From positions 310,001 to 374,000 of the forward strand of contig NZ_JADEXS020000001.1 of assembly GCF_015207005.2 (NCBI RefSeq): a stretch of DNA of 64,000 bases. Reading direction: 5' to 3'. The notes below the pieces were generated by a model that did not search any database, had not been told where the DNA came from, and worked only from the letters and a program-made list of their open reading frames with translations. This document shows, piece by piece, positions 1 through 64,000 of this stretch. Every line of letters begins with the position of its first letter. Position 1 is the stretch's first letter. Made by a program: the position numbers and the translations under genes. This stretch comes from Desmonostoc muscorum LEGE 12446. Its GTDB lineage: Bacteria; Cyanobacteriota; Cyanobacteriia; Cyanobacteriales; Nostocaceae.

Positions 1-161
1 AGTTATAAAAGTAACAAAAGTGGAAAAAGTACGAAAAGTGGGATATTTTGATATGCCCATACTTCTTTTATCCAAAATCTGCTATTGTTAGCTTCAAGTA
101 ATAATTTTCTCTAAAAAAATAACAAATGTGAAAAACGCATTTTCTTTTAATCAATGATTAT
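1..161. other. AT-rich leader of the window, no gene seen
   Basis: No convincing open frame, RNA or repeat is visible. The segment lies directly upstream of a truncated hydrolase reading frame and may contain its decayed 5' part. Confidence 0.4.
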
Positions 162-548
162 TTGACGACTTTACCAGGAACACGAGGACAGTTGCTTTAC
201 AATCAGTCCAATGCCGATGCAAAAGTCATTGAGAAAGACGAAGAACTTACACAGACATTGACAACTGGCGAAGCAGGAACATTTTTTCCAGCTGTTACTT
301 CTGACATCTCGAAAAAAATTCGCGTTCCAGTTTTACTAGTAATTGGACAAAAAGATAATCTTTTTTGCTCTGACAAAATCTGTAGTCGGGAAAATGTGGC
401 AGCATCTGAAGGGCAATTTTTTTCGCCGAAGGCGCAGTTACAGGTCTATATTCAGCGAGATGCAGGACATTCTATTAATCTGCATTTAAATGCATCTGAG
501 TGGTACAAAGTTGCTGGTGAATGGAGCGATCGCTTTGTTGAAAAATAA
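162..548 (+). pseudogene. C-terminal fragment of an alpha/beta hydrolase
   Basis: The frame encodes about 128 residues that look like only the last half of an alpha/beta-hydrolase. It has a strand followed by GQKDNLF, which fits the acid residue region, and DAGHSINLH, which fits the catalytic histidine region. The nucleophile elbow (G-x-S-x-G), oxyanion segment and N-terminal strands are absent, and the only start is a TTG right after an in-frame stop. A complete family member would be about 250-320 residues. I infer a 5'-truncated remnant. A short independent protein is possible but unlikely, because the catalytic serine is missing. Confidence 0.6.
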
Positions 549-733
549 CCAGAAGTAACATGGACAAATAAAATACAAAACTTTTCTTTTCCTAAACAGC
601 GATCGCTTGCCAGTTAATCAACTAAGCGATCGCTTTTATTTCATCTACTTTGTAATTGCTGCTAGAATTGATACTTCACTATGCAAAATTAAAAATCCGA
701 TCGGTTTTAACTGATGACTTGGAAAATTTAACT

Positions 734-2047
734 ATGGAAAAACAACCGATACAAGTAATTGGAGGTGGACTAGCTGGGACAGAAGCAGCTTGGCAAATAG
801 CCCAAGCTGGAGTACCGGTGATTTTATATGAAATGCGTCCAAAGCGCTTCAGTCCTGCTCATCATACAGAACATCTGGCAGAATTAGTGTGTAGTAATTC
901 CTTTGGGGCAATGGCAAGCGATCGCGCTGCTGGATTGTTGCACGAAGAATTACGTCAGCTTGGTTCCATTGTAATTTCTAAAGCTGATGAACACGCCGTT
1001 CCTGCCGGTGGTGCATTAGCGGTAGATCGGGGACAATTTGGCCAAGATTTAACTCAAACTTTATCCAATCATCCTTTAATTGAATTCCGTCGGGGTGAAG
1101 TGCAAGCAATTCCTGAAGGAATTGTGGTTTTAGCAACCGGGCCTTTAACCAGTCCAGATTTAGCAGAAGATTTGCGCCGCTTTACCGGGATGGAATACCT
1201 CAGCTTTTTTGATGCAGCTAGCCCGATTATCGTGGGAGAATCGATTAACCGTGACATTGCCTTTATGGCATCACGTTATGACAAAGGTGAAGCTGCTTAT
1301 CTCAACTGCCCAATGAATAAAGAACAGTATTTGCGGTTTCGAGAAGAACTCTGCAAAGCTGAACAAACAGAACTCAAAGATTTTGAACGAGAAACGGCGA
1401 AATTTTTTGAAGCTTGTCTACCCATTGAAGAACTAGCACAGCGGGGAGAAGACACCATGCGTTTTGGTCCCCTGAAACCAGTGGGTTTATCAGATAGTCG
1501 CACAGCGGAACGTCCTTATGCTGTGGTGCAGTTGCGCCAAGAAGATAAAGCCGGTCAACTTTGGAACATGGTAGGATTCCAAACTAATTTGCGCTGGGGT
1601 GAACAAAAGCGCATATTTCAGCTAATTCCCGGTTTAGAAAAAGCCGAGTTTGTACGGTTGGGAGTCATGCACCGCAACACTTTTATTAATGCTCCTCAGT
1701 TGATGTATCCGACTCTGCAATTTAAGGGGCATCCAACTTTGCTCGCAGCTGGACAGTTAATTGGTACAGAAGGCTACACCGCTGCGGCTGCGGGTGGTTG
1801 CTTAGCGGGAATTAATGCAGCGCGGCTAGCTTTGGGTAAAGAACCATTGGCTTTACCACCAACAACAATGATGGGGGCGCTATTTGAATTTATTAGTTCT
1901 GCTTCACCCAAACACTTCCAACCAATGCCGCCTAATTTTGGGATTTTTCCCGAATTAGGTGTGAAAATCAAAAATAAACAAGAGCGTTATGGACATTATC
2001 GCGATCGCTCTTTAGCTGACTTAACAAACTGGAAAGCTCAGAATTAA
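734..2047 (+). CDS. trmFO: Methylenetetrahydrofolate--tRNA-(uracil-5-)-methyltransferase TrmFO
   Basis: TrmFO is the folate- and FAD-dependent enzyme that makes ribothymidine at position 54 of tRNAs. The N-terminus carries the FAD-binding signature [13 protein letters not shown], followed by the family blocks [14 protein letters not shown] and GGALAVDR. C-terminal blocks such as [12 protein letters not shown] complete a full-length protein of 437 residues. I chose the ATG at 734 because the protein then starts directly before the dinucleotide-binding strand. An upstream in-frame start at 656 would add 26 residues that do not resemble the family. It is a single gene, with a small membrane-protein gene convergent downstream. 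Confidence 0.95.
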
Positions 2048-2121
2048 AGGGCATTAGGAGTGCTGTTAGCGATAGCGGGGCAATGAGCCGCGTGAGGAGT
2101 GAGGAGTTAGGAGTTATTATT

Positions 2122-2169
2122 CTCCCTCATCTCCCTCATCTCCCTCATCCTCCTCATCTCCCTCATCCC
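2122..2169. repeat. Short tandem repeat, 9-bp unit CTCCCTCAT
   Basis: About five copies of CTCCCTCAT, one of them slightly altered, lie between trmFO and the next gene. This is the usual style of short tandemly repeated repetitive sequence in filamentous cyanobacteria. Confidence 0.75.
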
Positions 2170-2175
2170 CACTCC

Positions 2176-2460
2176 CTATTCCCGATTCCCTATTCCATGT
2201 ATGCCTAACCCGGCGATGATACCCCCCAGCAATCCCCAGGTACCATCGGCAAATACATTGATGCGATGAATACAGGTACGATGATAGGCGTACTGTAACT
2301 GTCTATCATTAACTTTTGTCTGCTCTACAAGGTTTTCCACATATTTTTCAGCTTTGATCAGTGCTGCATAATCCAGGTTAAACCAATATGAGGATACTCC
2401 CACCACCGCCAGTCCTGGAAAAACCAAGGTAAGTAAGAAAATTGTTATGCGTGCGTTCAT
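2176..2460 (-). CDS. Small conserved-looking membrane protein, function unknown
   Basis: The 94-residue protein has a hydrophobic N-terminal segment (about residues 5-27) that could be a membrane anchor or uncleaved signal. A charged helical middle follows (around KAEKYVENLVEQTKVNDRQ), and a glycine-rich hydrophobic C-terminal stretch LLGGIIAGLGIHGIG may form a second membrane segment. No family is recognised. It is convergent with trmFO and divergent from the M23 peptidase gene. The coding call rests on the coherent topology and the lack of a competing frame. Confidence 0.6.
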   Translation of the reverse strand: MNARITIFLLTLVFPGLAVVGVSSYWFNLDYAALIKAEKYVENLVEQTKVNDRQLQYAYHRTCIHRINVFADGTWGLLGGIIAGLGIHGIGNRE

Positions 2461-2645
2461 ACACTTAACTAGCTAATACATCTGCTCAATGCTGACATAG
2501 CTAGAATCTTTGTCTAGAAATTGGGATGTCCCCTTGTTTCCCACACTCCCCACTCCCCATTCCCCATTCCCTACAGTAAATTAATCGAATTTTGGGAATA
2601 ATCCTCATAGTGTTTGAAAGCATCGGTTTGGTTGGGCTGCACACT

Positions 2646-3836
2646 ATGAGAGCGCGATTTCTAGAAAAAAAGCAGATTTTTTGGGTTTTATGTGTTGCAT
2701 TTTGCTGTATTTCTTGGGTTTGTTTGGCTTTAATTCCAGTACACGCAAACTCTACACAGTCTATTGATACCCTGCGTCAACAACAGCAACAAATGAACCA
2801 GCAGCATCAGAGTGTGGTTAACGAACGCGATCGCTTAACAAATCTCCAACAAGAGGCGCAAAAGCACCTGACTGGTTTAAACCAAAATCTGCAAACCACA
2901 GATAGCTATATTCAAGAAAGTGAATCACGATTACAACTGGCTACCCAACGTTTGCAAAAGTTGGAAACTGATTTAGCTGTAGCCCAACGTTCCTATGAAA
3001 CTCGTCAAATAGCAACAGTAGCACGATTGCGATATCTCCAGCGATCGCCAGCTAGTCAGGGATGGGCAGTTTTGCTCCAAAGTCAAAATATCAGCGACTT
3101 TATCAGCCGTCGTCATCAGTTGAAGTTAGTTTATCAGGCAGACCAACAAATTTTGCTAAAACTCAACGCCCAAGCAAATTTGATAAATCAGCAAAAAACC
3201 GAAGTAGAGGAACAAAAAAACCAAATTGCTTTGATTCGTGAGCAGCTACTAGCACAAAAAGCCGATTATCAAACCCAGGCCCAATCACAATCAGAATTGA
3301 TTCAACGCCTCAATAGCGATCGCCTCGCTTTGGAAGCAGCCCAAAATCAGCTAGAAAGAGAATCCAAAAATTTGGAAGTCTTAATTCAGCAAAAGGTAGC
3401 ACAAGCAGCCCAAGCAAAAACCAACAGCCGCACAAGCATCATCATTCAGGGAACTGGGATGTTTACCTATCCTAGCGATGCTCCTACTAGCAGTCCCTTT
3501 GGCTGGCGGATGCACCCAGTTCTTGGCTATCGTCGCTTTCACGCAGGTCTGGATTTTGCCGCTAGCTATGGTAGTACAATTCGAGCAGCCGATTCCGGAA
3601 CAGTGATTTTTGCTGGGTGGTATGGTGGTTATGGCAGAGCTGTAATTATCGACCACGGCAAAGGTATTACTACACTCTACGGACATACCAGCGAGTTGTA
3701 TGTTACCGAAGGACAAGCAGTCGAACGAGGACAAGCGATCGCTGCTGTTGGTTCCACAGGTTTATCGACTGGGCCTCACCTCCACTTTGAAGTGCGCCGT
3801 AATGGTTCACCCGTCAATCCCACTGATTATCTTTAA
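2646..3836 (+). CDS. Murein hydrolase activator / M23 peptidase with N-terminal coiled coil (EnvC-like)
   Basis: The protein has a membrane or signal segment (about residues 10-33 from this start), then a long glutamine-rich coiled coil of about 220 residues, then a LytM/M23 domain. The M23 domain has the metal-binding blocks RFHAGLDFA (H-x3-D) and GPHLHFEVR (H-x-H), so the zinc ligands look intact. This layout is that of EnvC/NlpD-type factors acting on septal peptidoglycan. Whether it cleaves peptidoglycan itself or activates an amidase cannot be told from sequence. I chose the ATG at 2646; the upstream in-frame start at 2592 adds 18 residues that do not look like the usual leader. Confidence 0.88.
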   Translation: MRARFLEKKQIFWVLCVAFCCISWVCLALIPVHANSTQSIDTLRQQQQQMNQQHQSVVNERDRLTNLQQEAQKHLTGLNQNLQTTDSYIQESESRLQLATQRLQKLETDLAVAQRSYETRQIATVARLRYLQRSPASQGWAVLLQSQNISDFISRRHQLKLVYQADQQILLKLNAQANLINQQKTEVEEQKNQIALIREQLLAQKADYQTQAQSQSELIQRLNSDRLALEAAQNQLERESKNLEVLIQQKVAQAAQAKTNSRTSIIIQGTGMFTYPSDAPTSSPFGWRMHPVLGYRRFHAGLDFAASYGSTIRAADSGTVIFAGWYGGYGRAVIIDHGKGITTLYGHTSELYVTEGQAVERGQAIAAVGSTGLSTGPHLHFEVRRNGSPVNPTDYL

Positions 3837-3865
3837 TCCGAGAGCAAATGCGATCGCAGCCGTGC

Positions 3866-3871
3866 TATAAT
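3866..3871 (+). promoter_or_regulatory. -10 box of the tRNA-Arg promoter
   Basis: A perfect TATAAT lies 12 bases before the mature 5' end of the tRNA. No good -35 box was seen at the usual spacing. Confidence 0.5.
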
Positions 3872-3883
3872 CTAGGAGAATAA

Positions 3884-3956
3884 GGGCGCGTGGCTCAGTG
3901 GATAGAGCAACAGATTCCGGTTCTGTGGGTCGGGGGTTCAAATCCCTCCGCGCTCG
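3884..3956 (+). tRNA. tRNA-Arg (anticodon CCG)
   Basis: Cloverleaf read by eye: the acceptor arm GGGCGCG pairs with CGCGCTC with one G-U pair, the D arm is GCTC/GAGC, the anticodon stem is ACAGA/TCTGT around loop TTCCGGT, and the T loop is TTCAAAT. The anticodon is CCG, reading arginine codon CGG. CCA is not encoded. The 3' part of the gene is repeated perfectly 4.7 kb downstream, the signature of integration at a tRNA 3' end. Confidence 0.95.
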
Positions 3957-3958
3957 TT
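3911..3958 (+). repeat. attL-like 48-bp direct repeat inside tRNA-Arg
   Basis: Bases 3911-3958, from the anticodon stem to two bases past the tRNA, are identical to 8640-8687. Identity ends sharply on both sides: the flanking bases are A versus C before the repeat and A versus T after it. This is what the two ends of an element integrated by a tyrosine recombinase into a tRNA gene look like. Confidence 0.88.
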
Positions 3959-4626
3959 ACCTTTACAAGACTAACCAGAAAATGGAGAGGTCATTTTCTC
4001 TCAGTTTTCTCTCACGGGATAAAACCAATCTACCCTATGAGACAGAATTGCAACGGATAGATGCAATACAGAACAATTATAATTTAGACTTAGTAATATA
4101 ATTTTTGCTTATAATTAATTTATAAAACCTGTCTCTGATAATTCCTAAGAACTTGCTAGAAAATTCTTAATATAATTTATACCAAACTTGACTTTTTTAA
4201 AATTTTGTGCATCAAGTTAGTTTTACAGTGGTGCTGTCTCTGCGTTAAAATGCTATCACCTATATCTATAGGTATGCACTTTAGTGTGCAAAAAGTTGCA
4301 TACTTTACATACTTCAGTATATTTTCATCCAACTTTTTATGCTTGCTAGGGAATCCAAAGGAAACGGGACTCCAAGTCTTGATTGTTAAAAAATAGCTAG
4401 CTATATAAAGTGAATTAACTTTTAAAAACTATTTAATCAAGGGACTCAAGGGAAATCTTACAGTCATTCAGACCGCAGCGAAGCGAAATGAACCAACGGC
4501 ATTGCGTAATTAGTTATGTTTGCCAAATCAAACACAAGTATTAAATAATACTAAAATTTTACTATCCAATTTTATGCTATGAGTTAGTATGATTTTTTGA
4601 ATAATAAATAAAGCTAAATTTAAATT
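3959..4626. other. Non-coding left part of the island
   Basis: About 670 bases with no convincing gene; the short open frames here lack family signals and good starts. Small palindromic stretches occur, such as ACCTATATCTATAGGT near 4259. The segment probably contains the promoter of the downstream pair. Confidence 0.45.
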
Positions 4627-5754
4627 ATGAATCAACAAATAAAACCAATCCAAAAGATTATCTTTGGTAGTCCTGGCATCGGTAAAAGTTTCAAGATTCG
4701 CTCAATTGCAACAGAATATTTACAAATACATTTTGATTCACAGACTAATACGTTAAAAAATACAATCAAGACTGTATTTCATCCTGAATATACTTATTCC
4801 GATTTTGTAGGAAAACTATTGCCACAAAGTCAAGGTAATTCCATTATATACAAATTTTATTCAGGACACTTCATACGCGCTCTGGGGCTAGCATATAGGG
4901 ATTTACTAAATGGAAAGGGTCAAAATTATCTTTTAGTTATAGATGAACTGAATAGAGGTAATGCTGCTGCAATATTTGGTTCTATATTTCAGTTATTAGA
5001 TAGAGAAAATGATAATTGGTCAACTTATGAAGTTGATTTATCAGACCTTGAATTGATTGGTTTATTTAACTCAATGGGCTATAAAGCACAAGCTTCAACT
5101 GACAGTCCTATACAAATAGATGGCTCTAATTTTGATGTATTTTGTAATATGACTGAACGAGAATTAAAACATCAATCGAATGAAAGCGGATTACGAATAC
5201 TAAAACTATTAAAAAATCGCAAGATAAGTATTCCAAATAATTTATCACTTATTGCTACTATTAATACATCTGATGAATCAATCTATTATTTAGATAGTGC
5301 TTTTAAAAGGCGTTGGGACTGGGAATATTTAGATGCTCCTGCTGAAAAAGATATAAAAGCCAATAAAGTTCTAGAAGAAGTTTCTTCAATAATATTACTA
5401 TTAAATGATAACAAACAATTATATTGGTATAAATTTGTTGTTGGTATTAATGAGTTTATTAAATCGCATTACGAAACTGTTAGAAAAATAGAAGATAAAC
5501 AGATTGGTTGGTGGTTTATTAAAGCAGAAAATGATGTTATTACTCTGCAACAAGTTCAAGACAAATTAATGTTTTACTTATGGGATAGTGTATTTGCTAG
5601 AGATAAAAAACCTTTAATACAATTTCTTTCAGATAAATTAGGAAAAGATATTAAACTGATTACTTATGCTGATTTTGTAGAGCATACTGAACAATTTGTA
5701 CAACATATACATGATAATGTAACTTCTTTATTAACAAAAGACCTAGAGTTTTAG
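4627..5754 (+). CDS. McrB-type AAA+ NTPase subunit of a McrBC-like defence system
   Basis: The AAA+ module starts almost at the N-terminus: Walker A GSPGIGKS at residues 14-21, Walker B LLVIDELNRG with D106-E107, and the McrB-type sensor block ATINTSDES around N213, followed by a basic AFKRRW block that fits the arginine-finger region. The IDELNR and NTSD motifs are the McrB-family marks (McrB has IDEINR and MNTAD), which suggests GTP or ATP use to drive a partner nuclease. At 375 residues it lacks any N-terminal DNA-recognition domain, unlike E. coli McrB. It is separated by 24 bases from the next gene, so it is very likely co-transcribed. No clear Shine-Dalgarno sequence precedes the ATG. 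Confidence 0.85.
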   Translation: MNQQIKPIQKIIFGSPGIGKSFKIRSIATEYLQIHFDSQTNTLKNTIKTVFHPEYTYSDFVGKLLPQSQGNSIIYKFYSGHFIRALGLAYRDLLNGKGQNYLLVIDELNRGNAAAIFGSIFQLLDRENDNWSTYEVDLSDLELIGLFNSMGYKAQASTDSPIQIDGSNFDVFCNMTERELKHQSNESGLRILKLLKNRKISIPNNLSLIATINTSDESIYYLDSAFKRRWDWEYLDAPAEKDIKANKVLEEVSSIILLLNDNKQLYWYKFVVGINEFIKSHYETVRKIEDKQIGWWFIKAENDVITLQQVQDKLMFYLWDSVFARDKKPLIQFLSDKLGKDIKLITYADFVEHTEQFVQHIHDNVTSLLTKDLEF

Positions 5755-5778
5755 CAATTTATTAATGAGGTACGTTTA

Positions 5779-7650
5779 ATGATTTATTTTCAAAATTTAC
5801 AAGTTAGCGTAGATGATAGATACTCTTTTGTCGGTATAAAGAAGCAGAATTCTAAATTAATATTTTATTTGCCTAAAGGATTTGATATCAGTTCATTTAA
5901 TACCTATGAAAGTAAAAAAACCTTATTTTTTAAATTATATAAAATACTTAGAAAATATAAAGAAATTTGTATAGAGAAAGGTTATCTACAATCTAAGCAT
6001 GACATAAAAGCTCAAGATAGAGATGGCGTTATTAAAATTTTAGGTAGTATCCAAAACATTATTTTACCTGATACTAATGAAGAAAATATATATTACTCGA
6101 AATTAAATTCTTTCGATTCTATCTTGAATACTTATGATGAACTTAAAATATTTTCTTTGGTCTATAGATTAGGAATAAATGAAAACATCAACTATAGCCA
6201 ATTACATCGTTTTTTAGACAAAGCAGTTTATCTAAATAATGGAGCAATATATATTGATAAAATAACTTCACATAAGCGAATTATACATTACCATTCTACA
6301 GATATTGTTGCTATGTTTTGTTATATCTTCGTAGAGATAAAGCAACAATTAAATGAAAAAGTCAATAGTGAAGTTGCTGCTTTATCTGAGAGATTTAAAT
6401 ATAAATATATTGATTCTAGCTATGGATTATTTAATGAAGAATCTAGTAGCCAAATTGTGAACATTTTAAAGGATGCACTAGAATTAATCGATAAACATAC
6501 TGCTATTAAAGATTACGATTATTGGTCTTTTTATGAATCTATTGAACTATTTTTATACGGTGATATGTCTAAAACAGATGAGGGAGAAGTCTGGGGCATT
6601 AAAAATTTTTATAGTGTTTGGGAGTCTATGTGTTTGACATATATAGTTAAAAATATAAAACCAGAGTACATCTTACATTTGGATACAAAGTATTTATCAC
6701 ATCACACATTAGCAATAGCCAACAGTAAACCCAAAATAATAAGCTTAAGTGGGGTTTTTACTATGAATAGTAAAAAACTAATACCTGATGCAGTTGTTTA
6801 TTATCACCAATTAGACAATCTTAATGGAAAAATTAACAATACTCTTAATTCAAAAGAAAACTTTGTTTTAACTAAAGACAACTGGGATGATTACGGTTAT
6901 AAAACCAGCTTTACTTGTACAACTATACTTGATAACCAAACGTTAGGTATAGCTTATAAGGGTCAACCCACTAATAAACATACTTTTATAGAATTAGAAA
7001 AAATTTATCCTAAAATAGACAATTCACTGTTGTCAATTAATCATCAATTGCCATCTAATTTTTATTCATTTTGGTCAATCAATGAAGATGAAATAATTAC
7101 CTCGGACAAATTAGCTTTAATGTATCGCCTGAATCACATCTTTTATATAGCTATAAAAAATGGCGTATGTACTCGTGATAGTTTTTGTAATTTTTTATTA
7201 AATACCTTTCAAATTCATATAGAAAATAATGTTTTTAAGACTTCTTTATTTAGAGGTTACGCCTATAATTTTATTCGATATATTAAAAATGGTTTGAGTG
7301 ATGATGAAGGGGATGAAATGGTTTCTATGTTTGAAAATTTTATTCAAAAAATATCTTATTTATGTTTAATAGATGTTAAATATTTACTATCAAACTATTT
7401 ATTAGACCAAAACAATATAAAAGAAATAAAAGATAGAAGTGTTCGTAAACAATTTACTTATGAATACTTGTTACAAGAATTCATTGAAAAAAATAAGCAT
7501 TTTTCAGACATAGAAATCATAAGTAGATTTTGGTTGCCTACTTATAAAAATGATTGTCCACTTGTTGAACCAGCTTCAGGTTTTTTAGATGATTACATTG
7601 GATTGAGAAATTTAAATTTTACAATTATTGCTGATAGTTATGTAGATTAA
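5779..7650 (+). CDS. Large partner of the McrB-like NTPase (McrC/LlaJI-like position), candidate effector
   Basis: The 623-residue protein follows the NTPase gene by 24 bases and is preceded by a GAGG ribosome site. By position it is the McrC-like effector. It has a W-E pair at about residue 282 and a LIPDAVVYY block with P336-D337, which could be the start of a PD-(D/E)xK fold. The expected D/E-x-K is not obvious: the nearest lysine block is GIAYK (K394), with alanine two residues before the lysine. The N-terminal 270 residues resemble nothing I recognise. Codon use is strongly AT-biased. It may be a diverged nuclease, a type II LlaJI-like subunit, or a non-nuclease effector. Confidence 0.65.
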   Translation: MIYFQNLQVSVDDRYSFVGIKKQNSKLIFYLPKGFDISSFNTYESKKTLFFKLYKILRKYKEICIEKGYLQSKHDIKAQDRDGVIKILGSIQNIILPDTNEENIYYSKLNSFDSILNTYDELKIFSLVYRLGINENINYSQLHRFLDKAVYLNNGAIYIDKITSHKRIIHYHSTDIVAMFCYIFVEIKQQLNEKVNSEVAALSERFKYKYIDSSYGLFNEESSSQIVNILKDALELIDKHTAIKDYDYWSFYESIELFLYGDMSKTDEGEVWGIKNFYSVWESMCLTYIVKNIKPEYILHLDTKYLSHHTLAIANSKPKIISLSGVFTMNSKKLIPDAVVYYHQLDNLNGKINNTLNSKENFVLTKDNWDDYGYKTSFTCTTILDNQTLGIAYKGQPTNKHTFIELEKIYPKIDNSLLSINHQLPSNFYSFWSINEDEIITSDKLALMYRLNHIFYIAIKNGVCTRDSFCNFLLNTFQIHIENNVFKTSLFRGYAYNFIRYIKNGLSDDEGDEMVSMFENFIQKISYLCLIDVKYLLSNYLLDQNNIKEIKDRSVRKQFTYEYLLQEFIEKNKHFSDIEIISRFWLPTYKNDCPLVEPASGFLDDYIGLRNLNFTIIADSYVD

Positions 7651-7906
7651 GTTTAATAAAACTAAAAGTCAAGCAAGTATCGAAATAGCTTTTAGACACT
7701 TTGAAAGTTGGAAAATTAATTTTAAGTTGTTAGACTGGCAGAAACTTCAGCAAACTAGGGCAGGTATAGAAGTAACCATTAAGGACATTTTAGATAAACT
7801 ACCAGCAAGTTACTCAGCAGAAGTTTATGATAAAAAATGCTTAGAAGTTTATCAACATATTTATGAGCATTACTTAGGACAGGGAAGTAGTATTTACAAG
7901 ATATAA
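7646..7906 (+). pseudogene. Orphan C-terminal piece resembling type I restriction subunit HsdR
   Basis: An open frame of 86 codons without any ATG overlaps the end of the preceding gene and runs to a TAA at 7904. It reads as a helical C-terminal domain with the blocks AFRHFESWK, VTIKDILDKLP and KKCLEVYQHIYEHYLGQG. From memory these match the extreme C-terminus of type I restriction endonuclease R subunits, which end in KC-x3-YQH-x-Y-x-x-Y type sequence. Only this tail remains. I infer that a type I system was once in the island, or that a junction joined two restriction loci here. The family match needs a search. Confidence 0.55.
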
Positions 7907-7998
7907 AAGTATAAGGACTAAATAACTATCTAGTCCTTTATTACTTAAATAACCTTCCTTAGCGTCTTGAATCCTTGGTCTATAAGTTGATTTTGATA

Positions 7999-8352
7999 CT
8001 AGTTGTAAATTTTCTTCTCTGATTGGGTATTGTCTACTGAATAAAAATTCCTTAGTTCTCTCTTTTCGTCATCTGTCAAAGGTTGGTTTTTTCCTTTGAT
8101 ACGTAATGCAACAATTCTTGTAGGCGGCTCATCTGAATAGAGGTTAGCAGTTGCTGCTAGAGGTACTGCCATCAAAGCAAAAGTAGTCAATATTGGTTTA
8201 TAACTGTACTCTAATCCTTGAATTTGTGGTCTAGCTTCGATTGGTACACCATTATTAATATGTGGCATATTTTCTATAGTATTCGTTTTTACTCTTGACA
8301 CTTTCATCCTGTTAAATTGATGTCTACGTATTAAATATTTTTGTATGTTCAT
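7999..8352 (-). CDS. Small hypothetical protein with one membrane segment
   Basis: The 117-residue frame on the minus strand lies inside the island. After a basic N-terminal 60 residues there is one hydrophobic segment, ILTTFALMAVPLAATANLY, that could be a membrane helix or a late signal peptide, followed by a polar tail with TDDEKRELRNFYS. An internal ATG (KVSRVK start, about residue 16) is a possible alternative start. It is divergent from the next small gene, with about 65 bases between starts. No family is recognised. Confidence 0.45.
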   Translation of the reverse strand: MNIQKYLIRRHQFNRMKVSRVKTNTIENMPHINNGVPIEARPQIQGLEYSYKPILTTFALMAVPLAATANLYSDEPPTRIVALRIKGKNQPLTDDEKRELRNFYSVDNTQSEKKIYN

Positions 8353-8417
8353 GGTTCTTCATAATCCATTTATCTGTGCTATATTTATATTATAGTAGTT
8401 TTTATGTATTACAAGTA

Positions 8418-8612
8418 ATGATTAAGACAATATCGACTGTTAGAAGTATCAGAATGAACAACGATACTATCCAATTATTAAAAAGTGAAAGTGCGCGTTT
8501 AGGCGTTAGCCAGAATGATTTAGTCAGAATTGGAATTAAATCTATTAAGGGTACTGACTTACAGACCTTAAAAGCTGCAAAGGAATTACTTAGTGAAGTC
8601 AGAGAAAACTGA
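8418..8612 (+). CDS. Small putative ribbon-helix-helix-type protein
   Basis: Read from ATG 8418 the protein has 64 residues. The pattern SIRMNNDTIQLLKSESARLG followed by VSQNDLVRIGIKSI looks like a short strand plus two helices of a MetJ/Arc/CopG-type DNA-binding fold. It could be an antitoxin-like or island-encoded regulator; no toxin partner is next to it. The frame could also start further upstream at 8376, but those residues are hydrophobic and unlike the fold. It ends 27 bases before the right tRNA repeat. Confidence 0.5.
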   Translation: MIKTISTVRSIRMNNDTIQLLKSESARLGVSQNDLVRIGIKSIKGTDLQTLKAAKELLSEVREN

Positions 8613-8639
8613 GAAAATGCTAGTTATATCGTTCTTAAC

Positions 8640-8687
8640 CAGATTCCGGTTCTGTGGGTCGGGGGTTCAAATCCCTCCGCGCTCGTT
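8640..8687 (+). repeat. attR-like 48-bp repeat of the tRNA-Arg 3' end
   Basis: An exact copy of bases 3911-3958. It contains the anticodon loop, variable region, T arm and 3' acceptor strand but no D arm or 5' acceptor strand, so it cannot be a tRNA gene. It marks the right end of the island. Confidence 0.88.
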
Positions 8688-8779
8688 TAATGTAGATTGC
8701 CATTTCAAAGGCTGTCAGACTTCTTTCACAACACTAGTAGGGCGTTTGCTCTTTTCTCGTCAAGTTTCAAACTCTTGGG

Positions 8780-8998
8780 GTTGACTTACGTGGCTATGAT
8801 TATTCCCAAGCTGGTGCTTATTCTCTGACAATTTCTACATATCAAATAAAATTTCTGTTCGCTAATATTTCAAATAGTGATGTCAATCTTAATAAGTTAG
8901 GAAATATCGTATTAGATTTTTGGAATTCATTACCTAGTAAATATTGAAATATCGAGTTTAGATGAATTTTTAATCATGCCAAATCATCTGCATGGCAG
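8780..8998 (+). pseudogene. Decayed REP-associated tyrosine transposase (RayT, Y1/HUH family)
   Basis: In one frame, VDLRGYDYSQAGAYSLTI is recognisable as the N-terminal block of RayT/IS200-like transposases (typically RLRGYDYS-x-x-GAYFVTI). That frame stops at 8945. In another frame the HUH block LDEFLIMPNHLHG follows at about 8955-8996, with its two metal-binding histidines. Nothing of the C-terminal catalytic tyrosine region is present; the sequence continues into an unrelated short frame. One frameshift plus a deletion explain the pattern. It lies just outside the right end of the tRNA island. Confidence 0.7.
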
Positions 8999-9137
8999 AA
9001 CAAAAAACCCAAATACTCAGGAGGATTTTGAGCATTTACCGCCTGAACATTTGGTTATAGATATATTAGATAAATATAAGCGCGTAGCTGAAATCATGGC
9101 AGAGATTAAGGCAATTTTGGAGCAGCAATCATGTTAG
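8976..9137 (+). CDS. Small protein overlapping the Uma2 gene
   Basis: A 53-codon frame runs from ATG 8976 to TAG 9135-9137 and overlaps the start of the Uma2-family gene by seven bases, which suggests translational coupling. Its first seven residues (MPNHLHG) are leftover transposase. The rest, with LPPEHLVIDILDKYKRVAEI and a helical tail, looks like an unrelated charged small protein. The native start may therefore be lost, or lie at the internal ATG near 9098. No family is recognised. Confidence 0.4.
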   Translation: MPNHLHGRTKNPNTQEDFEHLPPEHLVIDILDKYKRVAEIMAEIKAILEQQSC

Positions 9138-9760
9138 GTTTACTAGAAAAATTTAGCCGCTTAGAAGAATTAATCAGTCAGTCAGCATTAAAAAATGTTG
9201 ATTCTGACCAAATTTTACTGATGAATGGGATTAGCTGGGATATATATGAGACACTATTACAAGGTTTTCCAAATAATTCTCATTATCGCTTGAAATATTT
9301 AGAAGGTACTTTAGAAATAATGTCTCCTAGCCGTCGTCATGAGTTTAATAAAAAGATTATTGCTTTATTGCTAGAAGCCTATTTTTTAGAAACAGGTATT
9401 GATTTTTATCCTTTAGGCTCAACTACTTTTAGAAAACAAACAGCAGCTAGAGGAATAGAGCCAGATGAATGTTATTGCTTTGATTTGGAAAAACCTGTTC
9501 CCGATCTTGCTATTGAGGTGGTTGTGACAAGTGGGGGAATTGATGATTTAGTTATTTATCAAGGTTTAGGAGTACCAGAGGTTTGGTTTTGGCAGAATAA
9601 TCAGTTTTCATTATATTATCTCCGTGGTGATAAATATGAGTCAATATCAAAAAGTGAATTTCTACCAAATTTAGATTTAAATGTCTTGGCAAGTTTTGTT
9701 ATGTCTGATGAAAAACCAAGAGAAATAATATTAAAGTTTATTCAACATATCCGTCTATAA
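9131..9760 (+). CDS. Uma2 family protein (DUF820, PD-(D/E)xK-like fold)
   Basis: The 209-residue protein has the Uma2/DUF820 blocks: YLEGTLEIMSPSRRHE, GSTTFRK and GIEPDECYCF, then PDLAIEVVVTSGG, which supplies the PD and E-V-V elements of the restriction-endonuclease-like core, and GVPEVWFW. This family is greatly expanded in cyanobacteria. A nuclease fold is inferred, but a cellular role is not established. The residues in the usual E-x-K position are replaced (E-V-V), so catalytic activity is uncertain. It overlaps a small upstream frame. Confidence 0.85.
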   Translation: MLGLLEKFSRLEELISQSALKNVDSDQILLMNGISWDIYETLLQGFPNNSHYRLKYLEGTLEIMSPSRRHEFNKKIIALLLEAYFLETGIDFYPLGSTTFRKQTAARGIEPDECYCFDLEKPVPDLAIEVVVTSGGIDDLVIYQGLGVPEVWFWQNNQFSLYYLRGDKYESISKSEFLPNLDLNVLASFVMSDEKPREIILKFIQHIRL

Positions 9761-9788
9761 AAGAACTTGATGCACTTTTCCCTTCCAT

Positions 9789-10069
9789 TAGACCTGCCTT
9801 AAAAATAGGGATTGGGGACTGGGAAAGAGATATTTTCATTCTTTCCTTGTGAGTCCAACTCATGAAGTCTCTTGCATAAATCAAAAATAAAGAACCCCAC
9901 CCCGCATTTGAGTAAAGCAAACGCTCCCCTCCCCTTACCAAGGGGAGGGGTTGGGGGTGGGGTGTTAGGGACTTTTGCAAGAGACTCCATGAGCTGCGTT
10001 CACAAGGAACAATGAAAATTTCCTTTCCCTACTCCCCACTCCCAACTCCCTATTTTCAAGGCAGGTCTA
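9789..10069. repeat. Large imperfect palindromic element (MITE-like), about 280 bp
   Basis: The left arm starting TAGACCTGCCTT at 9789 is the reverse complement of the right arm ending AAGGCAGGTCTA at 10069. Similarity continues inward for about 90 bases on each side, through CTCATG-AGTCTCTTGCA (about 9858-9877 and 9973-9992). The centre holds a second, GC-rich palindrome (CCCCACCCC, CCCTCCCC, GGGGAGGGG, GGGGTGGGG). No transposase frame is inside. This is the layout of a non-autonomous miniature inverted-repeat element, possibly two nested elements. Confidence 0.7.
9889..9964. repeat. GC-rich palindromic repeat, family member 1
   Basis: A CCCCACCCC ... CCCTCCCC ... GGGGAGGGG ... GGGGTGGGG hairpin. 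Related copies lie near 44887-44957 and 62933-63003, so this is an interspersed repeat family of this genome. Confidence 0.65.
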
Positions 10070-10287
10070 TTCTAGACAAAGCATTTAATGGGTAACTTTG
10101 AAAAGAATTTGACTGTGCCTCTTCATAGCTGCTAATCGTCAAAATATACGACAATTTTTAAGTGATGTTTGAGTTGTGCCACACTCTCGCTAATGACTAG
10201 TTTGTATAAACTAGCCATATTAGTTACACCTTTCCTCATCCTTATTTTCTAGAATCTGTATACCTTTCTTCAAGAATTGGTACTAAG

Positions 10288-10328
10288 CTTAATTGGTACT
10301 AAGCTGTTTGAGCTTAGTACCAATTAAG
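10288..10328. repeat. Perfect 18-bp-arm hairpin
   Basis: Arms 10288-10305 and 10311-10328 are exact reverse complements around a 5-base loop. A further direct copy of the left-arm sequence (AATTGGTACTAAGCTT) starts at 10275. No T-run follows on either strand, so it is not an obvious terminator; it may be a small repeat or a regulator site. Confidence 0.7.
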
Positions 10329-10415
10329 CGAATCAGTTAGAGGTTTGGGACATATTCGAGCTTATGTAAATACGTAAGTTCTACATCATTCTTGCCTTTA
10401 GCCAAATTAAACTAA

Positions 10416-10592
10416 ATGTCATACAAAGAATTAGAAGACATCATAGACGCGAAGATACAAAAAGCTATACGGAAGCACGAGATGATAGTTGCTTTCATTA
10501 GTAGTATTATTGGCTTGATTTTTATAGTAGGTTTGTTCCATGCAATTTGGTTCAACCACGTTCAAATTCAAGAACTATGGTGTAATCATTGA
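10416..10592 (+). CDS. Small single-span membrane protein (58 residues)
   Basis: ATG 10416 opens a frame of 58 residues: an amphipathic charged N-terminus (KELEDIIDAKIQKAIRKHE), one strongly hydrophobic helix (IVAFISSIIGLIFIVGLF) and a short tail ending LWCNH. The clean N-in or N-out topology supports coding, though no family is recognised and no strong ribosome site is seen. Confidence 0.45.
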   Translation: MSYKELEDIIDAKIQKAIRKHEMIVAFISSIIGLIFIVGLFHAIWFNHVQIQELWCNH

Positions 10593-10763
10593 CGTTGGGG
10601 ACTAATGATTACTGTACTGTTTGACTGAGAGTCATCAGATTTTGTTTGCGGTAAGCGCTCAATTGCAACCGCAGCAGAGAATTGACTCGTAGTCGGTAAA
10701 GGTGGATACTTCTTGGTGCGATCGCCTAATCGATTAAGCACACTACAAAGTTGACACATTTGT

Positions 10764-11837
10764 TTAGCTCTTTCTAGTAATGTAGTAGTTATTCTGTAAA
10801 TCGTGAGCCAGTCGTCTGATGTCCACACCAGTGAACCCAGCTTCACTCAACATTTCCACTGCTTTTTCTTGTCCCCACATGGCTCCCAGTCCCATACCGC
10901 CTCCTGCTAGGGATACCGTCATGCAGTGCATACAAGAAACGGTGTAAAGAAAAGGGGCAATGGGATGTTCCAGATTGCCATTAACATCAGTTGAGGCGTG
11001 GATGTCTTGCATCAGATAAATGCCATTGGGACGCAGGGCAGTATGAATGTTTCGCAATACAACATCAGGTCTTGCCTGGTCATGTACCGCATCAAAGGTA
11101 GTAATTAAGTCGTATTGCTCTACTTCGTCGAATGTAGCGGCATCCTTGATCTGAAATTGAATGTTGGTGAGTCCTCGTTGCTGGGCTTCAGTAGAGGCAA
11201 TGGCGATCGCTTCTGGGGACAAATCATATCCTTTAAAACGACTGTTGGGAAACAGCTGTGCTAGCTTGTTGAGAGCACGACCACTACCGCAACCTACATC
11301 TAGGACATCAATTCCTTGTTGTAGGGCTTCTGTTAAACCAGAAATCAGCGGCAAAATATGTTCTTCTAAAGCAGCTACTACAGTTTGTCCGCTATCTTCC
11401 GCCATCACTTCATGGAAACGTTTAAATTGTGAGTAGGGTACGCCTCCGCCTTTGTGGAAACAATCTACAATCTGGTCTTCAACTGCTCCCAACACCGATA
11501 TGAATTGAGCAAAAGGAGCAATATTATCCCCAGGCGCTATTCGTGTCAAGAATGCACCATGTTCTCGAGGCAAGTAGTAGGTTTTTTCTACCGGATTATA
11601 TTCAACAAAACACCCGGTCACCATTGCCCCCAGCCATTCCCGCACATAGCGTTCGTTTAAGCCTGCCGCATCAGCAATTTGTTGACTTGTAGACGGTGGG
11701 AGTTCTGCCAGACTATCAAACAGTTTGGTGCGATGCCCAATGGAAATCATCAGTGCCAATGCCCCATTGTTGAGAATGTCCAGCATTCTCACTGCAAATG
11801 CTTCTGCTTTGGTTTCGTCAAATATTTGAGGTGTCAT
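10764..11837 (-). CDS. Class I SAM-dependent methyltransferase with N-terminal winged helix
   Basis: The 357-residue protein has an N-terminal winged-helix region (PPSTSQQIADAAGLNERYVR at about residues 48-67) as in Rv2258c-like methyltransferases. A Rossmann methyltransferase domain follows, with motif I VLDVGCGSGRAL, an acidic strand end FKGYDLS, and FDAVHDQ in the motif IV region. The substrate is unknown. I chose the ATG at 11837, after an AAAGGAC ribosome site; an in-frame ATG 18 codons upstream is less likely. It is on the same strand as the TetR gene but 281 bases away, so an operon is doubtful. Confidence 0.8.
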   Translation of the reverse strand: MTPQIFDETKAEAFAVRMLDILNNGALALMISIGHRTKLFDSLAELPPSTSQQIADAAGLNERYVREWLGAMVTGCFVEYNPVEKTYYLPREHGAFLTRIAPGDNIAPFAQFISVLGAVEDQIVDCFHKGGGVPYSQFKRFHEVMAEDSGQTVVAALEEHILPLISGLTEALQQGIDVLDVGCGSGRALNKLAQLFPNSRFKGYDLSPEAIAIASTEAQQRGLTNIQFQIKDAATFDEVEQYDLITTFDAVHDQARPDVVLRNIHTALRPNGIYLMQDIHASTDVNGNLEHPIAPFLYTVSCMHCMTVSLAGGGMGLGAMWGQEKAVEMLSEAGFTGVDIRRLAHDLQNNYYITRKS

Positions 11838-12118
11838 GATATTGTCCTTTTTGAGTGTCGATGCAGTGTTATTTACTGCATTTAAATTCAAATTAGCCAG
11901 AAGATGGTTGCAAAACTCTTTTCAACGCGATTCAGATCCAAAGTATGCTGTCTCGCATTTTTGATCGAGTGTATCGATTGACAACAATTCCAATCTTACC
12001 CATGACATGGCCGATTTCGATACTTTTAAATCTGACGCCAACCAAAGCTTTTAGATCAGAGGCAATAGGCAATTAATACTTTTCCTATTGCCTATTCCCC
12101 ATTCTCTACAACCAAGTT

Positions 12119-12733
12119 TTATTCAGCGCATTTACTAATTACATGTGTTAACGCATCAATTAGACGATCGCTTTTCATTGGTAAAATATCTTTGCCATGC
12201 ATCACATCCTGAGTGATATGAAAATACACCAATGTTCCTAACAGAATTCTTGCGGTTGCTTCTGGGTCAGGTATATTTAATTCAGGAGCAGCTAAGTATT
12301 GGCTAAGAGCTTCTAGGACAGGTTTATTCAGCGCCCGCACACAAATCTGTGCTAACTCAGGAAAACGACCAGATTCCCCAATCAACACTCGCATAAATGC
12401 ACAATGTTCTTGGTCGTTATTCATCTGCTCTAATGCTTTGATTCCTATCTGGCGCAGTACAGCGGCTGGTTCTCCCTCAACCGGTTCCGTACCAAAAATA
12501 GAGTTAAACTTCTTGCGTGCTAGTTGCTCTATCAGTACTTTAAAAAGTCCTTCTTTATCTTGAAAGTGACTGTAGATCGTCGCTTTAGAAACACCTGCTG
12601 CGATCGCTACCCGATCCATACTTGTGCCAGCATAGCCATGCTGGAGAAACTCCTGCATTGCCCCTTGCAGAATTTGCTCCACTTTATCAACGGAATTATC
12701 TCGCTCAACTTCGTCAGCTTTGATGGGTCTCAT
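12119..12733 (-). CDS. TetR/AcrR-family transcriptional regulator
   Basis: The 204-residue protein has the family's N-terminal helix-turn-helix: AMQEFLQHGYAGTSMDRVAI then AGVSKATIYSHFQDKEGLF, at about residues 25-64. The C-terminal half is a helical ligand-binding and dimerisation domain. The gene is divergent from a devBCA-type exporter operon, with 214 bases between start codons containing two copies of a candidate operator. I infer that it represses the exporter and itself, and is released by a ligand that may be an exported or membrane-active compound. Confidence 0.9.
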   Translation of the reverse strand: MRPIKADEVERDNSVDKVEQILQGAMQEFLQHGYAGTSMDRVAIAAGVSKATIYSHFQDKEGLFKVLIEQLARKKFNSIFGTEPVEGEPAAVLRQIGIKALEQMNNDQEHCAFMRVLIGESGRFPELAQICVRALNKPVLEALSQYLAAPELNIPDPEATARILLGTLVYFHITQDVMHGKDILPMKSDRLIDALTHVISKCAE

Positions 12734-12772
12734 TTATTAATTATCCTTTCTTATAAACAATTTTAATAGATG

Positions 12773-12821
12773 GGGGATTGGGGATTGGGGATTGGGGATT
12801 GGGGATTGGGGATTGGGGATT
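12773..12821. repeat. Seven tandem copies of GGGGATT
   Basis: Seven perfect contiguous 7-bp units lie in the TetR/devB intergenic region, just upstream of the TetR start codon. Copy-number change here would alter the distance between the divergent promoters. Confidence 0.85.
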
Positions 12822-12866
12822 ACGTATCACGAAAACTAATGCCCAATTTGCATCCTTAAACTTCTT

Positions 12867-12917
12867 GACTAAACTAGTCCGTTTAGTTTAGCATAAAAAT
12901 GAACTAGACAGTTTAGT
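12867..12917. promoter_or_regulatory. Candidate TetR operators and devB promoter
   Basis: Site 1 (12867-12888) contains ACTAAAC-TAGTCC-GTTTAGT, an inverted repeat. Site 2 (12901-12917) contains AACTAGACAGTTTAGT, sharing the pattern AACTAG-N-C-N-GTTTAGT. A TTGACT -35-like box lies at 12865-12870, and AT-rich -10 candidates follow at 12889-12900, so site 1 would sit between -35 and -10. This fits repression by the divergent TetR protein. Confidence 0.6.
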
Positions 12918-12947
12918 ACAATTTTCTGCTGATAGGAGGGGAATGCT

Positions 12948-14255
12948 ATGGTGCAAAACTGGAAGTTAGAGGGTTTAAAGTCTCCTCAAAATTTAGTGCG
13001 ATCGCCGATTGCCCTAGCAATAATTACATCTTTAATTGTCAGTGGGGCTAGTGTTTACACGGTAACTCAGCTTCAGAGCCAGTCGAAAAAGAGCCAAGAA
13101 GCACCAGTGCCAACGCAACCAGTGGTAAAAACAGTAACAGCGCTGGGACGGTTGGAACCAAATGGAGAGATTATAAAACTGTCTGCACCTTCTTCTAATG
13201 AAGGGAATCGGGTTGAGCAACTCTTAGTAAAAGAAGGCGATCGCGTCAAGACTGGACAAGTAATTGCGATTATGGACAGTAGCGATCGCTTACAAGCTAG
13301 TTTGGTTGAAGCACAAAAACAAGTTCAAGTTGCCAAATCCCGGCTTAACCAAGTGAAAGCGGGAGCCAAACAGGGAGAAATTGGGGCTAGACAAGCTACA
13401 GTCAACCGTCTGCAAGTAGAACTAGAAGGAAATATCAGAACTCAGCAAGCTACAATTAATCGTCTAGAAGCAGAATTGCAAGGACAACAACAGAGCTTGC
13501 AAGCAACAGTGGCTCGTGTAGCAGCCGAGAGACGCAACGCCGAAGCTGACGTGCAACGCTACGAGACATTATACAAACAAGGAGCAATTTCCAATCAGGA
13601 AGTTGATAACAGACGTTTGAGTGCAGAGACTTCCACTCAGCAGTTAATCGAAAGCCAAGCCACCCAGACAAGAACTATAAGTACCCTACAACAGCAGATT
13701 AACGAAGCCAGAGCCAACCGGGATAAAACCCTCGCCACCTTAGAACAGCAGATTAACGAAGCCAAAGCCACCCTCAACCAAACCGCTGAAGTTCGCCCCA
13801 CAGATATAGCCAACGCCCAAGCAGAAGTAGACAGCGCTCAAGCCACCGTAGAGAAAATTAGAGCGCAACTAAATCAAGCATACATCCGCGCTCCCAAAAC
13901 CGGGCAAATTTTGAAGATTAATACACGAGCCGGAGAAACTGTTGGTAATGATGGGATTGTGGAACTAGGTCAAACCGACCAGATGTATGCAGTTGCAGAA
14001 GTTTACCAAAGTGATATTAACAAAGTGCAACCCGGACAAAGTGTCAAGGTAGTAAGCGATTCCTTGCCCAAAGAATTGCAGGGAACCGTTGATTGGATTG
14101 GAATGCAGGTACAGCGGCAAAATCTGATCAACAGTGACCCTTCGAGCAATATTGACGCCAGAGTAGTAGAAGTCCATGTGCGACTAGATCGAGCATCTAG
14201 CGCCAAAGCTGCCAAATTGACCAATCTGCAAGTAAAAACGGTAATTGAACTTTAA
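12948..14255 (+). CDS. devB: DevB-type periplasmic adaptor (HlyD family) of ABC exporter, copy 1
   Basis: The 435-residue membrane-fusion protein has an N-terminal membrane segment (about residues 19-40), a lipoyl half-domain near TALGRLEPNGEIIKLSAPSS, a long glutamine/alanine-rich coiled-coil hairpin (about residues 110-310), and a barrel domain (IRAPKTGQILKI, GETVGNDGIVELG). In Anabaena, DevB joins DevC and DevA and works with a TolC-like outer-membrane channel to export heterocyst glycolipid; paralogues export other compounds. The coiled coil is about 35 residues longer than in the second copy at 19927, so it may reach a different partner. An AGGAGGGGA-type ribosome site precedes the ATG. 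Confidence 0.9.
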   Translation: MVQNWKLEGLKSPQNLVRSPIALAIITSLIVSGASVYTVTQLQSQSKKSQEAPVPTQPVVKTVTALGRLEPNGEIIKLSAPSSNEGNRVEQLLVKEGDRVKTGQVIAIMDSSDRLQASLVEAQKQVQVAKSRLNQVKAGAKQGEIGARQATVNRLQVELEGNIRTQQATINRLEAELQGQQQSLQATVARVAAERRNAEADVQRYETLYKQGAISNQEVDNRRLSAETSTQQLIESQATQTRTISTLQQQINEARANRDKTLATLEQQINEAKATLNQTAEVRPTDIANAQAEVDSAQATVEKIRAQLNQAYIRAPKTGQILKINTRAGETVGNDGIVELGQTDQMYAVAEVYQSDINKVQPGQSVKVVSDSLPKELQGTVDWIGMQVQRQNLINSDPSSNIDARVVEVHVRLDRASSAKAAKLTNLQVKTVIEL

Positions 14256-14339
14256 AGAGCATTGGGTATTGCTTATTTCTTCCCCTGCCTCCCCTGCCTC
14301 CCCTGCTCCCCACTCCCTACTCCCCACTCCCCCCTCCCC

Positions 14340-15515
14340 ATGATGAAATTAATCGAACAATTCCAGCGCCGAACCCCTCTTGGCTGGCTGCAACTGAGTC
14401 ATCAAAAAGGTCGTCTGTTGGTAGCATTATCAGGTATTGCCTTTGCTGATGTTTTGATGTTTATGCAGCTAGGGTTTCAGGCTGCTCTATTTGAAAGTAA
14501 TACCAGGTTACATCAAAGTATGCAGGCTGACATGTTTGTAATTAGCCCCCAAGCGCGTAACCTTGCAAATATGTCTACCTTTACACGGCGACGACTGTAT
14601 CAGGCAATGGATATACCGGGGGTCAAGTCTGCGGAAGGTATGTATATTAACATTGTGGATTGGAAAAATCCTCAAACACGTAACAAGACAATAATCTTAG
14701 TTATGGGGGTTAATCCCGATCAGCAAGTATTTAAATTAGCGGATGTGAATCGGCAAATAGATGCTGTGAAGCTACCAGATACAGTTCTTTTCGATCGCGC
14801 TTCCAGAGGAGATTATCAAGAAGCGATCGCCCAAATTGACCAGGGTAAAACCGTCACAACTGAAATAGAACGGCGGACAATTACCGTTGACGGCTTATTT
14901 ACAGTCGGGGCTTCCTTCATTGCAGATGGTACTTTGATCACCAGCGACCAAAACTTTTTGCGATTATTTCCCCGGCGAGAAGCCAGCGGTGTCAGTCTTG
15001 GTTTGGTGCAACTACAACCGGGCTACGACCCAAACCAGATCAAAACAGCTTTAAAATCACACCTTGGTGATGATGTCAAAATTTTAACTCAAGCAGAATT
15101 TATCGAATTTGAAAAGGATTACTGGAAAACAAATACTGCCATTGGATTTATTTTCAGCTTGGGCGTATCAATGGGATTTATGGTAGGCGTGATTATCGTC
15201 TATCAAGTTCTGTCTACAGATGTGAATGCTCACATGAAAGAATATGCCACCTTCAAAGCAATGGGTTATAACAATTTTTACTTGTTAGGTGTAGTATTTG
15301 AAGAGGCAATAATTCTAGCATTGCTGGGCTTTATTCCAGGAGCGATCGCACCTCTAGGACTTTACCATCTAACTCGTAATGCTACCAACTTACCACTTTA
15401 CATGACCCTAGCGCGAGCCTCCACAGTCCTAGCCCTGACTATGATTATGTGTATAATTTCTGGAGCGATCGCCACTCGCAAATTACAGTCCGCCGACCCC
15501 GCAGATATGTTTTAA
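14340..15515 (+). CDS. devC: DevC-type ABC transporter permease, copy 1
   Basis: The 391-residue permease has MacB/FtsX-like architecture: a first membrane helix after RTPLGWLQLSHQKGRLLVAL, a large periplasmic domain (about residues 55-255), then three helices at the C-terminus (IGFIFSLGVSMGFMVGVIIV and two more), ending in ATRKLQSADPADMF. I chose the ATG at 14340. The in-frame start at 14262 would translate a C/T-rich intergenic repeat into a proline-rich leader that family members lack. It is second in the devBCA operon, 84 bases after devB. Confidence 0.9.
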   Translation: MMKLIEQFQRRTPLGWLQLSHQKGRLLVALSGIAFADVLMFMQLGFQAALFESNTRLHQSMQADMFVISPQARNLANMSTFTRRRLYQAMDIPGVKSAEGMYINIVDWKNPQTRNKTIILVMGVNPDQQVFKLADVNRQIDAVKLPDTVLFDRASRGDYQEAIAQIDQGKTVTTEIERRTITVDGLFTVGASFIADGTLITSDQNFLRLFPRREASGVSLGLVQLQPGYDPNQIKTALKSHLGDDVKILTQAEFIEFEKDYWKTNTAIGFIFSLGVSMGFMVGVIIVYQVLSTDVNAHMKEYATFKAMGYNNFYLLGVVFEEAIILALLGFIPGAIAPLGLYHLTRNATNLPLYMTLARASTVLALTMIMCIISGAIATRKLQSADPADMF

Positions 15516-15581
15516 AAAATGGGCATGGGGATAATTAACAATTCCCAATCCAAAATCCAAAATCTAAAATCTAAAATTCTT

Positions 15582-16280
15582 ATGCTTTCCGTTATCTCTG
15601 TTAAAAATCTCGACCACTACTTTGGTCATGGTCAACTTCGCAAGCAAGTTCTATTTGATATCAACTTAGAAATTAACGCTGGCGAAATTATTATTATGAC
15701 AGGGCCATCTGGTTCTGGTAAAACTACACTGTTGACGTTAGTTGGTGGGTTGCGTTCTGCTCAATCTGGGAGTTTGCAGATTTTGGGACAAGAACTTTGT
15801 GGCGCTAATGCAGGACAACTCACCCAGGCGCGATGCAATAACGGTTATATTTTCCAAGCGCACAATTTGCACGGTAGCCTGACAGCACTGCAAAACGTCA
15901 GAATGGGCTTGGAAGTACACAAAAATATTTCGCCCTCAGAAATGAAAACCCGGTCAGCGGAAATGTTAGAGGAGGTAGGATTAGGACATCGCCTGAATTA
16001 CTATCCTGATGACTTATCGGGGGGACAAAAACAAAGAGTAGCGATCGCTCGTGCCTTAGTCAGTCGTCCTAAAATTGTGCTAGCGGATGAACCCACCGCC
16101 GCCCTTGACAGTAAATCGGGACGAGATGTAGTTAACCTTATGCAAAAATTGGCAAAAGAACAAGGTTGTACAATTCTTTTAGTTACTCATGACAACCGCA
16201 TTTTAGATATTGCCGATCGCATAGTCAATATGGAAGATGGCAAACTAGTAAGCGATCGTGCTGTTGTGTCAGTAACTTAA
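15582..16280 (+). CDS. devA: DevA-type ABC transporter ATP-binding protein, copy 1
   Basis: The 232-residue ATPase is of the MacB/LolD class, with Walker A GPSGSGKTT, signature LSGGQKQRVAIARAL and Walker B IVLADEPTAALD followed by the H-loop VTHD. Cyanobacterial DevA proteins share the start VISVKNLDHYFGHGQLRKQV, so ATG 15582 was chosen over an upstream in-frame ATG at 15519 that would translate a repeated intergenic sequence. It is third and last in the operon and supplies ATP hydrolysis to DevB/DevC. Confidence 0.92.
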   Translation: MLSVISVKNLDHYFGHGQLRKQVLFDINLEINAGEIIIMTGPSGSGKTTLLTLVGGLRSAQSGSLQILGQELCGANAGQLTQARCNNGYIFQAHNLHGSLTALQNVRMGLEVHKNISPSEMKTRSAEMLEEVGLGHRLNYYPDDLSGGQKQRVAIARALVSRPKIVLADEPTAALDSKSGRDVVNLMQKLAKEQGCTILLVTHDNRILDIADRIVNMEDGKLVSDRAVVSVT

Positions 16281-16308
16281 CTACCCATAAGGTTTTTTCC
16301 TCTACTCC

Positions 16309-17058
16309 CTACTCCCTATCAATAGTTAATACTGAAGCAAGGTGAGCAGGACGAGATAGATGTGGGCAATGTCCTCCAGGTAGTTCTATAGCATCAACTC
16401 CCAAACGCTTACGTGCAGCGTAGCGTGACCATGTAGGAGAGAGTATCCGGTCATCAGTACAAACAATATATTTACACTCTACATTTGGTAAAGCCTTCAA
16501 AGGATTGACCTCAAAAATATATGCCATTGATTGCTGCAAACGTCTTTTTGAGAATGCCCAGCGCATTACATCCGGTTGACAATCTTGATAGAAAAATTCC
16601 ATCAATACTGCTTCATCTGAAAAGTCTTTACCAGCAGAAACTCGATTAAACATATAAGGTTCATCATCAAATTGTTCGAGTTGACGTGACTGTTTTGGTT
16701 CGTAATTTAATGATTTGAGGCTATCAGAATCAAGATGATGGGAAAATTGGTCAAGTGTACTGGTTCCTGGGTATGGAATAAGCGCAGTCAGGAACACCAA
16801 TTGACGTACTTGATGGGCTTCTGCAACAAGGGGAATAACCGTACCAGCCATTGAGTGACCAACCAGCACAATATCATCATCAGTTTTTGGAAGCGCTTGC
16901 AATACGACATCTGCAAATTGCGATAAACTTGCAGATGGATCTTCAATTGGCAAATCCATTGCTACCGTTTTGTGGCCTTGCGCTTCTAAGTAAGGAATTA
17001 ACAAATCCCAACACCAAGCGCCTTGGAACGCGCCGTGAACGAGACAAAAAAGACTCAT
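16309..17058 (-). CDS. Alpha/beta hydrolase, plant esterase/hydroxynitrile-lyase-like
   Basis: The 249-residue protein starts SLFCLVHGAFQGAWCW, with the oxyanion motif HGAFQGAW. It has the nucleophile elbow VGHSMAGTV, an acid region CTDDRIL and the catalytic histidine in GGHCPHLSRP. This layout is that of the small plant-esterase (MES/SABP2, hydroxynitrile lyase) group of hydrolases, so an ester substrate is likely but not identifiable. An upstream in-frame ATG at 17082 would add eight residues (MENLPKIT); I prefer the start directly before the first strand. It is convergent with devA copy 1. Confidence 0.85.
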   Translation of the reverse strand: MSLFCLVHGAFQGAWCWDLLIPYLEAQGHKTVAMDLPIEDPSASLSQFADVVLQALPKTDDDIVLVGHSMAGTVIPLVAEAHQVRQLVFLTALIPYPGTSTLDQFSHHLDSDSLKSLNYEPKQSRQLEQFDDEPYMFNRVSAGKDFSDEAVLMEFFYQDCQPDVMRWAFSKRRLQQSMAYIFEVNPLKALPNVECKYIVCTDDRILSPTWSRYAARKRLGVDAIELPGGHCPHLSRPAHLASVLTIDRE

Positions 17059-17392
17059 AGTGATTTTAGGTAAGTTTTCCAACTTGTGGTTATCTTCTAC
17101 CTTAAATTTTGTACTATTGTCAACAAGCTTTGCTGCTAGCTCACAAGACGCGGCGTCGCATAAGTGAAATGTTTATATATAGCGTTTCCCCCTTGCAAAA
17201 TGCTTTTAAAGCAAGCGTCGTTTTTGTTGTTTGTGAAATATCAAAAGATGGAAGAATTAAACTATAATTTTGAATATAAAAACAGTCATCTGGCTCAATC
17301 CCAGCATTCATATCCTCAACGTTCTTCAATCGAGAGATTCACAATCTCAATCAAGTTCATTGCCATAAAAATTTATCAAAAAGTAACACCTA
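17059..17392. other. Intergenic region upstream of nuiA
   Basis: About 330 bases between two divergent genes. Small overlapping frames exist on both strands but none has family signals. No palindrome or tandem repeat stands out. Confidence 0.4.
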
Positions 17393-17791
17393 ATGACTAA
17401 TGAGATAAGTGAAAAATTAAAACTGTCTTCTGCTGATTTGTTAATGATCAGTGAGTCAGACTACCCTTTTGAGGTTGTTTTATGGACTGGTCAGGCTCAG
17501 AGTCTGACAACTCAAAAACTACTCCAGCTAACAAATCATCCCCAAGATTCGCAGGTTGAGGAAATAGAGTTAGATTATTTATTTCGGAATTGTGCCTATG
17601 AAAAAGAGTGGCACGACGAACAACAAAAACAAAATGTGAAAAAATTTCAAACACTTGTCCAGACGCTTCAAAATAACCTTAATGAAATCAAAGTTTATCG
17701 CATAGGTACGATAAATATTGATGTCTATATTCTCGGCAAAACCCCATCTGGAGATTTAGCAGGACTTTCCACCAAAGTTGTAGAAACCTAG
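17393..17791 (+). CDS. nuiA: Nuclease A inhibitor family protein NuiA
   Basis: The 132-residue acidic protein has the NuiA features LKLSSADLLMISESDYPFEV, a central E-V-E-E-I-E segment and a C-terminal YILGKTPSGDLAGLSTKVVET. NuiA of Anabaena binds the active site of the NucA nuclease with very high affinity and protects the cytoplasm. The gene for the NucA-type nuclease lies 235 bases away in convergent orientation, which strongly supports the pair. No signal peptide is present, as expected for a cytoplasmic inhibitor. Confidence 0.92.
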   Translation: MTNEISEKLKLSSADLLMISESDYPFEVVLWTGQAQSLTTQKLLQLTNHPQDSQVEEIELDYLFRNCAYEKEWHDEQQKQNVKKFQTLVQTLQNNLNEIKVYRIGTINIDVYILGKTPSGDLAGLSTKVVET

Positions 17792-18026
17792 CAGTTAAGG
17801 GACTTCAAAATAAAAAATATCCCAAAGCTGACCCAAAAATCCTCTTTACTTCTCCCCTCTCTGTGTTCTCCGTGTCTGGAGTGGTAACCTACGGCAAGCC
17901 GCTGCACGTCTACGTTGATTTGGATAATTTATTTTTTACAAATTCCTAATTCGGAATTCGTAACACTCGCCCCAAATTAGTATTACGAATTCCCAATTAT
18001 ATTAAAGCTGTGTAATTTTGATTAAA

Positions 18027-18872
18027 CTACAAATTGTCAACTCTAGATTCAATCACAGATTGAACAGATGTAGACACATTAGATAAAAAATTGAAGCCTG
18101 TTTTGACTTCAATTGAATCAACAGAGACTCTATATGTTCTCCAATCATTATTTCTTATGCCTTGGGTGTTGGGCATATCAACGCTGATAACCCTCGTGCT
18201 AGTCGTAACTCCAGACGCCCCAGCACCAGGGTTATTTACTACAACAACCTTCCAAACTCTATTCGGAACTTGAACATTGCCATTGGTAATTGTATATTTT
18301 GTGCCATTTGAGCCGGTTCCACCAATACCGTAGGGGCCAGAAATAATATATAGTTCTTTCCCCTGGCTCACTAAGCTTCTCAAGTAGTTTTCTAGTGAAG
18401 CCCACGGCCCCTGATTATTATCGGGCGACTGTGGCACCATATTTGTCATTAGGAAGGTTGCAGAGTTATCCGTCACCGTTCTTGTTCTGTCAGCGGAAGG
18501 TGTCATGTGTCCTCTATCAAACCCGCTACCAGAATAGTCAGAGCCACCTACTCGATACCATCCTGTAGGGAGGCTGGTATCAGCGCGGAAGTCGTCTTGT
18601 CTTGCTGCTGAACCAAGCCACGACGAATTTAACTGCCAAGACACCCAATTTGGAGTCCCTCTGTCGCGGCTGTAACTGAGTGCATACTGGGGTTTTAATA
18701 ATAAATAATTATTCGGATATGAGACGTTTGTTGTTGCATTACTCGGATTGCCCAAGGTTAGATGCACACTTGATGATTGTGCTTTTGTTGGGCGTAAATA
18801 TGCAATCAGGGCTATAGGTAGGGCTATAGCTACACAAGGCAGCAAAAATTTAAAAAGCCTAGTTTTTTTCAT
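18027..18872 (-). CDS. nucA: Secreted DNA/RNA non-specific endonuclease NucA
   Basis: The 281-residue sugar-non-specific nuclease belongs to the beta-beta-alpha-Me/EndoG group. A signal peptide (KKTRLFKFLLPCVAIALPIA) is followed by the mature enzyme, with the catalytic DRGHMTPSADR motif and the metal-ligand region TNMVPQSPDNNQGPW. It degrades DNA and RNA outside the cytoplasm. I chose the ATG at 18872 because the signal peptide starts there; the in-frame upstream codon at 18893 is a GTG. It is convergent with the inhibitor gene nuiA, as an export-plus-immunity arrangement. Confidence 0.93.
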   Translation of the reverse strand: MKKTRLFKFLLPCVAIALPIALIAYLRPTKAQSSSVHLTLGNPSNATTNVSYPNNYLLLKPQYALSYSRDRGTPNWVSWQLNSSWLGSAARQDDFRADTSLPTGWYRVGGSDYSGSGFDRGHMTPSADRTRTVTDNSATFLMTNMVPQSPDNNQGPWASLENYLRSLVSQGKELYIISGPYGIGGTGSNGTKYTITNGNVQVPNRVWKVVVVNNPGAGASGVTTSTRVISVDMPNTQGIRNNDWRTYRVSVDSIEVKTGFNFLSNVSTSVQSVIESRVDNL

Positions 18873-19301
18873 ACTTTTAGTATCTAAAGACACATTTAGT
18901 CTCTATGCCTTATGTCCTAAAATCAAGTATTCAGGGATACAAAAAGTATAAAATCTGGAAATTATTAAGCTGATTTGAGAATAATAGACGTAAACCCATA
19001 CTTTGTAGCCATATCTCTCTTATTAGTCAAGAATTCAAGATACGCTTTTTTGTCAATTCTTTACCTGCTCATAACATTTACATAAGAAAGCTTTACATCA
19101 AAAAATATTATTTAAGAGAGTTCATATATTAATATATGTTGACAAAAAGCCAGAGAACACAAATATAAATTTAATATTTGGACAAAGATATAAATTTTAA
19201 AATTTTCATGACAAAAAGCATTTGTAATTTCAAAGCAATAAACAACTTGATTTATTAGGTAAAATTAATTATACTTTAGCGATTAATTGTAATGGGAATA
19301 T

Positions 19302-19401
19302 AAATATAGCGGTTTGCAATTGCATGGAATACAGACAATTAGTAGGGTAGCACAGCTGTGCTACCCTACCCAGTACCCATTAAAATGAAAATCGCTATAT
19401 T
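19302..19401. repeat. Palindromic mini-element with 28-bp perfect core
   Basis: The core at 19342-19369 is a perfect palindrome with centre CACAGCTGTG, flanked by outer inverted ends AATATAGCG (about 19304) and CGCTATATT (about 19392). The same core design, GTAGGG...ACAGCTGT...CCCTAC, recurs at 60010-60039. It looks like a small non-autonomous repeat. Confidence 0.7.
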
Positions 19402-19597
19402 ATATTGATATTTTCTTTATAGTTGCCTAGTCGTAGACTGTCTTAAACCTTGTCATGAGATAGTTTAGCATTAATTTATCTGGCTCAGAAAGACACAAAT
19501 ATTTATCTCTACTTACTAATAGCGGATTTCAAGTTGGTGAACTGCACAAAGTAAATCTCAAAGCCTGGGGCAAAGACTGTTTTACTTTTGAATTCTG

Positions 19598-19632
19598 TTA
19601 GCGCAGCGGGGCGTAGCCCATTCTGAATTCTG
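19598..19632. repeat. Interspersed repeat (AGCGCAGCGGGGCGTAGC type), copy 1
   Basis: The sequence GTTAGCGCAGCGGGGCGTAG, flanked by copies of ATTCTG, recurs at about 50602-50635 and, inverted and slightly changed, at 48949-48981. It is a dispersed short repeat of this genome. Confidence 0.7.
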
Positions 19633-19926
19633 CTGTAATTTACATCTGATTGTTGGCGCTGTTACAACCCGTAATTTTAAAAACGTTTACCATACCTTAA
19701 GTTCTTTCATAAAACAAAAGTAGTTCACTAGGAACACAAACATCTGATTCAGTAGAGAGTTTTGTTATTTTCCTATCTGGCTAAATCACCTTATCTAAGT
19801 AAAATCTCAAAAATTTCCAATTTTGTTAAGGACTTCGCAGTGATAAATCAACAATATCTGAATTTTGAATTCTGATTTCTTCTTCAATTTGTTATTTTTT
19901 CTGCGCCACTAGTTAAGAGGTAATCT

Positions 19927-21126
19927 ATGGTGCGAAATTCAAAGTTAGGGTACACAATGTTCCCTAAGTCTATTCTGCGTCCATCCGTTGCTATAGGTAT
20001 AATTGCATCTTTATTGGTTGGCGGAATAAGTTTTTATACAATAAAACTCTGGCAAAATTCTGCCACCCAAGAAACACAAGTGCCGACAACACAATTGCCA
20101 CAGTTAAAAACGGTAACAGCCTTAGGAAGAATTGAACCACAGGGCGAAGTAATTAAACTATCTGCTGCCGCTTCTGCGGAAGGAAGTCGGGTAGAAAAGT
20201 TGTTGGTGAAGGAGGGCGATAGGGTAAAAGCAGGACAAGTAATTGCAATTTTGAGCAGCCACGATCGCCTACAAGCATCATTAAAAGAGGCCCAGGAACA
20301 GGTAAAAGTAGCCCAGGCAAACTTAAACCGCACCCAAGCAGGTGCTAAACGCGGTGAAATTAGCGCCCAAAAAGCTGCGATCGCTCGCCTAAAAGCAGAA
20401 CGTCAAGGCGATATTGACTCCCAAGCAGCAACAATTGCCAAATTCCAGGCCGAAGTGGAAAACGCCCAAGCAGAAAACGAACGCTATCAGCAACTATATG
20501 AACAAGGAGCAATTTCCGCCTCCCAGCGGGACAGCAAGCGTTTAAATTTGGCAACAGCCCAAAAAAATTTGCAACAAGCCCAAGCAGAGTTAAATCGCAC
20601 CCAATCAACTAGCCAGCAACAAATCAAAGAAGCCACAGGAACACTCGATCAAATCAGCGAAGTTCGAGGAGTAGATGTAGCAGCTGCCCAAGCAGAAGTC
20701 AATCGTGCCCTAGCAGCCATGAATCTAGCGGAAGTTAACCTCAAACAAGCCGAAGTGCGATCGCCCCAAAATGCACAGATATTCGAGATCCACACTCATC
20801 CTGGGGAATTAGTATCAAATGATGGCATTGCTGATATCGGGCAAACCAGCCAGATGTACGTCATCGCCGAAGTTTACGAAAGCGATATCGGCAAAGTGCA
20901 TTCAGGGCAAAAAGTCCAAATCTTTGGTGATTTCCTACCCATTGAATTACAAGGAATCGTAGATCGCAAAGGCTTGCAAGTGCGGCAGCAAAATGTCATT
21001 AATACCGATCCCGCCAGCAATATCGACAGCAGAGTAGTGGAAGTCCACATCAGACTAGATGAAGCCTCCAGCCAAAAAGCCGCCAACCTAACTAATATGC
21101 AAGTTAAAGCAGTAATTGAATTGTAA
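19927..21126 (+). CDS. devB: DevB-type periplasmic adaptor (HlyD family), copy 2
   Basis: The 399-residue paralogue of the protein encoded at 12948 has the same layout: an N-terminal membrane segment (about residues 22-42), TALGRIEPQGEVIKLSAAAS, a shorter coiled-coil hairpin (about residues 115-275), and VRSPQNAQIFEIHTHPGELV near the C-terminus. The match is close throughout, including the endings (TNMQVKAVIEL versus TNLQVKTVIEL). It heads the second devBCA operon. Unlike copy 1 no TetR gene is adjacent, so control is probably different. Confidence 0.9.
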   Translation: MVRNSKLGYTMFPKSILRPSVAIGIIASLLVGGISFYTIKLWQNSATQETQVPTTQLPQLKTVTALGRIEPQGEVIKLSAAASAEGSRVEKLLVKEGDRVKAGQVIAILSSHDRLQASLKEAQEQVKVAQANLNRTQAGAKRGEISAQKAAIARLKAERQGDIDSQAATIAKFQAEVENAQAENERYQQLYEQGAISASQRDSKRLNLATAQKNLQQAQAELNRTQSTSQQQIKEATGTLDQISEVRGVDVAAAQAEVNRALAAMNLAEVNLKQAEVRSPQNAQIFEIHTHPGELVSNDGIADIGQTSQMYVIAEVYESDIGKVHSGQKVQIFGDFLPIELQGIVDRKGLQVRQQNVINTDPASNIDSRVVEVHIRLDEASSQKAANLTNMQVKAVIEL

Positions 21127-21254
21127 AAAGGGCATTGGGCATTGGGCATTGGGCATTGGTTATTCTTTCTCCCCCTGCCTCCCCTGCCTCCCCTGCTCCC
21201 CCTGCTCCCCCTGCTCTCTTACCTCCCTCATCCCCCTCATCCCCACTCCAAACT

Positions 21255-22427
21255 ATGGGATTGATTGAACAATTGCGACGCCGAACCCCTCTAGGATGGC
21301 TGCAACTGAGTCATGAAAAAAGTCGTCTGTTGGTGGCATTGTTAGGCATTGCCTTTGCGGATCTTCTCATGTTCATGCAGCTGGGCTTTCAGACTGCGCT
21401 GTATGACAGTAACACTCGACTACATCGCAGTTTGCAAGCAGACATTGTTTTAACCAGTCCCCAAGCCCGTAACTTGCCAAGCTTGTCTACGTTTTCTCGG
21501 CGGCGACTTTACCAAGCAATGGATATACCAGGGGTGAAGTCGGCCCAAGCGATGTATTTCAACAACACAATCTGGAAAAATCCTGTAACACACCGCGAAA
21601 CGGGGGTGTTAGTCATCGGTTTTAACCCAGACAAGCCAGCCTTTGATTTCCCAGATGTTAACCAGCAATTGCAGGCAATCAAGCTGCCGGGTGCGGTGTT
21701 GTTCGATCGCGGCGCTAGAGGAGATTATCAAAAAGCGATCGCCCAAATTGAGGAAGGTAAAATCGTCACTGCGGAAATAGAACGCCGCACAATTATTATT
21801 AGTGGTTTATTCCAAGTCGGGGCTTCCTTTGGCGCTGAAGGCAATTTGATTACCAGCGATCAAAATTTTTTGCGGCTATTTTCTGGACGACAGTCTAGCA
21901 GCGTCAGTCTAGGTTTGATTCAAATAAAACCAGGCTATGACCCAAAAAAAGTCGCAGCAATGCTCAAAGCCTACCTGAGAAATGATGTCAGAGTGCTAAC
22001 CCACGCAGAATTTATTGAATTTGAGAATAACTTTTGGAGAACAAATTCGCCAATTGGGTTTATTTTCAACTTGGGTGTATCGATGGGTTTTGTGGTGGGC
22101 GTGATTATTGTCTATCAAGTCCTTTCCACCGATGTTAATGCCCACGTTCGGGAATATGCCACCTTCAAAGCAATGGGATATCGGAATTACTACCTGCTAG
22201 GTGTCGTATTTGAAGAGTCTTTGATATTGGCAGCACTAGGGTTTTTTCCCGGATTGGGAGTATCCTTAGCACTTTACCACCTGACTCGCAAAGCTACAAA
22301 TTTGCCCATGTACATAACTTTGATTCGGGCATTACAGGTATTAGTGCTGACCATAATCATGTGTGCAATTTCCGGTGCGATCGCCACCCGCAAACTCCAA
22401 GCCACCGATCCCGCTGATATGTTTTAA
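21255..22427 (+). CDS. devC: DevC-type ABC transporter permease, copy 2
   Basis: The 390-residue permease is closely similar to the one at 14340: RRRTPLGWLQLSHEKSRLLV, a periplasmic domain, a C-terminal three-helix bundle with IGFIFNLGVSMGFVVGVIIV, and the ending ATDPADMF. I chose the ATG at 21255. The longer in-frame start at 21135 lies in a C/T-rich repeat that would give a proline/alanine-rich leader absent from the family. It follows devB copy 2 by 128 bases. Confidence 0.9.
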   Translation: MGLIEQLRRRTPLGWLQLSHEKSRLLVALLGIAFADLLMFMQLGFQTALYDSNTRLHRSLQADIVLTSPQARNLPSLSTFSRRRLYQAMDIPGVKSAQAMYFNNTIWKNPVTHRETGVLVIGFNPDKPAFDFPDVNQQLQAIKLPGAVLFDRGARGDYQKAIAQIEEGKIVTAEIERRTIIISGLFQVGASFGAEGNLITSDQNFLRLFSGRQSSSVSLGLIQIKPGYDPKKVAAMLKAYLRNDVRVLTHAEFIEFENNFWRTNSPIGFIFNLGVSMGFVVGVIIVYQVLSTDVNAHVREYATFKAMGYRNYYLLGVVFEESLILAALGFFPGLGVSLALYHLTRKATNLPMYITLIRALQVLVLTIIMCAISGAIATRKLQATDPADMF

Positions 22428-22535
22428 AAAATGGGCAGTAGGGAATAGGCAATAGGCAATAGGGATTGAAAACCACTCCCCACGCCCCACTCCCCACGCC
22501 CCAATCCCCAATCCCCAATCCCCAATCCCCAAAAC

Positions 22536-23228
22536 ATGTTTCCCGTCATCTCCATCCATAATCTCGACCACTACTTTGGTCACGGCTCACTTCGCAAGCA
22601 AGTTTTATGTAATATCAACTTGGAGATTAACGCCGGTGAAATTATTATCATGACCGGCCCATCTGGTTCTGGAAAAACTACTTTGCTGACCTTAGTTGGT
22701 GGGTTGCGTTCTACCCAATTTGGTAGTTTGCGGGTGTTGGGACGAGAACTTTGTGGTGCTAGCGCCCAACAACTAGTCCAGGTGCGACGCCATAATGGTT
22801 ACATTTTCCAAGCAGATAACTTGCATGGTAGTTTGACAGCACTGCAAAACGTGAAAATGGCTTTGGAATTACACAAACATATTGGGTTAAAAAAAATGCG
22901 AATTAGGTCAGCCCAGATGCTAGAGCAGGTGGGATTAGGTAACCACTTGCATTACTATCCTGATAAACTGTCTGGGGGACAAAAACAAAGAGTAGCGATC
23001 GCCCGTGCTTTGGTCAGTCATCCTCAAATTATCCTAGCCGATGAACCCACCGCCGCCCTTGACAGTCAATCAGGACGAGATGTGGTCAACCTCATGCAAA
23101 AACTGGCAAAAGAACAAGGCTGTACCATCTTGATGGTTACTCATGACAACCGCATCCTAGACATTGCCGATCGCATCCTTCACATGGAAGATGGTAAGCT
23201 CAACTCAAAAGTAAAACTATCAGCCTGA
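22536..23228 (+). CDS. devA: DevA-type ABC transporter ATP-binding protein, copy 2
   Basis: The 230-residue ATPase is nearly collinear with the protein at 15582: Walker A GPSGSGKTT, signature LSGGQKQRVAIARAL and Walker B IILADEPTAALD. It closes the second devBCA operon. About 108 bases of short repeats (CCCCAATC type) separate it from devC, matching the repeat-filled gap of the first operon. Confidence 0.92.
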   Translation: MFPVISIHNLDHYFGHGSLRKQVLCNINLEINAGEIIIMTGPSGSGKTTLLTLVGGLRSTQFGSLRVLGRELCGASAQQLVQVRRHNGYIFQADNLHGSLTALQNVKMALELHKHIGLKKMRIRSAQMLEQVGLGNHLHYYPDKLSGGQKQRVAIARALVSHPQIILADEPTAALDSQSGRDVVNLMQKLAKEQGCTILMVTHDNRILDIADRILHMEDGKLNSKVKLSA

Positions 23229-23322
23229 AGCTAATCAGCTGAAATTCATCTCGAAAAGTCTGATTCCCTACTCCCTAACTCCTGTAGAGACATGATTAAT
23301 TGCGTCTCTACCTACTTTCTGC

Positions 23323-23403
23323 CTATCGCGCTGGCGCAGCGCTTCTCTGCGAGAGGCTTCTCGTAGAGAGGCTTCGCCAACGCCAACGTCAACGCCAACG
23401 CAC
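23323..23403. repeat. GC-rich interspersed repeat with CGCCAACG units
   Basis: The stretch contains GCGCAGCGCTTCTCTGCGAG, an imperfect inverted repeat around GAGGCTTCTCGTAGAGAGGC, then tandem CGCCAACG/TCAACG units. A partly related sequence (GTGCGTCTCGTAGAGAAG) occurs near 42052. It is of the type of short GC-rich repeats dispersed in Nostoc genomes. Confidence 0.65.
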
Positions 23404-23467
23404 ACCACACAAATTAAGTTCAAAAATCAAAACTGATTACTATAAATTCTATAAATGACGGAAATTT

Positions 23468-23522
23468 GAGTTCAAAACTGGATTATTCGAGTTTATAACT
23501 TGAATAATCCAGTTTTAAACTC
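23468..23522. repeat. 55-bp near-perfect palindrome
   Basis: Arms 23468-23491 and 23499-23522 are reverse complements with two mismatches around a 7-base centre. No T-run follows. It may be a MITE remnant or a strong RNA hairpin at the end of the upstream transcript. Confidence 0.7.
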
Positions 23523-24165
23523 GATTATTCAATCTTACTAATCAAAACCAAAAAGAATTAAGTATAATCACTGAAATTTTACATATTTTACCAACACTCA
23601 AAAAATCTGTTATTACTATGTAGATGGAGATTAAAAATTACATACTAAGTTGAGCTAGCTTTGTGTAAAATCTTAATCACCTTAATTTTTTGGGTTACTT
23701 CTGGCACTTTCCCTCTGACTTAGCTGATTTGTCTGATTTACTTAGACTAACTTTGGCTTCATACTGTGGTATGAGTGTCCAGTTGAACAAGTGTCCAGTT
23801 GATTCCCAGATTTTATTCAAGTACCATTATGTAGTGAGTTTAACCATAAACAGTTTCTTTTGTTGCTTAACAAGTGATCCCTATGGCAAGCCACTAAAGC
23901 GTTTTTACCATCAATCAAGTGAAATTTTACGAGCAATCACAATGTCATACACTTTGGTTATTAGAGTTAATACAAATTAACAAAATTACACTTACAAATC
24001 ATTCTTCGTCACTACCTGCTCGCTGTTTGCTTACTGTCCATAAGTACCTAGAGCATTTGCCAAACAAAATTTATGACTTTCAACAACATCTGCTGTCAAA
24101 AGGAAATACTACTGATAATAAGCTAGTCTATTTTCCAACACAAGCAAGGAATTTTTTGTAGCTCT

Positions 24166-25101
24166 ATGATTACTGAGAATCGCACTAGTAATTCAAACAA
24201 GAACTTGCTCGGCTTTAATGTCAAAAGTTTGACAGCTAGTGGCCGTGCAATAAATTTGTTAAAGGGAATGTTTGCTGTTCTCCCCATCACCTGGGCATTG
24301 CCTGTAGATGCTTTGCAAGTAAAAGTGACTCCAACTAATCCTAAATTAGGGGATACACTTTCTGTCGAAATTAATTTAGATAATCCGGAGAATGCTACAA
24401 ATCCAACAGTAGTTATTGGCAAAAATACATACCCAGCATTTGAAATTGCACCCAATCAGTATCGGGCTTTCGTTCCTACAACTCCCTTGGAAAAAGCTGG
24501 AACTAGATCGCTTCAAGTTACAGGAGATGGTCAGGTGCAAAACTTGGCGGTGAATGTGCAAAATCGCAAGTTCCCCGTACAACGCATTACTTTACCACCA
24601 GGCAAAGCTGGAGTGGACGCCACAGAGTATGAACTGAAGCGGGTAGCAGCTTTCAAAGCGCTACAAACACCAGAAAAATATTGGAATGGAGTATTCCTCA
24701 GGCCAAATGCAGGGCGAATGAGTACAACCTATGGTGTACGTCGCTACTATAATGGTAAATTTGCAGAGGACTACTATCATCGTGGCCTTGACTACGCTGG
24801 TGCTGCCGGCTCAGCTGTAATTGCCCCAGCCGCTGGGCGAGTTGCTTTGGTAGGTAGGGTATCCCAAGGATTTCGAGTTCACGGTAACGTAGTTGGCATT
24901 GACCACGGTCAGGGAGTGGCCAGTATTTTCATGCACCTGAGTCGTATTAACGTTAAAGAAGGTGATTTAGTTAAAGCTGGTCAACTCATTGGCGCAGTAG
25001 GTTCAACAGGTGCTTCTACGGGACCACATTTGCACTGGGGTCTATATGTCAACGGACTATCAGTAGATCCAACGCCTTGGCGAACTAAGGTCGTTAAATA
25101 G
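24166..25101 (+). CDS. M23 family metallopeptidase, secreted
   Basis: The 311-residue protein has an N-terminal hydrophobic segment (about residues 33-48, AVLPITWALPVDAL) acting as a signal, then an immunoglobulin-like beta domain (about 50-130), then an M23 domain. The M23 domain shows HRGLDYAGAAGS (H-x3-D) and GPHLHWGLYVNG (H-x-H), so the zinc site is intact. It is likely a peptidoglycan endopeptidase in the periplasm. The order beta domain then M23 differs from the coiled-coil M23 protein at 2646, so the two probably have different roles. Confidence 0.9.
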   Translation: MITENRTSNSNKNLLGFNVKSLTASGRAINLLKGMFAVLPITWALPVDALQVKVTPTNPKLGDTLSVEINLDNPENATNPTVVIGKNTYPAFEIAPNQYRAFVPTTPLEKAGTRSLQVTGDGQVQNLAVNVQNRKFPVQRITLPPGKAGVDATEYELKRVAAFKALQTPEKYWNGVFLRPNAGRMSTTYGVRRYYNGKFAEDYYHRGLDYAGAAGSAVIAPAAGRVALVGRVSQGFRVHGNVVGIDHGQGVASIFMHLSRINVKEGDLVKAGQLIGAVGSTGASTGPHLHWGLYVNGLSVDPTPWRTKVVK

Positions 25102-25220
25102 TAGAGGCGGAATTGATCGCGTCTGTGTATAATTTGGATATTTTTGCGTAAATTAGGCAAAATAAATTGGATTGATACCGTCCCTACCAAGCTTTGCAAA
25201 CATAAATAATGATAAGCGTT

Positions 25221-25757
25221 ATGAGTATCGAAAAAATTGTAGAACAAGCTCTCCAGGATGGTTATTTGACACCAGCAATGGAAGCGGAAGTCGGTAGAAT
25301 CTGTGACAACGCTTCGGAACTCTCAATTGAAGAGTATATGGCGCTCGATCGCCTAATGGGTGCGCTATTGACTGGTGAGGTAGTGGCGGTACCTCGTAAA
25401 CAATTCATTAACGTTATGGAAGAATTGGTGCTAACAGAAGCGATCGCCAGAGTCGCCGAAATTCAAGCCACCAGTGAAAGTTACCTTTCCCTAGAAGTTG
25501 GTGATATTGCAGCCTACGCTCTCAATCGGCTACCACCCTTATATGCAACTACAGAAGAAGGCGCTAACTACCAGCGCCAACGCGCTCAAGCAGAACTGCA
25601 AGAACTAATTTCCCAGCAAGTAAATGAGGCGATCGATCGTTACCTAGATCGACCTAGTTTTTTCCCAGAACGACAAGTCTTGGGCAAAAGTGAAGCTCTC
25701 GTGCAAATTGGTGCTTTGCTTAGAGCATATGCACCTAACTTTGAGCAAAAATCATAA
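25221..25757 (+). CDS. ComFB-family protein, likely c-di-GMP-responsive
   Basis: The 178-residue protein contains the late-competence ComFB domain: INVMEELVLTEAIARVAE and VGDIAAYALNRLPPLYATTEEG, followed by a helical tail. Members in cyanobacteria have been reported as cyclic-di-GMP receptors linked to cell size or competence; I recall this from the literature and cannot show it here. The start SIEKIVEQALQDG at ATG 25221 looks natural; an in-frame ATG four codons upstream exists. It lies 120 bases after the M23 peptidase on the same strand. Confidence 0.85.
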   Translation: MSIEKIVEQALQDGYLTPAMEAEVGRICDNASELSIEEYMALDRLMGALLTGEVVAVPRKQFINVMEELVLTEAIARVAEIQATSESYLSLEVGDIAAYALNRLPPLYATTEEGANYQRQRAQAELQELISQQVNEAIDRYLDRPSFFPERQVLGKSEALVQIGALLRAYAPNFEQKS

Positions 25758-25878
25758 TTTTAAGAGTCATTGGTCATTTGTCCTTTGTCCTCTGTTACAA
25801 AATTCTGAGTGGAGGAAATCTCCGCTCAGATTTTGCGCTTTATCCTTTGCAAATGACCAATGACCAATGACCCTTAAT

Positions 25879-26907
25879 TCAATCACGCACTAACACTGTT
25901 GTTCCTAAACTCACTTGCTCATACAACAATCTGACATCAGAATTACGCATTCTTAGGCAACCGTGGGATACAGCGGTTCCCAGTAGATCAATATCGGGTG
26001 TCCCGTGAAAGCCTATTTCATTCCGTCCATCTGACCAAAAGCCAATCCATCTATCTCCCAAAGGACTATCTGTACCTGCTTCAAATATTTTGCCAGTAAT
26101 CGGGTGACGCCAGACTGGATAATGACGCATGTGCATTACTTGGAAAGAACCCGTAGGTGTTTCCCAACCTTTCTTACCTATAGCTATTGGGTAGCTGGCT
26201 ATTACCTCGTCTCCTGCGTATACGTAGGTGCGGTGATCGCTTAAATCAACCACCACTTTTGTTTTACCAGATACTAACTTATTAGATGGTATTTGTTGGG
26301 CTGAAGCTTGAGGCCATAGAGCTTTTGGCCAATTAGCCACACTTGGATTTTCTTGTTCTGTTTGAGCCACCAGCCGCGTTTTGGTTGGTGTTTCTGTGGG
26401 ATTAGCTGTATTCTTCTTAATTGTTTGGGACTTGGTTTCAGGGTTAACAGCAGAAAGCTTGAGCGTAGAAACTCTTTTGTCAGTTTCTTTAGCTACATTT
26501 TTCTTAATTTTTTTCGATTGAGTTTGAGATTTGAGTCTAGAAGACCTGCGAACTGTTGCTTTAGCTACATTCTTCTTAATTATTTTTGACTTAGCATCAG
26601 ACCCAATAGCTGAAGACTTTGGTGTTAATTTCTTCTCGACAGTTGAGCCTTGGGTCTTTTCAACACCAGACACAGATGCACCCAGTGCAACTTGCCCTAA
26701 ACTCACCTGTGAGAAATTCTTATAGGCTTCCTCTGGGCGGCTTTCCTTAGGGTTGGTTAGGTTAGAACCTTGCCCCATCGAAACAGATGCAGACTTTTCA
26801 AGCTGCCGTTGTGCCGTAGTAATGCGCCAATGCACAGCTAATGACAAAAATGCTGTGCCAAAACAAAGCAACATTACCATACGCCCTACAGATTCATTTC
26901 TTAACAT
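25879..26907 (-). CDS. L,D-transpeptidase (YkuD domain), membrane-anchored
   Basis: The 342-residue protein has an N-terminal membrane segment (about residues 9-27) and a lysine/serine/threonine-rich linker with three repeats of the type S-K-x-I-K-K-N-V/T-A-K/N (about residues 93-180). The C-terminal YkuD domain has the conserved HGTPD and SHGCLRM motifs, with catalytic Cys317 and His315. It would cross-link peptidoglycan (3-3 links) or attach molecules to it. The basic linker could hold the catalytic domain against the wall. It is convergent with the ComFB gene. Confidence 0.92.
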   Translation of the reverse strand: MLRNESVGRMVMLLCFGTAFLSLAVHWRITTAQRQLEKSASVSMGQGSNLTNPKESRPEEAYKNFSQVSLGQVALGASVSGVEKTQGSTVEKKLTPKSSAIGSDAKSKIIKKNVAKATVRRSSRLKSQTQSKKIKKNVAKETDKRVSTLKLSAVNPETKSQTIKKNTANPTETPTKTRLVAQTEQENPSVANWPKALWPQASAQQIPSNKLVSGKTKVVVDLSDHRTYVYAGDEVIASYPIAIGKKGWETPTGSFQVMHMRHYPVWRHPITGKIFEAGTDSPLGDRWIGFWSDGRNEIGFHGTPDIDLLGTAVSHGCLRMRNSDVRLLYEQVSLGTTVLVRD

Positions 26908-27186
26908 TGCTATCGCCTATTGTTTATCCCTGACGTATCCAACCGAAGAATTGGATGGGTTCATCATCCGATCATCAAAAATTTATCAATACTTATCACT
27001 TCTGTTATAAATCTGCCAATAGCTCTGGGCAAACTAAGGCTATACGCATTGTCCCAGAAGCAAAACTCCAAGTGAGGAATCTCATTCCTCCAAAGTTCAG
27101 GAGGTCGTAAGCCTCTACTCAGACTTTGTGGTGGAACTTTGGAAATGCAGCAATCAATTGTTAATGGTGTGGACGGGAGAAAAACC

Positions 27187-27339
27187 ATGTTTGAAAAACT
27201 ATTGCTAGCAGTCACGATTACATTTTCCCTCAATTTATTTTTTCAAGTTCACCTACCAGAACAAAATAACACTGGTGCTAGTTACGGAGTACAACCAGAA
27301 CAATCAGCAACTATTCTGGTAAGAAAATCAAAAAAGTAA
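27187..27339 (+). CDS. Small secreted or anchored peptide, function unknown
   Basis: From ATG 27187 the frame encodes 50 residues: FEKLLLAVTITFSLNLFFQV looks like a signal or anchor segment, followed by a short polar tail ending in LVRKSKK. The frame is open further upstream to 27139, but those residues are polar and unlike a leader. No family is recognised. Confidence 0.4.
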   Translation: MFEKLLLAVTITFSLNLFFQVHLPEQNNTGASYGVQPEQSATILVRKSKK

Positions 27340-27708
27340 ACCACCATTATTATCACCACCAGACCAGCCCAACTTCCAAATTATTGCCTAAATTTTAAAG
27401 GTATCAAGAAGTTAGAATTACAAAATTTTGATCCTCATTCTTATAACCAAATTTAATTATTTTGATCAAGCGTATATACCCAGTTGCTAAAAGTAACAAA
27501 ATGTGCATCTTTCATGTGCCTTTGTTAGCTGATGGGTGAAATAGAAACATGCAAGCAGTATAAGGAAAAAGAGCTTCTCTTGACTGCTATAAATTTACCC
27601 AAATTTGTATGCCTCAGTGTTCCAGTCATAAATCCGTCACCTTAGCAAGGAACTTGTGCCTCATTAGCAGGTCTAATAGAAAGGGATGATTTAGAGCCAG
27701 TACGATCT
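27340..27708. other. Intergenic region upstream of the sigma factor gene
   Basis: About 370 bases without a gene. It is AT-rich and presumably carries the sigG promoter. No repeat stands out. Confidence 0.4.
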
Positions 27709-28365
27709 ATGAGTCAGTCGATTACTGTATCCTGGTCAACGGTTGATGCAAAGTATCCAGAAGCATCAGTGCAAGTTGACAAACTTCCTAACCACGATTT
27801 AATTTTGCGTTGTCAAGCTGGACTGCGCCCGGATCGTGCTGCGTTTGCGGAACTATTGCGCCGCTATCAAACCCAAGTTGATAGGGTTCTATACCACCTA
27901 GCTCCAGATTGGGGTGACAGAGCTGATTTAGCTCAAGAGGTTTGGATTCGAGTCTATCGGAATATTAACCGATTACAAGAGCCTGCTAAATTTCGGGGCT
28001 GGTTAAGCCGCATTGCAACCAACTTGTTTTACGATGAGTTGCGAAAACGCAAGCGCATTGTCAGTCCTTTGTCACTCGATGCTCCCCGCTCAGTAGAGGA
28101 TGGCGAGATGGATTGGGAAATTGCTGGCGATACCCCAGGACCGGAAGAAGAACTCACAACTCGAGAATTTTACGAGCAACTACGGGAAGCGATCGCGGAT
28201 TTGCCAGAAGTATTTCGTACTACTATTGTCCTGAGAGAAATTGAAGGCATGGCATACGAAGAAATTGCTGAAATTACTGGAGTTTCCTTGGGAACGGTCA
28301 AATCAAGAATCGCCAGAGCTAGATCCAGATTGCAAGCTCAGTTGCAAAACTATCTAGATTCCTAA
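27709..28365 (+). CDS. sigG: ECF RNA polymerase sigma factor, SigG-type
   Basis: The 218-residue ECF sigma factor has region 2 at about residues 45-112 (FAELLRRYQTQVDRVLYHL, DLAQEVWIRVYRN, FRGWLSRIATNLFYDELRKR) and region 4 at about 150-212 (LREIEGMAYEEIAEITGVSL, TVKSRIARARSRL). A transmembrane anti-sigma gene follows 157 bases later on the same strand, the expected pairing. In Anabaena the comparable factor SigG with its anti-sigma handles envelope and general stress; that assignment is by similarity of layout and remembered sequence. Confidence 0.88.
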   Translation: MSQSITVSWSTVDAKYPEASVQVDKLPNHDLILRCQAGLRPDRAAFAELLRRYQTQVDRVLYHLAPDWGDRADLAQEVWIRVYRNINRLQEPAKFRGWLSRIATNLFYDELRKRKRIVSPLSLDAPRSVEDGEMDWEIAGDTPGPEEELTTREFYEQLREAIADLPEVFRTTIVLREIEGMAYEEIAEITGVSLGTVKSRIARARSRLQAQLQNYLDS

Positions 28366-28522
28366 TTTACAGTATTTTGCCTCTACCCAATGGCGGAATT
28401 TAAGCATTGATTAAGAATTAGCAGAAAGATATAGATTACTTCTGCCGTTAGGAGGAAAATTGAGTAATTTTTCCGAATTTTCGGTTGACTTTACCCGTGT
28501 ATGAATTGGTAATAATGTTAAG

Positions 28523-29140
28523 ATGACTACTGATTCTCAGTTTGATGATCGTTCCCACTTACAACTTCCTGAAGATTTGTCAGATGGAATAGTTGAGTAT
28601 ACCAATGAATCAACGGGTTTTATGGATATGGTGAAGCGCGATCGCTTCGAGTTATTAAGTGCTTATCTCGATGGTGAAGTCACAGCAGCCGAACGCAGGC
28701 AAGTAGAAGAATGGTTGGCAAATGATGCCTCAGTTCAATGCTTGTATGCCCGACTGTTAAAAGTTAGACAGGGCTTGCGGACTCTCCCAGTGCCCACACC
28801 CCAACAGTGTCCAGAAGCAACAGCCCAGCAGGTATTGGCACGTTTGCGCCGACGTTCTCGTTTCAACTGGATGGTTGGAAGCGCAGCCGCAGCGGCTTGT
28901 GTAATTGGGGCAGTATCTGGCTTATTACCTGGTGGTGGTTCGAGAACACCACAACTGGCACAACGGCCACAAATACAACCAATACAAACCTCGTCAGCGT
29001 CTGTTGTACCTCCTTCCTCGCTAATGGTGGGGCTAAATAATCCGGTAATTGAAATTCCGAAAGCAGCAGTAGCCTCTCCGGAAAATTCAATTTATCTAGT
29101 ACCGCCGCAACGTCGGGACTCCAGAGACGACATAAATTAA
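28523..29140 (+). CDS. Membrane anti-sigma factor paired with SigG
   Basis: The 205-residue protein has an N-terminal anti-sigma-type helical domain (FELLSAYLDGEVTAAERRQV then EEWLANDASVQCLYARL, about residues 48-92), one membrane helix (about 116-135, WMVGSAAAAACVIGAVSGLL) and a proline/serine-rich periplasmic tail. The zinc-binding H-x3-C-x2-C motif is absent, so it is not a ZAS-type protein. It would hold the sigma factor at the membrane until an envelope signal releases it by proteolysis. Confidence 0.85.
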   Translation: MTTDSQFDDRSHLQLPEDLSDGIVEYTNESTGFMDMVKRDRFELLSAYLDGEVTAAERRQVEEWLANDASVQCLYARLLKVRQGLRTLPVPTPQQCPEATAQQVLARLRRRSRFNWMVGSAAAAACVIGAVSGLLPGGGSRTPQLAQRPQIQPIQTSSASVVPPSSLMVGLNNPVIEIPKAAVASPENSIYLVPPQRRDSRDDIN

Positions 29141-29160
29141 TTAATCTCAAAGTTAACAGT

Positions 29161-29613
29161 TTATAGATAATAACTGTACTTAGTTATACCGGAGCCACTC
29201 CACCAACCGTCAGGTTGGAGGACACCTCCTAATTTGTCAACTTGCTCTAAACTCATCAAGTAAACCCAAGCCCATCCCAGAGAAAGCCATTCTCCCTGAT
29301 AAACCTCGATAGTTTTTCGGCCATAGAGGTTTTCTGACATTTGTCTAGTGGGGTGGTAATCTTCCAACACATCTAGCTGATTTAAAATCATTGGGTTGGC
29401 AAAAGATAGTAAATATCCGTACACTTGGCTATCTCCTGGCGTCATTGCTGGGTAGCCCATTGGCAAAGCAAACAATTTGCCTTGTACAAAAGCTCTTTTG
29501 ACATCTACAACTTTGCCAGCACAGTATCTCTTATAGTTACCTTCACCTGGTTTGAGGGTACCGTAAACAAAAACCTGCACCAAATCAGAAAATTTTATAT
29601 TTGATTCAAACAT
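29161..29613 (-). CDS. Gamma-glutamylcyclotransferase-fold protein
   Basis: The 150-residue protein has the GGCT signature VFVYGTLKPGEGNY, the block PAMTPGDSQVYGYL and LDVLEDYHP, which holds the likely catalytic glutamate. Such proteins cyclise gamma-glutamyl amines or peptides, and the exact substrate cannot be told from sequence. It is convergent with the anti-sigma gene and divergent from leuS, sharing a short upstream region. Confidence 0.88.
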   Translation of the reverse strand: MFESNIKFSDLVQVFVYGTLKPGEGNYKRYCAGKVVDVKRAFVQGKLFALPMGYPAMTPGDSQVYGYLLSFANPMILNQLDVLEDYHPTRQMSENLYGRKTIEVYQGEWLSLGWAWVYLMSLEQVDKLGGVLQPDGWWSGSGITKYSYYL

Positions 29614-29699
29614 CGCCTATTTTAACCATCTGATTTCTTTGCCTACCATCTACAATATGGAGGCAGATACGATAACAGATTATAGTAGGAGAATTTTTG

Positions 29700-32321
29700 G
29701 TGGATTCCCGATACAACCCCGCAGCAATTGAGGAAAAATGGCAAAAAACATGGGCAGAACTTGGCTTAGATCGAACACCGACAGCTAGCAACAAGCCAAA
29801 ATTCTACGCTTTGTCCATGTTCCCTTATCCATCGGGCAGCTTACACATGGGTCACGTCCGTAATTATACCATTACTGACGTGATTGCCCGCCTCAAGCGA
29901 ATGCAAGGGTATCGGGTAATACACCCAATGGGTTGGGATGCTTTTGGCTTGCCAGCAGAAAACGCTGCCATTGACCGTGGTGTACCGCCAGCAAAGTGGA
30001 CTTATCAGAATATTGCCCAGATGCGGCAACAATTGCAGCGTCTTGGTTTATCCATAGACTGGGAATGCGAAGTCGCTACCTGTTCGCCAGAATATTACAA
30101 GTGGACGCAATGGATTTTCTTGCAGTTTTTGCAAGCGGGTTTAGCTTACCAAAAAGAAGCTGCGGTAAACTGGGACCCCATTGACCAAACTGTACTGGCA
30201 AATGAACAAGTCGATAACGAAGGACGTTCTTGGCGCAGCGGGGCAATAGTTGAGCGCAAATTGTTGCGGCAGTGGTTTTTTAAGATTACTGACTATGCCG
30301 AAGAATTACTCAATGACTTGGATAAGTTGACGGGTTGGCCTGAGCGCGTCAAATTAATGCAGGCAAATTGGATTGGGAAATCCACAGGCGCTTACTTAGA
30401 ATTTCCGATTGTTGGGATAGATGAAAAAATCGCTGTATACACCACACGCCCAGATACAGTTTTTGGCGTGAGTTACGTGGTGTTAGCACCAGAACATCCT
30501 TTAACAAAGCGTGTCACCACAAAAGAACAACAAGCGACAGTAGAAGCGTTTATTAAAGAGGTTTCTAATCAAAGTGAGTTGGAACGTACCGCTGAAGATA
30601 AACCTAAGCGGGGTGTCCCCACAGGTGGGGTAGCAATTAACCCGTTTACAGGCGAAGAAGTGCCCATTTGGATTGCTGATTACGTACTGTATGAATATGG
30701 TACTGGGGCAGTCATGGGTGTACCGGCACACGATATCCGGGATTTTAAGTTTGCCCGGACTTATGATTTGCCGATTGATTTTGTCATTGCTTCCCCAGAT
30801 GATGTTGTAGGTTTTGACTTAACTCCAACATCAGAGACGGATGAAGTCACACAACTCGTGCAAATTGAATACAACCAGGCATACACTGAACCAGGAATTT
30901 TAATTAATTCCGGTGCTTTTACTGGTATGACTTCCACAGATGCTAAACAAGCGATCGTTGACTATGCCGAACAACAAGGTTTTGGTAAAATGCGGGTGCA
31001 ATATCGGTTGCGGGATTGGTTGATTTCCCGGCAGCGTTACTGGGGCGCACCGATACCCGTAATTCACTGTCCTAATTGTGGGATAGTACCAGTGCCCGAT
31101 AAAGATTTGCCAGTACAGTTGCCGGAAGAGGTGGAATTTACTGGACGTGGTGGTTCACCTTTGACTCAGTTGGAAAGTTGGGTAAATGTACCTTGTCCGA
31201 CTTGCGGCACTCCAGCGAAGCGGGAAACTGACACGATGGATACTTTTATTGATTCCTCGTGGTATTTCTTGCGTTTCCCTGACGCTAAGAATGAACAACA
31301 GGTTTTTGATTCCAGTAAAATCAATGACTGGATGCCAGTAGATCAATACGTAGGTGGGATTGAACACGCGATTTTACATTTGTTGTATTCGCGGTTCTTT
31401 ACCAAGGTGCTGCGGGACAGAGGCTTGTTGAATTTTGATGAACCGTTCCAACGTCTGTTAACTCAAGGCATGGTGCAGGGTTTAACTTACTTGAATCCCA
31501 ACAAGGGCGGCAAAGATAAATGGATTCCTTCTAATCTGGTGAATGCTGCCGACCCACGCGACCCCCAGACAGGCGAACCGTTGCAACGTCTTTACGCCAC
31601 CATGTCTAAATCCAAGGGTAACGGTGTAGCGCCAGAAGATGTAATTTCCAAATATGGTATAGACACAGCGCGGATGTTCATCTTGTTCAAAGCGCCGCCA
31701 GGAAAAGACCTGGAATGGGATGAAGCTGATGTAGAAGGACAATTCCGCTTTTTAAATCGGGTTTGGCGTTTGGTGACAGATTATGTTGCTGCTGGGGTAT
31801 CCCGGAAGAAACCCCAACTTTCTGATTTAAGTAAGCCAGAAAAGGAATTGCGGCGGGCAATTCACACTGCTATTCAAGCGGTGACGGAAGACGTGGAAGA
31901 TGAATATCAATTCAACACAGCTATTTCAGAATTGATGAAATTGAGTAATGCTTTAACTGATGCCGATGGGAAAAATTCACCAATTTACGCAGAAGGCATT
32001 CGGACTTTGGTGGTATTGCTAGCGCCCTTTGCACCACACATTGCTGATGAATTGTGGCAGTTGTTGGGTGAAAGTGATTCTGTTCACACGCAAACCTGGC
32101 CATCATTTGACCCCACTGCTTTAGTAGCTGATGAAATCACTTTAGTGATTCAAATTATGGGCAAGACTCGTGGGACAATTCAAGTACCGGCACAAGCTGA
32201 TAAAGCCGCGTTGGAAAAATACGCCCGTGAATCTGAAGTAACCCAGCGTTACATTGAAGGCAAAGAGATTAAAAAGGTAATTGTGGTGCCTGGGAAGTTG
32301 GTAAATTTTGTAGTCAGCTAA
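29700..32321 (+). CDS. leuS: Leucyl-tRNA synthetase
   Basis: The class I aminoacyl-tRNA synthetase has 873 residues. It shows the HIGH-type motif ([14 protein letters not shown]), the editing domain (about residues 225-420) with [14 protein letters not shown] and [12 protein letters not shown], and [10 protein letters not shown] chose the GTG at 29700, eight bases after an AGGAG ribosome site, because cyanobacterial LeuS proteins begin with an equivalent of [14 protein letters not shown]. The TTG directly before it would add one residue. Confidence 0.96.
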
Positions 32322-32453
32322 AGGAATCTGAAGAAAAAGTGCTGAGTTAGGAGTTGAGAATTATTCTCCTTGTCCCCTTATCTCCCCACTCCCTGCATTT
32401 TCAGGACATTTTCAGGGTTGGAGTAGTTAACCAACCCATTTTTGCTGTGTATT

Positions 32454-33665
32454 TTACAACCAAGGATGGCGTGGTGGATTGACGTTGTTGAGAAAGTAGT
32501 TACCTACAGCGTAGTATTTCCAACGCACGGGATCGTGTAAGGTATGCGCTCTGGCATTCCGCCAATGGCGATCGTAGTTAAATTGCTGCAACGTAGATTT
32601 AGTACCTGCTAGTTCAAATAATTTATTAGTTGCTAGCAATGATGCTTCTGTTGCCAATGCTTTTGCTTCAGCAACTGCAATAGAAGCCTCGACTACCTTG
32701 GCTTCTTCCAAGTCTGAAGCATTTGCTGCATCAATAAACTCACCAGCACGCTTTAGCAATGCTTCGGCAGCATGAACCTGGATTTGGACTTGTCCAAGGT
32801 TATAGATAGTCAAAGGATCGTCGTAGGCATGTTCTAAATTACTATCAACCCAAGGACGAGTATGGTTACGAACAAAGTTTATAGTATCTCGTATAGATGC
32901 TTTGGCAATTCCCACATCTACGGCAGCTTGAATAATCTGAGCTACAGCGCCCATAGGGGTGGCACGCTCGAATGCTAGGTAATGGGGAATCACATGCTCT
33001 GGTTTGACTTTGACATTTTCTAGAATGGTGGTGCCGCTAGCAGTAGTTCGCTGTCCAAAGCTTGTCCAGTCATCAAGTAAAGTTATTCCTGGTGCATCTC
33101 GCTCCACAAAAGCGATCGCCGTTTTACCTTCTTCATTAGCAGCAATTACGGGAATCCAATGAGCTAACAATGCACCAGCAGAATAATATTTACGCCCATT
33201 GAGAATATATTCATCACCAGACTTTTCCAAACGCGTCTGGACATCGGTAACGGATTTAGTACCAATTTCCGAAAAGGCATTGCCAAACCTTTTACCTTGT
33301 AATACCAAATCAAAGAAAAATTGCTTTTGTTCATCTGTGCCATCTAGATGAATTGCTTCCACCATGTAGAGGTGATTTTGAGGAATTTGTCCGAGACTGG
33401 AATCTGCTTCGGAGATAATTTTGATGACTTCTGCCAGAGTGGCATGAGATACAAACGCACCACCATACTCTTTGGGAACTGTAATCCCCCACAACCCACT
33501 AGCAGAAAACTTTTTCACCTCTTCATAAGGTAAACGCCGTTGTTGATCGCGTTCTGAATCTTCTTTGACAAAATCAGCAGCTAATTCATGAGCGATCGCG
33601 ATCGCTTCGGCATCACTTGTAATCACATGAGCTTTTTGTTCGGTATCAATTGTAGTTGTCATCAA
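32454..33665 (-). CDS. sfnB: SfnB-type sulfur-acquisition oxidoreductase (acyl-CoA dehydrogenase fold)
   Basis: The 403-residue flavoprotein has the acyl-CoA dehydrogenase fold in the DszC/SfnB branch: GLWGITVPKEYGGAFVSHAT, NGRKYYSAGALLAHWIPV, and a C-terminal region with FNYDRHWRNARAHTLHDPV. SfnB proteins act in scavenging sulfur from organosulfur compounds under sulfate limitation. It lies 43 bases after the sfnG gene on the same strand, so the two are probably one operon. The exact reaction is not established from sequence. Confidence 0.85.
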   Translation of the reverse strand: MMTTTIDTEQKAHVITSDAEAIAIAHELAADFVKEDSERDQQRRLPYEEVKKFSASGLWGITVPKEYGGAFVSHATLAEVIKIISEADSSLGQIPQNHLYMVEAIHLDGTDEQKQFFFDLVLQGKRFGNAFSEIGTKSVTDVQTRLEKSGDEYILNGRKYYSAGALLAHWIPVIAANEEGKTAIAFVERDAPGITLLDDWTSFGQRTTASGTTILENVKVKPEHVIPHYLAFERATPMGAVAQIIQAAVDVGIAKASIRDTINFVRNHTRPWVDSNLEHAYDDPLTIYNLGQVQIQVHAAEALLKRAGEFIDAANASDLEEAKVVEASIAVAEAKALATEASLLATNKLFELAGTKSTLQQFNYDRHWRNARAHTLHDPVRWKYYAVGNYFLNNVNPPRHPWL

Positions 33666-33708
33666 TTCACCTTTGTAACTTATCTATTTACCGCTGGAAA
33701 ATCTTTGG

Positions 33709-34803
33709 CTACACATTTACTAACTCTTCAGTTGTGCGACGACGTGCCTCAATTTTTCGTACCAAAGGAATGACTTCACGTCCGAATGCTGCCAAGTCAT
33801 CGCTATAGTGCAGAAAGCCACCCAGAATTAAATCTACGCCTACTTCGTAGTACTGACGAATGCGCGAGGCGACTTGCTCTGCTGTACCAATCAAGCCTGT
33901 TCTAAAGCCGTCGTTGTACTGTATCAAGTCTTCAAAATTGGAATTTGCCCACATTCCTTGTCGTTCACGAGTAGAAGCTCCTGCATGTTTGACGGCTTCT
34001 CCAAATCCTTGTACAGCTTCTTTATCGGCCTGGGCTATAATCTCTCGCAACACTGCATGGGCTTCTGCTTCGGTATCTCGTACCAAAATGAAAGCATTTA
34101 GGCCAAACTTTACTTTACGTCCTTCTTGACGTGCCAGAGCAGATACTTCCTGAATTTGCTCTTGTACGCCTTCGATAGTATTGCCATTCATGAAATACCA
34201 GTCAGATACACGGGATGCCATACGCCGGGCGGCTTTGGAGTTACCACCTTGAAAAATTTCCGGGTGTGGATTGTGGTTAATCGGTTTGGGTTTTACCCAA
34301 CCACCATTGATACGGTAAAAGTCGCCTCTGAAGTGGAAATCATCTTCTGTCCACATACCTTTCAGCACACGGATAAATTCTTCGGAACGACGATAACGTT
34401 CATCATGGTCTAACCAAGGTTCGCCATAAATCGTGAATTCACCTTTGAACCAGCCACTGACGACATTTAGGCAGAAGCGACCTTGAGAAATAAAATCAAT
34501 TGTCGAACCCATTTTGGCAACCACGCCGGGATGCCATAGCCCCGGATGAACAGCAGCAATCAATTTGAGCCGTTCGGTTACTGGTGCTAAAGCTGCTACT
34601 GTCGAGAGCGCTTCTAATTGATATTCTGCACCGTAGCTAGCAATAAATCGAGCTTGAGCTAAAGCATAGTCAAAACCCACTTGCTCAGCTGTTTGAGCTA
34701 GCTTTGCGTTGTAATCAAAAGTCCAATCTGTGCGTTGGGGAATTTTGCTAACTACCAATCCCCCACTAACATTGGGAACCCAATACGCAAACTTAATATC
34801 CAT
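33709..34803 (-). CDS. sfnG: Dimethylsulfone monooxygenase SfnG
   Basis: The 364-residue FMNH2-dependent luciferase-like monooxygenase begins DIKFAYWVPNVSGGLVVSKI, the characteristic SfnG N-terminus, and has NVVSGWFKGEF and PEIFQGGNSKAARRMA blocks of the family. SfnG converts dimethyl sulfone to methanesulfinate, feeding sulfur assimilation. ATG 34803 was chosen; the in-frame start 22 codons upstream adds residues unlike the family. No flavin reductase gene is adjacent, so reduced FMN must come from elsewhere. Confidence 0.92.
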   Translation of the reverse strand: MDIKFAYWVPNVSGGLVVSKIPQRTDWTFDYNAKLAQTAEQVGFDYALAQARFIASYGAEYQLEALSTVAALAPVTERLKLIAAVHPGLWHPGVVAKMGSTIDFISQGRFCLNVVSGWFKGEFTIYGEPWLDHDERYRRSEEFIRVLKGMWTEDDFHFRGDFYRINGGWVKPKPINHNPHPEIFQGGNSKAARRMASRVSDWYFMNGNTIEGVQEQIQEVSALARQEGRKVKFGLNAFILVRDTEAEAHAVLREIIAQADKEAVQGFGEAVKHAGASTRERQGMWANSNFEDLIQYNDGFRTGLIGTAEQVASRIRQYYEVGVDLILGGFLHYSDDLAAFGREVIPLVRKIEARRRTTEELVNV

Positions 34804-35171
34804 TAACTTCCGCCTTGATAGTGTTAAAAACTTTTGAGCAACACATTTTTGGGTGAAGACGCGATTCATCGCGTCTCTACAAAATGGTCTATTTGTCCCA
34901 TTCTTTTTTCAAATTGGTATAAAACTTGCACAAAAAGTTGAAGACACGAATTTGAATGAATGGCGCGAACCAAACAATTTTTAAATTCTGACTATTAGTA
35001 CTGTATTCCGACAAACTTACCGTACATTTGTAAATTTACGGTATCATGACTTATTCCTGAAAAGCAAGTTTTGTAGTTAGGGAATTCCTCAGCAAAATCT
35101 GTAGCTGCTACAGCAAAGGTTTTAAGCCTGACGCAAAGACAGGGAGAGACTTTGAACGGGAAGTTTCTCTC
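34804..35171. other. Intergenic region upstream of sfnG, with a small inverted repeat
   Basis: About 370 bases without a gene. At 34858-34881 there is GACGCGATTCATCGCGTCTC, a small inverted repeat of a family also seen near 23285 and 50537. The sfnG promoter should lie here; no CysR/NtcB-type site was identified. Confidence 0.5.
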
Positions 35172-36299
35172 TTATTTAGGTGAACCCATTTTTTCGCTGG
35201 CAATGATATGCAAATCAATGTTTTTGAGCAAGCGCACCAATTTTTGCGTTAAAGAACCTTTGAGGAGTATTTGCCAGCGCGATCGCTGACTTTCTCCAAT
35301 TACAATTTGGGTAATGCGATATTTCTCTGCTACTTCGGCGATCGCATTAGCTACGTTACTATTAGTTACCCGAATAAAAGTCCCTTCAAATTCTTTACAG
35401 AGTTTCTCACAGGTGTGGATGTGTAAACTTTCCTCTTTGGTAAGGAAGCGCTCTGGATCGGCAACAAACAAAGTATACAGCGGTGCATTCATGTAGTTAG
35501 CTATTCTCGCACCACGGCGTAAGAGTTGCACCGAGTTAGGGTAAGTAGATACACATACTAAAACTCGTTCATGAATGTTACAAAATTGTCCATTTGGTGT
35601 GGTGGCGATCGCATTTTCTTCTACGTTGTCTGCTACTTCCCGTAAAGCCAACTCCCGCAAAGCTATTAGGTTACGACGTTGGAAAAAGTTATCGAGGGAT
35701 TGTTGGATTTTTTGCGGTGCGTAAATCTTGCCTTCTAATAATCGTTCTTGGAGCGTTTCTGGTGTCACATCGACTAGTACGACTTCATCTGCTTCATCCA
35801 AAATCCTGTCAGGAACTCGCTCACGCACTACTATCCCGGTGATTCTGGCTACTAAGTCATTGAGGCTTTCTAAGTGTTGGACATTCACTGTCGAGTAGAC
35901 ATCGATACCTGCTGCCAAGACTATTTCTACATCTTCGTAGCGTTTTTCGCGTGGGGAACCAGGGACATTGGTATGGGCAAGTTCATCGATTAAGACTAAT
36001 TGGGGCGATCGCTTTAAAATAGCATCTGTATCCATATCCGTTAGGGTCAACTCACCGCGAGGATATTGCTTGCGGGGCAAAATCTCCAGTCCCTCTGCCT
36101 TTTCTCCTGTCTCCTTACGTCCGTGGGTTTCCAAAAGCCCGACAATGACATCAATTCCTTCTTGTTTGAGTGCGTGTCCCTCTTCCAGCATCCGGTAGGT
36201 TTTGCCTACCCCAGGAGCCATGCCAATAAATATTTTATGCTTGCCCCGCCGTGGCGGATAAAGGGAGTAATTTGCAGATATCGAAGGTGTAATGGTCAC
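35172..36299 (-). CDS. kdpD: KdpD N-terminal domain protein without histidine kinase
   Basis: The 375-residue protein has the KdpD sensor domain (about residues 20-230) with Walker A GMAPGVGKTY and a Walker B-like LVLIDELAHTNVPGSPREKR, then a UspA-like domain (about 248-370, ending LLKNIDLHIIASEK). The four membrane helices and the histidine kinase of E. coli KdpD (about 890 residues) are absent. Short KdpD forms of this kind are known from Anabaena strains. No KdpE gene is nearby. It is the last gene of the operon kdpA-B-C-D. Confidence 0.92.
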   Translation of the reverse strand: MTITPSISANYSLYPPRRGKHKIFIGMAPGVGKTYRMLEEGHALKQEGIDVIVGLLETHGRKETGEKAEGLEILPRKQYPRGELTLTDMDTDAILKRSPQLVLIDELAHTNVPGSPREKRYEDVEIVLAAGIDVYSTVNVQHLESLNDLVARITGIVVRERVPDRILDEADEVVLVDVTPETLQERLLEGKIYAPQKIQQSLDNFFQRRNLIALRELALREVADNVEENAIATTPNGQFCNIHERVLVCVSTYPNSVQLLRRGARIANYMNAPLYTLFVADPERFLTKEESLHIHTCEKLCKEFEGTFIRVTNSNVANAIAEVAEKYRITQIVIGESQRSRWQILLKGSLTQKLVRLLKNIDLHIIASEKMGSPK

Positions 36300-36383
36300 T
36301 AAACTAGTATTAGTATGAATGGTTTGCAGGGCTATAGTCTTTTACCAAATTCTGAATTCTGAATTCTGAATTCTGACTCATTC

Positions 36384-36986
36384 TCATTGATTTTGCTGAC
36401 GATTAATATCTTGCAGGTCAAGAGCATAATTCAATCGAAGAACATTGACACCAGGTTCGCCAAAAATCCATAAAAATCTGCTATCAGTATACTTATTAAT
36501 TAGACGTAAAATTTCTTCCTCTGCGACTCCACGGGCACGAGCTACTCGCTCCAATTGCTGGCGTGCTGCTTTGAAGGAAATGTGGGGATCTAAACCCGAT
36601 CCAGAGGTGTAAATAATATCAGCGATCGCTTGAAGATTTTCGTCTCGCAGTTCGTTTCCCTGCTCTATAATCCGATTGAGTAGCTCTGGATTGCTAGGAG
36701 CGAGATTGCTGGCTCCAGATATGCCAGTTGGCCTGGCTTTTTTGCCTTGGCTATATCTAACAGTGCTAGGACGGGGATGAAAATATCGCTCAGATGTGAA
36801 GCTTTGACCAATCAAAGCTGAACCAATTGGTTCATTATTTAAATTCCGCATGATGCTGCCGTTAGCTTGATAGGGCAAGAAAACTTGACCCACTACAAGA
36901 ATTACGAGGGGATAGATGATTGCAGTCAACAACCAAAGCATCACAGTTATGAAAATTGCTCTGATTGATTCTCGAATAATACCCAT
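36384..36986 (-). CDS. kdpC: Potassium-transporting ATPase subunit KdpC
   Basis: The 200-residue protein has one N-terminal membrane helix (about residues 12-34, ITVMLWLLTAIIYPLVILVV) followed by the periplasmic KdpC domain with IGQSFTSERYFHPRPS, SNLAPSNPELL and a GSGLDPHIS block. KdpC stabilises the KdpA/KdpB complex of the high-affinity, ATP-driven potassium uptake system. It lies between a broken small-subunit gene and kdpD. Confidence 0.94.
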   Translation of the reverse strand: MGIIRESIRAIFITVMLWLLTAIIYPLVILVVGQVFLPYQANGSIMRNLNNEPIGSALIGQSFTSERYFHPRPSTVRYSQGKKARPTGISGASNLAPSNPELLNRIIEQGNELRDENLQAIADIIYTSGSGLDPHISFKAARQQLERVARARGVAEEEILRLINKYTDSRFLWIFGEPGVNVLRLNYALDLQDINRQQNQ

Positions 36987-37042
36987 AATAAATTTTCCAC
37001 TTGCTCCTAAAATTAATTTTTAATTTTTAATTTTTAATTCTT

Positions 37043-37183
37043 TTACCAAATTAGGATGCTGTCAACTGCATCAATAATTGGGACAACTACCACATTCAAC
37101 CACAGCAGGCTAAAAATAGCGAGTGTTAGATGTTATGTCATTGCTACCAAACAAAGGATATCGCCCAAGGAGTGCTTTTGCAT
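37043..37183 (-). pseudogene. Small Kdp membrane subunit (KdpF/KdpG-like) interrupted by a stop
   Basis: On the minus strand, ATG 37183 opens MQKHSLGDILCLVAMT, then an in-frame TAA at 37133-37135, then HLTLAIFSLLWLNVVVVPII and a short tail to TAA at 37043. The second part looks like the single membrane helix of the small KdpF/KdpG-type subunit that cyanobacterial kdp operons carry between kdpB and kdpC. One base change would restore 46 residues. It is either a nonsense mutation or a sequencing error; the family match is from memory. Confidence 0.5.
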
Positions 37184-37362
37184 GAGTTATCGAACTGCCG
37201 GTCTCAAATTTCTCGCTCAGTGTTGAGCAACAAGTATATTTATTCATATTCCTTTTCTTTCCCCTCTCAACAGGTAAAAGTAAAAATAAAACAGGCAAAA
37301 ATATTTATTCTCTTACCTTGGGAAGAAGCGCTTGTTTTCCAAAATCTCTATTTTTGCTGTTC

Positions 37363-39468
37363 TTAAGCCAAGCCTACAACTGTAATTAGCATATCTATCA
37401 ATTTAATAGCGATAAACGGCGTAATCACCCCACCTAAGCCATAAATTAAGATGTTACGTTGCAATAGCTGATTAGCTGTTAGCGGTCTAAACTCGACACC
37501 TTTCAATGCCAAAGGAATCAAAGCTGGAATAATCAAAGCATTGTAAATCAGTGCCGATAATACAGCAGAATTAGGACTGGTCAAATTCATAATATTCAAG
37601 CTTTGCAGGTTAGCAGCGACAAAGATCACTGGAATAATCGCAAAGTATTTAGCAATATCATTGGCGATGGAAAATGTCGTCAATGCGCCGCGAGTAATCA
37701 GCAATTGTTTGCCAATGCTTATAATATCGATTAACTTTGTGGGATCGGAGTCCAAATCTACCATGTTGGCGGCTTCTTTGGCGGCTTGGGTTCCTGTATT
37801 CATAGCGACGCCGACGTTAGCTTGGGCTAATGCGGGAGCATCGTTAGTTCCGTCCCCTGTCATGGCAACTAGCTTACCTGCTGCTTGTTCTTTTTGAATG
37901 ACGCTGATTTTGTCTTCTGGTGTGGCTTCGGCGATGAAGTCGTCCACCCCAGCTTCTCTGGCAATGACGGAAGCTGTAATCCGGTTATCGCCAGTTAGCA
38001 TGACGGTACGCACTCCCATGCGTCGTAGTTGCTCAAAGCGATCGCGGATACCAGGTTTCACAATATCTTTAAGATAAATAACTCCGTAGATTTCGTTATC
38101 TAGACTGACTGCTAAAGGTGTACCTCCCAGGTGAGAAACTCTCTCGTAAACTGCATCGAGTTCTGGGATATCCCCTCCGTTGCGGGAACGGACAAATCCT
38201 TTAATGGCTCCCACTGCTCCCTTCCTGGCCTCATGTCCACCAGGTAAGTTCGTACCACTCATGCGTGTTTTGGCAGAAAAATTGACTCCTTCAGCCTGAC
38301 TAGAGTCAAAATCAAATCTTGCGCCTAACTTTTCTGCCAGCCGGACAATGGATTTACCTTCTGGTGTATCGTCAAATACGCTAGCTGCCCAAGCAACACT
38401 GGCAATTTCCGCCATAGTATGACCGTTGATGGGGATAAATTCTTCTGCCAAACGGTTACCAAGGGTAATTGTACCTGTCTTATCGAGAACTAGAGTGTTG
38501 ACATCACCACAAGCTTCTACGGCTCGTCCTGAGGTGGCAATGACGTTAAATTGGGCGACTCGATCCATACCAGCAATGCCGATGGTACTCAGTAAGCCGC
38601 CGATGGTGGTGGGAATCAATGCCACTAATAGGGCAATCAAAACCGGGACGCTAATTGGACTATCGACGTAATAGGCAAGTGCGGGCAAAGTCGCCACAAC
38701 AAGTAAAAATACTAAGCTGAGGACTGCCAACAACACAGTCAAGGCAATTTCGTTTGGTGTTTTGCTACGTTCTGCCCCTTCCACCAAGGCAATCATTCTG
38801 TCAATAAAACCTTTACCTGGGTCAGATGTGATCCTGATAATCAATTCATCTGAGATAATCCGCGTCCCACCAGTGACGGAACTGGCAACATCGGAGCCTG
38901 ATTCTTTTAATACTGGTGCCGATTCCCCAGTAATTGCCGATTCATCCACCGAGGCCACACCCATAATTACTTCACCATCGGCGGGTATAATATCGCCAGC
39001 AACTACGTAGATATTATCGCCTTGTTTGAGGCTGGTGGATGGAACTTCACTAATTGTGCCGTCGGCAGCGAGTTTTTTAGCGATCGTCTCTGATTTTGTA
39101 GAGCGCAAGGCATCGGCTTGAGCTTTTCCCCGCCCTTCAGCTATAGCTTCAGCAAAATTGGCAAACCAAACTGTAAAGAATAAAATCCCTGATAACAAGC
39201 CGTTAAACAGTTGTGGTTTCTTTTGGGTGACTGGGCCAAATAGGTTGGGATCAATGGTTACCAATAGAGTAACGATCGTCCCCACCCAAACCAAAAACAT
39301 CACCGGATTTTTGATTGCATACTTAGGGTTGAGTTTGAGAAAAGCATCTCGAACTGCCCTTAAGTACAGCCATTTAGTATTTACCCTGGCCTTTTTACGT
39401 GCTTGGCGGCGATCGCCAGGACGAGAATTTGGGCGTCTAGCTTTGGAGGTAGGTGCCGCTTTATTCAT
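37363..39468 (-). CDS. kdpB: Potassium-transporting P-type ATPase subunit KdpB
   Basis: The 701-residue P1A-type ATPase has the phosphorylation motif [18 protein letters not shown] in the actuator domain and a hinge motif [20 protein letters not shown] (shown in part). Several membrane helices are visible. The N-terminus has a basic arginine/proline-rich extension of about 30 residues. It hydrolyses ATP to drive potassium through KdpA. The gene follows kdpA across a 190-base gap filled with short tandem repeats. Confidence 0.96.
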
Positions 39469-39478
39469 AAAGAAAATT

Positions 39479-39659
39479 AGGAGTGAGGAGTTAAAAGTGA
39501 GGAGTTAGGAGTTAGGAGTTAAGAGTGAAAAGTTAGGAGTTAGGAATGAAAAGTTAGGAGTTAGGAATGAAAAGTTAGGAGTTAAAACTGAGGAGTTATT
39601 AATTCATAACTCATAACTCATAACTCATAACTCATAACTCATAACTCATAACTCATAAC
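39479..39659. repeat. Two short tandem repeat arrays between kdpA and kdpB
   Basis: 39479-39597 holds degenerate repeats of GAGTTAGGA / AAAGTTAGGAGTTAGGAATG type. 39604-39659 is eight perfect copies of TCATAAC. Both lie inside the operon, so they are transcribed. Confidence 0.85.
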
Positions 39660-39663
39660 TTTT

Positions 39664-41349
39664 CTAGCTGCCAGACGCTAGTTGCAAACCTTCGGCTATG
39701 GGGCCTAAAGCTAGAACGGGAAAGAAAGTCAATACTCCCAAAACCAGGGTGACTCCAGCGGTGATCCCAATAAATACCAAAGAATCAGTTCTCAGGGTGC
39801 CGGGAGTTTCTTCTACTTGTTGTTTGCCAGACATCCCGTCAGCTAACAGTAGGATGGCAAACATCGGAATGTAGCGTCCTACTATCAAACTAACTAAAGT
39901 ACTCAAGTTCCACCAGAGGCTGTTATCTTTCAATCCTTCTAAGCCAGAACCATTATTTGCCCCCGCTGAGACATATTCATAAACTACTTGGGAAATGCCG
40001 TGATAGCCAGGATTGCTAATTCCAGATAGGGAAATTGGATAAGCTAAGGCGATCGCGCTGGGAATTAAAACTACAATTGGGTGAATTAACAACACTACGC
40101 TGGCGAGAACGATTTCCCGTTTTTCAATTTTGCGTCCTAAGAACTCTGGGGTACGTCCCACCATTAACCCAGTGAGAAAAACGGTGAGAATTAAGTAAAT
40201 GAATAAGTAAGCTGTTCCAGTTCCTTGACCGCCCCAGATAATTTGGATAAATAAGTTGAAGAGAGTCGAAAATATTCCCTGTGGCATTAAGGAATCGTGC
40301 ATCCCATTCACAGCACCACACATGGTGGCGGTGGTCATAACTGCCCAAAATGCCGTTTGGGCCCAACCAAATCGGACTTCTTTACCCTCTAAACTCGGCT
40401 GTTCTAATCCGATGGTTCTGTTAATCAGGGGATTACCTTGCAGTTCTCCTACGGCTGTCACTCCAACCAAAACGACAAAAACTACAAACACCATCCAGAA
40501 AAGCAGCCACGCTTGTTTAATGTTGTTGGCAAATACACCATAGGTGTAAATCAAGGCTGCTGGTATGGAAATCATGGCGATCATTTCGATTAAATTAGAA
40601 GCGCCATTGGGATTTTCAAAGGGATGGGCAGAATTAGCGCCAAAAAAGCCGCCGCCATTTTCGCCCAACATTTTGATCGCCTCAAAGGATGCTACGGGGC
40701 CTCTGGCAATATACTGAGTTCCTCCCTCTAAGGTTGTTATATCCATAGTCCCTTTTAATGTTTGCGGTACACCTACTAAAATCAAGGCGATCGCACTAAT
40801 AATTGAAATTGGCAGTAATATTCGCGTGATTGCACGGGTGAGATCGACGTAAAAGTTACCTAGCCGTCTACCCGTCAACCCCCGAATAAAAGCAATTCCC
40901 ACCGCTAAACCGGTGGCTGCGGAGGTGAACATCAAAAAGCCTAAAGCTGCTACCTGGCTAAAATAACTTAAGGTTGTCTCACCAGCATAGTGTTGCTGGT
41001 CGGTGTTGGTTAAAAAGGAAATAGTTGTGTGCAGCAATATATCCCAACTCGGCCTACCTAAGCCGTTAGGATTCCAGGGTAAGAGTCTCTGAAAATATAA
41101 CAGTAAATACACTGAAATACCCATAATCAGATTAGTGCATATTACAGCCCGGATATACTGCCAGCCCGTCATATCATCTTTTCTGCGAACACCCGCTAGT
41201 ACGTACATACTTCGCTCTATCGGGTTCATTAACAAGTCAAGCAGTGTTTTTTCTCCCAAGAAGACACGCGCCATGTATCTTCCAAATACTGGAGTAATTG
41301 CTACAACGATACACAGCGTTAAGCCGATTTGTAAAAAACCTTGTCCCAT
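39664..41349 (-). CDS. kdpA: Potassium-transporting ATPase subunit KdpA
   Basis: The 561-residue polytopic subunit carries the four selectivity-filter-like repeats of the KdpA/Trk/Ktr fold, for example [45 protein letters not shown] and [15 protein letters not shown]. It forms the potassium pathway of the Kdp complex. It is first in the operon, with an 850-base region upstream. Confidence 0.96.
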
Positions 41350-42200
41350 GTATTTTCCGCTCTATATAAACTTAAGTGTTAGCAGCTAATTCCTAAAAGT
41401 AACAGATGAACTGTTGGTGTACTTCATTTTGAGTGACTTGGCGATATTTTATAGCAGTCCACTTTGATTTTTGAACTCCTACAGCGTAAGTAGGCAAGAG
41501 GCAAGAAGTTTTTTCAACTTGTACTTAGCTTTGCAAAAATCAAATAGGATTCCCAACATATCAGCGAAATAAATCTCAGTAATGAGTGCTGAGTTAACAT
41601 ATTGCACTGTCTTAACTCATGAAGCAATTACTATTTTCCAGATGTCTGTTAAAGTTTTTGTTAAGAATATTTAAATTTTCCTTTTATTCATCTATCCCAC
41701 TAGTTAGTATGATTAGTTTATACAATAGATTCTCAATATTTGCTACTTTCAAAAATATAAAAGTTTTCTAGAAAATAAATTAACCCATATCAAGAATAAT
41801 AATACTCAAGAGAAAGGAAGCGCCAGGATAAGACCGTGGTTTCTCGCCTTTTTTAGTAATTTCAATCACTATAATTTTGATTTTTACGTATTTGGTATAC
41901 TACACTTCTAGTTGCCAAGGGCAAGGTAATCATTCATAAGTTTTGTTTAAGCATTGCTAGCGATCGCATAAGCATTTGTCCCAATACTGCGATGTTGCTG
42001 ACCACAAGCTACTTATTTGCAAATCCGTAAGCGTAGCCCATCGAACGCGAGTGCGTCTCGTAGAGAAGATATCGCCTCAGATATTGCACCTATTCTCTAT
42101 TCCTCAGTGCCTGCTGCCGCCAAGTCATTTCTGCAAATCAAATTGCTATAAGTCATTGTTATATTGAAATTACCATGATGAATTTTTGACGTGAATAAAA
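41350..42200. other. 850-base region upstream of kdpA and the DUF29 cluster
   Basis: No convincing gene. It should hold the kdp promoter (minus strand) and the DUF29 promoter (plus strand). A hairpin followed by a T-run lies near 41810-41853. A GC-rich interspersed repeat (GCGTAGCCCATCGAACGCGA) lies near 42029. Confidence 0.5.
41810..41853 (+). terminator. Hairpin with T-run, possible terminator of a small RNA
   Basis: GAGAAA pairs with TTTCTC, with an inner CCA/TGG pair and a bulge, followed by GCCTTTTTT. No annotated plus-strand gene lies upstream, so it would end an unannotated transcript or be coincidental. The structure is weak. Confidence 0.3.
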
Positions 42201-42713
42201 ATGACACAAGAATTAATAGACCTCAGAACTTGTATTTTAGAAGGACGTTATGCAGATGCCTTAGCAATTGTAGATGAATTAGAGGGAATGAGTAAACAAG
42301 CTATTCTGCGTAATATCCAAGCTTATTTAAGAATTCTGCTGATTCATTTAATTAAAAACCAAGTAGAGCAGAGATTAACAAATTCTTGGGTAGCTTCTAT
42401 CCGGAATTCGCTTTTAGAAATTAAAAAACTTAATCTCAAAGACAATAAAAAATCTTATTATATCAATTTAGAAGAATGGGATACTCATCTGGAAGATGAA
42501 ATAGAAGTAGCTGTGCGTGATGCGAGTGTGGAAGTGATGAATGGAATATATAATGAATTTCAACTAGCTGAAATAGTCGATAAAAACCAGATAATTCAGG
42601 GTGTTTTGAAATTTTTGATGCTAACTTATTCTTATTCAGCTAAAGAATTACCGGCAGTTATAGCTGAAAATTTAACTGAGTTACCCGGTGGAGAAGATTG
42701 GAAAAACAGATAG
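42201..42713 (+). CDS. DUF29 family protein, copy 1
   Basis: The 170-residue helical protein matches the DUF29 pattern: YADALAIVDELEGMSK, then a long helix with LRILLIHLIKNQVEQR, SWVASIRNSLLEIKKLNL, and a C-terminal SYSAKELPAVIAENL. DUF29 is widespread in cyanobacteria and has no established function. It is the first of three tandem paralogues, 10 bases before the second. Confidence 0.85.
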   Translation: MTQELIDLRTCILEGRYADALAIVDELEGMSKQAILRNIQAYLRILLIHLIKNQVEQRLTNSWVASIRNSLLEIKKLNLKDNKKSYYINLEEWDTHLEDEIEVAVRDASVEVMNGIYNEFQLAEIVDKNQIIQGVLKFLMLTYSYSAKELPAVIAENLTELPGGEDWKNR

Positions 42714-42723
42714 GCGGTGAAAA

Positions 42724-43245
42724 ATGACACAGGAATTAATAGACCTGAGAAAGAGCATTTTAGAAGGACGTTATGCAGATGCCTTAGCAATTGTTGATGA
42801 ATTAGAGGGAATGAGCAAACAAGCTATTCTGCGTAGTATCCAAGCTTATTTAAATATTCTGTTGATTCATTTGATTAAAAACCAAGTAGAACAACGATTA
42901 ACTAGTTCCTGGGCAAATTTTATTCGGAATTCTATTCGGCAAATTAAAAAACTGAATATAAAAGATAATAAAACATCTTATTATATCAATTTAGATGAAT
43001 GGGAGAATTTAATAGAAGAGGAAGTGATGGAAGATGCGATCGCAGATGCGAGTGAGGAAGTTATGAATGGAGCATATACTCAATTTCAACTAGCACAAAT
43101 GGTAGACAGAAACCAGATAATTCAGACTGCTTTGAAATTTTTGCTACTAACTTATTCTTATTCAGCTAAAGAGTTACCGACAGTTGTGGCTGAAAATTTA
43201 ACTGGGTTAGTCGGTGGAGAAGATTGGAAAACAGGTGGGCGGTGA
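42724..43245 (+). CDS. DUF29 family protein, copy 2
   Basis: The 173-residue paralogue of the preceding gene has near-identical N-terminal residues (TQELIDLRKSILEGRYADAL) and the same domain layout. An acidic insertion, LIEEEVMEDAIADASEE, is shared with copy 3. The GGCGGTGAAAA preceding its ATG matches the sequence before copy 3, showing duplication of the whole unit. Confidence 0.85.
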   Translation: MTQELIDLRKSILEGRYADALAIVDELEGMSKQAILRSIQAYLNILLIHLIKNQVEQRLTSSWANFIRNSIRQIKKLNIKDNKTSYYINLDEWENLIEEEVMEDAIADASEEVMNGAYTQFQLAQMVDRNQIIQTALKFLLLTYSYSAKELPTVVAENLTGLVGGEDWKTGGR

Positions 43246-43248
43246 AAA

Positions 43249-43815
43249 ATGACATAGGAACTAATAGATTTAAAAAAGAGCATTTTGGAAGGGCGTTATG
43301 CAGATGCCTTAGCAATTGTTGATGAATTAGAGGGAATGAGTAAAAAGGCAGTTCTACGGCAAATAAAATCCTTTGTCAGAATTCTACTAATTCATCTAAT
43401 TAAGAATCAACTAGAGGAGAGATTAACAAATTTTTGGGCAGCTTCTATTCGGAATGCAATCCGCGAAATTAAAGAAGTAAATGTCAAAGAAAATAAAACA
43501 TCTTACTATATCAGTTTAGATGAATGGGAAAATTTGATAGAAGAGGAAGTCGTGGAAGATGCGATCGCAGATGCCAGCGAGGAAGTTATGAATGGTAAAT
43601 TCACTCGCTCTCAATTGTCAGCGATGCTAAATAAAAACCAGATTATAACCACAGCAACAAGTTTCCTGGCTTTAACATATACTTATTCGCCAAAGGAATT
43701 ACCAGCAATTATGGATGATTATCTCAGTAGGTTAGCTGGGGGAGAAAATTGGATAAATCGGGATAAGGCGATCGCGATTCATTTGCAGAATGCAGGGAAT
43801 ATTCCAGTATGCTGA
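43249..43815 (+). pseudogene. DUF29 family protein, copy 3, with nonsense codon 3
   Basis: The start region reads ATG ACA TAG where copies 1 and 2 read ATG ACA CAA/CAG, so codon 3 is a stop. The remainder is a fully open, well conserved DUF29 frame, and its C-terminus runs on about 20 residues past the end of the others. Translation could restart at TTG 43285 (EGRYADALAIVDE), giving 176 residues that lack only the first dozen. It is a recent nonsense mutation, a weakly re-initiated gene, or a sequence error. Confidence 0.65.
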
Positions 43816-43891
43816 TTGCGAAAGCGTAGTAATTATTTTATAGTACTGTACGGATAACAAACCACAAAGTTTTCGCCAATTCAAGGTAGAG

Positions 43892-44725
43892 ATGATGAAA
43901 GAAATAACTCGCCGCAAATTTATCGCCACAGCCACCTTGGCGACGGGTTTTGCTTTGGCAGTGCAGCCGATTTCTGCCGGAGTCATCACCACTGATACCA
44001 AGGAGTTGGTAGCTGGTGCAGTGAAAATTCCCGTTAAAGATGGCGAAATTCCTGCCTACAGAGCAGTACCCGCCACTGGTGAAAATTTCCCAATTGTTTT
44101 AGTAATTCAAGAAATCTTTGGCGTACACGAGCATATTCAGGATATCACTCGCCGCTTTGCCAAGTTGGGGTATTTGGCGATCGCTCCGGAAATGTTTGTC
44201 CGTCAAGGTGATGTCTCAAAATTAAGCAGTATCAACGAAATTCGCCCAATTGTCGCCAAAGTACCAGATGCCCAAGTGCTATCCGACCTTGACGCCACCG
44301 TAAACTGGGCTGTGAAATCAGCCAAGGGTAATGCCAATAAATTGGCGATTACAGGCTTTTGTTGGGGCGGCCGCATCACCTGGCTATACGCAGCACACAA
44401 TCCCCAAGTAAAGGCGGGGGGAGCGTGGTACGGGCGACTCGTAGGTGATGCTACTGAACTTCAACCAAAGTATCCCGTTGATATTGCATCAAAACTGACA
44501 GTGCCAGTTCTCGGACTCTATGGTGGTCAGGATACGGGTATTCCCCTAGATACAGTAGAGAAAATGCGCGATCGCCTCAAGGAAAGCAGCAGCAAATCAG
44601 AAATCATCGTCTACCCCGATGCACCCCACGCATTTTTTGCCGATTATCGTCCCTCCTACCGCCAGAAAGATGCTCAGGACGGTTGGAAACGCCTTTTGGC
44701 GTGGTTTAAGGAAAATGGCGTGTAA
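43892..44725 (+). CDS. Dienelactone hydrolase family protein with Tat-type signal
   Basis: The 277-residue protein has an N-terminal twin-arginine-like leader ([19 protein letters not shown]) and an alpha/beta-hydrolase core. The nucleophile elbow GFCWGGR has the cysteine typical of dienelactone hydrolases, the acid is in YGGQDTGIP and the histidine in [12 protein letters not shown]. It is probably exported and acts on a lactone or ester; the substrate is unknown. ATG 43895 is an equivalent start one codon later. Confidence 0.9.
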
Positions 44726-44886
44726 CAGCAGTCAGATAGCCAATTGATGGCGATCGCCTTTAATGTCTGCAATCAAACAGGCGATCGCTCGCGTACTAGG
44801 TAGAGACGATTTGATGGTAGATAGACCCGCGCTGTAGTGGCATTGGTGTCAACTTCAGCTCAAACCTCTGTTCCACAATCGTTTTA

Positions 44887-44957
44887 CCCCACCCCTCAAT
44901 CCCCTCCCCGAAGATCGGGGAGGGGAGGTTTTGCGTCAGCAAAGCCGGGGTGGGGTG
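44887..44957. repeat. GC-rich palindromic repeat, family member 2
   Basis: CCCCACCCC ... CCCCTCCCC ... GGGGAGGGG ... GGGGTGGGG, closely related to copies at 9889-9964 and 62933-63003. It is a dispersed hairpin-forming repeat. Confidence 0.7.
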
Positions 44958-45115
44958 ACTCCGGATTGATTGGTAATTGAGTAAGTTTGCTCTAACGTCA
45001 TTACAAGGTTTTTACGTTAAGTTGACACTAATGAGCAATGCTGTGCCACTACAACAGGTGTGGTTTTTAAAATCATCCATATTTGGTCTTTCCTGTCAAT
45101 GCATAAGTCCTAACT

Positions 45116-45149
45116 ACTAGCCCTTTCAAGGTGACTTGAAAGGGCTAGT
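45116..45149. terminator. Perfect 15-bp-stem hairpin between convergent genes
   Basis: ACTAGCCCTTTCAAG at 45116-45130 pairs perfectly with 45135-45149 around loop GTGA. It lies between convergent transcription units and could end both transcripts, though no strong T-run follows. Flanking TCCTAACTAC copies suggest it may also be a small insertion. Confidence 0.5.
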
Positions 45150-45198
45150 CCTAACTACATTGAATTTTTATCGCCGATTTACTTATCATTATTCGTAA

Positions 45199-47082
45199 TC
45201 ATTTATTACTAAACCAAAATTTAGTTACAGGCCAAGACAACTCACAAATTGTTCCTTTAGAAGAAAGAGGAACTCGTTGAAATTTACCTTTGAGTTGCTT
45301 TGCTAAATTTCTAAACTGTTGGGTGCCGCGACCTTCTCGAGATGAATTGACACCCAACCCATCATCTATAATGCTCAAAGTGTACCAGCCTTCAGATGAA
45401 AAGCAAGTAACTTCGAGGCGAGTTACTCCTATGGCATGTTTGCCGACATTGCATAAAGCTTCTTCAAGAAATCGGCAGAGTCCTTGCTTTTGTTCTATGC
45501 TTAAATATCGTTCATCTATAGGTTCAAAAGTACGAATTTTAACTTTAATAGTTCTAAAGCAAGGAAAGTCTCGCGCTAAAGTATGGCTGTAAACTTGATA
45601 GAGAATTTCATGCAGAGGATCTTGCAAATTTAATACTAAAGTATTTCCTAAGTAAAGACTACTGTCTTGATTTGGAGGTTCTCGTTGTAAAAAATCATAA
45701 ATTCCTCGGAGTTCGTGGTTTAGTTTCTCAAGTTCTTTTTCCAGTTCTGGAAGTAATTCTTTGATTGGTAAATCTTGACATCTAACCATTTTTAAAACTT
45801 TAGCTAGACTTTGCAAGGGTCCGTTGTGAATTGTTTCAAATGTGCGTTCAATAACATCCTGTCTAGTTTTAATTCCCAATCGCAGAGCTTGATCGCATTG
45901 ATATAAAGCAGTGAGTTCTATACCATTGAGAGTTAAAACGATAATTGTAGGAATTACTGGAACCCACCAGCCCCAAGTTAAGAGAAAATAACTAGCGACT
46001 ATTAAGCTAGAAGTTGTAGTAATCACAATGATGATATTTGCTAAAAGAGATTTACTCAATCGAGCGATCGCAATTCCTAAAAACCCCCAGGCAAAGATCC
46101 ACAAATATTCCCATTCATCTGACCAAGTATTTAAAAGTGGTCTGTCATCAAGCACCGCGCTGACAATTTGGCTCACAGCATGTGCTTGGATTTCTACTCC
46201 ATAAACTTGTTTTTTTGTAGGCTGATTAGATGTAATTCTCGAAGTAGTTATCAAGTCTTTACGACTAGGGGAAGTTATGCCGACAATTACAATGCGATCG
46301 CGTAACCATTCAGAATTAAATTTGTTGCTTTTAATATCATTTAAAGATATAGTTTTAAATCTTTTTCGACCACTACGGAAATTGAGCAGTACTTGAACTC
46401 CGGTTACATCAGTTCGGACATAGCCTCCAGAGTTAGGAAAAAGTTTTGGTAGTGGAGTATTACCAAACTGAATTCCAGTGCGATCGCTAATACTATTTTT
46501 GAGGCTAATATTTTTCTGAGCTAAATAAATTTCTGCTAAACGTAGAGATAAAGATAATTTTTCTCCTTGAAATGTTGGTGTTATTAATAGGCTTCGTCTT
46601 AATTTGCCGTCAGCATCCGTAATTTGATCGGCAAAACCAATTTGTTCAAAAGAAAAATTCGGTGGCGGAGCAATTTGCTTGGGGAATACTTTTTCAATGA
46701 CAATTAAATTTTTGATATTTTTAAAAGCTGCCAACAGTTCTGTATGACCAGGGTTAACTGGAAAATCTCTATAAATATCAAGACCGATAACTCTAGGTTG
46801 ACACCTGTGCAATTTCCACAATAGTGCTGCTAAATCTCTATCTGATACTGAAGAATCTATGAGGCGATCGTCTTGATTAATGCCCACAATTATAATTCGT
46901 TCATCTATAGGTTCCTCAGGACGCAGACGCAGGAAACTATCAAAAGCTAGCCACTCTAAAGATTGCATTGAACCACTCAGACGAGCAACTATCACCAGTG
47001 CAATGACTACAATTCCTGGAAATGCACCTACACGCCAAATCCGAATTTCTTCTTTGATTATTTTCCAAAGCCGAGGCTGCAT
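45199..47082 (-). CDS. CHASE2-domain sensor histidine kinase
   Basis: The 627-residue protein has an N-terminal membrane helix (about residues 17-35) and a CHASE2 sensory domain (about 38-290, with IDERIIIVGINQDD and VIGLDIYRDFPV). Three membrane helices follow (about 305-385), then a NarL-type dimerisation helix with phospho-acceptor His419 in ETIHNGPLQSLA, and an ATPase domain with N-box EALCNVGKHA and G-box IIDDGLGV. It is 89 bases downstream of the response-regulator gene on the same strand, so it is the likely partner kinase. The signal sensed is unknown. Confidence 0.9.
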   Translation of the reverse strand: MQPRLWKIIKEEIRIWRVGAFPGIVVIALVIVARLSGSMQSLEWLAFDSFLRLRPEEPIDERIIIVGINQDDRLIDSSVSDRDLAALLWKLHRCQPRVIGLDIYRDFPVNPGHTELLAAFKNIKNLIVIEKVFPKQIAPPPNFSFEQIGFADQITDADGKLRRSLLITPTFQGEKLSLSLRLAEIYLAQKNISLKNSISDRTGIQFGNTPLPKLFPNSGGYVRTDVTGVQVLLNFRSGRKRFKTISLNDIKSNKFNSEWLRDRIVIVGITSPSRKDLITTSRITSNQPTKKQVYGVEIQAHAVSQIVSAVLDDRPLLNTWSDEWEYLWIFAWGFLGIAIARLSKSLLANIIIVITTTSSLIVASYFLLTWGWWVPVIPTIIVLTLNGIELTALYQCDQALRLGIKTRQDVIERTFETIHNGPLQSLAKVLKMVRCQDLPIKELLPELEKELEKLNHELRGIYDFLQREPPNQDSSLYLGNTLVLNLQDPLHEILYQVYSHTLARDFPCFRTIKVKIRTFEPIDERYLSIEQKQGLCRFLEEALCNVGKHAIGVTRLEVTCFSSEGWYTLSIIDDGLGVNSSREGRGTQQFRNLAKQLKGKFQRVPLSSKGTICELSWPVTKFWFSNK

Positions 47083-47171
47083 AAGCTTTCCTCCTAGCCT
47101 TTAGCTATAAGCTTTATGGGTAAAGTATTCTGAATTCTGAGTTCTGAATTCTGACTCCTCTTTATTAGCAA

Positions 47172-47849
47172 CTAATCAATTAAACCTTCTTCTCTAGCTC
47201 TGATTTCAGTTTGAATCCGAATATTTTTTCCTTCATCAGGATAAACATTTAAAGCGTCTTGTAGCTTACTCCAGTAATGACGTACCATACGTTCAGATAT
47301 ACACATTCGTTCAGCAATAGTTTTGTCTTGTAATCCTTCTTCAAACGCTAAAGTCAGCACCCTAAGCCACTCTGGTTTAAACTCTAATCCCGAATAAATT
47401 CCTTTAATATCTTTTGTATGAGTTAATCCTTGTAACGCCCAATCAACTCTAGTCAACATTTCTTGGGTGGAAAGACTTTTATCGGCGACTGTAAAACCTC
47501 CTTTATGACTATCAATATCAGGTCTAATTCTCACTAATGTTCTCACATGAGCAGTTTGGACAATAATATTCAAGTTGGGATAGTGTTTCATCAAAATTCT
47601 GAGTAGTTGAATACCTGTGTCCGGTCGGGCTGTATTGCCATAATTTTCTGGTATGGAAAGATCCATAACTATAAGATCTAGCTGTAAACTACTAACTTGA
47701 TTGAGAGCATTATTAGCATTTATAGCAGTGACAATTTCAGCACCAGGGTAATGTTTTTGTAAGATGTCTACTGTTCCACTTAAAACTGACTCATGGTCAT
47801 CAATTACCAAAATTTTCAGCAATGCCTTCTCTGATATTTCTTGTTTCAT
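47172..47849 (-). CDS. NarL/LuxR-type response regulator
   Basis: The 225-residue regulator has a receiver domain (about residues 11-140) with acidic D17-D18 and phospho-acceptor Asp63 in IVMDLSIPE, and a C-terminal helix-turn-helix (about 163-215, LQDKTIAERMCISERMVRHY). The recognition helix is less typical than in classic LuxR proteins. It sits between the kinase-like gene upstream and the CHASE2 kinase gene downstream, all on the minus strand below the peptide exporter. It probably controls the precursor and exporter promoters. Confidence 0.9.
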   Translation of the reverse strand: MKQEISEKALLKILVIDDHESVLSGTVDILQKHYPGAEIVTAINANNALNQVSSLQLDLIVMDLSIPENYGNTARPDTGIQLLRILMKHYPNLNIIVQTAHVRTLVRIRPDIDSHKGGFTVADKSLSTQEMLTRVDWALQGLTHTKDIKGIYSGLEFKPEWLRVLTLAFEEGLQDKTIAERMCISERMVRHYWSKLQDALNVYPDEGKNIRIQTEIRAREEGLID

Positions 47850-47962
47850 AACTCACAGCCTGCTGATTAAGTAGAGAATTAAAAATTCTTGATTATCATC
47901 CACATTAGCCAATTATTTTTCTGGAAATATAAAGAAATATATTAAATTAAAAAATATAATAA

Positions 47963-48622
47963 TTACCAGTAAAAATACCAGGAAATTTTCATATTTTTAG
48001 CGCGACGAAAACATTTACCTGAGGTTAGTAATCGAAAAGTTTCACAAAGATAATTTAATTCTGGTAGCCTGGAATGAAAGATAAATGTAGACACATTAGG
48101 ATAAGTAATTTCTACAATTAATTGTCCAATATTTTTGTGTTCTTTTAAATTGATATAAATTGATGTTGATGCCAAAACTTCTGCTAAAGTTATGGTCAGT
48201 AACTCATTTAAAGCCGTTAATACAACTAGACTACGTTCAGCTGGCTCATGCCGCCAATAAAGCGGTAAATCGATTTGAAAGTATAACTGAGGATTGGACA
48301 CTAGCCAAGGTTCTAATAAACACTCAATAGCTAACGGAAAACTGTCTTGAAGGGATGCCGGAAATAAGCGATCGCTCAGCTGCACCAAAGAGTGATGAAA
48401 ATTGTCAATTTGTTTTAAGCATTCTTGAATTTTTTTATCTGATAAATTCAGATGATCTACTCTTAACAAATCTAAATTGCGACGTATTGTAAAAGATTCC
48501 TGTAACAAATCATCCCGAATTTTCTCTGCTTCCACAAAGAGTTTCATCGACTGCCTAGAAGACCACCATTGCAATGATTGTTGAATTCTCTGATAAGATG
48601 TCAGAAACCGCACTAGGGACAT
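47963..48622 (-). CDS. Degenerate histidine-kinase-like protein
   Basis: The 219-residue protein has no membrane segment. Its N-terminal helix EAEKIRDDLLQESFTIRRNL looks like a NarL-type kinase dimerisation helix (E-R-x-R-I-A-R-E-L-H-D pattern) in which the histidine is replaced. A middle block, VVLTALNELLTITLAEVLAS, sits where the N-box of the ATPase domain would be, without its normal asparagine, and no G-boxes follow. It may be a pseudokinase that tunes the neighbouring two-component pair. This is inferred from pattern only. Confidence 0.55.
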   Translation of the reverse strand: MSLVRFLTSYQRIQQSLQWWSSRQSMKLFVEAEKIRDDLLQESFTIRRNLDLLRVDHLNLSDKKIQECLKQIDNFHHSLVQLSDRLFPASLQDSFPLAIECLLEPWLVSNPQLYFQIDLPLYWRHEPAERSLVVLTALNELLTITLAEVLASTSIYINLKEHKNIGQLIVEITYPNVSTFIFHSRLPELNYLCETFRLLTSGKCFRRAKNMKISWYFYW

Positions 48623-49012
48623 AACGTAGACAATTCAAAGTATAATTTTCGGACACAATTTCAGGCTCACATAATATTGTTATGTCAGCTATTTTAGTAG
48701 CATAAGAAAAAAGTTATATGCAACCCACGGCATATTTATGCCAAAAAAATGCCAACGTGTACAAAATAATTGCCAAAAAGTGCCACGAGAATTTATCAAG
48801 ACTTTATAATGTATCATTAACCCATTTCATATTAAATTTCTCGTAGTTGCTACATTTAAAAAAGACAAAACTCTCTTCCCTGACATAAACAGGGAAGAAG
48901 GAGTTATGATGGGTAAATACTACACATTACATTGATAGGGCAGAATTCAGAATGGGCTACGCCCCGCGGCGCTAACTGAATTCAGAAGTCCTGATTTCTG
49001 ACTTTTTACTTA
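48623..49012. other. Intergenic region between adaptor and kinase-like gene
   Basis: 390 bases without a gene. There is a short hairpin CTTCCCTG...CAGGGAAG at about 48876-48898 and an inverted copy of an interspersed repeat at 48949-48981. A separate promoter for the regulatory genes could lie here. Confidence 0.5.
48949..48981. repeat. Interspersed repeat (AGCGCAGCGGGGCGTAGC type), copy 2, inverted
   Basis: GGGCTACGCCCCGCGGCGCT is the inverse of the repeat seen at 19598-19632 and 50602-50635, with one substitution. It is flanked by GAATTCAG motifs. Confidence 0.65.
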
Positions 49013-50416
49013 TTAAATATCTGTGATTAATCTCGCCTTTCTCAACATAAATTGTAATGCTGTCTCTTCTTGGGAAATAATATTAGCTTTTGCATTCATC
49101 CCTGATTGGATGTGACACTGAAGAGTACCGTTGCCAAATTTTAGCATTTCGGGTTGAATTGTGGCTTCAAAATAACCAGCAACAGCAGTTGATGTAGCTG
49201 CATTGATATTGCTACCCACAGGTGTAATTACATCTGGAGAAATGCCACTGACAACAGCTTTGAGAGTACCATAATCAGGATATGGACAAGCATCAATTCG
49301 CAATTGCACTTTTTGACCAACTGCAACTTTTTGAATTTCTGCGGTAGGAATCATCGCTTTAATCACCAAAGCAGCATTCTGAGGAACAATTTCAGCAATA
49401 GATTCGCTAACACCCACAACTTGACCAGGGTTTCGCAAATTGAGCTTGAGAATTGTACCATCGCTAGTGGCGCGAATAATGCTGTTTTGCAGTTGAGTCT
49501 CGATTTGTTGAAGTTCTTTTTGATATTGCTTGAGTTGGGTTTGCATTTCCACCCGCCGCTGCATTAAAGCTTGTTTTTCTTTGTTTAAAGTAGCGATGGT
49601 TGCTTCACCTCTAGCAATTTCTTGGGAAACGCGTTCTTGGGCGATCGCAATTCTTGCCATACTGGGATTGACTACAGCTAGGGCTGATTGCAGTTTAGCT
49701 TGAGCAATTTCAATAGATATTTTTTCTGATTCAAGTATTAACTTAGTCTGTTCAACAACTAGTTTTTTCTGCTCAAATTCACGCCGACCAATTGCTCCAA
49801 CTTCTGCTAATTGTTCATAGCGATCGCTATCCATTTTAGCAAAGTCTAAATCCGCTTGAGCTTTTTGCAAATTTGCCCTAGCTTTTTGCAAGCTGGCTTG
49901 AGAAACCAACAATTCACTTTGAGTAGCAACTTTTCTTTCTTGATACTCTCGTTCGTTGCGTCCCAAATCTACTTTTGCAGAAGAAACAGTGCGTTCTATG
50001 AATCTTTTTTCAGCCAATATCTGAGTATCTAAAATAGCTACTTGCGAATCAATTTGAATTACTTGTAATCTACTTTGTTCGATATTGCCTTGGAGTTGAC
50101 TTTTTTTGATTTGCAATTGTCGCGTATCCAGACGGGCAATTACTTCTCCTTTTTTAACAACTTGATTTTCTTTCACAAAGATACTTTCAACAGTCCCCTC
50201 CATTTCTGGTTGCACTAGCTTCGTGTCGCCTATGGGACGAACAGTAGCAGCAGTTTCCACCATGACATTGTATTTAATCCATGAAGAAAGAGCGATCGCA
50301 GAACCAATAGTTCCAACGAGAAACACTCCAGCTAAAGATGTCCAAGCACTAATAGGAGGAAGAAATTCATCCTTTTCAAGTGATGGTAGAAACTTTTCAT
50401 TATGGGTGTAAAGCAT
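49013..50416 (-). CDS. HlyD-family adaptor of the peptide exporter
   Basis: The 467-residue protein has a membrane helix (about residues 22-43, WTSLAGVFLVGTIGSAIALS), a lipoyl half (VQPEMEGTVESIFVKENQVV), a long coiled coil (about 100-300) and a second half (IIRATSDGTILKLNLRNPGQ), then a barrel domain. I chose the ATG at 50416, directly after an AGGAG ribosome site; the in-frame ATG at 50503 adds 29 hydrophobic residues with no such site. It is 286 bases after the ABC exporter gene and would form the periplasmic bridge to a TolC-type channel. Confidence 0.9.
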   Translation of the reverse strand: MLYTHNEKFLPSLEKDEFLPPISAWTSLAGVFLVGTIGSAIALSSWIKYNVMVETAATVRPIGDTKLVQPEMEGTVESIFVKENQVVKKGEVIARLDTRQLQIKKSQLQGNIEQSRLQVIQIDSQVAILDTQILAEKRFIERTVSSAKVDLGRNEREYQERKVATQSELLVSQASLQKARANLQKAQADLDFAKMDSDRYEQLAEVGAIGRREFEQKKLVVEQTKLILESEKISIEIAQAKLQSALAVVNPSMARIAIAQERVSQEIARGEATIATLNKEKQALMQRRVEMQTQLKQYQKELQQIETQLQNSIIRATSDGTILKLNLRNPGQVVGVSESIAEIVPQNAALVIKAMIPTAEIQKVAVGQKVQLRIDACPYPDYGTLKAVVSGISPDVITPVGSNINAATSTAVAGYFEATIQPEMLKFGNGTLQCHIQSGMNAKANIISQEETALQFMLRKARLITDI

Positions 50417-50601
50417 ATTTCTCCTAATAATTAAAAAAAAGTAGTCAGAATTCAGAATTAATTTTGTAGAGTTAGCCAATTTAAGAGAATACGTATAGAT
50501 CAATACAGTTTAGAATGAGCAACAAAACCCTCATGTAGAGACGCGATTTATCGCGTCTTCTCTAGACCAATTATCTACACCAATAACCTTATCTGAATTC
50601 T

Positions 50602-50635
50602 GTTAGCGCAGCGGGGCGTAGCTCATTCTGACTCC
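50602..50635. repeat. Interspersed repeat (AGCGCAGCGGGGCGTAGC type), copy 3
   Basis: Same sequence class as 19598-19632, here inside the gap between the exporter and adaptor genes. It is accompanied by repeated CTGAATT/CTGACTC units up to 50700 and a GAGACGCGATTTATCGCGTC inverted repeat near 50537. Confidence 0.7.
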
Positions 50636-50702
50636 TGACTTCTGAATTCTGAATTCTGAATTCTGACTCCTGACTCCTGATTTCTGAATTCTGACTTCTT
50701 CT

Positions 50703-52853
50703 TCAAGGAATCAAAAAGTCTATATGATCTCCTGGTTTTGTTCGCAACTCTTGCAAAGAACCTTCAAGCTTTAACTTACCTTGATCTAGCAATACAATCC
50801 AATCAGCTCGATTAACCACCTTCGGACGGTGAGTAATTAAAATCGTAGTTTTACCCCAACGATGTTTAAATAATTTATCCAAAACTTGTGCTTCACTTAC
50901 CGGATCGAGTCCACCAGTAGATTCATCCAAAATCAAAACTGGCGGATCTGTAACAATCGCTCTTGCTATTGCCAGTCTTTGACGTTGCCCACCAGAAATA
51001 TTTGCACCAAATTCACCTAAAATAGTTTGATATTTGTCAGGCAAATTATTAATAAATTCATCAGCCTCAGCTACTTGACAAGCTCTGACAATTTGCTCAA
51101 AAGTAACCTGGGGTGCGCCTAAGCGAAAGTTTTCCACAATCGAACGACTCCAAAAATGAGGCTCTTGAGGAACAAGAACTACCTGTTGACGTAGACAATC
51201 AAGAGAAAGGTCTTGGATATTATAAAGTCCAATACTAATATTCCCTGATTGCAGTGGATATAACCCAGCAATCAATTTCGCTAAAGTACTTTTACCACAA
51301 CCAGATTTGCCGATAATGGCAACAACTTTGCCACCAGGAATTGTTAAAGAAAAGTTATCTATTAAATCAAGCCGACCAGCATAGTGAAAGTTAATATTGG
51401 TACAAACTATATCAGCATCACAGGGAATTTCAGCAAAAGGCTTTATCTCATCGCCCTCATTTTCCGCAGTGGCATCTATAACTTCGGTGAGCCGTTGTGT
51501 GGCTGTTTTTGCCCGCGTAAATTCCTCGACAAAACTAATTAAAGTTGCAATTAACCCCAGGAAATTACCATTCATTGAGTTAAAAGCAAGCAGTTGACCG
51601 ATGCTGAGGTTTTCTGCTGGATTAATCACTAAATTACCGCCGAACCAAAGCAAAATTACGCCACCAATACCCGCAACCAAGCCAGAAAAAGTATTATTAA
51701 TAATCCCAATTTGAATTGTGCTAAATGTCACGTTTGCCAGACGAGCAAATCGGCTTTGAAATTCGTCCCAAAATTGCGGTCTAGATGTGGTAGTTTTCAG
51801 AGTCAGCGCGCCTTTAAATGTTTCTACTAAAACTCCTTGTGTTTCTGCTTCTTGAACTAAAAGTTCACGAGTTTTTTGGCGCAAAGTCGGCTGGAAGACT
51901 ATAGTAGATAAGCTCATCATCACAGCAATGAAGACAGCAACGGCTGTGAGTTTCCAGCTATAGAAAACCATGAAGCTAAAAGAAATCAGCGCAATAAAAA
52001 ATTGACTTGGTAGAGTGATAATTAAGTTAGCAACTAGCTGATTAATTTGGTTAATATCTCGCAGACGACTAACAATTTCACCGCTACGTCTGGCTTCGTA
52101 ATAAGCAAGGGGTAATCGTAAAATTTGCCGCCCAAATTCCAGAACTAAACCTAATTGCAGACGTTGGGCAAAGTGAGCAATTAAGTTAGATTGTACAAAC
52201 GAAAGACTACGAGAAACAACATTCATTACTACCACAGCGATCGCTACAGTAGTTAGTAATTTTGTATCACCTCGCACCAACACATCATCAGTAAGAATTT
52301 GTAGCAAAAAAGGAGAAGCTAAAGATAACAAACCCAACGTTAAATTCAAAGGCAAAACTTGAGCTAAAATCCCGCGATAAATCCAAACACGTTTGAAAAA
52401 ACGCCAAAAACCGCCGACTTTATCATCCTCTTGGGCAAAAAAGCGTATTGGATCGGGTTCTAATAGAAGTATTAACCAATCTGTCCAGCCTTCCGCTATC
52501 TCTTGCTGAGAAAGATAACGCACACCTACCGCTGGATCTGCAACTAAACATTTTTTACCTTTCTTACCATATAAAACAACCCAGTGATTCCCTTTCCAAT
52601 GAATAATTGCTGGTAGCGGTGCTTCATTCATTCGATTGAGAAGTTCCGGCGAAGTTTTCACTGGACGAGCATTAAACCCAAGCGTTTCTGCTCCACGCTT
52701 CAGCCCCAATAAAGTAGTTCCAAATTGTCCAGTACCTACCGCTTCCCTAATGCGGCTGAGAGTAAAAGTACGTCCGTAATATTTAGCAATAGCAGCAAGA
52801 CAAGCAGCTCCACAATCTTCTTTGCTATGCTGTTTAACAAACTGGTATTTCAT
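50703..52853 (-). CDS. Peptidase-containing ABC exporter (C39 peptidase, PCAT)
   Basis: The 716-residue protein has an N-terminal C39 cysteine peptidase domain (about residues 1-130) with the Q-x5-C active site QHSKEDCGAAC (Cys14), the catalytic histidine in GNHWVVLYG and the aspartate in VADPAVGV. A six-helix ABC transmembrane domain (about 155-435) and an ATPase domain follow, with Walker A GKSGCGKST, signature ISGGQRQRLAIARA and Walker B LILDESTGGLD. Such exporters cut leaders after a double glycine and export the core. The five precursors upstream all carry that site, so they are its likely substrates. Confidence 0.95.
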   Translation of the reverse strand: MKYQFVKQHSKEDCGAACLAAIAKYYGRTFTLSRIREAVGTGQFGTTLLGLKRGAETLGFNARPVKTSPELLNRMNEAPLPAIIHWKGNHWVVLYGKKGKKCLVADPAVGVRYLSQQEIAEGWTDWLILLLEPDPIRFFAQEDDKVGGFWRFFKRVWIYRGILAQVLPLNLTLGLLSLASPFLLQILTDDVLVRGDTKLLTTVAIAVVVMNVVSRSLSFVQSNLIAHFAQRLQLGLVLEFGRQILRLPLAYYEARRSGEIVSRLRDINQINQLVANLIITLPSQFFIALISFSFMVFYSWKLTAVAVFIAVMMSLSTIVFQPTLRQKTRELLVQEAETQGVLVETFKGALTLKTTTSRPQFWDEFQSRFARLANVTFSTIQIGIINNTFSGLVAGIGGVILLWFGGNLVINPAENLSIGQLLAFNSMNGNFLGLIATLISFVEEFTRAKTATQRLTEVIDATAENEGDEIKPFAEIPCDADIVCTNINFHYAGRLDLIDNFSLTIPGGKVVAIIGKSGCGKSTLAKLIAGLYPLQSGNISIGLYNIQDLSLDCLRQQVVLVPQEPHFWSRSIVENFRLGAPQVTFEQIVRACQVAEADEFINNLPDKYQTILGEFGANISGGQRQRLAIARAIVTDPPVLILDESTGGLDPVSEAQVLDKLFKHRWGKTTILITHRPKVVNRADWIVLLDQGKLKLEGSLQELRTKPGDHIDFLIP

Positions 52854-53181
52854 AGGTAAATTACTCTACATAATGACAAATACTGCCGCACCGCAAAAAG
52901 TAAATTACATTTTAAAAAATTTCAAAAATCAAAAATTCAATAATTTTGCAACTTTGAATTGAAGGAAAGCGGTACTAATACTATGAAATTTTTTCAGCCT
53001 GGTGTTATGTTTTTGGAATTACTAAAACTTATTTCTCAACTCTGAATATACTGAACAAAAGATGACCCATATAATTGTATTATTATGGATCATCTGTGGA
53101 AAATTTTGGTTCATTTTATGTTCAAGTGTGCCGATAAATTTATGTCACAGATGCTGAGATTTTAGCCAACACTTCCGTATA
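52854..53181. other. Intergenic region between precursor cluster and exporter
   Basis: 330 AT-rich bases. A terminator-like hairpin for the precursor transcripts lies at 53057-53094 (listed separately). The remainder probably holds the exporter promoter. Confidence 0.5.
53057..53094 (-). terminator. Terminator or attenuator after the precursor genes
   Basis: Read on the minus strand, arms 53094-53084 and 53071-53061 pair with one mismatch, and TTTT follows. It lies downstream of the last precursor and before the exporter, a place where partial termination would give more precursor than exporter. Confidence 0.5.
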
Positions 53182-53433
53182 TTATTTGTATTGATATTGT
53201 AAAAAATCAAGAATGTGATTCACATCTAAAGCCAAAAAAGCTAACCCAGCAGTCTTAATATTTGTAGATCTACCATAAGAACTAGCGATGCTGCCATCTG
53301 GTCCAGAATAACTACTACCACTGAGAATATTTTCACTGGCTTGGTAAAAAGTGGCATTTATTGCAAAATCAGCACCACCAGCTACAATCTCTAGTTGTTC
53401 ATCAGATAAATCTCTAAACAATTCACCAGACAT
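53182..53433 (-). CDS. Double-glycine secreted peptide precursor 1 (closest to exporter)
   Basis: The 83-residue precursor has leader LFRDLSDEQLEIVAGG, cut expected after Gly20. The core begins ADFAINATFYQASENILSGS, with a Ser/Gly-rich centre (GSIASSYGRST), a conserved KTAGLAFLALD segment and a divergent hydrophobic tail. No cysteine is present. It is the most diverged of the five copies. The leader and core resemble peptides that public annotation calls CTB family bacteriocins, which is remembered, not searched. An ACGAGG ribosome site precedes the ATG. Confidence 0.85.
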   Translation of the reverse strand: MSGELFRDLSDEQLEIVAGGADFAINATFYQASENILSGSSYSGPDGSIASSYGRSTNIKTAGLAFLALDVNHILDFLQYQYK

Positions 53434-53481
53434 AGCTGTACACCTCGTAGTTTTAATTCGATGAAATTTTAGGATTAGTTA

Positions 53482-53573
53482 CGTGAGTTCGCATCACCAT
53501 CAGAAACATGGCAAGTTAAGTTTTTAGAATTAAAGACAATTCTTTTTACTCAACTATTTTCATCGAACTCACG
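53482..53573. repeat. Intergenic inverted repeat between precursors 2 and 1
   Basis: CGTGAGTTCG at 53482-53491 and its inverse CGAACTCACG at 53564-53573. The same pair occurs in the intergenic regions further along the cluster. Confidence 0.8.
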
Positions 53574-53605
53574 TATTAATTGATTGCTGTTTTTAGTTGC
53601 TCAAC

Positions 53606-53857
53606 TTAATGGCCATATGCTTCTGAAAGTTCAATAATTTCATGAGCATCCAAGGCTAAAAAAGCTAGTCCAGCAGTTGCAATATTTGTAGAACTGCCGT
53701 TAGAGCTAGCAGCACTACCATGAGGGCCAGAACTGCTTTGGCCATTGAGAACATTTCGGTTTGCTGTATAAAAAGTGGCATTTATTGCAAAATCAACACC
53801 ACCAGCTATAACTTCTAGTTGCTCGTTCGATAAATCTGTAAACAATACGTGAGACAT
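53606..53857 (-). CDS. Double-glycine secreted peptide precursor 2
   Basis: The 83-residue precursor has leader LFTDLSNEQLEVIAGG and core start VDFAINATFYTANRNVLNGQ. A Ser/Gly/Asn-rich block GSAASSNGSST and the conserved IATAGLAFLALD lead to a tail that is longer and more polar (SEAYGH) than in copies 3-4. It is cysteine-free. The upstream ribosome site and spacing match the other copies. Confidence 0.87.
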   Translation of the reverse strand: MSHVLFTDLSNEQLEVIAGGVDFAINATFYTANRNVLNGQSSSGPHGSAASSNGSSTNIATAGLAFLALDAHEIIELSEAYGH

Positions 53858-54037
53858 AGTTAGAAACCTCGTAATTTTGATTGGAAAAACTTGAACTATT
53901 AGTAACTTCAGTTCGGAATTGAGAAGTGGAAATTTGATTTTTTAGTATTAGAGATTTAATCTCTAATTTGCTTTCATCAAATTCACGAATTAGTTCATTG
54001 TCTTTTGGAGTTGCTTAACCTGATAGCTGTATCCTTT

Positions 54038-54271
54038 TTAAATCTGAGGAAGTTCATGAGATCCCAAGGCTAAGAAAGCTAGTCCAGCAGTTGCAATCTC
54101 TGTAGAACTACCGTTAGAGCTAGCAGCACTACCACTGGGGTCAGAACTGCTTTCGCCATTGAGAACATTTTGGTGTGCTGTGTAAAAAGTTGCATCTATT
54201 TGAAAATCAACACCACCAGCTACAACTTCTAGTTGCTCGTTTGATAAATCTGTAAACAATACGTAAGACAT
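54038..54271 (-). CDS. Double-glycine secreted peptide precursor 3
   Basis: The 77-residue precursor has leader LFTDLSNEQLEVVAGG, core start VDFQIDATFYTAHQNVLNGE, block DPSGSAASSNGSSTEIATAG and tail LALGSHELPQI, the last shared exactly with copy 4. It is cysteine-free. The two have probably arisen by recent duplication. Confidence 0.88.
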   Translation of the reverse strand: MSYVLFTDLSNEQLEVVAGGVDFQIDATFYTAHQNVLNGESSSDPSGSAASSNGSSTEIATAGLAFLALGSHELPQI

Positions 54272-54320
54272 AGTTAGAAACCTCGTAATTTTGATGTCAG
54301 AAATTTGAACTATTTAGTAA

Positions 54321-54416
54321 CGTGAGTTCGTGATTGGGAAGTGAGAATTTGATTTTTTAGTATTAGAAATTGTATCTCTAATTGTTTTCCATCAAACTAT
54401 TTTCATCGAACTCACG
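54321..54416. repeat. Intergenic inverted repeat between precursors 4 and 3
   Basis: CGTGAGTTCG at 54321-54330 and CGAACTCACG at 54407-54416, enclosing a smaller hairpin-like TTAGAAATTGTATCTCTAAT. The gap between precursors 3 and 2 has degenerate versions of both arms. Confidence 0.8.
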
Positions 54417-54466
54417 TATTAGTTTATTGCCTTTTTTAGCCGCTTAAACTAATGGCTATATCTTTT

Positions 54467-54700
54467 TTAAATCTGAGGAAGCTCATGAGAACCCAAGGCT
54501 AAGAAAGCTAGTCCAGCAGTTTCAATCTCTGTAGAACTACCGTTAGAGCTAGCAGCGCTACCACTGGGGTCAGAACTGCTTTCGCCATTGAGAACGTTTT
54601 CTTTTCCTGCGAAAAAAGTTGCATCTAGTTGGAAATCAACACCGCCAGCTACAACTTCTAGTTGCTCGTTAGATAATTCTGTAAACAATACGTGAGACAT
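54467..54700 (-). CDS. Double-glycine secreted peptide precursor 4
   Basis: The 77-residue precursor has leader LFTELSNEQLEVVAGG and core VDFQLDATFFAGKENVLNGE with the same tail as copy 3. I chose the ATG at 54700 to match the four other copies, with ACGAGG ten bases upstream. An in-frame ATG 13 codons further upstream would extend the leader in a way no other copy shows. Confidence 0.88.
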   Translation of the reverse strand: MSHVLFTELSNEQLEVVAGGVDFQLDATFFAGKENVLNGESSSDPSGSAASSNGSSTEIETAGLAFLALGSHELPQI

Positions 54701-54749
54701 AGTTAGAAACCTCGTAATTTTGATCTCAGAAATTTGCACTATTTAGTAG

Positions 54750-54845
54750 CGTGAGTTCGTGATTGAGAAGTAGTAATTTGATTTTTTAGTATTAGAGATT
54801 GTATCTCTAATTGATTTTGATCAAACTATTTTCATCGAACTCACG
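54750..54845. repeat. Intergenic inverted repeat between precursors 5 and 4, with inner hairpin
   Basis: Outer arms CGTGAGTTCG (54750-54759) and CGAACTCACG (54836-54845). The inner perfect hairpin ATTAGAGAT/ATCTCTAAT is at 54791-54811. Because the pattern recurs between copies, the duplicated unit is gene plus intergenic region; a cruciform or dimeric regulator site is possible. Confidence 0.8.
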
Positions 54846-54877
54846 TACTAATTCATTGCCTTTTTTAGCTGCTTAAC

Positions 54878-55117
54878 CTAAAATTCAACCTTAGGAATGT
54901 CACTAGCTCCCAATGCTAAGAAAGCTATTCCAGCAGTTTCAATTTGTGTAGAACTACCGTTGGAGCTAGCAGTGCTACCACTGGGATCAGAACTACTTTC
55001 GCCATTGAGAACGTTTTCTTTTGCTGCGAAAAAAGTTGCATCTAGTTGGAAATCAACACCACCAGCTACAACTTCTAGTTGCTCGTTGGATAATTCTGTA
55101 AACAATACGTGAGACAT
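54878..55117 (-). CDS. Double-glycine secreted peptide precursor 5 (promoter-proximal)
   Basis: The 79-residue precursor has leader LFTELSNEQLEVVAGG and core VDFQLDATFFAAKENVLNGE, with block DPSGSTASSNGSSTQIETAG. The tail LALGASDIPKVEF differs from copies 3-4. It is cysteine-free. It lies furthest from the exporter, so it is transcribed first if the cluster is one unit. Confidence 0.88.
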   Translation of the reverse strand: MSHVLFTELSNEQLEVVAGGVDFQLDATFFAAKENVLNGESSSDPSGSTASSNGSSTQIETAGIAFLALGASDIPKVEF

Positions 55118-55772
55118 AGTTAGAAACCTCGTAATTTTGATTTGATGAGATTTGATTTAGCTATTAATTGATTGCCTTTTGATTGGCTGCTCAACTCGTC
55201 GCTTGTTTAATACGATATAGGTCAGTAACTATGTGAGTCATTTGCATTTTCTGCACAGTTAATTACCATGCTAAGAAAAACTTGTTGCACGATTAAGCTA
55301 GTAGTCTGTCTGAAAAATACGCCTATATAAAAGTTCTATTTTTATACTCTGCCTTGAGGATGATTATTCACAAAAGGCGTTAGGGCAGCACAGCTATACA
55401 CCCCTAATACCTCTTGGCTCTTTATTCTTGCTCATGATTCGTTTAATGTTAAAGTCCCTTGGTAACCAAAATCACTTCGCCAAATCAAAAATCCTCTTAC
55501 CAATGTTGCGATTTTAGTTACAATACTCAATGAAATTAGGTTAGCGATCGCTTTATATCATCTTTCCCTAATCACCGTTCAAAAAATTCTTTGCGTCCCG
55601 CCGTCAGTTGCAATGATACAGCGTATTTCAGGTAAAGGAAGTACACGGGTAGGGGCACAACATGTTCCCTACAATTATCTGTACCTCACGCCTGTTGCAA
55701 TTCGCTGTCAGTCTTCAACTGCACATGATACGACGTGTGCCAATATCATTTGAGTTGTTAATTCCTGTAGTT
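55118..55772. other. Intergenic region upstream of the precursor cluster
   Basis: About 650 bases. It should hold the promoter of the precursor cluster (minus strand) and of the YihY gene (plus strand). A degenerate copy of the ACAGCT-centred palindrome lies near 55378-55412. No gene is supported. Confidence 0.5.
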
Positions 55773-56672
55773 ATGTTCAAGCCTCGTTTTGTCCGGTTCT
55801 TTCGTCACCTCAATTGGCGCACGCTGAAAAAAACTTTCGCCAGGACAATTGAAAGACGACTTTTGGGACTAGCCTCGGAAATTGCTTTCAATGCCATGTT
55901 ATCGTTGTTTCCAGCGATTTTGGCTTTGGTTACAGCCATTGGCTTATTGGCAGAATCTTTACAAAACACTTTTAAAGAACTGGCAGTGCAACTGAGTCAA
56001 GTTTTACCCGAACAAGCTTTGGTTCTGATTCGTGATTTTGCCACTAAAGAAATTACTAATTCCAAAAACACTGGCTTATTTTCTCTGAGCTTTGTATTAG
56101 CAATTTGGACTGCTTCTGGCGCGGTGAGTACTGCAATGACAGCCCTCGACCAAATCCATCAAATTCCTCCAGAAAAAATGCGCCCTTTTTGGAAAGCCAA
56201 GCTTGTTTCTCTGGGATTAACAATCGGTACTATGTTGCTTTTGGTGTTGGCTTCTTTTTTAGTGTTTACCAGCGATTGGCTGTTGGGAATGGTAGCACGT
56301 GAAAATGCTTCTTTAATCTTCTTGTTCGATATTTGGCAGCTCTTACGCTGGCCTTTAGCTTTAGGTATTGTTGCTTTTGCTTTTGGCTTTCTCTATCGCT
56401 ACGGGCCTAGTGTCTGGAACTCAGGCACACCAATGATGCCTGGAGCAATTTTAGCAGCTGTTTTTTGGGCTATGTTATCTGCCCTATTTCGGCTTTATGT
56501 AGCGAACTTTGGGAATTATAATAAAGTATATGGTGCTGTTGGGGCTGTGATAGTTTTAATGCTCTGGCTATCAATGAGCGCTGCTGTTTTGTTAATCGGC
56601 GACCAGTTGAACGTGATTGTCGGCGAAGATATGCGCCCAAAACCACAGTCGCAATCTGCCGAAAAATATTAA
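55773..56672 (+). CDS. YihY/BrkB family inner-membrane protein
   Basis: The 299-residue protein has six predicted membrane helices and the family blocks RRLLGLASEIAFNAMLSLFP, IWTASGAVSTAMTALDQIH and YNKVYGAVGAVIVLMLWLSM. I chose the ATG at 55773. An earlier in-frame start at 55662 adds 37 residues without family resemblance. The family was once called ribonuclease BN in error, and its true role is unknown. Confidence 0.9.
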   Translation: MFKPRFVRFFRHLNWRTLKKTFARTIERRLLGLASEIAFNAMLSLFPAILALVTAIGLLAESLQNTFKELAVQLSQVLPEQALVLIRDFATKEITNSKNTGLFSLSFVLAIWTASGAVSTAMTALDQIHQIPPEKMRPFWKAKLVSLGLTIGTMLLLVLASFLVFTSDWLLGMVARENASLIFLFDIWQLLRWPLALGIVAFAFGFLYRYGPSVWNSGTPMMPGAILAAVFWAMLSALFRLYVANFGNYNKVYGAVGAVIVLMLWLSMSAAVLLIGDQLNVIVGEDMRPKPQSQSAEKY

Positions 56673-56768
56673 AAAATATTAATTAGTAAATCTTGGAAGA
56701 AACTTTTGCAAAAGCTCAATAGAGGAGTAAAATGTCTAACGATTCAATACAAATAAGCGATCGCTTTC

Positions 56769-57275
56769 ATGCCTGATTCTTCTTTTCGCTCTTCGATGAT
56801 TGAACCTGATTCCAAAGCACCTACCTTAAAGCGCCTCCGCCAAATCAGTCGGCTGCTGGATAATGCTATCACTATTCCCGGAACCAAAGTTGGTATTGGT
56901 ATAGATCCAATTTTAGGATTACTACCTATTGGTGGCGATTTTTTGGGAATCATGTTTTCTTGCTACATCATTTTAGAAGCAGCACGTCTGGGTGTATCTA
57001 GAGCCTCCTTAGGCAGAATGGTTGTGAATGTAATTATTGATGGCTTAGTAGGCGCTATCCCAATTTTGGGAGACTTTTTTGATATTGCCTGGACAGCTAA
57101 CAATTATAATCTCAAGCTATTGGAAGAACACTTAAAGTTTCCCAGCCAGCAAAAGAGTGCAGATAAGTGGTTTATCATGGCTCTTTTGGTTGGATTGTTG
57201 CTCGTCTCCATTGTCTTAGTTGCATTACCCGTGATCCTAATTAGAATATTGTGGAATGCCTTAACTGGCACTTAA
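56769..57275 (+). CDS. DUF4112 domain membrane protein
   Basis: The 168-residue protein shows the DUF4112 pattern: LRQISRLLDNAITIPGTKVG, GIDPILGLLPIGGDFLG and GLVGAIPILGDFFDIAWTAN. An additional C-terminal helix (about 140-163) follows. It has no established function. It is on the same strand, 96 bases after the YihY gene. Confidence 0.9.
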   Translation: MPDSSFRSSMIEPDSKAPTLKRLRQISRLLDNAITIPGTKVGIGIDPILGLLPIGGDFLGIMFSCYIILEAARLGVSRASLGRMVVNVIIDGLVGAIPILGDFFDIAWTANNYNLKLLEEHLKFPSQQKSADKWFIMALLVGLLLVSIVLVALPVILIRILWNALTGT

Positions 57276-57493
57276 ATTATCATAATTCAGAATTCAGAAG
57301 TCAGAATTAAGAAGACTTTAAAACCCAAGCTTAATAATTGGAATAATATTCAAAAGCTATAGTATCCTTGATTTTACATTCATTCTGAATTCTGAACGGC
57401 AGTTGCTTGATGCCGGCGGCAGTTCCTCTTTGGGGAAACCACCAAGACCGGACTGCCTGCTCCTGAATTCTGAATTCTCACCTAAAATTATTG
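57276..57493. repeat. Short intergenic repeats
   Basis: Repeats of the ATTCTGAATT/AATTCAGAA type surround a GC-rich palindromic stretch at about 57399-57462 (GGCAGTTGCTTGATGCCGGC). The style matches the other gaps of the window. Confidence 0.55.
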
Positions 57494-58459
57494 ATGAATA
57501 TAGGAATGAAAGATTGGTGGCAAGCCACTTTTCCTAAAGGGCGGCAAAATTTGGTTATTACTGATGCTCATGGCTATCCTGTACAAATTGCTTATGGCGA
57601 AAAAGGTAGAGGTAAACCGCTAATTCTCCTACATGGTATGGGCAGTTGGAGCTACAATTGGCGCCACATGATAGCACCATTATCTAAACATTTTCGGGTA
57701 ATTTGTTTTGATGCCAAAGGCTTTGGTTTTTCTGAAAAACCATTGTCTAGAAGAGAACACAACGGTCATCAAGTTATTGAGTTTCAAAGAATTATTCAGG
57801 CATTGTGTGATGAACCAGCAGTCATTGTAGCTGAATCCCTGGGAGGATTAGTTGCCCTAGCCCTTGCTGAAGAATATCCCGAATTAATCGGGCGCTTGGT
57901 AGTAGTAAACGTACCTATCTTTACTGAACATTTACCCCATTGGTCTATGTGGTTACTTGCCCAAACACCTCTAGAAATAATGCAAACAATAGACTCTTTG
58001 CGTTTAGTAAATCTGTTTGCACCCTTATTTAGAGAAATAATGGCAACAGAAAGACGTGCGGTACTATTCGATCCTTCAATTCTCACACAGGAAGATATCT
58101 ATTGGATAACTTACCCTTTTCTTGAATTACCTGGTACGATCGCCAAAGTTGCCGAAGAATTACAAATAGCAGCCCGGGAAATAGAGAATTGGCAAGCAAA
58201 TAAGCCAAATATGCTCACTAAAATTCAAAATAAATTGAATAAAATTCAGTGTCCTACACTAGTTTTGTGGGGTGAGCAAGATAGTTGGTTTCCTGCTAGT
58301 CATGGTGAAAAATTACATCAGCATATCCCCAATTCCAAATTTCAAATTTTGTCTAACTGCTGTCACGATGCTTCAACTGGTGCTTCTGAGGTACTAAATA
58401 CAGCAATTCTAGAGTTTTTGCAAGACACTGGCTTTTATAGCAATCGCCAAGGCAGTTAA
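57494..58459 (+). CDS. Alpha/beta hydrolase
   Basis: The 321-residue protein has oxyanion block LILLHGMGSWSYNW, nucleophile elbow VAESLGGLVAL, acid residue in LWGEQDSWFP and a histidine in NCCHDAS. It resembles the epoxide hydrolase/haloalkane dehalogenase-like group of alpha/beta hydrolases; the substrate is unknown. The ATG at 57494 follows a TTG codon that is a weaker start. Confidence 0.87.
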   Translation: MNIGMKDWWQATFPKGRQNLVITDAHGYPVQIAYGEKGRGKPLILLHGMGSWSYNWRHMIAPLSKHFRVICFDAKGFGFSEKPLSRREHNGHQVIEFQRIIQALCDEPAVIVAESLGGLVALALAEEYPELIGRLVVVNVPIFTEHLPHWSMWLLAQTPLEIMQTIDSLRLVNLFAPLFREIMATERRAVLFDPSILTQEDIYWITYPFLELPGTIAKVAEELQIAAREIENWQANKPNMLTKIQNKLNKIQCPTLVLWGEQDSWFPASHGEKLHQHIPNSKFQILSNCCHDASTGASEVLNTAILEFLQDTGFYSNRQGS

Positions 58460-58476
58460 GACACAACATATAAGAT

Positions 58477-58584
58477 ATGAGTGGGGGAGTTATTCCTTTG
58501 CTCAATATTCTGGTTGCAGTCAAAGTGGCGTTGGGTTCGTGGGCAGTGATTTTGGTTTTTATTTGTTATCGGGGCTTGTTGTAA
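58477..58584 (+). CDS. Very small hydrophobic protein (35 residues)
   Basis: ATG 58477 to TAA 58582 encodes a peptide that is almost one membrane helix (LLNILVAVKVALGSWAVILV). It lies 18 bases after the hydrolase and 39 before the next gene. Coding is plausible but unproven. Confidence 0.3.
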   Translation: MSGGVIPLLNILVAVKVALGSWAVILVFICYRGLL

Positions 58585-58622
58585 ACTTGTTGTAATTTTC
58601 AAAGCCTGTGAGGTGTAAAACC

Positions 58623-59975
58623 ATGACTCATGCTTGCTGCGGCCCTGGCTACGCTTCTCCAGAAGCAGCCATCAAAGCCCAAAGAGAAAAGGTGCTTTAC
58701 GCGATCGCCCTTTATACTGGCACTGGTATCGAAGAACCAGATTATCTTGCTACTGTAGACGTTGACCCCAATTCCCCCACCTATTCCCAAGTGATTCATC
58801 GTCTATCTATGCCTTATCTTGGCGATGAATTACATCACTTTGGCTGGAATGCTTGTAGTTCTTGTCACGGCGACGCTAGCAAATTACGTAGATTTACGGT
58901 AATACCTGGGCAACGTTCTAGCCGCATCTATATTGTTGATACCGCAGATAGCAAGGCGCCAAAACTGCACAAGGTCATTGAACCACAAGAAATTCAAGAA
59001 AAAACTAATTTAACCGCCCCCCACACAGTACACTGCCTAGCAGATGGTCATGTGATGATTTCCATGCTCGGCGACAGTGAGGGAAATGGCCCTGGTGGCT
59101 TTTTGTTACTGGATGAAAATTTTGATATTGCTGGACGTTGGGAACGCCAAGCTGATGGGATGCGGTTTAACTATGACTTTTGGTATCAACCTCGTCATAA
59201 CGTCATGGTGAGTAGTGAGTGGGGCGCACCCAAAACCTATTATCCTGGTTTTGACCTCAACGATGTAGCAGCTGATAACTATGGTCATCATATACATTTC
59301 TGGGATTGGTCAACACGGGAAATTATCCAAAGTTTTGACTTAGGACAAGAAGGATTAATTCCCTTAGAACTGCGCTTTCACCATAACCCCGACAGCACTC
59401 ATGGGTTTGTCGCCGCAGCACTCAGTAGTAATGTTTGGCATTGGCACAAACCTAATGGTCATTGGGAAATAGAGAAAGTAATTGATATACCTTCACAAGA
59501 AGTGGAAGGCTGGCCGATACCAGTGCCATCGTTGATTACTGATATCTTGATTTCAATGTGCGATCGCTATATTTACTTTTCCAATTGGCTGCATGGAGAT
59601 ATCCGCCAATATGATATCAGTGACCCAGCCCATCCTCAACTTACTGGTCAAGTTTGGTGCGGTGGTTTGTTAGGTAATGGTGGTGAAGTTCAAGGTCATA
59701 AATTAGCTGGCGGCCCGCAAATGCTACAGCTGAGTCTGGATGGTAAACGGCTTTATGTGACGAATTCCCTATTTAGCACTTGGGATAATCAGTTTTATCC
59801 TGATTTATCTAAAACCGGCTCATATTTATTACAGATTGACTGCGACACTGAAAATGGCGGACTAAAAATCAACGAAGACTTCTACGTTGACTTTGGCCAA
59901 GAACCAGCAGGCCCCTCTCGCGCTCACGAGATGCGCTATCCTGGCGGTGATTGCACTTCAGATATTTGGATCTAA
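58623..59975 (+). CDS. Selenium-binding protein family (methanethiol oxidase type)
   Basis: The 450-residue protein matches the SBP56/methanethiol oxidase family. It shows [20 protein letters not shown], the metal/selenium-linked CSSCHGD motif, [20 protein letters not shown] and [17 protein letters not shown] at the end. Bacterial members oxidise methanethiol to formaldehyde, sulfide and peroxide, which would fit the organosulfur genes sfnB/sfnG at 32-35 kb. ATG 58623 is the family start; a GTG five codons upstream is unlikely. Confidence 0.92.
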
Positions 59976-60009
59976 CCTCATTTCACGAAATACCTGATAC
60001 AGATAGATA

Positions 60010-60039
60010 TGTAGGGGCGTACAGCTGTACGCCCCTACA
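60010..60039. repeat. Perfect 30-bp palindrome
   Basis: TGTAGGGGCGTACAG and its inverse. It shares the design GTAGGG...ACAGCTGT...CCCTAC with the core at 19342-19369 and so belongs to one dispersed family. Confidence 0.8.
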
Positions 60040-60189
60040 GTCGATTCGTGTGTTGCGAAGATTTTTGGAAATGGACGACGGAGGGACACGGGGACACGGG
60101 GAGTTTTGAATAGTAAGTGATTATCCCAACTTGACATCACAAGGAGTCATGAAAATTTCTTTTCCCCACTCCCCAATCCAGCGATTTGC

Positions 60190-61194
60190 CTACACGCGAT
60201 TCCCTGCGGGATACTGATGCCCTAAAATGGTATGGGGTGTGTAGGGTTCTTCCAAGTATTTGCGTTCTTCATCTGAAAGCTGCAAATCCACAGCCTCAAC
60301 TGCTTCTTTGAGATGTTCTATCTTACTAGCGCCAATGATTGGGGCTGTCACGCCTGGTTGATGTAATAACCAAGCTAGGGCTATTTGTGCTGGTTTGACG
60401 CCGCGTTTTTGGGCTAACTCGACGACGCGATTGACTATTTGAAAATCTGAATCTTGATAGTAGAGTTTGTGGGCAAATTCGTCGGTTTTCGCCCGCACAG
60501 TTTGACCATAGTCTTCTTTGCTGCGATTACCAGCCAAAAAGCCTCGCGCTAAGGGACTCCAGGGAATAATTCCAATTCCTTGGTCTAAAGATAGAGGTAT
60601 GATTTCTCTTTCTTCTTCTCTATAAACGAGGTTGTAGTGGTTTTGTATGGATACAAAGCGATTCCAACCATGTTGATCGGCTAGGAAAAGGGCTTTGGCA
60701 AACTGCCATGCGTAAACACTCGATATACCCAGGTAACGAACTTTACCTATTTTTACCAGGTCGTGCAGCGCTTCTAGGGTTTCCTCAATTGGTGTTTCAT
60801 AGTCCCAACGGTGGATCTGGTACAAATCCACATAATCGGTCTGTAGCCGCCGCAATGAGGCATCAATGCCATCAAAAATATGTTTGCGAGATAGTCCGCG
60901 ATCGTTGGGACCATCACCGATTTTGCCGTGAACTTTGGTAGCAATTACAACTTGATCTCTTTTGGCAAAGTCTTTTAATGCTCGTCCGACTATTTCTTCG
61001 CTGACACCTAAGGAATAAACATCGGCGGTGTCAAAGAAGTTAATCCCTAACTCCAAAGCCAGCTTGATAAAAGGGCGACTTTCTTCTTCTTCTAATACCC
61101 ATTCTCGCAATTTGCGATCGCCATAAGTCATGGTGCCCAAAGCAATGCGCGATACTTTCAGTCCACTTTTTCCGAGATTTACGTATGTGGTCAT
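60190..61194 (-). CDS. Aldo/keto reductase
   Basis: The 334-residue NAD(P)H-dependent reductase has the tetrad DTADVYSLG (Asp, Tyr), ATKVHG (Lys) and YQIHRWD (His), and the cofactor-binding block GASKIEHLKEAVEAV. Its start overlaps the stop of the TPR gene by four bases (ATGA), so the two are translationally coupled. The substrate is unknown. Confidence 0.92.
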   Translation of the reverse strand: MTTYVNLGKSGLKVSRIALGTMTYGDRKLREWVLEEEESRPFIKLALELGINFFDTADVYSLGVSEEIVGRALKDFAKRDQVVIATKVHGKIGDGPNDRGLSRKHIFDGIDASLRRLQTDYVDLYQIHRWDYETPIEETLEALHDLVKIGKVRYLGISSVYAWQFAKALFLADQHGWNRFVSIQNHYNLVYREEEREIIPLSLDQGIGIIPWSPLARGFLAGNRSKEDYGQTVRAKTDEFAHKLYYQDSDFQIVNRVVELAQKRGVKPAQIALAWLLHQPGVTAPIIGASKIEHLKEAVEAVDLQLSDEERKYLEEPYTPHTILGHQYPAGNRV

Positions 61195-62588
61195 ACTGTT
61201 TGCTCTACTTTTTGATAACGTTGTGATAGTTTTAAAGCCAGTTGGGAAGCTCGATGTGCTTCATCGGTGCGTCCTATTTGGCTGTAAGTCTTAGCTAATT
61301 CCCGCTGAATTACTGGAATGTTGTTGCGGGCAGCTTGGCGTTTTTCCAGAACATTCAAGGCTTTGTGATACTGCCTTTGGCGTATTAAAGCATCAAGATA
61401 AATTTGCTCAAATAAGTCTCGTTGAGCATGAGATCCACCCGTGGATTGTAACTCTGGCAATACCGGCTCTAATTGAGCGATCGCTTTGTTCCAATCTCCA
61501 CGAGCATGAGCTATCATCCCCTTAGCCGCAGGTACTCCGATCTTTGCCCAAGTACGTCTAGCATAGGGTAATACTTTATCAACATGACGTTGCATACTCT
61601 CCAACATTTCACCCGCCCAGTCTTCTTTACCACCCCGCACCAGTGCATAGATGTATTGCAAATCCAAGAACGCCAGGACATGTTCGTGTAGTCGTGGTTG
61701 CAAATAGCCAGCAAGTTCTTGCCAGCGCGAACCCACATCTACACCGCGTAACTCTAGCCTTAGCAACAGAGAGATCGCATTTATCTGCTCACGCCCACTG
61801 TCTTTTTTGGCACGTCCCCAGATGCGGGTGTCGTATATTTCCAGTACCTTGGCAAAATTTTCAATATCCAGGTAGTAAAGGGATGTGTGCCACCAAAGAT
61901 GTCCATAAAAAGCCGAACTGCCAGATTCCCAAGTATCACTGAGACTTTCCATTAAGGTAATCCCTTCTTCCAGGCGTCCTGAGGTTTCTAACACATGAGC
62001 AATGGCGTGGTGTGCCCAACGGTTATCTCGTTTCAGGGCGATCGCAAGTCTGGCATATGTTTCTGCTTCTGGTATCCGATGGCACTCTTCTAGCCCAAAT
62101 GCCAGCATCCCGTAGATATAGGGGTTGTCTTGATTGGCGGCGAAAACTTTTTCGGCAATCCGCAGCAGCCCCTGACTGTTACCAGTATTTCTATAGTGAT
62201 ACTGGGCTACATGCACTGAGGCTAAATCGCGGGGATAGCTATCAGTAATCGCTTCATGATAAGCGATCGCTTGCTGGATATCGCGGTTTGCCCAAGCTTC
62301 TATTGCTGCAACGTAAAGTTTTTCGCGCTCATTGGCTCTTTTGAGGTTTGCTTTGGCCACATTCAGATAAGATGTTGCCTGGGTTAAGCCAACAGAGCCA
62401 CCAGCAAACAAGTAAAATGCGGCAACTTGAGCATTGGCGATCGCACAAGCCGGATCTGCCTCAATTGCTTTGAAAATAACTTGAGCATCGTTGCCAACGC
62501 TGAATAATTGATCCACAAAGCTATTGATGGCATCTATCGCAGCTGATGAATCGGTAGTAATTTCGAGTCCAAATGAATCTTTGACCAT
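61191..62588 (-). CDS. Tetratricopeptide-repeat protein (TTC38-like)
   Basis: The 465-residue helical protein has repeated TPR-type helix pairs throughout, for example PYIYGMLAFGLEECHRIPEA, HHAIAHVLETSGRLEEGI and ELAKTYSQIGRTDEAHRASQ. It resembles TTC38-like proteins with the block GLEECHRIPEAETYARLAI. No catalytic motif is seen, so it is probably a scaffold. It is coupled to the aldo/keto reductase gene downstream. Confidence 0.85.
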   Translation of the reverse strand: MVKDSFGLEITTDSSAAIDAINSFVDQLFSVGNDAQVIFKAIEADPACAIANAQVAAFYLFAGGSVGLTQATSYLNVAKANLKRANEREKLYVAAIEAWANRDIQQAIAYHEAITDSYPRDLASVHVAQYHYRNTGNSQGLLRIAEKVFAANQDNPYIYGMLAFGLEECHRIPEAETYARLAIALKRDNRWAHHAIAHVLETSGRLEEGITLMESLSDTWESGSSAFYGHLWWHTSLYYLDIENFAKVLEIYDTRIWGRAKKDSGREQINAISLLLRLELRGVDVGSRWQELAGYLQPRLHEHVLAFLDLQYIYALVRGGKEDWAGEMLESMQRHVDKVLPYARRTWAKIGVPAAKGMIAHARGDWNKAIAQLEPVLPELQSTGGSHAQRDLFEQIYLDALIRQRQYHKALNVLEKRQAARNNIPVIQRELAKTYSQIGRTDEAHRASQLALKLSQRYQKVEQTV

Positions 62589-63062
62589 TGGTTTTCCCAG
62601 AGCATTGCACAGCTACAAGGGTTACTTTGCAAAAGCTAAGTTATAAACTACTGTATCTCAATCAGGTAACCGGAGTTAATTTTTAGATGAAGAATTTCCG
62701 ATAAAAAATGCTGTGATGGCGATCGCTTTTCTTGAAAGTAAGTACAGCTTTGCGTAAAATCGTGGCGAATTGAGGGTTGAAGTTCAAGTGTATACCCAAT
62801 ACTGCTCGGATAAGCTCTTGAGGCAGGGGAGGCAGGGGAGGCAAAACTCAACGCCAGCCTCGATTTCTTCCCCTGATCAAGAACAGCTTGCCTCAACCAA
62901 GAAATTCCAAAACCTACGCAGTATTGCATTGCACCCCACCCCTTAATTCCCTCCTGAAGAGCGGGGAGGGGAGACAAAGCGTAGCTTTGGCGGGGTGGGG
63001 TTCTTAGGTTTTAATAAGTAATCAAGCGGACATGATATTACCTGAAAATTGCTGTGATTGCC
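62589..63062. other. Intergenic region with a palindromic repeat
   Basis: About 470 bases. It contains the GC-rich palindrome at 62933-63003 and short GGCAGGGGA repeats near 62822. A minus-strand frame (62648-62977) crosses these repeats and is not called. Confidence 0.5.
62933..63003. repeat. GC-rich palindromic repeat, family member 3
   Basis: ACCCCACCCC ... CCCTCC ... GGGGAGGGGA ... CGGGGTGGGGT, related to 9889-9964 and 44887-44957. Confidence 0.7.
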
Positions 63063-63383
63063 ATGAAAAGTTACCGAGTGCAGCTTCTTAATCGCCATAA
63101 CTTCGTTGTAGAGGTGGCAGAAAGTCAGTACATCTTAGATGCTGTAGAAGCCACGGGTTTGCGCTTACCTGTGGGTTGTCGATACGGTGCTTGCATTACC
63201 TGTGCAGCGCGTCTAATTGAGGGTGAAGTTGATCAGTCTGAGGCGATCGCACTTAAATCTGCACAAGAGGCGATGGGTTATGTTTTGCTTTGCATTGCCT
63301 ATCCCCGCTCAGATTGCAAGTTTGAGGTGGGTGTAGAGTGCCAAGATCAACTTTACATTAATCCCTTTAAAGGTCGTCGCTGA
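63063..63383 (+). CDS. Plant-type 2Fe-2S ferredoxin
   Basis: The 106-residue ferredoxin has the cluster ligands CRYGACITC (C-x4-C-x2-C) and a fourth cysteine in VLLCIAYP. It differs from photosynthetic PetF in its basic C-terminus (NPFKGRR), suggesting a dedicated redox partner. ATG 63063 was chosen; the GTG three codons upstream is unlikely. Confidence 0.92.
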   Translation: MKSYRVQLLNRHNFVVEVAESQYILDAVEATGLRLPVGCRYGACITCAARLIEGEVDQSEAIALKSAQEAMGYVLLCIAYPRSDCKFEVGVECQDQLYINPFKGRR

Positions 63384-63533
63384 TGTGCATTTATCAGATA
63401 TGTTGTTAAAATTACAGTTGCCTCCAACTAGGTGGAGATAATTAAACGTAAAATGCAAACCAGTGAAATCAGCTTCCTGAATAGCTTTTACCTTTTGCTT
63501 GCTGCCTCGTGCCTTTTATCTAATTAAGCTTGT

Positions 63534-64000
63534 ATGGCTACTATTGTTACTCAAACTCTACTTGAAGAGTTGCGTCCAGGCGATCGCCTCACATATCACG
63601 GTGTCGATTGGGATATAGAAGATTACAGCACTTATCAAGATTCTAAAGGTTATCAAACTGATGAGTGGTTGTTGACTTCAAAGGGGGGATCGGAATATTA
63701 CTTGCTGCGAGAATTTGATCCAGATAACGCCCAATATGATGTAACTTGGTATCTTGCTAACCCGGTGCAAAATTGTCGCATATTTCTACCAGATTCCCAG
63801 GAAAATATACTTCCTAGACTATGGCAAGAGATGCAATCACTAGCTAACCCATATCCAGAATTGCTACTTTTTCACAAACCCTATTACTTTGAATCTCAAA
63901 CCCAAGGAAGCTATGAAGCGGAAGAAGAAACAACATCTCGCATCACTTGGGATTATTGGGATCAAGACCATCATATAAATTTAGCTATAGAAGCTTTTCC
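63534..64000 (+). CDS. DUF4178-type protein, truncated by the window end
   Basis: The open frame from ATG 63534 runs off the window with no stop. The first 155 residues include RPGDRLTYHGVDWDIEDYST and DEWLLTSKGGSEYYLLRE, matching DUF4178 domains, then a second part (HKPYYFESQTQGSYEAEEET). The function is unknown. The gene is partial here because of the window boundary. Confidence 0.7.
   Translation, partial: MATIVTQTLLEELRPGDRLTYHGVDWDIEDYSTYQDSKGYQTDEWLLTSKGGSEYYLLREFDPDNAQYDVTWYLANPVQNCRIFLPDSQENILPRLWQEMQSLANPYPELLLFHKPYYFESQTQGSYEAEEETTSRITWDYWDQDHHINLAIEAF

Follow-up and report, generated by a model that had tools for sequence, protein, structure and literature searches.

A probable CTB peptide-secretion locus with a linked three-gene signalling module in Desmonostoc muscorum LEGE 12446

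Ten consecutive minus-strand ORFs occupy positions 45199 to 55117 of the window (the whole 64,000-nucleotide stretch of Desmonostoc muscorum LEGE 12446 DNA analysed here), and they probably form a CTB / cyanobacterial group III peptide-secretion locus to which a three-gene signalling module has long been linked. All ten were located, as a preliminary description had reported: five precursors with a double-glycine (GG) leader, an ABC exporter with a C39 peptidase (PCAT), an adaptor of the HlyD type, a protein resembling a kinase (PSK), a response regulator (RR) and a histidine kinase with a CHASE2 domain (HK) (Table 1). The peptide part is of a known kind, and the regulatory half is less ordinary. 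The most likely reading is secretion of unmodified extracellular peptides under control of a two-component system (TCS), with PSK tuning HK or RR.

Cyanobacterial GG peptides are widely annotated, with control and roles that are mostly obscure, and the one tested case we found, from the accessible text of its report, concerns biofilm (PMC4997328). In the present cassette a regulator, a kinase and a second, probably inactive kinase are kept with an exporter across many heterocyst-forming genera; each step is therefore testable by deletion and, because the cassette recurs in many relatives, so is controlled peptide secretion in these bacteria. No description of such an exporter-kinase cassette was recognised in the open-access literature searched.

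Table 1. Features of the locus, with positions in the window
Feature	Positions	Strand	Description	Basis
Precursor P1	54878..55117	-	79 aa, GG leader 1-20, core 59 aa	NF038167, 89.5 bits
Hairpin P1-P2	54750..54845	-		z -7.5 for 54745-54851
Precursor P2	54467..54700	-	77 aa, ATG at 54700 (likely start)	NF038167, 87.3 bits
Hairpin P2-P3	54321..54416	-		z -6.1 for 54316-54422
Precursor P3	54038..54271	-	77 aa	NF038167, 82.0 bits
Hairpin P3-P4	53895..53990	-	weaker, outer stem degenerate	z -3.4
Precursor P4	53606..53857	-	83 aa	NF038167, 85.9 bits
Hairpin P4-P5	53482..53573	-		z -7.0 for 53477-53579
Precursor P5	53182..53433	-	83 aa	NF038167, 82.2 bits
Terminator-like hairpin after P5	53060..53095	-		z -4.1 for 53060-53130
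PCAT	50703..52853	-	C39 peptidase + ABC exporter, 716 aa	Pfam
HlyD-type adaptor	49013..50416	-	467 aa	HlyD_3
Remnant of PSK N-terminal membrane segment	48623..48670	-	closed by in-frame TGA at 48635-48637
PSK	47963..48622	-	predicted pseudo-histidine kinase, 219 aa	predicted fold + motif
Response regulator	47172..47849	-	receiver + NarL-like HTH, 225 aa	Response_reg
CHASE2 histidine kinase	45199..47082	-	627 aa	CHASE2 + H-, N- and G1-like boxes

Precursor array and export machinery

All five precursors share the leader MSxxLFxxLSxEQLExxAGG and match NF038167 ("CTB family bacteriocin") at 82–90 bits (cut-off 32). In ascending window order they measure 83, 83, 77, 77 and 79 aa; the cores (57–63 aa) contain no Cys and are rich in Ser, Gly and Asn, and P5 is the precursor least like P1 (57% identity). 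For P2, the leader and the alignment make the ATG at 54700 a likelier start than the listed GTG at 54739. Chance is excluded as an explanation of the precursor locus because gene order is kept in 9/9 genomes (see below) and precursor dN/dS is 0.28–0.52. An AF2 model of a precursor was set aside as structural evidence at its low-confidence pLDDT of 47.

The exporter combines, within a single chain, a C39 peptidase (126 bits), an ABC membrane domain (116 bits) and an ABC ATPase (112 bits), each over its Pfam cut-off, and displays the motifs DCG...HWVVL...ADPA, which we take to be the PCAT catalytic set. At the level of sequence, these domains and the five NF038167 precursors support the earlier proposal of PCAT-type export of a GG peptide set. 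The adaptor exceeds the HlyD_3 cut-off (61.9 vs 22.2 bits) and falls short of the curated cut-off of TIGR01843, the HlyD type I secretion adaptor family (167.2 vs 208.65 bits), so we file it only as HlyD-type; its start is likely 50416 rather than 50503, judging from the leader and the alignment. By analogy with these families, cleavage after GG would fall to the C39 domain and transport to the ABC part, and the cores of 57–63 residues would leave, probably unmodified, through HlyD and an outer-membrane channel encoded in trans.

A scan of the ten genes and of six flanking proteins found no modifying enzyme, as previously noted, and likewise no outer-membrane channel and no recognisable immunity gene. 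The label "complete self-contained" given to the locus at the outset was thus too strong, since channel and recognisable immunity protein are absent from these sixteen proteins and a terminator-like hairpin splits the precursors from the exporter gene.

The hairpin between precursor genes shows covariation. Its exact pattern has three copies in the genome, and because all of them lie within the precursor array, origin as a dispersed repeat of a mobile element is unlikely, as far as the exact pattern goes. Most likely, the hairpins would stabilise or cut a polycistronic mRNA, leaving more copies of the small ORFs than of the exporter. The terminator-like hairpin was not flagged by a terminator consensus scan, which returned 4 sites vs 7.0 in shuffles; promoter-like sites (35 vs 30.4) were also not above shuffles, and Rfam gave zero matches at E ≤ 1 across 44500-55700.

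The signalling module and its recurrence

PSK matched no family above cut-off in the Pfam scan, no kinase family appeared at E ≤ 1 in any of 38 PSK sequences (among the families listed), and profile-profile comparison with the catalytic part of HK (hhalign) gave a non-significant probability of 0.1%. Its predicted fold, by contrast with these sequence profiles, is that of a DesK/DosS-like histidine kinase with DHp and CA domains; DosS and DesK are nearest by fold, and the structures of DivL and RetS are also among the Foldseek matches. The phospho-His position is occupied by Arg in 63 of the 65 readable motifs, by His in one and by Gln in one (65 of 69 loci readable; one of the four unread by the pattern, L145, has His), and no ATP-binding boxes are recognisable in PSK. 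With a dN/dS of 0.15, the protein is under purifying selection. On the predicted fold and an alignment made by eye, PSK looks like a catalytically dead kinase, which fits its initial designation as "pseudokinase-like", though sequence profiles alone show no link. Two genomes that retain RR and HK carry a decayed PSK and could help to show what such a pseudo-histidine kinase adds.

The RR matches Response_reg at 46.2 bits, over cut-off, with the acidic pair, phospho-Asp and Lys all in place; because GerE remains below cut-off (17.7 vs 23.5 bits), its HTH is filed as NarL-like only. In HK the CHASE2 domain scores 201 bits, over cut-off, and HATPase_c is below the Pfam cut-off (14.6 vs 26.4 bits); NarQ- and UhpB-type kinases match HK weakly, and H-, N- and G1-like boxes are seen by eye. 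With a dN/dS of 0.32 vs 0.10, CHASE2 changes more rapidly than the kinase part, and it is missing from HK in 17/64 loci, corresponding to six changes on the tree. These shortened kinases retain the kinase part, and most also retain the preceding membrane stretch; they form a natural collection of sensor-less kinases. Loss of CHASE2 appeared linked to loss of the PSK membrane segment on raw loci (Fisher p 3.9e-5), a result on which independent pairs cannot decide: each pairing gave 0 or 1 of 5 in the same direction, and the rest showed no difference. We therefore make no claim of such a correlation.

The arrangement C39-HlyD-PSK-RR-HK is carried by 63 of the 69 named loci, which were found through PSK, and the peptides vary among them. 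Searching from the exporter side, PSK adjoins 19/25 close C39 homologues. The nine genomes with a PSK homologue of at least 83% identity (our own included) all have identical gene order and four or five CTB precursors; one of them (G016) encodes a 375-aa form of HK and otherwise keeps the order of the other eight. In many Nostocales genera the cassette order holds even where PSK identity has dropped to about 51%, although the peptides are exchanged and CHASE2 drops out. A listed C39 lies within 4 kb at only 19/38 PSK places, most of the remainder (15 of 19) being distant homologues (34–48% identity). The most distant named locus (L173; PSK 38%) has no C39 in the available sequence, three triads (L087-L089) have no exporter homologue in the 20 kb examined, and two loci (L153 and L167) keep PSK where RR and HK were not found. 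Conversely, one genome (G153) has C39 and HlyD without the PSK-RR-HK module. Elsewhere, related RR+HK pairs or triads adjoin secretion or surface genes. Correlated distances among C39, HlyD, PSK, RR and HK (r 0.69–0.87) were not used as proof, being confounded by the species tree.

TCS control over the peptides, as proposed earlier, is putative: gene order is conserved, but no conserved word of at least 8 bases is common to the regions upstream of P1, C39, HlyD, PSK, RR and HK in nine loci. From the conserved order, HK and the NarL-like RR may control peptides and exporter together or only one of them. PSK could tune the pair by binding HK, in the manner of DivL with CckA or RetS with GacS, or by holding RR. 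In the accessible text of PMC12189002, those two proteins are likewise kinase-fold partners that tune an active kinase, and DivL is called catalytically inactive. PSK differs from both in being small, in its Arg at the His position, in a fold nearest DosS/DesK and in its coupling to a peptide exporter.

Related systems and possible roles

Wang group III clusters, as described in the accessible text of PMC3140520, share with our locus a short-type C39 ABC transporter, HlyD and several GG precursors, and they have no second ABC transporter, LanM, SurA or CAP_ED. By domain content our locus belongs with them: second ABC transporter, LanM, SurA, S8 and CAP_ED are all absent, six flanking proteins included. 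The difference is the linked PSK, RR and HK; the main text of that paper uses neither "histidine kinase" nor "response regulator". Another PCAT exporter of a heterocyst-forming cyanobacterium is HetC of Nostoc PCC 7120 (PMC10986499, accessible text).

As to the product, we tentatively rank an extracellular peptide with a matrix, surface or community role above a classical bacteriocin, which is unlikely, and above a signal, which is more doubtful. The model for such matrix or biofilm peptides is EbfG1-4 of Synechococcus elongatus PCC 7942, exported by PteB: these are also several tandem, co-transcribed GG proteins of similar size beside a C39 exporter, and mutants show a biofilm function (PMC4997328, accessible text). 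The secretion and surface genes that neighbour related RR+HK pairs and triads point the same way. Against this comparison, NF038167 has zero matches in 14 control genomes, S. elongatus among them, and the accessible text of the same report describes EbfG cores without homology to proteins of other cyanobacteria. TCS terms are absent from its main text. If the five peptides instead killed related cyanobacteria, with the TCS arming the weapon under stress, the family name, the class II-like combination of GG leader and PCAT, and the sub-threshold Bacteriocin_IIc matches (E 0.06–0.08 in 2/5) would find an explanation, as would the rise of the Nodularia CCY9414 CTB operon in phosphate depletion (PMC9846622, accessible text). 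However, the missing immunity gene and the Cys-free, Ser-, Gly- and Asn-rich cores with their low-confidence model argue otherwise, and the CTB literature examined, in its accessible parts, reports neither killing nor an activity test. "Bacteriocin" is a putative function for these peptides, the family name being annotation.

Gram-positive GG-pheromone circuits (ComABCDE, Blp) hold PCAT, GG peptides, HK and RR in a single locus, as here, and peptide-pheromone and transporter-sensing kinases are precedents for an HK that senses a secreted core or the flux through an exporter. Our locus differs from these circuits in its CHASE2 kinase, NarL-like RR, Gram-negative envelope with HlyD and extra PSK, and peptide sensing by it is putative. 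Such an autoinducing circuit seems rather improbable: exporter and kinase are linked, CHASE2 is faster-evolving than the kinase part, and what the CHASE2-less kinases keep would fit sensing within the membrane, but exporter-less triads exist and the upstream regions share no regulatory word. An elaborated form, to which we give slightly less credence again, is a Gram-negative, cyanobacterial secretion-sensing circuit. In it HK would monitor the GG-peptide exporter of its own locus, the conserved pseudo-histidine kinase, which shares the fold of HK, would link RR to export or to the exported peptide, and the peptides would act as community signal or matrix under export feedback. Such a circuit would accommodate an HK that has repeatedly lost CHASE2 but retained the catalytic part and, in most cases, the membrane stretch.

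It is about as improbable as the autoinducing circuit that module and secretion genes are mere neighbours, with the TCS regulating something else and the linkage reflecting shared inheritance. Ancestral origin could account for the linkage; the parts are separated by 390 nt ahead of PSK and by the terminator-like hairpin ahead of C39, and the module is missing from the genome noted above with C39 and HlyD. Against it stands the order kept across many Nostocales genera despite peptide turnover and CHASE2 loss.

Layout and conservation of the cassette

All components named in the preliminary description, namely five double-glycine (GG) precursors, a C39-peptidase ABC exporter (C39), an HlyD-type adaptor, a pseudokinase-like protein (PSK), a response regulator (RR) and a CHASE2 histidine kinase (HK), were found on the minus strand in the layout it proposed. 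Its statement that no modifying enzyme is present agrees with our scan of six flanking proteins, among which no peptide-modifying enzyme was found. Plus-strand genes flank the locus: one side carries a dienelactone hydrolase gene with DUF29-like genes, the other BrkB-family protein, DUF4112 and alpha/beta hydrolase genes.

Features of the locus, in transcription order, and further observations in the window
Feature	Position	Strand	Remarks
Five precursors (P1-P5)	55117-53182	-	P1 transcribed first
C39-peptidase ABC exporter		-	
HlyD-type adaptor		-	
PSK membrane segment	48623-48670	-	
PSK	47963-48622	-	219 aa
RR		-	
CHASE2 kinase		-	
Degenerate short repeats	50600-50700; 47100-47160		type CAGAATTCAGAA, between locus genes
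Three tandem paralogues	42201-43815	+	~170 aa; first above the DUF29 cut-off, third slightly under
Two more HlyD-like ORFs alternating with two ABC ATPase-like ORFs	12948-23228	+	28% and 25% identity (HlyD-like), 30% each (ATPase-like); possible DevBCA-type exporters

A PSK homologue was present in 11 of the 59 relatives' genomes searched (own genome, 9.6 Mb, counted); in nine of them the gene order is complete and the CTB precursors number four or five. HK is reversed and fragmented in G033, the PSK-RR-HK triad stands alone in G051, and G005 and G013 each hold a second copy consisting of the triad only. A PSK profile scan of named genomes returned 69 loci, almost all from Nostocales, the closest being that of Nostoc sp. 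FACHB-973, with a 100% identical PSK. C39, HlyD, RR and HK surround PSK in 62/69 loci by script, including L145 (HK reversed and broken), and the count rises to 63/69 with L138, where RR overlaps PSK. Elsewhere, contig ends cut the exporter side (L160, L165, L166), C39 and HlyD are absent from the 2.5 kb available (L173), or RR and HK are absent from the 10.0 and 3.7 kb of sequence past PSK (L153 and L167, both Richelia sinica).

Because these loci had been found via PSK, linkage was also searched from the exporter, in 291 genomes of the order with at most three places scored per genome and a by-eye tally. Among the matches listed, 19 of the 25 C39 places with ≥ 77% identity have PSK on their own strand no more than 4 kb away, and none below 77% does. 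The six misses include two at contig borders (G290 and G162, the latter with its module on another contig), a partial match (G051:C128), one genome with C39 and HlyD and nothing else of the cassette (G153), and two where RR and an HK lacking CHASE2 persist next to C39 and HlyD while only short remnants of PSK are left (G269 and G323; loci L174 and L175). Conversely, a listed C39 lay within 4 kb of 19/38 PSK places among the same matches; 15 of the other 19 are distant homologues (34–48% identity), and the distant PSK branch is therefore mostly unlinked to this exporter.

The peptide-export half is already known from papers on group III clusters and GG export. Group III clusters combine a short C39 transporter with HlyD (Wang et al. 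2011, PMC3140520), in a paper whose main text lacks kinase and regulator words. Those of Subsection V are catalogued in PMC4558948, where, in the portion of the text available, "histidine kinase" is absent and "two-component" occurs twice, both times for terpene clusters. A biofilm role has been shown for GG proteins (PMC4997328), HetC is treated as a peptidase-containing exporter, or PCAT (PMC10986499), and a CTB operon is upregulated in phosphate depletion, to which another bacteriocin cluster in that strain is unresponsive (PMC9846622). No description of the linked triad or of the pseudokinase was found in the literature searched. That the cassette is a widespread variant of a known locus type is well supported.

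Probable sensor loss and the start of the predicted pseudokinase

The H-box of HK is kept in 66/67 loci and the N-box in 67/67, and CHASE2 is absent from 17 of the 64 loci on the tree, which requires six changes, five of them forced by well-supported branches. We read these changes as losses because related kinases (L087–L089, L095, and L096) are full-length. Together with faster evolution (dN/dS 0.32 in CHASE2 vs 0.10 in the kinase part), the losses suggest weaker constraint on the sensor domain than on the kinase, PSK or RR. Input may come through the membrane stretch, PSK, or the exporter.

By hydropathy threshold, PSK has an N-terminal membrane helix in 35/64 loci. The corresponding segment is closed by an identical in-frame TGA, starting 15 nt before the PSK ATG, in all ten Nostoc-clade loci (L105–L114), and L114 has a second stop there. 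Most simply, PSK would be a soluble protein that starts at the inner ATG in this clade; readthrough of the TGA is possible.

Precursors and intergenic hairpins

All five window precursors exceed the cut-off of NF038167 (CTB family bacteriocin). A second CTB place in the same genome (C1:840–849 kb) adds one precursor that exceeds the cut-off, besides four weak matches; C39 and HlyD are present there (L077, G000:C1:836001–856000), and PSK, RR and HK are absent from the 20 kb fetched. In 34 sequences pooled from seven loci, leaders have a dN/dS of 0.38 and cores one of 0.44; the genes are thus maintained, with no sign of diversifying selection in the pooled data. Ser, Gly and Asn abound in the cores, which lack Cys; structure prediction for a precursor had too low confidence for use. 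By leader pattern, at least one GG peptide lies within 6.5 kb upstream in 52/64 C39-bearing loci. Outside the Nostoc clade the cores diverge widely: of ten cargo proteins scanned against NF038167, four pass, five match weakly and one does not match. In several loci (L110:5439, L114:5663, L127:4939, L128:4735, L133:312, and L134:5557) the exporter is immediately preceded by an additional GG peptide of greater length, in most with a basic stretch and hydrophobic C-terminus; both tested (L128, L114) fall below the cut-off, and the window has none.

A long hairpin (outer stem CGTGAGTTCG/CGAACTCACG) lies between precursor genes; its exact pattern occurs three times in the genome, all in this array. 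Another hairpin lies 3' of P5. Folding z averages −3.4 over all 35 spacers (28 at ≤ −2), whereas the two control sets cut from the same loci average −1.1 (15 pieces) and −0.75 (18 pieces); precursor spacers of eight other loci fold variably (z −0.4 to −6.6, 23 spacers). Across 31 of the 35 spacers, from nine loci, 93.8% of cells form the 11-pair stem, vs at most 40.2% with the stem slid, and 11 cells show two-sided change vs 2.6 in shuffles (0/500 as high). Two stricter measures are weaker: pairs with two-sided change number 4 vs 2.0 (22/500 as high), and additional pair types number 9 vs 7.8 (122/500). RNAalifold recovers nine of the 11 pairs, of which three show two-sided change; its covariation term is small (−0.28). 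A search of Rfam gave no match for the region and no description of the hairpin.

We infer that the hairpins are mRNA stabilisers or processing sites. An inverted repeat serving as a DNA site would covary too, but is less likely because the arms are 70–80 bases apart.

Relatives of the module and functional reading

Our central claim, drawn from linkage, is that the RR-HK two-component system may control the peptides, the exporter or both. In exporter-less loci, RR-HK relatives adjoin genes for TPS-domain/TPS-secretion, CHAT (CHAT-TPR) and DUF928 proteins (L087, L095), DUF928 and CHAT (CHAT-TPR) proteins (L088), or a beta-helix protein (L096), with PSK accompanying the RR and CHASE2 HK relatives in L087 and L088. 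This suggests that the HK family may have a general tie to secreted or surface proteins, and it is partly on this ground that we favour a matrix or surface role over a bacteriocin role. Elsewhere in the genome, a 535-aa ORF adjacent to ATPase-like genes contains a stretch with 61% identity to RR (L097:8052–9659; G000:C1:8.515 Mb).
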